A stretch of 37,311 nt of DNA from a virus. The notes beneath the pieces are model-generated. The model was not told where the DNA came from. It did no database searches and was given only the letters and a program-made list of their open reading frames with translations. The stretch lies in IMG/VR virus record IMGVR_UViG_3300046534_000660, positions 1 to 37,311 of that record. The stretch is one strand, 5' to 3'. Below are positions 1-37,311 of this stretch, piece after piece. How positions within the stretch are numbered: the stretch's first letter is position 1; each line of letters begins with the position of its first letter. Position numbers and translations under genes: made by a program.

Positions 1-96
1 TTAGATATACTAAAAGATCCTGTATTTGATTTTGTTGCTGGCACTAAAATTTATCTACCTGACCCGTCTGCATTACGTAACACATTAGGATTCTAA
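1..96 (+). CDS. 3' end of upstream gene, possibly gp53-like baseplate wedge protein (partial)
   Basis: An open frame runs from base 1 to the TAA at 94-96 and gives 31 C-terminal residues. They include DPVFDFVAGTKIYLPD and end in LGF. The pattern of a DPF/DPV stretch, then a G-T, then a short hydrophobic strand with L-P resembles the end of LysM-like domains. Such a domain ends the gp53 wedge protein of many T4-like phages, and gp53 commonly lies just before gp5 in this group. The identification is inference from position and a short motif. The next gene starts one base after the stop, so the two are probably cotranscribed. Confidence 0.55.
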   Translation, partial: LDILKDPVFDFVAGTKIYLPDPSALRNTLGF

Positions 97-97
97 T

Positions 98-3000
98 ATG
101 CCAGCTATTAATTTAAAATCAGCAGCCAAAAAAGCTGCTACTGGAGCACTTGCTACAACCAATCCATTAGAGGCATTCGGCGGAGCAGGTCCAGATATTA
201 GTTCTAAAGCAGGTGCAGTAAGCGGCATAGCTTCCAAAGCTGGGCAAATAGGCGCAGCGGCGTTAGGAGGAAGCATTGGCGGATTTTTAAAAGGTAAAGC
301 AGATGCAGCTTTTGGTGATCTTATGGGAGCAACTGTAGGAAACGATTTACTTAATAATCTCCAAGCTAAACTTGGAAGTATAATTTCTAACTCACCTGAA
401 CTTAATAGTCTATTTGACAATCCATTAAAATTAATAGAAAAGGGTGCAGCAGATCTCGCAGGAATTACAGGCGGCGAATTTGGACCTACAATTGAACAGT
501 ATAACAAACTAAAAGACGGAAGTGCATATGATGCGTTCAATAACGATGAATTTGCTCCTTCTTATCTAGGCGATGATTCTTCAGCAAGTAAAATACCTAA
601 TCCTTTAAGAAATCATAATGGATGTAATTATGTAATTACACTTGGAGTACTTGGTTCAGCAGAATATAATGATCCAAGTAAGTACAGAGATTCAGGAGGC
701 TTTAAAAATTATATAATAAAAAGCTCAGGCGGCGACCTTGCTCGAAGAACACAAGTTCTAGATGAAACAGTTGGCGGCAACAGTGACCATGCAGAATATT
801 ATATTGAGGATCTTGAAATAGACGCAGTAATTTCCCCAAATGCTAATACTAGAGTTACAGCAGGTACAGCGTTATCATTTACAGTTATTGAACCATATAG
901 TATGGGTAACTTTATACAGTCTATAATTACTGCAACTAAAGCGGCGGGCTATGATAGATATAACGAAGCTCCGTTTTGTATAAAAATTGATTTTGCAGGA
1001 TGGAACTTAGGCGGCGACACTAACGCTCATTTTGTACAACAACCAATGTTTATTCCTATCAAATTTATTAATATGGAATTTAATGTTACTGGTACTGGTA
1101 GCACGTATGCTGTTAAAGCAGTTCCTATGAGTGAAACAGGACTTCGTGATAACATTAATAAAATTAATACTCCTGTAAAAGCAGTTGGAACAATAGTACA
1201 TGAAGTACTTGAAACAAATGATAAATCTGTAACAGGTGCAGTGAACTCACAAATTGAGGCTTTAGAAGAAACTGGAGCAATAGGTCCATATGATAGATAT
1301 GTTATCTGTTTTCCAAAAACAAGAGCTGAAATAAGAAAAGTTTTACAAACCGGAACAGTTACTGATACTGCATTTATTACTACACCCGAAGAACGAGAAG
1401 CTCAACGCATTGGCTCTGGAGAAACAAATGATAAATTAAATGAAGCAAATAATTCAAAAACTATTACAATTACTCCCCCAAACAATGTGTATGCAATATT
1501 TAAAACTTTTGCAGAAGATACTTCGCTAATGAATGAAATTGGGCTAAGTCCTCTTAATGTAGATACAAACGCCGGCGGAAATACTAGTGCAGCAGATGCT
1601 AATAATGTAACTGATTCAGAAACTGGCTTAGTAGATACTGCTAATGTTGCCGCGCAAACATCTGATAAAGCACGAGAGTTTCAGTTTAGTCAAAGTCAAC
1701 AAATTACATCTGTTATTGAAAAAATATTATTACAGTCTGAATATTGTGCTGAGAAATCAACTGAAGACGCTAAAAATGGAATGAACAAGTGGTTCAAAAT
1801 TGACACACAGGTATTCATAGGTGAAAGTCCAATTACTGAAGCACAGATGGGACGTAAACCAAAAGTGTATGTGTATAGTGTTATTCCTCATGAAATTGAC
1901 GAAGCTGTTACAGCGGCAGGAACTAGCAAACCAAAAAATACTAAAGGAATACGAGAATCTGCTGTTAAAGAATACAACTACATTTACACTGGAAAAAATG
2001 AAGATGTTTTAAACTTTGATATTAATTTTAATAATGCATTTTTAATGACAGCAAACTCAGATCTTGGTATGAGTAATGCTAACATACGAGGAAAAGACGG
2101 CGACAAAACTATGACTTCTGGTAATGACTCAGATAGTGGCGTTGTTGTAAATGTTCCAGACAAAGATTTAAAATCAAATGATGACACTGGTCCTGAAACA
2201 GGTTTTGTAGAGAAACCAAAAGAATCTGCTGCTGCACATAGTAACGATGTTCGTAGAGCAGTTGCAGAAATGTTCCATGATAGAATTACAAATATGACTA
2301 TTGATATGGTTAGTGCAGAAATGGAAATAATGGGAGATCCTTATTATGTTCCGCAACAAACAGGCAACTATGTAGCAGACATAGCTGATAAACCTGCTAT
2401 TAATAATGACGGAACGATGAATTATCAAGATGGACCGGTATATTGTATTGTTAACTTTAGAACGCCATTTGATTACCAAGTTACAGGAGCAACAATGGAA
2501 TTTCCACAAATTGTTCCAGGTTTCAGTGGACTGTTCCAAGTAAGGGCAGTAACTAACAAATTTAGCCAAGGAAAATTTACCCAAACTCTTAAGATGATTA
2601 GACGTAAAGGTCAAGACGATAAAGCAACTACAGGTAATAGCAAGTTCTTATCAATTGATAATACAGCCCAACTTAATAAAGACGGAACAGTAACAGATGG
2701 TACTGTAGGACAAAGTGGACAAAACATGATAGATTGCTTCCCAGCATCACAGAATGATGATGTTAGAAATAAATTACCTGCAATTGATGCCGCAACTGCA
2801 ACTGCACTTGCTGCAACCGAAGCAGCTAAAGAAGCAGCAGCGCAGATTTCAGCACCAAGTTTAGAATCTGTAGTAGAAGGCATAGATTTTGGCATTGCAC
2901 AAGTACCTGACTTAACTAAAGTTATTCCAAAAATACTTGATAAAAATATTAAAGATGCGCTTGGTGGATATGGAGACTTTGCAAGCGGCGCAGCTAACGC

Positions 3001-3142
3001 AGCCTCTGGTGCTTTAGGCTCAATAAACGCAGCATCCGCAGCCGCCAGTAATGCAGCAAGTGCAGCAGAAAATGCAGCTAAAAGTGGAATTGCCGCAGCT
3101 AGTGGAGCAGCTAAAAGTAAGATTAAAGGACTACTAGGATGA
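98..3142 (+). CDS. Large baseplate hub-like virion structural protein (1014 aa)
   Basis: This is probably a baseplate hub or inner baseplate component, in the place where gp27-like hub proteins are expected. The body, about residues 165-840, carries motifs seen in large structural proteins of marine T4-like phages: NYVITLGVL, SFTVIEPYSMGNF, KIDFAGWNLGGD and MEIMGDPYYVP (about 740-750). It ends with a strand-rich segment, about 787-839, containing FQVRAVTNKFSQGKFTQTL; this resembles the last beta-domain of gp27/gpD-type hub proteins. Both ends are unusual: residues 1-100 are Ala/Gly/Lys-rich with glycine-zipper spacing, and residues 961-1014 are an Ala/Ser repeat. Residues 23-36 hold an FGGAG motif that recurs in the next gene. 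The ATG lies one base after the previous stop. A structural role is secure; the hub assignment is inference. Confidence 0.75.
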   Translation: MPAINLKSAAKKAATGALATTNPLEAFGGAGPDISSKAGAVSGIASKAGQIGAAALGGSIGGFLKGKADAAFGDLMGATVGNDLLNNLQAKLGSIISNSPELNSLFDNPLKLIEKGAADLAGITGGEFGPTIEQYNKLKDGSAYDAFNNDEFAPSYLGDDSSASKIPNPLRNHNGCNYVITLGVLGSAEYNDPSKYRDSGGFKNYIIKSSGGDLARRTQVLDETVGGNSDHAEYYIEDLEIDAVISPNANTRVTAGTALSFTVIEPYSMGNFIQSIITATKAAGYDRYNEAPFCIKIDFAGWNLGGDTNAHFVQQPMFIPIKFINMEFNVTGTGSTYAVKAVPMSETGLRDNINKINTPVKAVGTIVHEVLETNDKSVTGAVNSQIEALEETGAIGPYDRYVICFPKTRAEIRKVLQTGTVTDTAFITTPEEREAQRIGSGETNDKLNEANNSKTITITPPNNVYAIFKTFAEDTSLMNEIGLSPLNVDTNAGGNTSAADANNVTDSETGLVDTANVAAQTSDKAREFQFSQSQQITSVIEKILLQSEYCAEKSTEDAKNGMNKWFKIDTQVFIGESPITEAQMGRKPKVYVYSVIPHEIDEAVTAAGTSKPKNTKGIRESAVKEYNYIYTGKNEDVLNFDINFNNAFLMTANSDLGMSNANIRGKDGDKTMTSGNDSDSGVVVNVPDKDLKSNDDTGPETGFVEKPKESAAAHSNDVRRAVAEMFHDRITNMTIDMVSAEMEIMGDPYYVPQQTGNYVADIADKPAINNDGTMNYQDGPVYCIVNFRTPFDYQVTGATMEFPQIVPGFSGLFQVRAVTNKFSQGKFTQTLKMIRRKGQDDKATTGNSKFLSIDNTAQLNKDGTVTDGTVGQSGQNMIDCFPASQNDDVRNKLPAIDAATATALAATEAAKEAAAQISAPSLESVVEGIDFGIAQVPDLTKVIPKILDKNIKDALGGYGDFASGAANAASGALGSINAASAAASNAASAAENAAKSGIAAASGAAKSKIKGLLG

Positions 3143-3146
3143 TCCA

Positions 3147-4403
3147 ATGGAAATGAACGAAGACGGCGGCGTAGAAGATTTTAAAGGTTTTAGTGAACAA
3201 TCAAACGCGGTCGCTGTAGAACCAGTTGGACCGTGGAAGAGACAAGACCTACCTTATCGACTAAAGTATAGACAGATATTTCAAGACACTTATGAAATGT
3301 GGAAATATGGTTCTGATATTATATATAATGCTGCCCGTAGCTATCAAATTATTATAGTAATTGACAATTCAAATCAAACTCAGTTGTTATATCCTAACCA
3401 GCCTAATTTTTGGGTAGGCGAGCGGTATACTGATCATGACCCTATTTTAGAGGACTTAGAGTTAGTTAATTTTAAGCCACTATACAAGCAAATGCAAACC
3501 TGGTATGAAGAAGGCGGCGGCCCTAACGATCTTAAAATTAGAGGTTCAATACAAGCAGGCAAGTATAAAAATGTTCCTGTTCTTCTTCCAGATCCTGCAA
3601 TGGACTATAGCCGACCAATTGTACAAACCTCTGCATCTACAGGAAAAACAAACGGAACTACTGTAATAACAACTACAGAAACACCTCCAGGAGCAGCAGG
3701 AAGTACAACAAAAAGTGAAGTTGTTGCTGCTGGTGTTCAACAAGGTGACCAAAAAGTATATGACGATGCTATACTAAGGCAGTCAGCTGCAAGCAAAGCA
3801 AAAAAAGAATTTACAACTGTTGTAACTAAAGGCGTAGACGAAGATGGATTTAGTTACACAGAAACAAAACGTGTAGAAGTTGTTCCAGGACAAGTTGGAC
3901 CAAAAGCAATAACAGCTGAAGATCCGTTAGATGCATTTGGCGGCATTGGTGATGATGTTTCTAGTGCAGAACGAGGACGCATAGACCAGATAGCAGGCAG
4001 TGGTCCAGAAAATGGTGAAAAACCATGTATACCATCTAACCCACCAGCAAGTAGCGGAACAAGCGGATCAGGTAGTACCCCTCCAAAAGCAAAAGGCCCA
4101 GATGCTATTATAGCAGAAGCTAGAGCTAAAGCAGCAGCACCTAAGTCGGTACTTGTTGATAAAGCAAAAGAGTTAGATCCGTTTGGCGGTGCAGGCGACG
4201 ATGTTACTGACACTGCTCCTACTACAGTAACTAAGCCACCGTCAACCCCAACAAGTTCAGCAACGACACCAGATCGCCCACCCGGAGTATATATATATGA
4301 GCCACTGACTCCTGGATTTGATAGGTATGATTTTAATTCAGGCAAAAAAGTTTATACTCCTAACATTGGGCCTAGTAGAACTAAAGAAGCAATATCAACA
4401 TGA
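3147..4403 (+). CDS. Baseplate-region structural protein with long disordered linker (418 aa)
   Basis: I do not recognise a named family. Residues 30-155 look folded and are rich in aromatics (PYRLKYRQIFQDTYEMWKYG; PNFWVGERYTDHDP). Residues 160-375 are Thr/Ala/Pro/Ser-rich and probably unstructured. The end is more ordered again (PGVYIYEPLTPGFDRYDF from about 379). Two copies of an acidic FGG motif lie in the linker, DPLDAFGGIGDDV at 259-271 and LDPFGGAGDDV at 343-353, and match one in the preceding protein. The gene sits 4 bases after that gene and 12 before the spike gene, so it probably belongs to the hub or spike assembly. A further in-frame ATG occurs 6 bases after the chosen start. Confidence 0.7.
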   Translation: MEMNEDGGVEDFKGFSEQSNAVAVEPVGPWKRQDLPYRLKYRQIFQDTYEMWKYGSDIIYNAARSYQIIIVIDNSNQTQLLYPNQPNFWVGERYTDHDPILEDLELVNFKPLYKQMQTWYEEGGGPNDLKIRGSIQAGKYKNVPVLLPDPAMDYSRPIVQTSASTGKTNGTTVITTTETPPGAAGSTTKSEVVAAGVQQGDQKVYDDAILRQSAASKAKKEFTTVVTKGVDEDGFSYTETKRVEVVPGQVGPKAITAEDPLDAFGGIGDDVSSAERGRIDQIAGSGPENGEKPCIPSNPPASSGTSGSGSTPPKAKGPDAIIAEARAKAAAPKSVLVDKAKELDPFGGAGDDVTDTAPTTVTKPPSTPTSSATTPDRPPGVYIYEPLTPGFDRYDFNSGKKVYTPNIGPSRTKEAIST

Positions 4404-4415
4404 CCGAGGTAACAT

Positions 4416-6905
4416 ATGTCAGATAGTAATTATACAAGAACAACATCTAATCTTAAAGCAGGATTTAAAGATTCTGGACCTTATGAAGCTATTGTAGTTA
4501 ATAATTTAGATACAAAGTACATGGGCGGATTAACAGTTGAGCTTTTAAAATATACTAGCGCAGGCAGCGCACCAGAACGTAGCGGACAGTTAATGAACGT
4601 TAGATATCTAAGTCCGTTTTATGGAGTAACTCCTAATGCTGCCCTTACAGCAAATGATGGGTATGAGCATACACAAAAAAGCTATGGTATGTGGATGGTG
4701 CCGCCTGATATAGGCACAAAAGTTCTTGTAATATTTGCTGAAGGCAATGCAAACTTTGGATATTGGATTGGATGTATACCAGCAGATTATATGAACTTTA
4801 TGGTTCCTGATGGCAGAGCATCTACCGAGAACACAACAGGTATTACTCCTCCTCCGTTAAAAGGAAGAAAATTACCAGTAGGTGAATATAATAAAGCAAT
4901 AGAAGCTGGAGAAAAGGTTGATCCTACTTTATTTGCTAAACCCTATAACAAAGACTTTACTGAAACTTTAGAAATACAAGGTTTACTAAATGACGAAGTG
5001 AGGGGTACAACTACAAGTAGTGCAAGGCGAGAAATACCTAGTATGGTATTTGGTATTAGTTCCCCAGGTCCTAAAGACCGCAGAGATGGCGCACCAGGTG
5101 TAGACATCGGCACTGATAAATCTAAAGTCAATGTACCGTCTAATAGGTTAGGTGGTTCATCGTTTGTAATGGATGATGGTGATGACAGATTTGTACGTGC
5201 AACACACGCAGAAGACGGTCCTCCAATTTATAAAAATATAGGTGCTAGAGAAACAGGCGGCGATAGAACTATTCCTCAAAATGAATTATTTCGTTTTAGG
5301 ACAAGAACCGGCCATCAAATACTAATGAATAATAGTGAAGACTTAATTTACATTGGTAACGCCCGCGGCTCAACTTGGATAGAAATGTCCAGCGACGGTA
5401 AGATTGATATACACGCACAAGATAGTGTTAGTATAATGACTGAAAATGATCTAAACATTACAGCTGAACGTGATATAAATATGGAAGCTGGTAGAAACAT
5501 CAATATGAAAGCAACAGGCAGAGCACCTGGTGCAACAAGCGGCAGAGTACAGATTGAATCTTACAGAGACTTTAATCTATCTGTCGGAGCAAATAGTAAA
5601 ATTACTGTAGGCAAAAATCAACACATAAAAGTAAATCAATCGCAATATATTGACACAACAAAATCATTGCATATTAAGTCAGGGCAAGATAATAGATTAA
5701 CTGCTGGCGGATCAACACACATTAATAGTGCAAAAGAACATAGAGAAACAGCTCAGTATGTACATATGAATGGTCCTAAAGCAGCACAAGCAAGTGTTGC
5801 AAAGCCAGTTGAAACATTAAGTACACAAATATTACCACGTATTAGACCAGGTGGCGTTATATCCGGCTACGAAAGTATATTAACAAGATCACCACAACAC
5901 GAACCTTGGCCACATCACGAAAACTTAGATCCATTAGCATTTAAAAAGATTGAAACAGATAGAGAATCACCAGGTTCGCTTGCTTCTGCAGATAGAGTAG
6001 TTACACCAGATACGTTTGATAAAAATTTACAAGGTAGAACATCTAGTGCGTATATACAAGGCAGTGGAGGAAATGTTAGTACTGGCATTATTTCAAGAGG
6101 TCCAGGAAATGGACAAACACCTGTAGCACCAGGAGATTATAATAGTGACTTTAACTTTGATCCAGAATTAGGTTCATTAAGTGCAAGATACGAATCAAGA
6201 GGAAATCCTGCAACTATTGGTTGGGATAGCACCGGCGGCTTTAGTTACGGTACATATCAGCTTGCAGCTAACCGAGGTGTTATGGGAGAATTCCATGCAT
6301 GGTTGGGCAGAAACCATCCAGAATTAGCAAGCGGATTACTTCAAGCAGGTGGGCCATCGGCAGCAAAAGCCGGTACAGCAGCTTATAAAGCAGCATGGGG
6401 ACAAATAATGTCGTCAGCAGAAGGCGCAGAAGCACAACACCAATATGCTGTTGTATCTTATTATATTCCAGCTTCCGGCTTAATTGTAAAGAAAACTAAT
6501 CTTGATGTAAATCTAAGATCGTTAACGTTGCAAAACACTGTTTGGTCTGCTGCTATACAACATGGTCCAGGAGGAGCAAGAAACATTTATAAACGAGCTT
6601 TAGGACGTCTTGGCTATCCTACAAATAGTCCAACAACTACTGAGCCAACTGATGCTGCATTAATTAGAGCAGTATATTCAGAGCGTCGAGCAAACAATGG
6701 TAGTAAGTACTTTAAAAGCAGTACAGCTTCTGTTAGGTCAAGTGTTGTTAATAGATTTCATAACGAAGAAGCAGACGCACTTAGAAGCCTACAGCAAGAA
6801 ATTAAAAAAGCGCAGGAAAATCCACCAAAAGCGTCACCAACAGATAATAGTGCCGCTACACAAACAGTAGCACCGCACCGCACAGCAGCAGAACGGGGTA
6901 AATAA
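4416..6905 (+). CDS. 5: gp5-like baseplate central spike with C-terminal lysozyme-like domain (829 aa)
   Basis: This is the needle that penetrates the outer membrane and, by homology, locally digests peptidoglycan at infection. Residues 20-135 form an OB-like domain (YEAIVVNNLDTKYMGGLTVE; IGTKVLVIFAEGNANFGYWI), typical of gp5/VgrG-family spikes. Residues about 292-455 are a regular strand-turn repeat (KIDIHAQDSVSI, DLNITAERDINMEAGRNINM), matching the triple-stranded beta-helix of gp5. Residues about 588-785 form a lysozyme-like domain, with RYESRG giving candidate acid E593, followed by GGFSYGTYQL (607-616) and HGPGGARNIY (716-725). In T4 gp5 the lysozyme lies between OB fold and helix; here it follows the helix. 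A Shine-Dalgarno GAGGT at 4406-4410 sits 5 bases before the ATG. Spike identity is strong; the hydrolase subfamily is not determined. Confidence 0.88.
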   Translation: MSDSNYTRTTSNLKAGFKDSGPYEAIVVNNLDTKYMGGLTVELLKYTSAGSAPERSGQLMNVRYLSPFYGVTPNAALTANDGYEHTQKSYGMWMVPPDIGTKVLVIFAEGNANFGYWIGCIPADYMNFMVPDGRASTENTTGITPPPLKGRKLPVGEYNKAIEAGEKVDPTLFAKPYNKDFTETLEIQGLLNDEVRGTTTSSARREIPSMVFGISSPGPKDRRDGAPGVDIGTDKSKVNVPSNRLGGSSFVMDDGDDRFVRATHAEDGPPIYKNIGARETGGDRTIPQNELFRFRTRTGHQILMNNSEDLIYIGNARGSTWIEMSSDGKIDIHAQDSVSIMTENDLNITAERDINMEAGRNINMKATGRAPGATSGRVQIESYRDFNLSVGANSKITVGKNQHIKVNQSQYIDTTKSLHIKSGQDNRLTAGGSTHINSAKEHRETAQYVHMNGPKAAQASVAKPVETLSTQILPRIRPGGVISGYESILTRSPQHEPWPHHENLDPLAFKKIETDRESPGSLASADRVVTPDTFDKNLQGRTSSAYIQGSGGNVSTGIISRGPGNGQTPVAPGDYNSDFNFDPELGSLSARYESRGNPATIGWDSTGGFSYGTYQLAANRGVMGEFHAWLGRNHPELASGLLQAGGPSAAKAGTAAYKAAWGQIMSSAEGAEAQHQYAVVSYYIPASGLIVKKTNLDVNLRSLTLQNTVWSAAIQHGPGGARNIYKRALGRLGYPTNSPTTTEPTDAALIRAVYSERRANNGSKYFKSSTASVRSSVVNRFHNEEADALRSLQQEIKKAQENPPKASPTDNSAATQTVAPHRTAAERGK

Positions 6906-6908
6906 AGT

Positions 6909-7343
6909 ATGAGCCAATTAGAAAAAAATCTTTATAAACGTGTAACTGTAAGTCAGCCTACAAAAATTGCAAGCTCTAATAGAAAATACAGAGGGTTTTC
7001 AACTGTTGCTGATGCTAAAAGCTTTAGCGTTTATGATTTTGAGCTTATTAAGCAAGATTTAATTAATCACTTCCATATAAGACAAACTGAAAAATTAAGC
7101 GATCCTACTTTTGGCACAATTATTTGGGATCTGCTATACGAACCTTTTACAATTGAAGTTCAAGAAGCTATAATTGAAGATGTTACTCGTATTATTAACT
7201 ACGATCCTAGAATAAAAGCAGATGATGTAGTAATTGACACTTATGAGCAAGGTATACAAATTGACTGCACAATAACTGTTCTTCCGTTCGGAGTAACAGA
7301 CCAATTGCGCTTCAAATTTGACAAAGAAAACGGACTTCTTTAA
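6909..7343 (+). CDS. 25: gp25-like baseplate wedge protein (144 aa)
   Basis: This belongs to the gp25/GpW family, a sheath-initiating component that joins gp6 and gp53 in each baseplate wedge core. The length fits the family. Features visible are the FSVYDFELIKQDLINHFHIR segment (about 38-57), the SDPTFGTIIWDLLYEPF segment, and the hallmark YDPRI at 98-102 followed by alternating beta strands to the end. The start is 3 bases after the stop of the spike gene. The order spike, gp25, gp6 is that of T4-like phages and supports the call. Confidence 0.95.
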   Translation: MSQLEKNLYKRVTVSQPTKIASSNRKYRGFSTVADAKSFSVYDFELIKQDLINHFHIRQTEKLSDPTFGTIIWDLLYEPFTIEVQEAIIEDVTRIINYDPRIKADDVVIDTYEQGIQIDCTITVLPFGVTDQLRFKFDKENGLL

Positions 7344-7377
7344 ATTTAACAATTAAATACACACATATTCATTTCAG

Positions 7378-7384
7378 CTAAATA
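7378..7384 (+). promoter_or_regulatory. Late-promoter-like box CTAAATA upstream of gp6
   Basis: CTAAATA lies in the 65-base gap before gp6, 24 bases from the box end to the chosen ATG. T4-like late promoters are a single TATAAATA-type box read by the gp55 sigma factor, and variants with this core are reported in marine relatives. Similar boxes stand ahead of three later genes here. No transcript data support it. Confidence 0.5.
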
Positions 7385-7408
7385 TTAGTATAAACAAGGA
7401 TAATGCAT

Positions 7409-10400
7409 ATGTCTTCAAATGATAGACAGTCGAGGCTACTAGTAGCAGAGGACTGGAAAAGAATTTACCAAAGCTTTAGGAACGCAGATTTCCAAAGCTA
7501 CGATTTTGATAACCTAAGACGCACAATGATTAACTATTTGCGTCAAAACTATCCAGAAGACTTTAACGATTACATTGAATCGAGTGAATATCTTGCGCTA
7601 ATTGATATGATTGCTTTCCTTGGGCAAAACTTATCATTCCGTATTGATTTAAACGCTCGTGAAAACTTCCTTGAAACAGCAGAGCGCAGAGAAAGTGTAT
7701 TACGTCTAGCACGTATGCTGTCCTACAATCCACGACGCAATCAAGCAGCTAACGGCTTGCTTAAATTTGACACAATTAAAACAACTGAAAATCTTTTAGA
7801 TAGTAATGGTTTAAACATATCAGGTATTACTGTTAAGTGGAATGATCAAACTAACACAAACTATTTTGAGCAGTTTGTTAAGATTATGAATTCAGCATTA
7901 CCATTGTCTAACTCAATTGGTAATCCTTTAAAAACTTCGTTAATTGCAGATGTGCAAACACAAAAATATCGCTTAAACGCTACAAACACTGGGCAAGCAA
8001 TTTACCCGTTTACTAAACGTATTGAAGGTGTAAGCACACGCTTTGAAATTGTAAGTACAGACATATCAGCAGATAGCATTTTAGAAGAAGCCCCCTTACC
8101 TGGCAATAGTCCTGCATTTTTGTTTAGAGATGACGGCCAAGGTGCAGGCAGTAATAACACAGGTTTCTTTATGCACTTCCGTCAAGGTAAACTTGAAACA
8201 GGAAACTTTGCAGTAAGTAATCCAACGCCAAATCAAGCAGTAGCAATTGATGCTGAAAATATTAACGATAGTGATGTGTGGTTGTTTGCACTAAACAGTG
8301 CAGGCTTTGAAAGTAATGAATGGTCAAAAATTGATGCTGTAGAAGGCAACAATGTTATCTATAATAGTTTGTTTAATAAAACTAGAGATGTATTTGCAGT
8401 AACAACACGAGTTGGCGATAGAATTAATTTGGTATTTAGTGACGGTGTATTTGGTAATTTACCGGCAGGAGACTTTAGATCATTTTACAGAACTAGTAAT
8501 AATTTACGCAGTGTAATTACTCCAAGTGCAATAAACACAGTAAGTATTGATATTCCTTATCAGTCAAGAAACGGCTCACAACAAACTCTTACAATTGGAT
8601 TAAAATTAAATTACACAGTTAGTAACGGCACAGCAACTGAAACTAATACAGAAATTAAACAAAATGCGCCTGCTACATATTACACTCAAAACAGATTAAT
8701 TACTGGTGAAGACTATAACATTGGTCCACTTGCAATTAGTCAAGATATTATTAAAACTAAAAGTTCAAATAGAATATCAAGCGGTATTAGTCGCTTCTTT
8801 GATCTAAAAGATGCTAGTGGAAAATATTCAAACACTAGTTTGTTTGCAGACGATGGAATAATTTATAAAGAAGAATTTACTGAAAAACAATCATTTACGT
8901 TTGCAACACAAACAGATATTGAAGGTATTATATATAACACTATTGAAGGTATATTAGGTAGTGCAACTGGACAAAACTTCTACCTTGGTAAATTTCCAAA
9001 AATTATTGTTAGCGATCTTAACGCAGCTTGGACACAGTCAAGCACTAGTACAAACCAAACATTAGGTTTACTAACAGACATTGATAGCAATGCATATACA
9101 GTAGGTACATTCACTGCAAATAGTTTACGTTTATTAGAAGCAGGAACAATGTTAAAGTTTGTTGCTCCTGCAGGTAAACATTTTATGCCTAATGGAACAC
9201 TAATGACAGACGGCGCAGGCACTGACCACTTAGGAAAAACAGCATACAAATGGTGTAAAGTAATTTCTGTTTCTGGCAACGGAACAGTAATAGACGAGGA
9301 CGGGATTGCTCCAATTGCACTAAATGATGTTATACCAACAGGTGCAATATTGCAGCAAGTTATACCAAACTATTCTAAAGTATTAATTAATGATGTAAAA
9401 GTACAATTAATTGATCAAGTATTTGAGTACAAAGATTTTGCATTAAGATATGATCAATATGATAGACAGTGGAAAATAGTATTAGCTGAAGACATTAACA
9501 CACTTAGCGAATTTGCTACAGGTAAGGCAGGTGATAGCACTAGTGCAGCACTAGATGCAAGCTGGGTATTATACTTTAAAACAGACGGCGAAAAGTACAC
9601 AATTACATATCGTAACTTGAGATATGTAATGGAAAGCTCAGACGAAATTAGATTCTTCTTTGACAGTGCTGATAAGATTTATGATCCATCATCCGGTCAA
9701 ATTGTTAGAGACAAGATTGATATTTTAAACATCAACAGACAGCCCGGGAAATTAATACCATTTACAAGAGATTTTAACTGGACAATTACAGATGCATATA
9801 GAGATGTAGAAGGATATTTAGATAGCCGTAAAATACAAGTTCAATTTATTGACCTTGATGATGACGGAGTAATTGATGATCCTGATATCTTTGAACAAAT
9901 TGTTGGTGAAGAAGATGTATCTATTTTAACAAAAGATAAAATTATATTCCAAAAGAAATATACAACAACCGATGCTGTAGAAGATTTTAAATATTTTGCA
10001 AACACTACTTCTGAAATACTTGTAATAGAAAATGAAGCAGCAATTGCTCCGTATAGCACACGTTTAGAAGGACAAATATTCTATTTGATTAATGAAAAAG
10101 TATTTAGAAAGCTTAATAAGGCGTTGAACAACACTGCAATTAATACAGATTATAAAGCATACTTTGGTCGAGCAGATTTAAAATTCCATTACACACATGT
10201 TGCAGATAGTGGATACAGAATTGACCCAAGTGCAAGCAATATTATTGACACTTATATAATGTCTAAATCATACGACACACAAGTAAAACAATATATTGCA
10301 GGAACAATTTTAACTAAGCCTAAACCTCCAAGTAATGATGAGTTGTTTAGAAGTTACGGCAGCTCAATAAACAAAATTAAAAGTATAAGTGATGAGATAA

Positions 10401-10948
10401 TTTATCACCCTGTAAAATATAAGATATTGTTTGGTAGTAAGGCAAATCCAGATTTACAAGTTAAATTTAAAATTGTTAAAAATGCTAGTATAGTTATTAA
10501 TGACAACGAACTTAAATCAGATATTATTGAAGCTATTAATAAATTCTTTGATATTGAAAATTGGGACTTTGGCGAAACATTTTACTTCCAAGAGCTTAGT
10601 GCCTATATTATAAATGAGCTGTCTCCTAAACTGGTAAGTATACTAATAGTACCGCGCCAAACTACACAATCGTTTGGTAGCCTATTTGAAATAAAAAGTG
10701 AGCCAGATGAAATATTTGCAAGTGCAGCTAAGGTGAGTGATATCGAAACTATAGACCAGATAACAGCAACTAATTTACAAGCAAGCGGTACAGTAATTAA
10801 TGCTGTTTCGACTAGTATAACTTCAGGGATAACGAGCAGTGCATCAATACCAACAAGTACAAGTACAAATACAACAACTACTACTACAAGTAGTTTGTCA
10901 AGTAGCGGCTCGTCAAACAGCAGCTCAGGTGGAGGTTATAGTTACTAA
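7409..10948 (+). CDS. 6: gp6-like baseplate wedge protein, enlarged (1179 aa)
   Basis: gp6 dimers form the ring joining the six wedges of the T4-type baseplate. The N-terminus is characteristic (DWKRIYQSFRNADFQSYDFD; LALIDMIAFLGQNLSFRIDL; AERRESVLRLARMLSYNPRR), as is the TQNRLITGEDYN motif. The C-terminus has the family ending INKFFDIENWDFGETFYFQE, then an IVP strand. The protein is much longer than T4 gp6 (about 660 aa); most of the extra length lies between about residues 480 and 940. A D-x-D-x-D-G-x-I-x-D loop, resembling a calcium site, is at about 815-824, and the last 45 residues are Ser/Thr-rich. AAGGA at 7396-7400 fits the ATG at 7409 (8-base spacing) better than the one at 7403. The stop overlaps the next start as TAATG. 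Confidence 0.93.
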   Translation: MSSNDRQSRLLVAEDWKRIYQSFRNADFQSYDFDNLRRTMINYLRQNYPEDFNDYIESSEYLALIDMIAFLGQNLSFRIDLNARENFLETAERRESVLRLARMLSYNPRRNQAANGLLKFDTIKTTENLLDSNGLNISGITVKWNDQTNTNYFEQFVKIMNSALPLSNSIGNPLKTSLIADVQTQKYRLNATNTGQAIYPFTKRIEGVSTRFEIVSTDISADSILEEAPLPGNSPAFLFRDDGQGAGSNNTGFFMHFRQGKLETGNFAVSNPTPNQAVAIDAENINDSDVWLFALNSAGFESNEWSKIDAVEGNNVIYNSLFNKTRDVFAVTTRVGDRINLVFSDGVFGNLPAGDFRSFYRTSNNLRSVITPSAINTVSIDIPYQSRNGSQQTLTIGLKLNYTVSNGTATETNTEIKQNAPATYYTQNRLITGEDYNIGPLAISQDIIKTKSSNRISSGISRFFDLKDASGKYSNTSLFADDGIIYKEEFTEKQSFTFATQTDIEGIIYNTIEGILGSATGQNFYLGKFPKIIVSDLNAAWTQSSTSTNQTLGLLTDIDSNAYTVGTFTANSLRLLEAGTMLKFVAPAGKHFMPNGTLMTDGAGTDHLGKTAYKWCKVISVSGNGTVIDEDGIAPIALNDVIPTGAILQQVIPNYSKVLINDVKVQLIDQVFEYKDFALRYDQYDRQWKIVLAEDINTLSEFATGKAGDSTSAALDASWVLYFKTDGEKYTITYRNLRYVMESSDEIRFFFDSADKIYDPSSGQIVRDKIDILNINRQPGKLIPFTRDFNWTITDAYRDVEGYLDSRKIQVQFIDLDDDGVIDDPDIFEQIVGEEDVSILTKDKIIFQKKYTTTDAVEDFKYFANTTSEILVIENEAAIAPYSTRLEGQIFYLINEKVFRKLNKALNNTAINTDYKAYFGRADLKFHYTHVADSGYRIDPSASNIIDTYIMSKSYDTQVKQYIAGTILTKPKPPSNDELFRSYGSSINKIKSISDEIIYHPVKYKILFGSKANPDLQVKFKIVKNASIVINDNELKSDIIEAINKFFDIENWDFGETFYFQELSAYIINELSPKLVSILIVPRQTTQSFGSLFEIKSEPDEIFASAAKVSDIETIDQITATNLQASGTVINAVSTSITSGITSSASIPTSTSTNTTTTTTSSLSSSGSSNSSSGGGYSY

Positions 10949-13900
10949 TGGCTAAGAATGATCAAAACGAAAGTGCATTGCCAGTACCGGGTCAAAATAA
11001 TAAAATAACTTCAAGTGACTTTTTACCTAAGTTTTTTAGAACACAAGCAAACAAAAAGTTTTTACAAGGCACACTTGATCAACTTATACAACCTGGTGTT
11101 GCTGAGAAGATAAATGGCTATTATGGTAGAACAACTGCAAAAGCTTATAAAACTTCAGACAACTATATAGATGACGTTACTACTGATAGAACTAATTACC
11201 AATTAGAGCCTGCTACAGTTATCAAAGACAACTATGATAATGTAACTTTTTACAAAGACTATAATGATTATATGGGACAACTTAATGTATTTGGCGCAAA
11301 CACAGATAATCACAGTCGTTTAAACAGCCAAGAAACTTATGCATGGAATCCAAATATTGATTGGGATAAGTTTGTAAACTTTCGTGAGTATTACTGGATG
11401 CCAAATGGCCCTATTAGTATTCCTATAAGAGGACAAAGCAGAGATATTGTTAGTACATATACTGTTACTACAGAAGATCAAGGCGATAATATTGCTTATG
11501 TGTTTAATGACGGACTAACACGTAACCCTAACTTAAAATTATACCGAGGTCAAACATATCGATTTGAAATTGACACACCTGGTCATCCAATGGCTATTGC
11601 TATTAGTAGAACATTTACTCCTGGTACCTCTATCTTAACAGCAGGTACAACAGGATTGCGAGCTAGTGGATTATTTGATGCAACACTTTATGGTAACGAA
11701 TATGATCAAGGTGAGTATATTGTTCTCCCAAGCGGCGGCAGTGTAACATTTGCAGCTGATGATAATGTTTCAACACTGTACCCAGATGGTATCCGTAAGT
11801 TAGGTGAAGAAGGCGAAGAAGTAGCAATTGCATATGTTGAAAAAGGAACAATTGAATTTACTATTCCTTTTAATGCTCCGGGTAGACTGTACTATATTAG
11901 TAAAAACGCAGTTGATACTAGTGGACAAATTAGAATTTTTGACATTGAAGAAAACTCTTTCCTTAATGTCGCTGAAGAAATACTAGGTAAGAAAACTTAC
12001 AAAAGTGCAAATGGTGTAGAATTATCCAACGGAATGAAAATTAAGTTCCAAGGCGATGTATTACCTGTCACGTATGACACTAATGATTGGTATGTAGAAG
12101 GTGTCGGCGATAAAATTAAATTAATTAAAGACCAAGATTTAATTATTCCAGCAGCATACAGTGATACTAAACTTGTAGCATTTGATAGTGACAACTTTGA
12201 TACACTACCATTTGGTGATGCAACAGCGTATGCAACTAACAAAGATTACATTGTTGTTAATAGAGCATCTCCAGATAGAAATGCATGGAGTCGATATAAT
12301 AGATGGCACCATAAAGATGTAATTTTACAAAGTTATAAATTTAATAATCTATCCAGAGATGTAGATGAATCTTCTCGTGCAAAACGTCCTATTATTGAAT
12401 TTGAAGCAGGACTAAAACTAAACAATTTTGGTGCAGTTGCTAAACAAGATGTTGATTTAATAGATACCTTTACTACAGATGCTTTTAGCACAATTGAAGG
12501 ACAACTTGGTTATAATATTGATGGTGTTAATCTTGCTGATAATATGCGTATTTTGTTTGCAGCAGACACTGATACATTAGTAAGCGGAAAAATATATCAA
12601 GTTAAATTTGTTAAAATTGGAAACAATAGACAAATAAGTTTAATTGAAACTACTGACACACTACCGATTGATCTTGAAACAGTGTTAATTACACAAGGTG
12701 TAAAAAATGCAGGTAAGAGTTACCACTACCATGATGCAAAATGGGTAACTGCACAAGAAAAAATAACACGTAACCAAGCACCTTTATTTGAAGTATGTGA
12801 TGTAAATGGTAATAGCTTTAGTGATATTACTTACTATGGATCTACTACGTTTAAAGGTACTAAGTTATTTTCGTATGCAGTAGGCGAAGGCAACGTAGAT
12901 ACTGAATTAGGATTTGCATTAGACTATAAGTCTATTAATAACTCAGGTGACATTGTATTCGATTTTAATTTGTTAAATGATACATTTGAATATCAAACTG
13001 AATCTGAATTGTTTACTCAAAAAACTAATAGTGGTTACTTAAAGAAATACACATCACTTACTAAATTTGCAAATGTAAATGGATTTAGTAGCACTCCAAC
13101 AATTAGTAAGCAATTTGTTATAAGAGAGTATGCAGCAACTACTATACAACCTAATAACTTTGTAATTGACGTTTATAATAAGTCAAGTAGTGTAACTGAT
13201 TTAAAAGTAGTTGTATTTGTAAATAATAAATTGCAATTAATTACTACTGATTATACAATTAATAAAACTGGTGATAATGCAGTTATTGTATTTGTAAAAG
13301 ATCTAGTAGATACTGATGTTGTTAAAATTAAAACAGACAGCAAGACTATTAAAAATTCTAAAGGTTATTATGAGTTTCCATATAACTTAGAACGCAATCC
13401 TCTAAACGATGATGTTAACCAATTTACACTTGGTGAAGTAATTGACCATGTTGATAGCATGCTTGAAGATATTCCAGGTTATACTGGTAGGTATCTTGGA
13501 CCAAGTAACTTACGTGACTTAGGTGATTTAGATCGTTATGGCAAACGTTTTGTCAAACATAGCGGACCAATTAACTTGCCTCTATACCACGTAACTAATA
13601 AAGATTATAATATTGTAAAAGCATTAAAGTTTGCTAAAAGAGAATATTCAAGGTTTAAGAAAGTTTTCTTAGACACTGCTGCTACATTAGGCTACGACGG
13701 TCCAACCAAAGGACACGTTGATCTTCTTCTAAAAACAGTTAATTGTGATAAACTAAAGTCGCAGCCTTTTTACTTCTCAGATATGCTTCCAACAGGTGCA
13801 TCTAATAAAATTGATTATACAGTACTAGATTCTAGAATAACAGAATATCCAATTACTGATAATTTTAACTTAACTACACTAAGTTCAACAAGTGTAATTG

Positions 13901-16900
13901 TGTACTTAAACAATGTACAACTAACACATATTAAAGATTATAATTTTAATATTCCTGGTTACGTTTCAATTAGCGCAGGACAGGTAGAAACCGACACAAT
14001 TAATATTCACGAGTATGAGAATACAGACGGTAGTTTTATTGCTCCTACTCCTAGTAAGCTAGGATTGTTTCCTAAGTATTATCCTGAGCTAACAATCGAC
14101 GATACTGTACTTGCAGCAGAGCCAGAAACAACAGGCCCGTTTAAGCTATATGGCGAAGATAGTGCAACTGGTACTAGAGGTTGGTTCTATCCTATGTATA
14201 CTACTAAGAGTGCAGCAGGCTCGGGAGCATTATCAAAGTCTTACACATTTACAGGAATGAATAAACTATTTTATATTCCAGTTGCTGCCGCAACTTTAGG
14301 CGGTAATGATGATATTGAAGTTACTGAATACCCAATTGGTGTTGCGTTTATTAGAGGTCACGACGGTAGCTATATTAAAGCGTACAAAGACTTTAGAGAT
14401 GAATTACTATTAGAATTAGAAAAGAGAATCTTTAATAATATTAAAGCAGAATACTCAACTGATAGACTAGACATTAATAAATTTATTGGCGGTGAGTTTA
14501 GAATTAATGAATTTACAAAAACTGAAATTGATAATACACTGCTTGGTGATTTTACGCAGTGGTTACAGCAAAACTTAAATAACCAGACGTATACAAACAA
14601 TACGTTTTACGATAGAACTAATAATTGGACATTTAGTTATGCACAAACTACTTCACCAGACGGTAATGTAAACCCGGGCTTCTGGAGAGGTATGTATGTT
14701 AGAGCATTTGATACTGATCGTCCGCATAGTCATCCTTGGGAGATGCTAGGATTAACAACTAAGCCTGCTTGGTGGAATACTGTTTACGGTCCTGCTCCAT
14801 ATACTGGAGATAACTTAGTTTTATGGAAAGACTTAGAAGAAGGCAGAATAGCAGATCCTAAAAATACTAGAATTGATTTAAACTATGTGCGTACTGGATT
14901 AACTAATTTTATTCCAGTTGATAGCTACGGTAAATTACTATCGCCACTAGATAGTAGATATGCTAAAGATTTCCAAATTGGAAATGCCACACAAAACTTT
15001 AAGTTTGGAGATCATGCTCCAATTGAAAATGCATGGCGCAAAAGTTCAGACTATCCGTTTGCTGTACTAACTGCAATGCTATTAAACAAGCCCGCAACAA
15101 CAATGGGCTTAGGGTTTGACGTTTCGAGAATTAAGAAAAACTTAGCAAAGCAGTGGGTAGATATAGATACAAATAAACCTATTGTAATTAAAGATTTAAA
15201 ATTACCTAATACATTTGAATCAACTGCACGGACTATGACATCAGGATTAGTAAATTATATTTACAATCTTGTAGCAAGTGATATTCTTACAGTTTACAAT
15301 GGATACAAAACTGAACTTGCAGGAATTAATAACCAACTTGGTATTAAAATTGCAGGATTTACAAGCAAAGAAAAGTTTAATTTAATACTTGATAGTAGAT
15401 CACCAACGCAGACTTCAGCACAGGATGGTATATTTGTTCCACAAGAAAACTACCAAGTATTCTTAAACACAAGTAGTCCTACTGAACTTGCAATCTTTAG
15501 TGGTATTATTATAGAACGTACTGAATTAGGTTATATTGTAAGAGGTTATAATTTAGAAAAACCTTACTTTGAATATTATCCACCACAAACTGGATCTAGT
15601 TTTTCAACTGTTACAGTTGGCGGCATAGCAGAAAAAGTACAGTCGTGGATTACTAATACAGCTTTCCTAAGCGGTGAAGTATTAGAACATAATAATGTAT
15701 ATTACAGAGTTATTACTTCCTTTACTAGTGGCGTAAATTTTGAGCTTGATGACGTTGTTAAATTACCATCATTACCAATTGACGGCGGTAGAACAGCACA
15801 GTTTAAGAAAGACTTTAATACTAATGAAATTAGTACAGTACAGTACGGAACACGTTTAACTACAGCACAAGATGTTGTTGACTTTATATTAGGATATAGT
15901 ATCCGACAATCAGAAATAGGATTTAGTTTTGATAATGTTATTAACGGATCTAATTCAGTTGAAAACTGGCCGCAGAGTGCTAAAGAGTTTTTATTCTGGA
16001 CAACACAAGGATGGGCTAATAACTCATTAATTGCAGTTAGTCCAGCTGCTAATTTATTAGAATTTAAAAGAGACTATCATATAGTTGATAATATTAAAGA
16101 TGAATTTTACGGTTACAGTATTCTTAAAGCTGACGGATTATTTTTAGATTCAGAGTTTAATAGTTTATTAAGAGACCAAAATAGCTTTGGTATTGAAACA
16201 GTAGGAACAGAAGAAGGACTATATCACGTAGCATTACCATTAGTACAAAAAGAGCATGTAGTATTAATTGATAATAAAACAGACTTTAATGATAATATCT
16301 ACAATCCAAGTACAGGTTATAGACAAGAAAGAATCCGTGTTAATGGTTATAGATCAGATAATTGGAATGGTGGATTAAACATTCCTGGATTTGTATATGA
16401 CGATGCAACATTTACTGATTGGAAACAATGGAAAGATTATAAGATTGGTGATATTGTAAAATATAAGCAGTTTTATTATGTAGCAACATCTAATGCGTCA
16501 GGCGAACAAAACTTTAATGCTTCATCGTGGCATAGATTAAACGAAAAGCCAGTGTCAGAGTTAATAACAAACTTTGATTACAGAATTACGCAGTTTACAG
16601 ATTTTTATGATTTAGATTCTGATAGCTTCGATATTGGGCAACAAAAAATGTCACAGCATTTGATAGGTTATCAAAAGCGTCAATATCTTGCTAATATTAT
16701 TAATGATGATGTAAGTCAGTTTAAATTCTATAGAGGTGCAATAGCAGACAAAGGCACAATGAATGTGTTTACTAAATTATTTGATGCACTTGGCAACACA
16801 ACTGATAACTTAGAGTTCTACGAAGAATGGGCAATACAAGTTGGACGTTTTGGCGCAACTGATGATGTTGAACAAGTTGAGTTTAACTTAAAGCAAGATG

Positions 16901-19900
16901 AAATACAAGAATCACCACAAGCAGTTGAACTTGTAGATACTATTCCTGAAACTAACTTTGATAAGATTTACAGAATTTTGCCAAATAATGTATATGATAA
17001 GCCTGCTGGTTATGCACATGCACCATTTCCAACCAAAACAATAACTAATGAATACATTAGGACTGCTGGTTATGCAAATGAAGATGATGTTGATTTTATT
17101 GTTGGAAACTTTATAGATCTTGCAGACGTTGATACTAATCAAATTAGACTAGGCGACACTATTTGGATAACCGATACTGATAGCAAGTCATGGACAATTC
17201 AACAGTTAGTACGAGCAAATGTAAATGCACTAGATTTAAATGCACTTATTACTGCTGTTTCAGACAATGGATTGAATATTGTTGAAATAACTCTTGATAA
17301 ATGGGTAGATGGTTTATTTGCAGTTGGCAATTATATTGGTATCCGTGGAGCAGAGCAATTTTCAGTTAACGGGTTGTATGAAATTGATAGTATTAATTTA
17401 AACACTGTACGTATAAGAGTTCCTGTAGGTAATGAAATAACAAACTTTGAAGAAGAAAAGTTTGCAATATCTATGTTAAGAACTATAAGAGTTGACACAG
17501 TTGCAGGAGTTAATGCAGCAACAAATCAAGATATTTATAGCAAACAAAAATTATGGATTGACAAATATAACAACGAATGGGCTGTATTAGAAAACACTCC
17601 TGTTTATTTAAATTCGCAAGCAGTTACAAATCCAACAGAATACGATAGTACTGATCAAGGATTTAGTGATAGTGTAGCAGTAACAAAGAATAACAACAAC
17701 GTCTTTGTATCTTCTGCAAATGACGGGGATGGCAAAGTACATGTTTATAGGAGAACTAGAGAACAGTCAGAGTTATTACTAGATCAAGAACTTACTATAG
17801 AAACTGATGATTTATTTACTAGATCAGATAGTGACTTTGGAAAAAGTATTGCAGTATCGCCAGATGGCGAATATCTTATTGTAGGTATTCCGCAAGCAAC
17901 TTCTGTTAAAACACAATTAGCTTATAAAACAGATGCAGCTACTAGTTTAAGCACATTTGATTTCCAACCAGATGCAACATATGTTAAAAGTGACATAGTG
18001 CGTTACAGAGAAAGTCTATGGAAAGCAAATAGAGAAGTGCTTCCGGAAATTGCTAATCAGCCATTTAGTACTTTTGATACGTATGTTAATTTAGCAAGTG
18101 TAGCAGATGCTGATAGTACAACATTAAATCTTTTAGTTGCAGGTGATCCGGGATTAGCAACTAACACAACAAGTCACTTGTTAGTGCGAGCGCCAAAAGA
18201 TATGTATATCGGAACAACAGCCGGCGACACAATTAACTTATTTTGGAACCAGCGTAGTTTTACATTCCCAACATTAGATAACTATATTCCGTTTGAAGGG
18301 CTTATTCCAGAAATTACTGGAGCATTTTTAAGTCAAGATCATACTATTGTTGAAAAAATTGATCATGTAATGTTTGTTGAAACTTTTGTATCATTGCCAA
18401 CAGTAGGCAGTACTGTAACAACTGACACTGGTAGTGCCGAAGTAGCATATGTAGGATCTCGCAGAGACAGTGCAGTTGTTTACCTTAAAAACACAAATGG
18501 TGTCTTTCCTATTACAGGTGAAATGTTTATTAATGAATTAGACTTTGTAGGATTTTATTCAGAAGCAGACACATATGCTACAAGTACAGCAATAGGCGGC
18601 TTCTGGATGATTAATACAGGATTTACTTATTCAAACAACAGTGTGTATTATGAACAAGGTCGAGGCTTAGTGTATGCTGATGTTAAACTACAAGGCTCAG
18701 TAAGAGCTATTAATAACTATTATAATATTCAAAACACAGTTGGCACAATTGGTACATATGTTACTAACAAAAATAATGTAAGCTATATTGAACAATTGTC
18801 ATATCGAGGTGATCCGTCAGGTGCTGATGCACAAGACGGTGTTGAGAGAGATCTTCCAAGTAATAAATTTATAGTTAGAGTAGGAAAATTATTTAGTGAT
18901 TATGTAGCGCAAGGTGAAGAACAGCAATTCCGTTTATACAATCTTGACAACAGAATTATTGATGTTGCAAGTGCAGGATTTACATATGATATTTTAAACA
19001 AATCACAAACTATTGTTGATCTATGGGACGGCTATATTGACTTTACATTAACAGAATTTGACTTTCAAGGATTTGCATTTGAGCCACAAATTGGAGATGT
19101 AATTGAAGATATTCAAATTCCAAAAGATGGTCAGGGCGGTTTAGCACTAACAACTATTAGCACAAGTACTGCTGAAGTTACATTTATAAAACGTAATTTT
19201 AACTCTGTAAGAGTTTACTTAAAAGTACTAACAGGTCCTTGGGTAGAACAATCCAACATAGGACGCTTCCAGCTCCGCAGAAAAGCAAATGTTGGTTTAC
19301 GTGGAGTAGGCGATGCTGATCGTGCAATTGGTACTATAACTAATGTTAATAATAGCATAGTATTGGGAACATCAGAAGTTGGTAAGTTCTTAGTATTTGA
19401 ACATTCTAGTAACTTTGACATTGTTGCTACTCCAAGAATTATTGATGAAGAATATTGGTTCTTTGATGAAACTACTGAGCAAGGTGTTGCCAGATTGTCT
19501 AATCCTCCGTACAGCTTAAACAAAGACTACACTCAAATTTATAATATACCTGCTGTAAAAACAGGAACAACTCCAACATTAGCAAATGAAGGTGCTGTTG
19601 CAATATATCGCAGATTGCCAGATGGTACATATAGAATACAACACACACTTATATCAGAATACAGGGCAGCAAACAGAAACTTTGGCTCTCAAGTTGCAAT
19701 AGTACAAACTAATAATCGTTATACAATGTTAGTTGCTAGTGACAGTATTGTTAGTGCTAACGAAACCGATAGCACAGGTAGAAGAGTACACCCTGGATCA
19801 ATTGAAGTGTTCCGTCATGGTACAACTGCATCTGATAGTTTCCAAGGCGATTATCAAATAAGAGCATACGCACTTGATGATATTGTAGTATTCAAAGATG

Positions 19901-22900
19901 ATTATTATATTTGTCGTAAAGCAACAACAGCTTCGCAAAATGTTATTGTTGATCCAATTTACTGGGACAAAGTTAGCTGGCAGCATGGTAAAGATGCAAA
20001 CTATCGTGGCACATTTGATAATACGTATTCTTATGCAAAAGGAAATATTGTTGTACAAAGCAATGCGTTATGGAAAGCAGCAACTAACATATCAGTAAGT
20101 GCAGCTATACCAAGTGCATCAAACAATTCTTGGACAAGCATTACTACAGATGTTGATTACTTAGGATACTTGCCAAACTTAACTGCAAACGCATTTTATA
20201 ATGAATCAGTATTTGATCCTATTGAAAACATATTAGAGTTCAGTAAGAGTTTTGATATTAGTGACGATGCACAAGTTTTAGTTGTAACAAGTTTACAGCA
20301 GACTAGAACAGACAGTACAACAAACACAAAAATTGCAATTTATCGTGCAGTTGGTGAAAAATTCCAATTGGATCAAACAATCAATGCCCCTGATAATGTT
20401 ACAGGTTGGGCAGATAAAGTTTCATTAAATCCTGCAGGAACACAACTTGCTATAAGTTCAATGTTAAATGATACTGGGAAAGCTAATCAAGGCGTTGTTT
20501 ATGTGTATACACAATCTGCAGGAACATTTAGTTTAACACAAACACTTACTCCTCCAAACAATGAAGAAAGTGAAGGCTTTGGCTTTGGACTATCATACGG
20601 CGCAGATAACTTAGTAGTGTCTAGCTTAAATGGTGATCAAACAATTCCAACAACGTTTGATGTTACATTGTTTGCAGATACTGAAGATACTGCAACTACC
20701 TTTGATTTTGAATTTACAAACTTTAGAAATATTAAACTTGACAAAGGTTCAGTATACGTTTACGAAAATATTAATAGTAACTTAATATATTCAGAGCAAT
20801 TTATATATCCACTAACACAAACTACGTTTGGCGAAAACATTTATACTAACGGTAACCATGTGTATGTAGGACTTCCAGATCAGCTTGCTGGTGAAACAGA
20901 TAGTTTACCGGGCAACAAAGGCCAATTACTTGACTTTAGAAAAAATGCAACTACATTTGGATGGAGTGTAATTAACGAAGGTGTTACACCAGTAGACGTA
21001 GATAACATTAGGGGTATGTTCTTATACAACAAGCGTGAAAACCGTATTGTAAGTTATATCGATTATATTGATCCAGTACAAGGTAAGATTGCTGGACCAG
21101 CTGACCAAGAAATTACATTTAAAACTCCATCAGATCCAGCAGTATATAATACAGGTAACAGTGCAGACAGCAATGTTGATGCTAATAGAGCATGGTGTGA
21201 AACGCATGTTGGCCAAGTATGGTGGAATATTAGTACTGCTAAATTTACACATGCATATCAAGGCTCAACAACGTTCCAAAAAACTAATTGGAATAAACTT
21301 ACTCCGGATGCAAGAATTGACGTATTTGAATGGGTAGAAAGTAATGTTATTCCGAGTATTTGGGATAGTGTTGCTGACACACCTAATGGTACACCGGCTG
21401 GCATTAGCGGAACAAGCTTATTTGGTGACACTAGATATTCAACAAAAATAAATTATAATGAAACCAGTAAAACATTTAGCAACACATATTACTTTTGGGT
21501 AGTTAATAAAGTTACTGTTCCTGTAGTAGAAAACAGAAAATTAAGCATTATTGATATTGCAGCACTTATTGAAAGTCCAAGAACACAAGGTTATCCGTTT
21601 ATAAGCTTACTTTCAAATAGTAAGTTTATACTTAACAACTTTGATTCATTTGTTAACAGCGATGATTTAGTGTTGAATATTAAATATTCAACTGGTGCTA
21701 AGAAAACACAGAACGTACACAGTCAGTACAAACTAATATCAGATGGATTAGATGTAAGTAAGCCTGATCCAGATATTGAACGTAAATGGTTTGATAGTTT
21801 AATTGGGTTTGACAGCAATAATAGAATTGTTCCAGACCCGACTATATCTGTTAAAAATCGTTATGGTGTACAAAATCGTCCAAGACAAAGTATGTTTGTT
21901 AATAGATTTGAAGCACTAAAACAAACCATTGAAAGAATAAATTTAAAGTTAGCTGAAAATCTTGTAGTTGACGAATACGATATTACAAAATTGTCAACTA
22001 AAGATATTGCTCCTAGTTTAATTTCAAAGCAGTATGATTTAAAAATTGATACACTAGCAGATCTTACATATGTAAGTACAAATAAAATTACTCCTGCTGT
22101 GCTAACACCTATTATTACTAACGGCAGAATATCAAGAATTAATATTACTGATGCAGGCAGAGGTTATAAAGTAGCACCTAGTTTTACTATAAACGGCGAA
22201 GGTGCAAATGCTGAATTTTCTACTACTATTAATGCTTTAGGACAAATTGAATCAATTACAATTACTAGTGCAGGTGCCGGGTATGACCAAACTACTACTA
22301 TCACAGTTAGACCGTTTACTGTATTAGTTGTTGCAGACGAAAATGTTCAAAACAAATGGGCATTATACTCATGGAGTGGAACTGCTTGGTATAGAAGAAA
22401 ACTACAAAGTTATAATGTAGACGTTTATTGGGATTATGTTGATTGGTATGCTCCTGGCTACAATCAGTTTTCAAATATTAACGACACAATTAAAGGTTCA
22501 TATCAGTTGCCAAGCTTAGATAACACTATTGGTAACATTGTAAAGATTGAAAACGTTGGATCAGGCGGTTGGTTATTACTACATAAAATTGACGATCAGG
22601 ATACTGAAGATTATACAATTAACTATAATACTATTGGTAGACAGAATGGCACAGTTCAATTTAAAGATACGTTGTACGACTATGGTAAAAACACTGTAGG
22701 CTTTGATAACCGTAGCTTCGACAGTAATTTTTATGATAATAATCCTAGTGTTGAATTGAGAATTATACTTGAAGCTATTAGGGATAATATTTTTGTAGGC
22801 AAGTTAGAAGTTGAATACAATCAGTTGTTTATGGCTGCATTACGATATGTAATGACAGAACAACAGTCAGTGGATTGGATGTTTAAAACTAGTTTTGTAA

Positions 22901-25900
22901 AAGCAAAGCACAATAGAGAAACATTAAACATACAAGACATAACATTTAATAATGATAATTTAGCAAGTTACCAAGAGTTTGTTGAAGAATTTAAACCTTA
23001 TTCAACAAAAATAAGAGAATTTGTTAGTGAATACAATGCAATTGATCCTACAAATAGTAGTATTAGTGACTTTGATTTATCTCCAGCATATAATACTCTT
23101 ACTAACACAATTGACCCAAGTACTGCAACTATTGTTGATGGCGTAATTAACACTGAAAACTTAGATACTGCAAAATATCCTAGAAAAAATTGGAAAGATA
23201 ACTTAGGTTTTCAAATTACTGAAGTTAAACTAGGTAGTGGCGGCACTGGATTTACATTTGAACCTACTGTTAAATTAATAGGTGGCGGCGGCACTGGCGC
23301 AACAGCAAAAGCATACTTAGGATATGGTAAAATTACTAAGATTAAAGTTACTAATCCAGGAACTGGGTACACTAGTTCTCCAACAGTTGTTATATCAGGC
23401 TCACAATTAGAGACTGGAACTGTAGCAACTGCTACTGCGGTATTAGGCAATGGAGTTGTAAGAAGTCCAAGCGTTAAAATTAAGTTCGACAGAAACAGCG
23501 GCAAGTTTACATTTAGCACATTAGCTAAGTCTGAAACATTTGCAGGAACAGGGTTCGAAACAAGATTCTTCCTAGCATGGCCGATGGACCGGGCTATGAA
23601 AAAAGTTAGCGTATATGTAGATAGTGTATTACAGTTACGTAGCAAGTATACTTTTACTAACATTGTAAATTTTGATAAAACATATACTAGGGAGCAAGGA
23701 AAAGTTATATTTGCAACTCCTCCTAAAGTAAATGCAGTTATAAGAGTAGACTATAATATTCCATTAAGTATGTTAGGAGCAGAAGATAGAGTTAATCTTG
23801 CATACAATCCAATTGCAGGAATGTACGGTAAAGACTTAGCACAGCTAATGACAGGTATTGATTACGGTGGAGTTGAAATACGTAGCTTTGATTTTGCAGG
23901 TCCTGCAGGATTTGACACAGACGGCTGGTATACAGATGCATGGGACGAATTTGATAGCACATTTGAAGATGAAATCTTTACATTAGATGGATCAACAATA
24001 GCACTTCCATTATTAACTCCATTAGAGAATGGTGTTGTATATAATGTTTATTATAAGGACACTGGAGTTAATGCAAATCCAGTAAGAATTGACGCAGGCG
24101 ACTATATAGCAGGCACTCCAGGAAGCTCTGCAACAAATGCTAATGCAACTATGTTGAGTATTACTGGTGACGGAACAACTAATATTATATATACAGATGA
24201 CTTTAATCTAACAGCAAAAACAATGTCCGATGGTGATACAATCATTATTAGAAAAGCAACTAGCGATGGCGCAGCAACTCCTGATACTAACAGTTACGAT
24301 ACTGCACTTAGTGGCGGAGATCTAGCGTATGCAACTGCTAAGGGTCTTGCAGCAGAAGAAATTATTGTAGACGGTGACGGATTTGTTACTCCTACTACTT
24401 CAAGCGGTCCTGAAGAATTGGTTCCAGGACAAGTACTTGACACATTAGATATTAAAGTATTTACGAGAGATAGTGCAGGCCAAGGTGTTATTAACAGTCA
24501 AAGCTATATTATGGATAGCACATTAACTTATAACCTAGGTGTTACCCCAAATAGTAGTAACGCAGTTATTGTAAAAGTTGCTAATGTTATATTACCACAA
24601 ACTGATTATACAATTAATTGGGCTGCAAACACTGTAACACTTAATACAGCAACAGTAGGAGCAGAGCTTAGTATTGTAGCAGTTGCACAAGGTACACAAA
24701 ATATACTAGACTTTGGAAAGTTAACAGGTGACGGTTCAACAGTTCAATTTGAAACTACTGTTGATTGGGAATCTGGTGCAACTGTATATGCAAGTATTAA
24801 CGGCATACAAAAAACAGTAGTAGCATTTAAGTCTGAAACAACTCCTAAGACAGCTATTAGGTTTGACGAAGTAGTTGCTTTAGATGCAGTAGTTAATTAT
24901 ACTGTGTTTGCAGCTGATGCACAAATTAATTATAGTCAAATTACTAAAGATACGTTTACTGGTGACGCAGCAACAACAGCATTTACTTTAGCAAATGCTC
25001 CGTTATACGCTGCACCGACTGAACATAATGTAATTGTTAAAGTAGATAATACTATTTTAAGTGCAGGATACAATATACAGTATATAATTCCTGAAAATAG
25101 CCAAAGAGAATTTCCATTAGAAATATTCCAAATGCCAGCAGGTAGTTTAGCTGTTGCAGATCTTAGGATATTCTTAAACGGTCTTCCAATTACAACTCCG
25201 CTATTTTGGCGCTTTGAAGCTACAAACAGTGCTATTACACTAACAGACGAAGTAGGAGCACCAGGCGACCTACTAGAAATGTATGTGATTACAGATGGCG
25301 ATTATAGATTAGATGGATCTACAATAACATTAGATACCGCACCAGATGCAGGAGCAGTAATTGAAGTAATTCAGTTTACTAACCACAACTTGCTAGGTCT
25401 TGAGCGTATGACTTATGATGTAGTTAACAGATCTACGCTACTTGAAACACAGGTTGATTATGTTACATACAATAGATTAACTGTTGGCGAAATTACTTTA
25501 CGTAAACCTGCAATTGATGCACAATATGTATGGATAAGTGTAAACGGTGAGCTATTAACACCTAGTGTAGACTATTCTGTAACTGACGACAGGCTAAAAG
25601 TTCAATTAGTAAGAACACCAGCAGCTAATGATATTATAGAAGTTATTCACTTTACTTCTGCAGCAAGCACAGCTAAATTTGCATATAGACAGTTCAAAGA
25701 TATGTTAAATAGGACACATTTTAAGCGTCTTGATACAGCAGCTACTAAACTAGCACAACCATTAAATTATTATGATTTAAGAATTGAATTAGATGATGGC
25801 ACTGAATTAGCAGAACCAAACAAACAGCAAAACTTACCTGGCGTAATTTTTATTAATGGCGAGCGTATTGAGTATTTTGTAAAAGAAGTTAATACCTTAC

Positions 25901-26373
25901 GCCAGTTACGTAGAGGCACATTAGGTACTGGAGTTAAGACAACTTACCCAGTTAGTACTAAAGTTTTTGATCAGAACATAAGTAAAACTGTTCCGTATAA
26001 AGATAAAACTCTAGCGTATAACGCTACAGCAGACGGTGTTACAAGTGTGTTCACAGTTGGGTATACAGTTACATCAATCAACGAGATTGAAGTGTTTGTA
26101 GGCGGTACACGTATGCGTAAGACAGCATTAGATGTGTTTAACCCTGTAACAGCGTTAGATAGCCCAGAGGGTGATACTAGTGTTGTAGCAGACTTTACAT
26201 TTGATGTAGATACTAATGCAATTACATTACTTGCTACACCAATAGAGAATGCAAAAGTATCAGTAATGAAAAAAGTAGGTCAAAGTTGGACTTCAAGTGG
26301 CACAACTTTGGGCAATACAGAAAATGGCATCGCAAGATTCTTACGTGCCGGAACATCTGAGCTACCTGAATAA
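10948..26373 (+). CDS. Giant modular baseplate/virion structural protein in the gp7 position (5141 aa)
   Basis: One uninterrupted frame starts at a TAATG overlap with gp6. The N-terminal 150 residues (FLPKFFRTQANKKFLQGTLD; DWDKFVNFREYYWMPNGP) belong to a family of very large virion proteins of marine T4-like phages. A segment near 1927-1950 (FYRGAIADKGTMNVFTKLFD) resembles the KG-containing stretch late in T4 gp7. Other parts are: about 170-333, cupredoxin-like without copper ligands; about 1822-1864, 2337-2367 and 2967-3066, small CBM5/12-like modules; about 2237-3300, seven FG-GAP-like propeller blades with long insertions; 3725-3788 and 4088-4172, G-x-G-Y beta repeats; about 4190-5130, at least seven fibre-like repeats. 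The end has INGERIEYF and LRQLRRGTLGTG motifs common in this family. I infer a wedge component with outward, receptor-facing domains. T4 gp7 is near 1030 aa. Confidence 0.82.
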   Translation: MAKNDQNESALPVPGQNNKITSSDFLPKFFRTQANKKFLQGTLDQLIQPGVAEKINGYYGRTTAKAYKTSDNYIDDVTTDRTNYQLEPATVIKDNYDNVTFYKDYNDYMGQLNVFGANTDNHSRLNSQETYAWNPNIDWDKFVNFREYYWMPNGPISIPIRGQSRDIVSTYTVTTEDQGDNIAYVFNDGLTRNPNLKLYRGQTYRFEIDTPGHPMAIAISRTFTPGTSILTAGTTGLRASGLFDATLYGNEYDQGEYIVLPSGGSVTFAADDNVSTLYPDGIRKLGEEGEEVAIAYVEKGTIEFTIPFNAPGRLYYISKNAVDTSGQIRIFDIEENSFLNVAEEILGKKTYKSANGVELSNGMKIKFQGDVLPVTYDTNDWYVEGVGDKIKLIKDQDLIIPAAYSDTKLVAFDSDNFDTLPFGDATAYATNKDYIVVNRASPDRNAWSRYNRWHHKDVILQSYKFNNLSRDVDESSRAKRPIIEFEAGLKLNNFGAVAKQDVDLIDTFTTDAFSTIEGQLGYNIDGVNLADNMRILFAADTDTLVSGKIYQVKFVKIGNNRQISLIETTDTLPIDLETVLITQGVKNAGKSYHYHDAKWVTAQEKITRNQAPLFEVCDVNGNSFSDITYYGSTTFKGTKLFSYAVGEGNVDTELGFALDYKSINNSGDIVFDFNLLNDTFEYQTESELFTQKTNSGYLKKYTSLTKFANVNGFSSTPTISKQFVIREYAATTIQPNNFVIDVYNKSSSVTDLKVVVFVNNKLQLITTDYTINKTGDNAVIVFVKDLVDTDVVKIKTDSKTIKNSKGYYEFPYNLERNPLNDDVNQFTLGEVIDHVDSMLEDIPGYTGRYLGPSNLRDLGDLDRYGKRFVKHSGPINLPLYHVTNKDYNIVKALKFAKREYSRFKKVFLDTAATLGYDGPTKGHVDLLLKTVNCDKLKSQPFYFSDMLPTGASNKIDYTVLDSRITEYPITDNFNLTTLSSTSVIVYLNNVQLTHIKDYNFNIPGYVSISAGQVETDTINIHEYENTDGSFIAPTPSKLGLFPKYYPELTIDDTVLAAEPETTGPFKLYGEDSATGTRGWFYPMYTTKSAAGSGALSKSYTFTGMNKLFYIPVAAATLGGNDDIEVTEYPIGVAFIRGHDGSYIKAYKDFRDELLLELEKRIFNNIKAEYSTDRLDINKFIGGEFRINEFTKTEIDNTLLGDFTQWLQQNLNNQTYTNNTFYDRTNNWTFSYAQTTSPDGNVNPGFWRGMYVRAFDTDRPHSHPWEMLGLTTKPAWWNTVYGPAPYTGDNLVLWKDLEEGRIADPKNTRIDLNYVRTGLTNFIPVDSYGKLLSPLDSRYAKDFQIGNATQNFKFGDHAPIENAWRKSSDYPFAVLTAMLLNKPATTMGLGFDVSRIKKNLAKQWVDIDTNKPIVIKDLKLPNTFESTARTMTSGLVNYIYNLVASDILTVYNGYKTELAGINNQLGIKIAGFTSKEKFNLILDSRSPTQTSAQDGIFVPQENYQVFLNTSSPTELAIFSGIIIERTELGYIVRGYNLEKPYFEYYPPQTGSSFSTVTVGGIAEKVQSWITNTAFLSGEVLEHNNVYYRVITSFTSGVNFELDDVVKLPSLPIDGGRTAQFKKDFNTNEISTVQYGTRLTTAQDVVDFILGYSIRQSEIGFSFDNVINGSNSVENWPQSAKEFLFWTTQGWANNSLIAVSPAANLLEFKRDYHIVDNIKDEFYGYSILKADGLFLDSEFNSLLRDQNSFGIETVGTEEGLYHVALPLVQKEHVVLIDNKTDFNDNIYNPSTGYRQERIRVNGYRSDNWNGGLNIPGFVYDDATFTDWKQWKDYKIGDIVKYKQFYYVATSNASGEQNFNASSWHRLNEKPVSELITNFDYRITQFTDFYDLDSDSFDIGQQKMSQHLIGYQKRQYLANIINDDVSQFKFYRGAIADKGTMNVFTKLFDALGNTTDNLEFYEEWAIQVGRFGATDDVEQVEFNLKQDEIQESPQAVELVDTIPETNFDKIYRILPNNVYDKPAGYAHAPFPTKTITNEYIRTAGYANEDDVDFIVGNFIDLADVDTNQIRLGDTIWITDTDSKSWTIQQLVRANVNALDLNALITAVSDNGLNIVEITLDKWVDGLFAVGNYIGIRGAEQFSVNGLYEIDSINLNTVRIRVPVGNEITNFEEEKFAISMLRTIRVDTVAGVNAATNQDIYSKQKLWIDKYNNEWAVLENTPVYLNSQAVTNPTEYDSTDQGFSDSVAVTKNNNNVFVSSANDGDGKVHVYRRTREQSELLLDQELTIETDDLFTRSDSDFGKSIAVSPDGEYLIVGIPQATSVKTQLAYKTDAATSLSTFDFQPDATYVKSDIVRYRESLWKANREVLPEIANQPFSTFDTYVNLASVADADSTTLNLLVAGDPGLATNTTSHLLVRAPKDMYIGTTAGDTINLFWNQRSFTFPTLDNYIPFEGLIPEITGAFLSQDHTIVEKIDHVMFVETFVSLPTVGSTVTTDTGSAEVAYVGSRRDSAVVYLKNTNGVFPITGEMFINELDFVGFYSEADTYATSTAIGGFWMINTGFTYSNNSVYYEQGRGLVYADVKLQGSVRAINNYYNIQNTVGTIGTYVTNKNNVSYIEQLSYRGDPSGADAQDGVERDLPSNKFIVRVGKLFSDYVAQGEEQQFRLYNLDNRIIDVASAGFTYDILNKSQTIVDLWDGYIDFTLTEFDFQGFAFEPQIGDVIEDIQIPKDGQGGLALTTISTSTAEVTFIKRNFNSVRVYLKVLTGPWVEQSNIGRFQLRRKANVGLRGVGDADRAIGTITNVNNSIVLGTSEVGKFLVFEHSSNFDIVATPRIIDEEYWFFDETTEQGVARLSNPPYSLNKDYTQIYNIPAVKTGTTPTLANEGAVAIYRRLPDGTYRIQHTLISEYRAANRNFGSQVAIVQTNNRYTMLVASDSIVSANETDSTGRRVHPGSIEVFRHGTTASDSFQGDYQIRAYALDDIVVFKDDYYICRKATTASQNVIVDPIYWDKVSWQHGKDANYRGTFDNTYSYAKGNIVVQSNALWKAATNISVSAAIPSASNNSWTSITTDVDYLGYLPNLTANAFYNESVFDPIENILEFSKSFDISDDAQVLVVTSLQQTRTDSTTNTKIAIYRAVGEKFQLDQTINAPDNVTGWADKVSLNPAGTQLAISSMLNDTGKANQGVVYVYTQSAGTFSLTQTLTPPNNEESEGFGFGLSYGADNLVVSSLNGDQTIPTTFDVTLFADTEDTATTFDFEFTNFRNIKLDKGSVYVYENINSNLIYSEQFIYPLTQTTFGENIYTNGNHVYVGLPDQLAGETDSLPGNKGQLLDFRKNATTFGWSVINEGVTPVDVDNIRGMFLYNKRENRIVSYIDYIDPVQGKIAGPADQEITFKTPSDPAVYNTGNSADSNVDANRAWCETHVGQVWWNISTAKFTHAYQGSTTFQKTNWNKLTPDARIDVFEWVESNVIPSIWDSVADTPNGTPAGISGTSLFGDTRYSTKINYNETSKTFSNTYYFWVVNKVTVPVVENRKLSIIDIAALIESPRTQGYPFISLLSNSKFILNNFDSFVNSDDLVLNIKYSTGAKKTQNVHSQYKLISDGLDVSKPDPDIERKWFDSLIGFDSNNRIVPDPTISVKNRYGVQNRPRQSMFVNRFEALKQTIERINLKLAENLVVDEYDITKLSTKDIAPSLISKQYDLKIDTLADLTYVSTNKITPAVLTPIITNGRISRINITDAGRGYKVAPSFTINGEGANAEFSTTINALGQIESITITSAGAGYDQTTTITVRPFTVLVVADENVQNKWALYSWSGTAWYRRKLQSYNVDVYWDYVDWYAPGYNQFSNINDTIKGSYQLPSLDNTIGNIVKIENVGSGGWLLLHKIDDQDTEDYTINYNTIGRQNGTVQFKDTLYDYGKNTVGFDNRSFDSNFYDNNPSVELRIILEAIRDNIFVGKLEVEYNQLFMAALRYVMTEQQSVDWMFKTSFVKAKHNRETLNIQDITFNNDNLASYQEFVEEFKPYSTKIREFVSEYNAIDPTNSSISDFDLSPAYNTLTNTIDPSTATIVDGVINTENLDTAKYPRKNWKDNLGFQITEVKLGSGGTGFTFEPTVKLIGGGGTGATAKAYLGYGKITKIKVTNPGTGYTSSPTVVISGSQLETGTVATATAVLGNGVVRSPSVKIKFDRNSGKFTFSTLAKSETFAGTGFETRFFLAWPMDRAMKKVSVYVDSVLQLRSKYTFTNIVNFDKTYTREQGKVIFATPPKVNAVIRVDYNIPLSMLGAEDRVNLAYNPIAGMYGKDLAQLMTGIDYGGVEIRSFDFAGPAGFDTDGWYTDAWDEFDSTFEDEIFTLDGSTIALPLLTPLENGVVYNVYYKDTGVNANPVRIDAGDYIAGTPGSSATNANATMLSITGDGTTNIIYTDDFNLTAKTMSDGDTIIIRKATSDGAATPDTNSYDTALSGGDLAYATAKGLAAEEIIVDGDGFVTPTTSSGPEELVPGQVLDTLDIKVFTRDSAGQGVINSQSYIMDSTLTYNLGVTPNSSNAVIVKVANVILPQTDYTINWAANTVTLNTATVGAELSIVAVAQGTQNILDFGKLTGDGSTVQFETTVDWESGATVYASINGIQKTVVAFKSETTPKTAIRFDEVVALDAVVNYTVFAADAQINYSQITKDTFTGDAATTAFTLANAPLYAAPTEHNVIVKVDNTILSAGYNIQYIIPENSQREFPLEIFQMPAGSLAVADLRIFLNGLPITTPLFWRFEATNSAITLTDEVGAPGDLLEMYVITDGDYRLDGSTITLDTAPDAGAVIEVIQFTNHNLLGLERMTYDVVNRSTLLETQVDYVTYNRLTVGEITLRKPAIDAQYVWISVNGELLTPSVDYSVTDDRLKVQLVRTPAANDIIEVIHFTSAASTAKFAYRQFKDMLNRTHFKRLDTAATKLAQPLNYYDLRIELDDGTELAEPNKQQNLPGVIFINGERIEYFVKEVNTLRQLRRGTLGTGVKTTYPVSTKVFDQNISKTVPYKDKTLAYNATADGVTSVFTVGYTVTSINEIEVFVGGTRMRKTALDVFNPVTALDSPEGDTSVVADFTFDVDTNAITLLATPIENAKVSVMKKVGQSWTSSGTTLGNTENGIARFLRAGTSELPE

Positions 26374-26376
26374 ATA
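26370..26376 (+). promoter_or_regulatory. Late-promoter-like box ATAAATA overlapping the giant gene's stop
   Basis: ATAAATA, in the context GAATAAATAC, overlaps the TAA of the giant gene. It ends 19 bases before the next ATG, and an AGGA Shine-Dalgarno at 26383-26386 follows. It matches the T4-type late core and the context at 33458. It would restart transcription after the 15-kb gene. Confidence 0.5.
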
Positions 26377-26395
26377 CAGTATAGGAAAAAATTAA

Positions 26396-26998
26396 ATGAG
26401 CGATAACATGCAAGATACAAACGGAGTACTAGTTCAGGGACATATTAAGATATTTGACCCTGAATCACAAAAGGTATACATTGACAAGCGCAATGCAATT
26501 CATTATGAAAATATGAGTCTTGCACTTGCTGAAAGTTTGTCTAATGCAGGCGAAGGATTTATATACGATATGAGCTTTGGAAACGGCGGTACAAGCGTTG
26601 ATCCAACAGGTATTATTACGTATCTAACACCTAATAGCACAGGAACAAACGCAAGTCTATACAATCAGACCTATACTAAGATTGTTGATGATAGAAGCGT
26701 AAACAATACTGATCCTGCAAGAAACAAGCTAGAAACTAGGCATGTTAGCGGAACAAACTATACTGATATTGTAGTAAGCTGTTTACTTGATTACGGCGAG
26801 CCTAACGGACAAGATGCATTTGATACTGCAAGCGCAACTGACAGTCCTTATGTGTTTGACGAATTAGGTCTACGTAGTTATAGTGCTGCTGGTACTGGCA
26901 GACTAATCACACATGTTATTTTCCACCCAGTACAAAAGTCACTTAACAGATTAATCCAAATTGATTACACAGTGCGTGTACAAAGTTTGGCAGGGTAA
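26396..26998 (+). CDS. Conserved virion structural protein, probably baseplate-associated (200 aa)
   Basis: I do not recognise a T4 counterpart with certainty. The sequence (GHIKIFDPESQKVYIDKRNA; FIYDMSFGNGGTSVD; LITHVIFHPVQKSLNRLIQI) has the look of a small all-beta structural protein family in marine T4-like phages, found beside fibre genes. It may be a baseplate-to-fibre adaptor in the place of gp8 or gp9; that is inference from position. AGGA lies 9 bases before the ATG, and a second in-frame ATG occurs four codons on. Ten bases separate it from the first fibre gene. Confidence 0.65.
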   Translation: MSDNMQDTNGVLVQGHIKIFDPESQKVYIDKRNAIHYENMSLALAESLSNAGEGFIYDMSFGNGGTSVDPTGIITYLTPNSTGTNASLYNQTYTKIVDDRSVNNTDPARNKLETRHVSGTNYTDIVVSCLLDYGEPNGQDAFDTASATDSPYVFDELGLRSYSAAGTGRLITHVIFHPVQKSLNRLIQIDYTVRVQSLAG

Positions 26999-27008
26999 GG
27001 AATAAACT

Positions 27009-29063
27009 ATGCCATATACAATAAATTATACAGATACTGTTAATAAAGGTAGTATAACTGTTGCAGACAGTACACTTAACAATGAAACTACTTTAAGATT
27101 TCCTGGGCGTGGCACAACAGCATACGGTCAAGCAGTAAATGAAAACTTTTTACACTTATTAGAAAACTTTGCAAATACTACAGCACCGTTACGTCCAGTA
27201 GAAGGACAACTTTGGTATGATTCCACACAAGGAGTAGATCAACTTAAAGTGTATGACGGAACTAACTGGGTAGCAAGCGGTGGACTTAAAAAAGCAAGTG
27301 CTGCTCCGGCAGTAGCAAACTCAAGCGCAGGCGACTTGTGGGTTAACACAGAAAGTCAGCAGCTATATTTGTTTACAGGCAGTGCTTGGGTACTTGTTGG
27401 ACCGGACTTTAGTGATGGTCTACTAACAGGAGCACAAGCACAAGCAATTGTAGGTACAGATGATATAACATATAATGTACTTGCAATTAAAGTTGAAGAT
27501 CAACCAGTAATTATTATTAGTAGTCAAAGCTTTATTCCAAAAGTATCTATTAAAGGATTTAGAACTGGTATTAATCCTGGTATGAACATTGCTGATGAAG
27601 CAATTGTAGGCGTACAAGCACTTAAATATTATGGAACTGCTGAAAAAGCAGAAGCATTAGTAGTCGGCGGCACATCAATTGCAGCAAGTAACTTTTTAAG
27701 AGGTAATGCTGCAAGTAGCACAGACTATCAATTAAGTGTTAAAAGCAATGACGGCATTAAAATTGGTACAGGCGGACAGCTAAGTTTAGGTATAGACGGC
27801 GAAACTGGAGTTATACAACATAATACAAGTGGATCAAGTATTGACGTTAGAATGCGTAACGGAAACTTAACACCAACTGTTGTAAGTATTAATAGTGAAG
27901 GTAATGTCGGAATTAACAATAGTGCTCCTGAACAAGCAATTGATGTTAAAGGTAATATTAAAATATCTCCTAAAACAGGAGAAGCAGAAACAGGTGTGTT
28001 ACAGCTTACTAGTACTATTAATTCAACATCAATTGGTACAGGTAGTATAATATCAACAGGCGGCTTAGGTATTGCACTTAATGCATACATTGGCGGAAAC
28101 GTTGATGTCGGCGGCGTACTACAAACCGGAAATGTTGCACCAGATGCTAACAGCACAAGAAATATTGGTACATCAATTAACAAATACGATCAAATACATG
28201 CTACAACATTCTTTGGAAATATACAAGGTAACGTAAGCGGTACAGTAAGCGGCAGAGCAGGTAGTTCAGACAGACTAGCAAGTGCTACAACGTTTGCACT
28301 AAGTGGTGATGTTGAACCAAATAGCTTTGAGTTTGACGGCCAAACCGGCGGAAGCACAAAAACTTTTGCAGTAAGTATTGCTGATAGCTTTATTAGTAAC
28401 AAGACTGTTACTTACGATGCAGGAAACGCAGACGAATTATTATTAAATGTAACATCAGGAACAACTGGTGTTTACAAAATTACAAAACGTAACTTCTTAA
28501 AGACAATACCTCTTGTACCAGCTGGCGCAATGATGCCTTTTGGTGGAGTAGAATCTCCAACAGGTTGGCTACTATGTGATGGTAGTGAAATTGCTAAGTC
28601 TGATTATAACGAATTATGGTTAGCAATACAACACAATTTTAAAGATGCTAGTTTAGTTAGTGACAACGGTGTTGCTAAATTTACATTGCCAGACTTTAGA
28701 GGCAGATTTGCACTAGGTCTTGACAACATGGGCGGACCAAGCGCAAACAGAATAACTAGTATTGCTGCTGACGCAATTGGCGGCAACGCAGGTGCAGAAA
28801 CAACAAGTATTGGTACTTCTAACTTGCCAGAACACGAGCATGATTTTGAGGGAGCAAGTGGTACACAGTTTTATGGTGTTAGAGTTGGCGCTGGCGAACC
28901 AGTAGATGCAAACGCTATTTCACTTCCAATTGAATCTGGATTAGGTGGCACACAAGGTATTGCATCAAGCGGAGGCATTAAAACAGATGCAACCCTAGGA
29001 ACACCATTAAATGTTATGAATCCTTTCTTAGCAGTTAACTATATTATATATACTGGAGTATAA
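27009..29063 (+). CDS. Tail fibre protein with phage collar domain, gp12-like (684 aa)
   Basis: This is a receptor-binding or short-fibre protein. Residues about 14-135 are an N-terminal module (AYGQAVNENFLHLLENFANT; EGQLWYDS; GDLWVNTESQQLYLFTG) shared with the next two fibre genes, likely the attachment part. The middle is a repetitive beta-rich shaft. Residues about 500-684 are a phage tail collar domain: VPAGAMMPFGG, PTGWLLCDGSEI, FTLPDFRGRFALGLDNMGG. An EHEH motif at 608-611 recalls the histidine pair that binds zinc in the T4 short fibre. AAGGA precedes the ATG at good spacing. The next gene begins one base after the stop. Collar identity is secure; which fibre it forms is not. Confidence 0.88.
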   Translation: MPYTINYTDTVNKGSITVADSTLNNETTLRFPGRGTTAYGQAVNENFLHLLENFANTTAPLRPVEGQLWYDSTQGVDQLKVYDGTNWVASGGLKKASAAPAVANSSAGDLWVNTESQQLYLFTGSAWVLVGPDFSDGLLTGAQAQAIVGTDDITYNVLAIKVEDQPVIIISSQSFIPKVSIKGFRTGINPGMNIADEAIVGVQALKYYGTAEKAEALVVGGTSIAASNFLRGNAASSTDYQLSVKSNDGIKIGTGGQLSLGIDGETGVIQHNTSGSSIDVRMRNGNLTPTVVSINSEGNVGINNSAPEQAIDVKGNIKISPKTGEAETGVLQLTSTINSTSIGTGSIISTGGLGIALNAYIGGNVDVGGVLQTGNVAPDANSTRNIGTSINKYDQIHATTFFGNIQGNVSGTVSGRAGSSDRLASATTFALSGDVEPNSFEFDGQTGGSTKTFAVSIADSFISNKTVTYDAGNADELLLNVTSGTTGVYKITKRNFLKTIPLVPAGAMMPFGGVESPTGWLLCDGSEIAKSDYNELWLAIQHNFKDASLVSDNGVAKFTLPDFRGRFALGLDNMGGPSANRITSIAADAIGGNAGAETTSIGTSNLPEHEHDFEGASGTQFYGVRVGAGEPVDANAISLPIESGLGGTQGIASSGGIKTDATLGTPLNVMNPFLAVNYIIYTGV

Positions 29064-29064
29064 C

Positions 29065-30972
29065 ATGAGCTATCAACTAAACAAAACAGACGGCACATTG
29101 CTACTAGATTTAATTGATGGGCAAATTGATACAGCTAGTACAAATCTTACATTAGTTGGTAGGAATTATACAGGCTACGGTGAATCTTTTAACGAAAACT
29201 TTATTAAATTACTAGAAAATTTTAGTAATACTGCTGCACCTAGTAATCCACTAACTGGACAACTATGGTGGAACAGCACAGATCAAAGATTGCAAGTGTA
29301 TGACGGATTAATTTGGAAATCAAGTGGTGGTCCAATTGTACAAAACACTCGTCCTCAAATGGTTGCAGGCGATTTATGGATCGATAATCTAAATAACCAA
29401 GTTTATGCATTTGATGGTACAGATTTAATGCTAATGGGTCCTAAATATACAGTAACACAAGGCAAAAGTGGATTTGAAATTGGTAGTATACTTGACTCAC
29501 AAAGTAGGTCACGTACAGTTGCAAATTTATATGTAGGTGGAACACTTACAGCGGTAATTAGTAGTATTGAGTTTACTCCAATTTATGCACAACGAGTATT
29601 AGGATTAGTTACAGCAACAAATCCAAATGGTATTATTAAAATTGGCATGAATATTATTGATACTGCTAACTTTAAATTTAGAGGAATTGCCGATTCTGCT
29701 AACGCACTTGTTACAGCAGGCGGCATAGTTAGAACTGCTGACAGTTTCCTTCCGTCAACAGCAACAGGTATTACAACTGGTACACTAACAATTCAAAACT
29801 CAGGTGGTTTAACAATTGGACTATCACAAAACAACGTACAAAAAGTTGTTGGACCACGTTTTTATATTGAAAACCAGCTTACAGATCATGATTTAAGCTT
29901 ACGAGTTAAATCAAGTACGTTTGGTGCTATTTCGGTAGACGCAATTTATGTAGATGCAAGTGCAGCTAAAGTTGGTATTTTTACAACTAACAGATTGCCA
30001 GCTTATACACTAGATGTTGAAGGCGATATACGCTGTACTGGTAATTTAATTGTCGAAGGCACTAGAGTTGCACTAGACGTACAAACACTAAGAGTCGAAG
30101 ATAAGATTATTGAAATTGGTGTGATGAACGATAGTACTGAGCTTACAGATGCCCAGGCAGATGAATCAGGTATCAGTGTTAACAGTCTTAATGGTAGTAA
30201 AGATATAATTTGGAAAGTTGCTACAAATGCATTTACTTCAAACGTAAACTTTGATTTGTTAGACACTAGTAAAACATATAAGATTGGAGGCGTAAACAAA
30301 CTTACAGATACTAGCTTAGTAAATATCACAGACGCACCAGACTTAGCTCAAATAGGCACACTTACTGTACTACAAGTTGATGAAATTAATGTTAATGGTA
30401 AGACCATTACTTCAACTAATGATATGGCATTTGTATCTACTGCTGGTATGGCAATTACAGGCGGCGGCGATATTAATGTTACTGATGCACAAAAAATTAC
30501 AGGTGTAGGCAAAGCAGTTAGTGCTAAACAAGCAGTAATACTAGGAGCAGCAGAATCTACAGCAGGTACAGTTGCAACTAAAGCATACACAGATGAAGAA
30601 ATTGCTACATCAGATCTTGCATTTAGTATGGATATTACTGGTATGGGAACAGGCACAGCATTACAAAATGCGCTTGCATCATATTTAGGTGATATGTATC
30701 CTCCTGCAACATTAAACAATCATAAAATTGCACGTATACACACAACATCATATGCTGGAGCAACAGTTGAAGGTGTGGATGTTGAAAGTGCTAAAAATGT
30801 AAGTTACATTGCTGTTGATAGTAATGGAACACAAAACGAATCAGTCGTACAAGACGTTGTGTTTGCTGCTGGAGGCGCAAGCGGTTCGGTTGTTCTTACA
30901 CCGGGAAGATCTTTAATGGCATATAAATCGAATGGAACGACATGGATTTATCAGTCAACTACGGCGTACTAA
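29065..30972 (+). CDS. Tail fibre protein, second paralogue (635 aa)
   Basis: The N-terminal module (about 9-130) matches those of the neighbouring fibres: GYGESFNENFIKLLENFSNT, GQLWWNSTDQRLQVYDG, GDLWIDNLNNQVYAFDG. Around residues 313-350 is a segment often seen in phage fibres (LDVEGDIRCTGNLIVEGTRV), followed by VEDKIIEIG and ADESGISV. The C-terminal 140 residues do not match the collar domain of the first paralogue or the end of the third, so the tip probably has its own role. One base separates it from the upstream gene. A fibre role is well supported; the binding target is unknown. Confidence 0.82.
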   Translation: MSYQLNKTDGTLLLDLIDGQIDTASTNLTLVGRNYTGYGESFNENFIKLLENFSNTAAPSNPLTGQLWWNSTDQRLQVYDGLIWKSSGGPIVQNTRPQMVAGDLWIDNLNNQVYAFDGTDLMLMGPKYTVTQGKSGFEIGSILDSQSRSRTVANLYVGGTLTAVISSIEFTPIYAQRVLGLVTATNPNGIIKIGMNIIDTANFKFRGIADSANALVTAGGIVRTADSFLPSTATGITTGTLTIQNSGGLTIGLSQNNVQKVVGPRFYIENQLTDHDLSLRVKSSTFGAISVDAIYVDASAAKVGIFTTNRLPAYTLDVEGDIRCTGNLIVEGTRVALDVQTLRVEDKIIEIGVMNDSTELTDAQADESGISVNSLNGSKDIIWKVATNAFTSNVNFDLLDTSKTYKIGGVNKLTDTSLVNITDAPDLAQIGTLTVLQVDEINVNGKTITSTNDMAFVSTAGMAITGGGDINVTDAQKITGVGKAVSAKQAVILGAAESTAGTVATKAYTDEEIATSDLAFSMDITGMGTGTALQNALASYLGDMYPPATLNNHKIARIHTTSYAGATVEGVDVESAKNVSYIAVDSNGTQNESVVQDVVFAAGGASGSVVLTPGRSLMAYKSNGTTWIYQSTTAY

Positions 30973-30980
30973 GAAAAACG

Positions 30981-30987
30981 ATAAATA
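30981..30987 (+). promoter_or_regulatory. Late-promoter-like box ATAAATA before the third fibre gene
   Basis: GATAAATA lies in the 43-base gap between two fibre genes; the box ends 28 bases before the ATG at 31016. The core matches T4-type late promoters. An AGGGG at 31001-31005 may be the ribosome site, 10 bases from the ATG. Confidence 0.5.
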
Positions 30988-31015
30988 ATATAATAGCACT
31001 AGGGGTTACATAATA

Positions 31016-32497
31016 ATGGCATATGCAATAGATAGATACAATAACACACTGTTAACTACAGTGGAAGATGGTACAGTTGATCAAACAACTGACCTTAAAT
31101 TCATCGGTAAAAACTACGCAGGTTACGGCGAAATACAAAATGAAAACTTTTTGTTTTTGCTGGAAAACTTTAGCGGAGCAAATCAACCAAGCAGACCAAT
31201 TAGCGGTCAGGTCTGGTTTGATAGTGCAACAAGCAAATTAAAGTTTTATGATGGAACAAAATGGCGCACAACTGGCGGCGCTGAAATTGGCGCAACACAA
31301 CCAACTGGTTTAGCTATTGGCGACTTTTGGTGGGATAGCGGCAACGATCAGCTATATGTGTACAACGGTACAAGCTTTATACTTATAGGACCACAGAACG
31401 CAGGCGAAGGTGTAACCCAAATGCAAAGCCTCGAAGTTCTTGATACTACAAGTGCTACAAGAGGAATAATTGCTAGTGTTATTGAAGATGGAACAATTTT
31501 TGTTATAAGTCCAACACAGTTTGATCTAAATGCAAGCCAAACTGCTTTAATTGCCCAAGGCTATGATAGAATTAACAAAGGTATTACACTAAGAAATACT
31601 AAACTAGCAACAGCAGGCGTTACTAGTTCAACTGACAGATTCCACGGCACAGCAACAAATGCTGATAAGCTAGGCGGAATTGCAGCAGCAAACTATGTAC
31701 AAACAGGTATAGGCAACACAGTCTTTTCAAGTACAGTTGAATTTCCAGATGCAGGTGCATTAATTGGTGACTCAAATGATCTACAATTAAAAATTGATTC
31801 AAACGGTTATGACGGCATAATTCAAAACGTTACAAACAGTGGCGCAATTAAACTAAAAGTTACCAGCGGTGCAGGTGTATTAACACACGTAGCTACAGTT
31901 ACATCAACTGGAATAGTTCCAGCAACTGATAACACATTTACACTAGGTAGTGCAAGCGTAGGATTTTCAAATGTATATGCAACTGCATTTACAGGTGAAG
32001 CATCTAAAGCAACTACACTACGAGTAGGAAGTGACTTCCGAAGTGCTGATGCAAGTGCTACAAATAATACAATTGCTGTTAGAGATGCAACAGGCAACAT
32101 TGCTGCAAACTTATTCCAAGGTACTGCAACACAAGCACGTTATGCTGACTTAGCAGAAAAATATACAACAGAAAAAGAATTACCAGCAGGTACGGCAGTT
32201 GCAGTATGCACACATGAAGGTCACGAAGTAGAGCCAGCAGGCACAAGTAATCATTGTATTGGTGTTGTATCAACTGATCCAGCATACATGATGAATAGTG
32301 AAGCAGATGGACAATACATTGGACTTAAAGGACGTCTTCCAGTAAGAGTTAAAGGACCTGTAAATAAAGGACAGGCGATTTATGCATGGGCAGATGGTGT
32401 ATGCGGTACTGTTGCAACAACAGCAATGGTAGGAATTGCACTTGAAAGCAATGCCGAAGAAGATGAAAAGTTAGTCGAATGTGTATTGAAGGTATAA
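31016..32497 (+). CDS. Tail fibre protein, third paralogue with distinct C-terminal domain (493 aa)
   Basis: Residues about 9-128 repeat the common fibre module (GYGEIQNENFLFLLENFSGA; GQVWFDSATSKLKFYDG; GDFWWDSGNDQLYVYNG). A beta-rich shaft follows. From about 372 a separate domain starts with ARYADLAEKYTTEKELPAGT and has IGVVSTDPAYMMNSEADG and GRLPVRVKGPVNKGQAIYAW. This matches a C-terminal domain common in marine phage fibres and resembles the peptidase G2/intramolecular chaperone type, which helps trimerisation and in some phages is cleaved off. I cannot confirm cleavage here. The gene is followed after six bases by another structural gene. Confidence 0.82.
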   Translation: MAYAIDRYNNTLLTTVEDGTVDQTTDLKFIGKNYAGYGEIQNENFLFLLENFSGANQPSRPISGQVWFDSATSKLKFYDGTKWRTTGGAEIGATQPTGLAIGDFWWDSGNDQLYVYNGTSFILIGPQNAGEGVTQMQSLEVLDTTSATRGIIASVIEDGTIFVISPTQFDLNASQTALIAQGYDRINKGITLRNTKLATAGVTSSTDRFHGTATNADKLGGIAAANYVQTGIGNTVFSSTVEFPDAGALIGDSNDLQLKIDSNGYDGIIQNVTNSGAIKLKVTSGAGVLTHVATVTSTGIVPATDNTFTLGSASVGFSNVYATAFTGEASKATTLRVGSDFRSADASATNNTIAVRDATGNIAANLFQGTATQARYADLAEKYTTEKELPAGTAVAVCTHEGHEVEPAGTSNHCIGVVSTDPAYMMNSEADGQYIGLKGRLPVRVKGPVNKGQAIYAWADGVCGTVATTAMVGIALESNAEEDEKLVECVLKV

Positions 32498-32503
32498 TAA
32501 AAA

Positions 32504-33427
32504 ATGGCAGATATAACAGCAGCACGAATTAACAATTTACAGTCTAGTATTTCACTTATACTAGGAACTGGGTCTGGCCAAGATGGTTACGGACAATCAG
32601 TAACTAGTGTACCTGTTAATAATACAGGCGATGTAGTTGAAGCAGCTGATATGAATGCAATTTATGCTGATATTCTTAAAGCAAGAGTACACCAAGTAGG
32701 CGCAGGCGACATTGGTATTGCTGAAGTTGTACAAAATCTTAATACAGTAGCAGAAACTACAAGTACATTTGTTAGTGATGCAGGTGTAACAACTGTCGAT
32801 CCAGATGGATTTAAAAAGGGCGTACTAGACTTTGAAGGTTTAATGACGCAAGTACAAACTGATAAAGCAGTAATGCACCTTAGTCAGTCTGCATTAGAAC
32901 CTGCAATAGCAAGTGCAAGATCTAGTAACTGGAACGGTTTAATTTATCATGAAGTAGCAGTTACATTTACATCTGCAAATACAAGAAGATTCTTTTTTAA
33001 CACAGGTGGCGAACTTAGAATAAGCGCAAACAACACAGGTGCTAGTACTCCAAAAGGACTTGATTGGGCTGCATTATGTTCAGAAGTAGGAACTATTAAA
33101 TTTAATGCAGAAACAACTACAGCTACAGGTGGCGGAGGCTCGTCAATTGGTAATTATGATTTAACAAGCTCTTATCAAGACGTTTATACAAAAACTGGTT
33201 CTGGTAGCTATAGTGGTGTGTATGCAGGAAACCTTTATACTGTTAAAGCACGTTCAGATATTCCAACACGTATTATATTTAGAATTGATTTTAACGATGT
33301 AGTTGTTGATAACAATGTTGATAACAACGTTGACGGCAGACTGGAAAGCACTTTACAACATCTCCGCGCAGACGGTGATGTAACAGTAGTAGCACCGACC
33401 TACTTTAATAATCAAGCACTAGCATAA
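32504..33427 (+). CDS. Virion structural protein, first of two paralogues (307 aa)
   Basis: No T4 gene name can be given. The N-terminus (ARINNLQSSISLILGTGSGQ; GYGQSVTS; DMNAIYADILKARVHQVG) and RRFFFNTGGELRISAN at 161-176 recur at the same positions in the 325-aa gene downstream, so the two are paralogues. The family is seen beside fibre genes of marine myoviruses. The second half is beta-rich (SIGNYDLTSSYQDVYTKTGS). It probably decorates the fibres or the baseplate rim; that is inference. The start is 6 bases after the third fibre gene. Confidence 0.68.
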   Translation: MADITAARINNLQSSISLILGTGSGQDGYGQSVTSVPVNNTGDVVEAADMNAIYADILKARVHQVGAGDIGIAEVVQNLNTVAETTSTFVSDAGVTTVDPDGFKKGVLDFEGLMTQVQTDKAVMHLSQSALEPAIASARSSNWNGLIYHEVAVTFTSANTRRFFFNTGGELRISANNTGASTPKGLDWAALCSEVGTIKFNAETTTATGGGGSSIGNYDLTSSYQDVYTKTGSGSYSGVYAGNLYTVKARSDIPTRIIFRIDFNDVVVDNNVDNNVDGRLESTLQHLRADGDVTVVAPTYFNNQALA

Positions 33428-33457
33428 TCAAACATAACAACGCAGTGATATTTTTAA

Positions 33458-33464
33458 ATAAATA
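33458..33464 (+). promoter_or_regulatory. Late-promoter-like box ATAAATA between the paralogue pair
   Basis: The 62-base gap holds AAATAAATAC, close to the context at 26370. The box ends 25 bases before the ATG at 33490. It would give the second paralogue its own late transcript. Confidence 0.5.
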
Positions 33465-33489
33465 CATTGACAGCAAAAGAGATTGATTA

Positions 33490-34467
33490 ATGCCAACAAC
33501 TATACTAGCAAATAGATACAACGCCCTCAGAACCGCAGTAAACGATGTACTTGGCGTTTCTCTCTTGGTTACACCTACGTACGGCTATGGACAAACAACT
33601 AGTACATTGGCAGTTACCGGCTCACGAGCTTCAGTTCCAAATGCTGATAAAGTTACAGCACAAGATTACGAAAACCTATATATTGATTTAATAAGAACAC
33701 GATCACACCAAGTAGGTGCTACAGTTGCTATTGATGAATTTGTAATTGGCGACTATAATACAAACACAGCAACCGCCGACAAAATTGAAGAATCGTATAT
33801 ACAAGGATTAGAGTCTTTAGGAAATAATATTATAACTGACAGATTCCTAGTTGATTCTGCTAATTTAACTATTGAAGCTTTGCCAAGTGCGTCTAGCACT
33901 AGACCCGAAACAGGTACATGGTTAACTGAAATTAGTACTATTTTTAAAATTGTATTTCCAACTGCTGAACAAAGGCGTCATTATTTTAACGCCGGCGGCG
34001 AAATACGCTTTAGCGCATCAGTAGGATATACAGGTAGTCAACCTAAATCAGTTGATTGGCAAACAATATTAAATAGTATGGGAACAACAAGCTTTAAAGG
34101 TGAAAACACTGTTAATAATGCAGGTGTTGGTACAGGATCTAATATAGGAAGTTTCGATCTTAATACAAGTTACCAGCTAGTTTATTCAAGAAATAGTAGT
34201 GCTGTATATGCTAATAATGAATACAGAATATATGCTGCTGAGTCTGCAACAAGTGACGGAACATCTACAATAATTTTTAAAGTACAATACATAGACGGTA
34301 CTCCAACTGATCCAACTTACGGAACTGATGAAGTTGTATATGGAAGATTTAACAGCATTATAGAAACTGCAAGAGCAAACAGTTCAATAAACATTAACGG
34401 CACACTACATAATGCAGTAGGTATTACTACAACACCGACAGCTATACTAACTCGACCACTTTCCTAA
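33490..34467 (+). CDS. Virion structural protein, second of two paralogues (325 aa)
   Basis: This is a diverged copy of the preceding gene. Shared landmarks are the start (ANRYNALRTAVNDVLGV), GYGQTTS, YENLYIDLIRTRSHQVG, RRHYFNAGGEIRFSAS at 162-177, a DW..IL..MGT stretch, and IGSFDLNTSYQLVYSRNSSA. The C-terminal beta-rich part is more diverged. It is the last gene of the structural run; the region after it changes promoter type. Its role is unknown beyond probable virion structure. The Shine-Dalgarno is weak (AAAAGAG about 8 bases upstream). Confidence 0.68.
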   Translation: MPTTILANRYNALRTAVNDVLGVSLLVTPTYGYGQTTSTLAVTGSRASVPNADKVTAQDYENLYIDLIRTRSHQVGATVAIDEFVIGDYNTNTATADKIEESYIQGLESLGNNIITDRFLVDSANLTIEALPSASSTRPETGTWLTEISTIFKIVFPTAEQRRHYFNAGGEIRFSASVGYTGSQPKSVDWQTILNSMGTTSFKGENTVNNAGVGTGSNIGSFDLNTSYQLVYSRNSSAVYANNEYRIYAAESATSDGTSTIIFKVQYIDGTPTDPTYGTDEVVYGRFNSIIETARANSSININGTLHNAVGITTTPTAILTRPLS

Positions 34468-34478
34468 CCAATCTCCGC

Positions 34479-34507
34479 TTGACAAAGCCTTAATTTTAAT
34501 ATATACT
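34479..34507 (+). promoter_or_regulatory. Host-type sigma70 promoter (TTGACA - 17 - TATACT)
   Basis: TTGACA at 34479-34484 is a perfect -35 box. TATACT at 34502-34507 matches five of six bases of the -10 consensus, with a 17-base spacer. It stands about 30 bases before the ATG at 34537, which has AGGAG at 34525-34529. No ATAAATA box is present in this gap. The match is strong by eye; activity is untested. Confidence 0.72.
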
Positions 34508-34536
34508 AGTAGTAATAATAAACTAGGAGTTTAACT

Positions 34537-34887
34537 ATGGATGAGCGTTTAGAGAAAGCACTAGACTTTTCTAATTACATGCTAACACTCAACAATCAAA
34601 AACGATTGTTAGCAGAAAAATATCAAGAATCATTAATACACTTTTATAGCGGATCACAGTTTACAATTACCCGTGAATTAATTACGTTTGTAAGTACAAT
34701 GGTACATGCAGAACAAGATGAAATTATTATTACTGATGATAACGGTATTCCGTGTATGGTAGAAGACTTGAGTGTCTTTTACGGACACATTATGGATATT
34801 TATACTACATCATCTAATGATTATCATACCCAATACTTAAAACTTAAACAGAGCAGAAGCGTAGAGAAACTTGTCAATTATGAGTAA
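34537..34887 (+). CDS. Small conserved hypothetical protein (116 aa)
   Basis: I do not recognise a function. The protein is acidic and probably mixed alpha/beta. An N-terminal helix-forming stretch (LEKALDFSNYMLTLNNQKRL) is followed by EKYQESLIHFYSGSQFTITR and EIIITDDNGIPC. No signal peptide or membrane segment is seen. It has a strong Shine-Dalgarno, AGGAG 7 bases before the ATG, and a sigma70-like promoter directly upstream. It overlaps the next gene by 8 bases, heading a four-gene operon. A regulatory or accessory role is possible but unsupported. Confidence 0.7.
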   Translation: MDERLEKALDFSNYMLTLNNQKRLLAEKYQESLIHFYSGSQFTITRELITFVSTMVHAEQDEIIITDDNGIPCMVEDLSVFYGHIMDIYTTSSNDYHTQYLKLKQSRSVEKLVNYE

Positions 34888-35731
34888 AGGCGTATTTTTA
34901 ATTGCTCGAAACAACGGTGAAATCGACTATGCAAAACAAGCAGTATTCCTTGCCAGACGAATAAAAAAGTATCTAGGTGTACCTGTAACTTTAGCTACGG
35001 ATAGTGAAGAGTACATAACATCAGATTATGGCACAGATGACTTTGATAATATTATTACATTACCGTATGTTGATGATAGAAATATGCGATATTTCTTTGA
35101 CGGTTCTTTAACTAAAAAAACAGCAAGTTTTAAAAATAGTAATAGAGCAAATGTATACCGGCTTTCGCCGTATGATGAAACATTGTTAATGGATACTGAT
35201 TACATTATATCAAATGATTTATTAAAAGGATGCTTTGGATCTAAATCAGACTTTATGATATACAACACATCAGACGATATTGCAAAAGTGCGTAATGAAG
35301 CAGAGTTTGATACTATTAGTAATGCTAGTGTTGACTTTTATTGGGCAACTGTTGTATACTTTAAAAAGACAGAAACTAACCGTGTATTTTTTGACTTAGT
35401 TAAGCATATTGAAGACGAGTGGAATCATTATAGGCGTGTGTACCAAATAACTTCTAGTTTGTTTAGGAATGACTTTGCTTTTAGTATTGCAATTCATATG
35501 ATGAATGGATTTCAAACAGGAACTTTTGCACAGCAATTACCAGGTAGTATGTTATACACTACAGATAAAGATATTCTGTGGCAATTAAATGAAGATGAAA
35601 TGATGTTTTTAGTAGAAAAAAACGGATACCTTGGCGAATTTACTGCATTGAAAACAACAGGACAGAATATACACGTAATGAATAAAATTAGTCTTGATAG
35701 AATAATTGATCGGGAGTTTGCAAATGACTAA
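34880..35731 (+). CDS. Glycosyltransferase-like protein, first of two paralogues (283 aa)
   Basis: The N-terminus (KGVFLIARNN; QAVFLARRIKKYLGVPVTLA) fits a Rossmann-like start of a nucleotide-sugar transferase. SPYDETLLMDTDY places a DxD motif at D105-D107, the usual metal and sugar-nucleotide site of GT-A enzymes. The next gene is a clear paralogue (SPYDETIVMDTD). Donor and acceptor cannot be told. I chose the ATG at 34880, not the upstream TTG at 34871, because it aligns with the paralogue's MTKG start and overlaps the upstream stop by 8 bases. That junction suggests translational coupling, since no good ribosome site precedes it. A GT fold is likely; activity is not shown. Confidence 0.68.
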   Translation: MSKGVFLIARNNGEIDYAKQAVFLARRIKKYLGVPVTLATDSEEYITSDYGTDDFDNIITLPYVDDRNMRYFFDGSLTKKTASFKNSNRANVYRLSPYDETLLMDTDYIISNDLLKGCFGSKSDFMIYNTSDDIAKVRNEAEFDTISNASVDFYWATVVYFKKTETNRVFFDLVKHIEDEWNHYRRVYQITSSLFRNDFAFSIAIHMMNGFQTGTFAQQLPGSMLYTTDKDILWQLNEDEMMFLVEKNGYLGEFTALKTTGQNIHVMNKISLDRIIDREFAND

Positions 35732-36566
35732 AGGAATTGTAGTTCTTGCACAAAACAATGAAACTGATAATTATGTAGAGCAAGCTGCTTTATTAGCAAT
35801 GAGCTTGCACACGTACAACAATGCAAAAATTAGTTTAATTACTAATGACGAAGTGCCACAAGAATACATACGTCTTTTTGATAAAATTATTCCTATTCCG
35901 TTTGGCGACAGTGCTAAAGATAGTGCGTGGAAAATAGAAAACCGTTGGAAGATTTATCATGCTAGTCCGTATGATGAAACAATTGTAATGGACACTGATA
36001 TGCTAGTGTTACAAAACATTGATGTATGGTGGAATTTTCTTTCTAATTACGAAATGTTTTTTACTAATAAAGTATTAACATATAGAGGCACAGTTGCTGA
36101 CACTAGTTATTACAGAAAAACGTTTATAGCAAACAATCTTCCTAATTTATTTGTAGGATTACACTACTTTAAGAAGTGTGATTTTGCACAAGAGTTTTAT
36201 ACTTGGTTAGAATTAGTAGTTAACAACTGGGAAACATTCTACGAACAACATTTAGAGGGCGCCACTCGTCCTAAGCATGTAAGTATTGATGTATGTTCAG
36301 CAATTGTAGTAAAGCTATTAGATTGTGAAACATCTGTAACAAACAAAGTTTCTAAATTTCCAAGCTTTACTCATATGAAACCATATTGCCAAGGCTGGAA
36401 CGAAGTACAATCTAGCTGGCAAAATCAAGTAGGTGTTTATATTTCAAAAGACGGCAGTATAAAAGTTGGAAACTATGCACAGACTGGAATATTGCATTAT
36501 ACAGAAACAGATTTTATAGAAAAATCGCCAGCACTAGAAAGATACGGGAATTTAATAAATGTCTGA
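35724..36566 (+). CDS. Glycosyltransferase-like protein, second of two paralogues (280 aa)
   Basis: This is a paralogue of the preceding gene. KGIVVLAQNNETDNYVEQAA and the SPYDETIVMDTDM motif (DxD at D90-D92) align with the first copy. The layout, a sugar-nucleotide-binding N-half and a DxD followed by a hydrophobic strand, fits GT-A glycosyltransferases. The C-half differs, with several cysteines and an NWETFYEQHLEGATRPKHVS stretch, so the acceptor may differ. GGGAG at 35712-35716 lies 7 bases before the ATG. A TTG at 35706 is an alternative start but less likely. It overlaps its neighbours by 8 bases on both sides. Confidence 0.68.
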   Translation: MTKGIVVLAQNNETDNYVEQAALLAMSLHTYNNAKISLITNDEVPQEYIRLFDKIIPIPFGDSAKDSAWKIENRWKIYHASPYDETIVMDTDMLVLQNIDVWWNFLSNYEMFFTNKVLTYRGTVADTSYYRKTFIANNLPNLFVGLHYFKKCDFAQEFYTWLELVVNNWETFYEQHLEGATRPKHVSIDVCSAIVVKLLDCETSVTNKVSKFPSFTHMKPYCQGWNEVQSSWQNQVGVYISKDGSIKVGNYAQTGILHYTETDFIEKSPALERYGNLINV

Positions 36567-37311
36567 TTTACAAGACTTACTTAAAAAAATTAAAGCTGGA
36601 CCAGTTAGTACACAGTCGTATGTATACTACAACAAAGAAGATGGCAAAATACATAAAATTAGCTCAACTAATGTTTTACAAGAAGGGCTTGAAATTTTTG
36701 AAATTGATAATGAAGAAGTTAAGCCTATTCTTTCTGGACAACGTCGAACTGAAGAGTTTACTATAACATACGATATAAGTTCTAAACAAATAAGATTAAA
36801 AGAAGTATCGTATGATGACAATCAAAAAACAGCAGATACAATGACGTATCAGTTGCCTGTTATTAAGAATACATTTGACGGTCATTTTTCAGTAACAAGT
36901 GTATTTGAAGGAATTGACATATGTATCTGGGATATTACAAAAAGTTATATTGAAGGTGAGTTCGTTTGGCATAATGAAATAGTTTACAAACTTAAAACTA
37001 ATATTGAGCTAGGCACAGAATTTGATACTACTGCGCATAACATATTAGAAGATGATGTAATGTTAACAAACTTGCCAACACAAAGCCATAGTGCAACAAA
37101 AATAGTTATGAAACCTGAGTATGAGGGTGTTCATGTTGATGTATGGTATAAAGCCTTAGAGCATCAAGCAGGTCAACATGTATGGCTAAATGGCAATGTT
37201 TATAAAATATTAGAATACGCAGAAGCAGACACTGAATTTACAATGAAAAATGTAGAAGTTATTATTGGCGATGTAAATTTATATGCTGACGAAAATAAAT
37301 TATTAAAAACT
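36559..37311 (+). CDS. Unknown protein with repeated carbohydrate-binding-like motif (3' truncated by window)
   Basis: The frame is open from the ATG to the window edge, 251 codons without a stop, and overlaps the previous stop by 8 bases (ATGTCTGA). The start reads MSDLQDLLKKIKAGPVSTQS. Two segments resemble the small W..Y..G..V.....VYK modules found in the giant baseplate protein: WDITKSYIEGEFVWHNEIVY at about 124-143, and a second at about 194-217 with QHVWLNGNVYKI. They recall chitin-binding-like CBM5/12 modules, but the fit is loose. It may be a structural or glycan-binding protein acting with the glycosyltransferase-like pair; that is inference. The C-terminus is outside the window. Confidence 0.6.
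   Translation, partial: MSDLQDLLKKIKAGPVSTQSYVYYNKEDGKIHKISSTNVLQEGLEIFEIDNEEVKPILSGQRRTEEFTITYDISSKQIRLKEVSYDDNQKTADTMTYQLPVIKNTFDGHFSVTSVFEGIDICIWDITKSYIEGEFVWHNEIVYKLKTNIELGTEFDTTAHNILEDDVMLTNLPTQSHSATKIVMKPEYEGVHVDVWYKALEHQAGQHVWLNGNVYKILEYAEADTEFTMKNVEVIIGDVNLYADENKLLKT

Follow-up and report, generated by a model that had tools for sequence, protein, structure and literature searches.

A giant gene in the gp7 position of a viral baseplate cluster is a long member of a known jumbo-phage family

The stretch of 37,311 bases analysed here (the window, from the viral record IMGVR_UViG_3300046534_000660) raises the question of whether one reading frame of 5,141 codons can be a single gene, and which protein it might provide at the place that gene 7 holds in a T4-like baseplate cluster. 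The frame runs without interruption on the plus strand from 10948 to 26373, takes 41% of the window and is about five times as long as T4 gp7, as had been read from the sequence originally. Each of the five alternative frames over the same positions contains 199-801 stops, and the codon-position GC of approximately 0.45/0.38/0.20 is even over the full length. Hence, neither chance nor the fusion of a short gene to junk, which the original prediction had already discounted, accounts for this open reading frame (ORF), and the giant is one real, unbroken gene. Because the source record is a metagenomic contig, an artefact of assembly or sequencing that merged several genes has to be considered, but the same ORF recurs in cultured genomes as well as in dozens of independently assembled contigs, which leaves such an artefact a practically negligible chance; relatives with the same ORF likewise rule out a chance frame.

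Two scans of IMG/VR retrieved 80 loci with the N-terminal third of the giant protein and 79 loci with its middle part as query. Among the latter, 46 copies are bounded by start and stop within the fetched DNA, whereby the copy L146 was counted via its 4,585-aa downstream frame. Stops or frameshifts in related phages, named beforehand as the finding that would speak against a single gene, were searched for in these complete copies, and the single frame proved to be the rule: the homologue is intact in 44 of the 46, with 4,398-5,265 aa and 35-99% identity. Of the others, L146 has one in-frame TAG close to the N-terminus (L146:5961-6000), and L160 has an N-terminus that is shortened in its contig, while the near-identical L161 and L162 are intact.

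The giant gene lies directly behind the gp25-like and gp6-like wedge genes (starting at 6909 and 7403; Table 1), which bears out its assignment to the gp7 slot within a baseplate cluster of myovirus type. Its start codon overlaps the stop codon of the gp6-like gene (TAATG). The block consisting of gp25, gp6, the giant, the 200-aa gene and the fibre genes is retained in most related contigs. Some features of the neighbours deserve mention. The C-terminal domain of the gp5-like hub protein (4416-6905) is VgrG3-like (PF21277), of the type known from type VI secretion spike effectors. The 200-aa gene (26396-26998) belongs to the best-conserved genes in the baseplate cluster; it is present at 68 of 86 loci, with 71-100% identity in the sampled viral contigs and 35-54% in most cultured jumbo phages, and in 121Q and RaK2 it is found about 7 kb further on, adjoining a fibre-like gene. 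The three consecutive fibre/collar-type proteins (27009-32497) have an N-terminal domain in common (phrog_14394/15511), which suggests that they may use a common baseplate anchor with differing distal parts. The terminal, cut-off ORF at 36559-37311 matches CBM_5_12 weakly, short of the cut-off (E 8e-4), and in this resembles modules in the giant.

Table 1. Genes of the baseplate cluster and segments of the giant protein, with positions in the window.
Feature	Position	Strand	Size or residues	Basis
gp5/VgrG-like baseplate hub and tail lysozyme gene	4416..6905	+	829 aa	phrog_13211 E 4e-49; Pfam VgrG3-like C-terminal domain, phage base V OB domain
gp25-like baseplate wedge gene	6909..7343	+	144 aa	phrog_261/phrog_43; Pfam GPW_gp25 E 1.4e-7
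gp6-like baseplate wedge gene	7403..10948	+	1181 aa	phrog_10646 E 3e-295; T4-gp6 family phrog_219 E 7.5e-24
Giant gp7-position protein, predicted baseplate/virion structural protein	10948..26373	+	5,141 aa; 573 kDa and pI 4.7, computed from sequence	One open frame, phrog_10938, intact relatives
N-terminal domain, family-specific	10948..11547	+	residues 1-200	Alignment; identity 93% (near relatives) and 30% (cultured jumbo phages)
Cupredoxin-like beta domain (tentative)	11440..11937	+	residues ~165-330	AF2 model 1-1135 vs rusticyanin; 94% gapped in cultured relatives
Second conserved core	14488..17037	+	residues 1181-2030	27% identity to cultured relatives, few gaps
CBM_5_12 module	15646..15738	+	residues 1567-1597	Pfam PF02839 E 2e-7, above cut-off
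KGT motif segment, candidate gp7-core remnant	16726..16797	+	residues 1927-1950	hhalign, family conservation
Variable, expandable insert with FG-GAP-type and CBM-like repeats	17038..20937	+	residues 2031-3330	64% gapped in cultured relatives
Third conserved core, helical pieces and GGxGY repeats	20938..23127	+	residues 3331-4060	82% identity in near relatives, 26% in cultured relatives
C-terminal beta-repeat/fibre-like region	23128..26370	+	residues 4061-5141	GGxGY repeats matching phrog_701, 460, 438
Conserved downstream gene	26396..26998	+	200 aa	phrog_11259 E 8e-71
Three collar/tail-fibre type genes	27009-29063, 29065-30972, 31016-32497	+		phrog_14394/15511 on each N-terminus; first gene also with Pfam Collar, E 6.5e-12

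The profile search of the giant in slices against phage families, which had been proposed as a check, identified phrog_10938 on the first three successive slices (E 1.8e-131, 1.2e-91 and 2e-68). According to these matches the giant belongs to PHROG 10938, an already sequenced jumbo-phage family, as one of its longer members. Cultured counterparts are found at the same locus in Phosso (294; 4,555 aa), Atu_ph07 (gp180; 4,449 aa), PA5oct (gp355; 3,857 aa, with a record note of ESI-MS/MS), Vibrio phage 2.275.O (424; 3,771 aa), RaK2 (ORF070w; 3,326 aa) and 121Q (582; 3,323 aa). CBB_236 (3,340 aa) adjoins the gp6 gene CBB_237, and in SCTP-2 a giant of 3,807 aa (140) is situated within the same gene cluster. 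The order gp25-gp6-giant is kept in PA5oct, Atu_ph07, Phosso, 121Q, RaK2, CBB and Vibrio 2.275.O. With the KGT segment alone as query at least 597 encoding stretches were found in IMG/VR, hence the family is common there, yet it is labelled merely as 'virion structural protein'.

Close homologues from PA5oct and CBB occur in virions according to record annotation and literature. For CBB_236, 21 unique virion peptides with 7.7% coverage have been reported (PMC5259590), and gp58 of AP-J-162, a 'structural protein' of 4,455 aa, is encoded behind the 1,198-aa wedge protein of that phage (PMC11242549). Such chains might be made as one ORF and then processed proteolytically to yield several virion proteins, and a Clp-type ATPase gene adjoins the giant in RaK2, 121Q and CBB. 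However, the frame is conserved end to end across the relatives and no data on cleavage were found; we regard processing of this kind as improbable.

Compared with the cultured relatives, conservation is concentrated in residues 1-200, 331-960, 1181-2030 and 3331-4060. The original prediction had placed family motifs at both ends of the protein. This holds for the N-terminal 200 residues, which are family-specific and conserved, whereas the significant PHROG matches of the C-terminal part are generic GGxGY repeats, which are common to many phage structural proteins; in the giant, GGxGY repeats lie at residues 3725-3800 and around 4138. The roles attached to two of the C-terminal matches, 'baseplate wedge' for phrog_438 and 'head closure' for phrog_460, were rejected as repeat cross-matches. 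Near the C-terminus a weak Phage_T7_tail match was also obtained (E 0.0065). Besides the CBM_5_12 module listed in Table 1, a weaker copy is present near residue 3029 and a motif-only copy near 1831, and Pfam detected an FG-GAP_2 repeat (residues 3195-3230, E 6e-5). With the AF2 model covering residues 1-1135 (pLDDT 61), Foldseek matched rusticyanin with prob 1.0 but E 3e-3, which tentatively points to a cupredoxin-like domain as a lineage-specific insertion in the N-terminal part. No cysteine was seen in the expected ligand region; a copper site is therefore improbable and the domain probably represents the fold without it. The model of residues 3345-4260 (mean pLDDT 71, pTM 0.39) gave no significant PDB match in Foldseek.

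Is the giant also a homologue of T4 gp7? The original reading stands as far as the gp7 position and the wedge cluster are concerned, but sequence homology is no more than a possibility. The domains PF21427, PF21428 and phrog_964, which are found in T4 gp7, were sought in all slices of the giant with no match. Local hhalign of family slices, including the N-terminal and third cores, against T4 gp7 was empty as well, and direct homology of these two cores to T4 gp7 was rejected on this result. HMMER searches of the giant profile against T4-like genomes and the reciprocal searches gave no match in either direction. PDB sequence searches with single slices of the giant returned nothing, profile A1 returned one non-significant match (E 0.32), and the match of profile A2 was confined to the tailspike repeat of Dpo31 and was discarded. 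Structure prediction in pieces, suggested earlier as a check, provided no fold link to gp7: Foldseek of the two AF2 models (residues 1-1135 and 3345-4260), which are of low to moderate confidence, found no gp7 fold. A separate gp7, gpI or TssG-like gene was not found in the complete jumbo relatives with PF09684 and PF23786, which miss T4 gp7 too, nor with the A3 profile, run without a positive control. This absence favours the giant as the gp7 counterpart, but with such poor sensitivity it is weak evidence.

One segment nevertheless calls for a closer look. Slice 1801-2100 scored best among 50 slices of the giant against the gp7-core profile (35.4; mean 15.7, SD 5.2), above the maxima of the reversed (19.3) and of 100 shuffled controls (20.8). 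Deeper alignments narrowed the match to FYxGxIxxKGT at residues 1927-1950, opposite DFYSTKGIEASYKFLFKVLYNE of T4 gp7, and the F, the G and the KG of this KGT segment are invariant across the giant family. The hhalign P values of 0.0007-0.006 are marginal, though above shuffled controls, with a probability of just 6-27%; with the deeper profile the same segment recurred at P 0.001-0.003, exceeding 200 shuffles. Hence, the giant could be a true homologue with a gpI/gp7-type wedge core at residues ~1860-1960, possibly with a helix near the N-terminus, which was enlarged by insertions; the gp7s of cyanophages demonstrate that a gp7 core is able to carry thousands of extra residues. Against this stand the low hhalign probability, an unrelated slice (2401-2590) with an almost equal score, the missing reciprocal HMMER match in T4-like genomes and the split-core test, in which joining the N-terminal slice to the KGT slice brought only a small gain. 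We consider true homology a serious possibility, albeit one that we would not back over its opposite. A bolder version, in which an N-terminal LPxF helix and the KGT segment would form two halves of a split, inflated gp7-type core ~1,850 residues apart, with the sugar-binding and propeller modules as a built-in host-contact layer, appears very unlikely. We therefore describe the giant as a positional counterpart of T4 gp7, for which functional equivalence is likely on the basis of position.

It had also been proposed that the giant combines wedge and host-contact functions, the latter being assigned to gp10-gp12 in T4. Carbohydrate-binding (CBM5/12), FG-GAP and fibre-like modules are indeed present, and the insert is missing or different in distant relatives. 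However, CBM-like modules also occur in tail proteins that are not receptor-binding, and among near relatives the insert evolves just slightly faster (76% vs 82% identity), with no hypervariable host-range signature seen in the giant. Since separate collar/fibre-type genes, three in number, follow downstream (27009-32497), the fusion of both roles is unproven; it is possible, but we rate a combined wedge and receptor-binding protein as unlikely and do not favour it over a purely structural role.

Collectively, we consider it probable that the giant is a jumbo-phage baseplate wedge protein with its cores on the gp6-gp25 wedge and with beta-rich arms. The neighbouring genes, and not imaging, are the basis for placing it in the baseplate. 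Translation would give a single chain and would be coupled to that of gp6. The three conserved cores (~1-200 together with 331-960; 1181-2030; 3331-4060) are most likely docked on the gp6-gp25 wedge, while the beta-rich modules of low conservation (cupredoxin-like, CBM5/12, FG-GAP, GGxGY and fibre-like) would make up arms or the outer layer of a larger baseplate; six giant chains per virion are probable. The PHROGs category of family 10938, 'head and packaging', runs counter to the wedge reading, and so does the fact that none of the tested pieces could be linked to T4 gp7 by sequence or fold.

The closest known systems are the jumbo myophages of PHROG 10938, with which the window shares the family, the place behind a gp6-like gene and the single giant ORF. 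Over the aligned cores the proteins are 22-30% identical. They differ in length (3323-4555 aa in the cultured jumbo phages vs 5141 aa), and the additional residues lie in the larger insert (~2031-3330), the cupredoxin-like domain and an extended repeat region at the C-terminus. T4 gp7, the wedge initiator of 1032 aa, corresponds in its position after gp6 and in its presumed wedge role, but has PF21427/PF21428 and phrog_964, which the giant lacks, as it lacks any significant sequence or profile match to it.

Giants in the same slot are also known from T4-like marine cyanophages, in which they are annotated as gp7 or wedge initiator: S-SCSM1 (4,120 aa), S-B05 (4,024 aa), ACG-2014f (4,225 aa), P-HM2 gp7 (4,454 aa) and S-CAM9 (3,884 aa). 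They resemble the giant in being encoded by a single gene at the gp25-gp6-gp7 slot and in their GGxGY repeats. However, a T4 gp7 core can be recognised close to their N-terminus (local hhalign of cyanophage gp7 against T4 gp7, used as a positive control, gave P 1.9e-8), whereas the protein in the window has no clear one and shares no other homology with them; phrog_2885, the cyanophage giant gp7, did not match in slices of the giant and solely the GGxGY repeats are in common. According to a paper on pelagimyophages (PMC7029224), cyano- and pelagimyophages lack gp7 and have VrlC in its place; contrary to this, the cyanophage giants in our set (L169 and L174-L177, 3.9-4.5 kaa) do carry a T4 gp7-like core. 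Given the giants of 3.3-5.3 kaa in jumbo phages and of 3.9-4.5 kaa in cyanophages, occupation of the gp7 slot by a giant gene is a known arrangement, of which the gene described here is a long jumbo-family representative with a size not unusual for this slot. The giants found there belong to two or more sequence families that appear unrelated, among them PHROG 10938 of the jumbo phages and the cyanophage gp7, and if the gp6 wedge carried the members of both, the slot would be a repeated site of baseplate growth.

Follow-up and report, generated by a model that had tools for sequence, protein, structure and literature searches.

Paired putative GT-A glycosyltransferase genes at the head of a variable, fibre-adjacent island in uncultured large myophages

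Pelagimyophages carry GT8 enzymes and radical-SAM cassettes beside their tail fibre genes, in a variable island (~35-45 kb) which has been read as a means of O-chain modification against coinfection (PMC7029224). The borders of this host recognition cluster are the VrlC and neck gp14 genes. Moraphages, which are aquatic jumbo phages, possess four core glycosyltransferase orthogroups (PMC12619734). The locus described here lies at the end of a 37,311-nucleotide stretch of viral DNA (the window), which, judged from the sequences of its relatives, is part of the genome of an uncultured large myophage. The gp6-like (baseplate wedge) protein of the window is nearest to those of Agrobacterium phage Atu_ph07, Sinorhizobium phage Phosso and SCTP-2 (35-37% identity). 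Related virus records are up to 261,806 bases long. The lineage comprises hundreds of environmental contigs; no cultured member was found. A single ORF of 5141 codons (10948-26373) separates the gp6-like gene from the fibre genes; in relatives the corresponding proteins measure 3765 to 5294 aa.

Organization and inheritance of the locus

The features of the locus are listed in Table 1. Two tandem glycosyltransferase-like genes, here GT1 and GT2, are located where the original prediction had put them (34880-36566), and the 116-aa protein and the last gene of the window, which it had grouped with them, are also real. GT1 starts with ATG 34880, a TTG nine bases upstream being a possible alternative, and GT2 with ATG 35724. 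Overlaps of 8 nt connect the 116-aa gene with GT1, GT1 with GT2, and GT2 with the fourth gene. As the window ends inside the fourth gene, the wider context is visible in relatives only; there the block consists of five genes, encoding the 116-aa protein, GT1, GT2, the CBM-like fourth protein and a 308-aa GT-like protein.

Table 1. Coordinates of the block and its promoter-like sequence in the window
Feature	Position	Strand	Basis
116-aa protein, first gene of the block	34537..34887	+	ORF list; fold unassigned; adjoins the GT1/GT2 pair in relatives
GT1, predicted GT-A glycosyltransferase, 283 aa, DxD at residues 105-107	34880..35731	+	Predicted model, Foldseek, DxD 90/90
GT2, predicted GT8-like GT-A glycosyltransferase, 280 aa, DxD at residues 90-92	35724..36566	+	Predicted model, glycogenin profile match, Foldseek, DxD at least 90/93
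Fourth protein, N-terminal part only, two CBM5/12-like repeats	36559..37311	+	ORF reaches the window end
Sigma70-type promoter-like TTGACA-17-TATACT before the five-gene block	34479..34507	+	11/12; aligned in relatives

Loci fetched through GT1 or GT2, some of which share a contig, contained both genes in the same order in 121 of 122 cases, the remaining one being cut by a contig end. A further sample was picked through a conserved tail protein (26396-26998), which avoids selecting on the glycosyltransferases. Of its 44 loci with at least 9.5 kb downstream, 37 showed the pair, 5 showed it further on, and 2 were cut by contig ends. The pair is universal in its lineage, with GT1 and GT2 in the same order in 42/42 testable tail-anchored loci. 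Median identity of GT1 and GT2 to the window is 46% (41 tail-anchored loci), compared with 31-54% for the neighbouring fibre genes, which the block directly follows. The grouping of the pair with the 116-aa and CBM-like genes holds across relatives: in a contig binned with an alphaproteobacterial MAG, at a GT identity of ~34%, the 116-aa gene, GT1, GT2, a short fourth gene and the 308-aa gene are ordered alike. Contigs assigned by binning to a Neomarinimicrobiota MAG also carry the block, at 64% identity, binning being weak host evidence. Two contigs of one Neomarinimicrobiota MAG, PBPT01000016.1 (335,231 b) and PBPT01000082.1 (153,204 b), both contain the tail and GT block of the lineage, so that phage sequence seems to have been binned in it. 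None of 50,697 named phage records searched by tblastn matched GT1, GT2 or the 308-aa protein. In a tree of 88 proteins, GT1 and GT2 were reciprocally monophyletic and parted by a branch with 100/100 support, which places their duplication before the sampled lineage.

The block is followed by an island of 24-39 kb in seven long relatives (G001, G003, G004, G005, G006, G023 and G024). Its genes encode many radical-SAM/SPASM proteins, UDP-glucose/GDP-mannose dehydrogenase, NAD-dependent epimerase, 2OG-Fe(II) oxygenases, together with an Asp/Asn-hydroxylase-like protein and one that matches GDSL weakly. When one record is set against another, just 2-18 of the 29-44 island genes have a one-to-one counterpart, at 20 to 86% identity; the 116-aa protein, GT1, GT2 and the 308-aa protein are present in every island record compared, at 40-80% identity. 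In G005 and G023, certain island genes are 86% alike and GT1 48%, which indicates that the island genes are exchanged and the block is vertically inherited. The block heads this mosaic island and sits between the tail genes and the variable modification genes. In G005 (41398-79614), as in the six other relatives, the island is rich in radical-SAM/SPASM proteins and contains oxygenases and a TauD-like protein. Many island proteins are without any Pfam or PHROG match.

The 3' end of the sigma70-type sequence lies 29 nt before the 116-aa gene, at a position conserved among relatives. A match of at least 11/12 was found in 56 of 86 distinct upstream regions of the block but in none of the 603 regions that precede nine other genes; in shuffled controls 10/12 was reached in 3.5%. 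Elsewhere in relatives, sequences of this type precede non-virion genes (5'-3' exonuclease, GTP cyclohydrolase I and AAA ATPase). The tail genes nearby share CGATAAATAATA or TTTAAATAAATA boxes instead. These are conserved upstream of tail genes 31016 and 33490 and resemble T4 late promoters in what may be a diverged form; the window shows no enrichment of the exact T4 late box TATAAATA. Given its own sigma70-type promoter next to tail genes with late-like boxes, the block looks like the head of a transcription unit belonging to the island, and not like the end of the tail operon. Its original placement in a tail region is to be corrected accordingly: the block has its own promoter and opens a separate variable modification island. 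Across the lineage, the conserved promoter lies where the late-type tail genes give way to the modification island.

Predicted fold, family and active sites

Searches with the single window proteins against Pfam, PHROGs and the PDB gave nothing usable except a weak phrog_1903 match, and profiles were therefore required. GT1 and GT2 are phage-specific families without a Pfam match. AlphaFold models were made from alignments of 44 GT1 and 42 GT2 orthologues and reached a mean pLDDT of 91.9 for GT1 and 94.4 for GT2. The top Foldseek matches in the PDB were GT-A enzymes without exception. For GT1 they included GT24, GT6 and GT8 members (UGGT, blood-group transferases, glycogenin) as well as LARGE1, and for GT2 glycogenin along with further GT8 enzymes; the whole-chain TM-scores were modest (about 0.3-0.5). 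By sequence, too, the GT2 profile matches glycogenin (GT8; E 2e-6), in an alignment that brings the DxD regions into register. The GT1 profile had no significant sequence match to solved glycosyltransferases in the PDB (best E 0.27), and sequence places GT2 alone firmly in GT8. Both proteins are acidic, with no membrane segment and no basic tail. According to their models and profiles, GT1 and GT2 are predicted to be soluble, DxD-dependent GT-A glycosyltransferases related to GT8.

The motif that the original prediction had seen in both genes, with its DxD, reads SPYDETLLMDTD in GT1 and SPYDETIVMDTD in GT2. Paralogy with similar N-termini is likewise evident, at 33% identity across 117 N-terminal residues (BLASTP, E 4e-17). 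The description of the C-halves as diverged is correct at the level of BLASTP; a profile-profile comparison carries the relationship to 188 columns (probability 99.4). The DxD aspartates are conserved in all of 90 distinct GT1 sequences and in at least 90 of 93 distinct GT2 sequences. In the models a strand is predicted directly before the DxD (E100-104 before D105 in GT1, E85-89 before D90 in GT2). A C-terminal H..K signature is invariant, H265-V-M-N-K269 in GT1 and H217-M-K219 in GT2, with H265, N268 and K269 as the invariant GT1 residues near the C-terminus. It may correspond to the C-terminal His of GT8 enzymes, a metal ligand with a Lys after it; these enzymes are retaining transferases that use UDP-sugars. 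Values of dN/dS between close relatives are ~0.05-0.16, as expected under purifying selection. With GT-A folds, a conserved DxD and low dN/dS, both proteins are very probably active GT8-like enzymes. The GT-A fold with an active site around the DxD, on which the original prediction had staked its assignment, is thus found in the AlphaFold models, the Foldseek matches and the DxD conservation. Pseudogenes or drift are rejected in view of dN/dS and the invariant sites.

For the 116-aa, fourth and 308-aa proteins, profile searches of the PDB returned nothing convincing. The 308-aa protein carries a DGD/DAD motif, on which its label as GT-like is tentatively based. The fourth protein is about 446 aa long in the nearest relatives and has a weak CBM_5_12 match (19.8 bits versus a cut-off of 26.2); in distant relatives it is without the two CBM5/12-like repeats. 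In the alignment of the fourth protein the N- and C-terminal parts are kept, and the CBM5/12-like middle (100-250 aa) occurs in some relatives and is missing from others.

Possible functions of the pair

As the two genes are paired, have their own promoter and lie between tail genes and a swappable block, they probably provide a fixed sugar for a phage tail protein or the host surface. We favour, with slightly less than even confidence, a phage-encoded acceptor on which GT1 and GT2 would lay a constant short glycan, most likely a tail fibre protein encoded just upstream (fibre genes lie at 31016, 32504 and 33490), or else the CBM-like fourth protein. GT1 and GT2 stem from the duplication that preceded the sampled lineage and have remained together ever since; from their obligatory pairing we infer that they act in sequence to produce this glycan. 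That the pair is universal and vertical argues for a constant acceptor, a phage protein rather than the host O-chain, and the predicted solubility agrees. Strain-specific decorations would be supplied or elaborated by the exchangeable island through its sugar-nucleotide dehydrogenase, its epimerase and its further GT-like, radical-SAM and oxygenase proteins, and the outcome would be a tuned host recognition or a shielded fibre. Glycosylation of the fibre is consistent with the GT-A fold and GT8 relation, the invariant DxD and H..K residues, purifying selection, strict pairing, the position of the block right after the fibre genes with its order kept at ~34%, and the acidic character of proteins without a membrane segment. 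It is at variance with the sigma70-type promoter, which is of the early kind whereas the fibre genes have late-like boxes, and with the modest TM-scores and the lack of significant similarity of GT1 to any solved glycosyltransferase; furthermore, the sugar-nucleotide enzymes of the island equally suit envelope modification. An acceptor site was not found. Should a fibre protein be the acceptor, the lineage would be able to alter host recognition post-translationally, in a way that the fibre sequence does not predict. An extended form, in which all five genes are a dedicated fibre-glycosylation machine whose constant pair primes and whose exchangeable island writes variable decorations, appears unlikely; if true, chemistry and not fibre sequence alone would make host-range variation.

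The promoter fits better with the modification of the host envelope (O-chain, capsule or LPS core) at an early stage of infection, by which receptors would be masked and superinfection blocked, since promoters of its kind also precede non-virion genes in relatives. The pair heads an island with sugar-nucleotide dehydrogenase, epimerase and more GT-like genes, and a remote GT2 relative of Synechococcus phage ACG-2014f is found inside a cluster of sugar-epimerase, glycosyltransferase and sulfotransferase genes. LgtC-type GT8 enzymes have a basic or hydrophobic membrane-binding tail, but GT1 and GT2 do not. An enzyme for host glycans would also be expected to be exchanged along with host range, in the manner of the island genes, but the pair is universal and descends vertically. 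Envelope modification has been proposed for the GT8 genes of the pelagimyophage host recognition clusters (PMC7029224), and we regard it here as a close, if somewhat less likely, alternative. If the host envelope is the acceptor, the pair would be a universal receptor-masking step.

The obligatory pairing and the translational overlap would also be accounted for if GT2 were the sole enzyme and GT1 its acceptor-binding partner or chaperone-like paralogue in an obligatory heteromer. The C-terminal half of GT1 is unlike that of GT2, and its missing match to solved glycosyltransferases points the same way, but the DxD of GT1, conserved throughout, and its invariant H265, N268 and K269 make such a role improbable. 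Phage glycosyltransferases often act on DNA; the T4 alpha- and beta-glucosyltransferases are GT-B enzymes. Glycosylation of modified phage DNA bases in the T4 fashion, an action on DNA having been raised for moraphages (PMC12619734), is highly improbable here, as the GT1 and GT2 models are GT-A, the block adjoins tail genes and a radical-SAM island, and the annotated neighbours included no recognisable base-hydroxymethylation gene.

Comparison with known systems

Of the GT8 enzymes (glycogenin; LgtC and WaaO type), glycogenin is matched by the GT2 profile in sequence and fold, and the DxD and the C-terminal H..K motif would fit this family; GT1 falls outside by sequence, whole-chain TM-scores are only about 0.4-0.5, and the C-terminal halves are different. 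The GT1 and GT2 profiles had no match in HTVC008M (a pelagiphage), P-SSM2, S-SSM7, RaK2, Atu_ph07 or SCTP-2. Among the named phages tested, only ACG-2014f has GT2 relatives, the remote phrog_1903 proteins gp028 and gp231 (GT2 profile E 4e-9 and 7e-5). One of them is encoded directly after the tail fibre genes and the other in the glycan gene cluster; a tandem GT1-GT2 pair and a homologue of the 116-aa protein are absent. The 116-aa gene product gp023, which follows the tail genes of ACG-2014f, is unrelated to the 116-aa protein of the window. Phage Atu_ph07, which has the nearest named baseplate wedge protein (37%), is without a GT1 or GT2 homologue. Behind the gene for its giant virion protein come three radical-SAM genes and one of cupin/JmjC type (L125:16909-23647), in the same relative place as the island. 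The likeness to moraphages, as aquatic jumbo phages with core glycosyltransferases, is drawn from the published description.

The locus had originally been proposed as a candidate for an undescribed system. This does not stand, as the kind, GT8 enzymes and radical-SAM cassettes beside fibres, has already been reported in pelagimyophages (PMC7029224). The island is of the same kind as the pelagimyophage cluster in another lineage: both are variable, fibre-adjacent and contain glycosyltransferases and radical-SAM cassettes. What sets the present island apart is its fixed, promoter-led head of five genes, in which a constant, vertically inherited glycosyltransferase pair can now be told apart from the swappable genes behind it.
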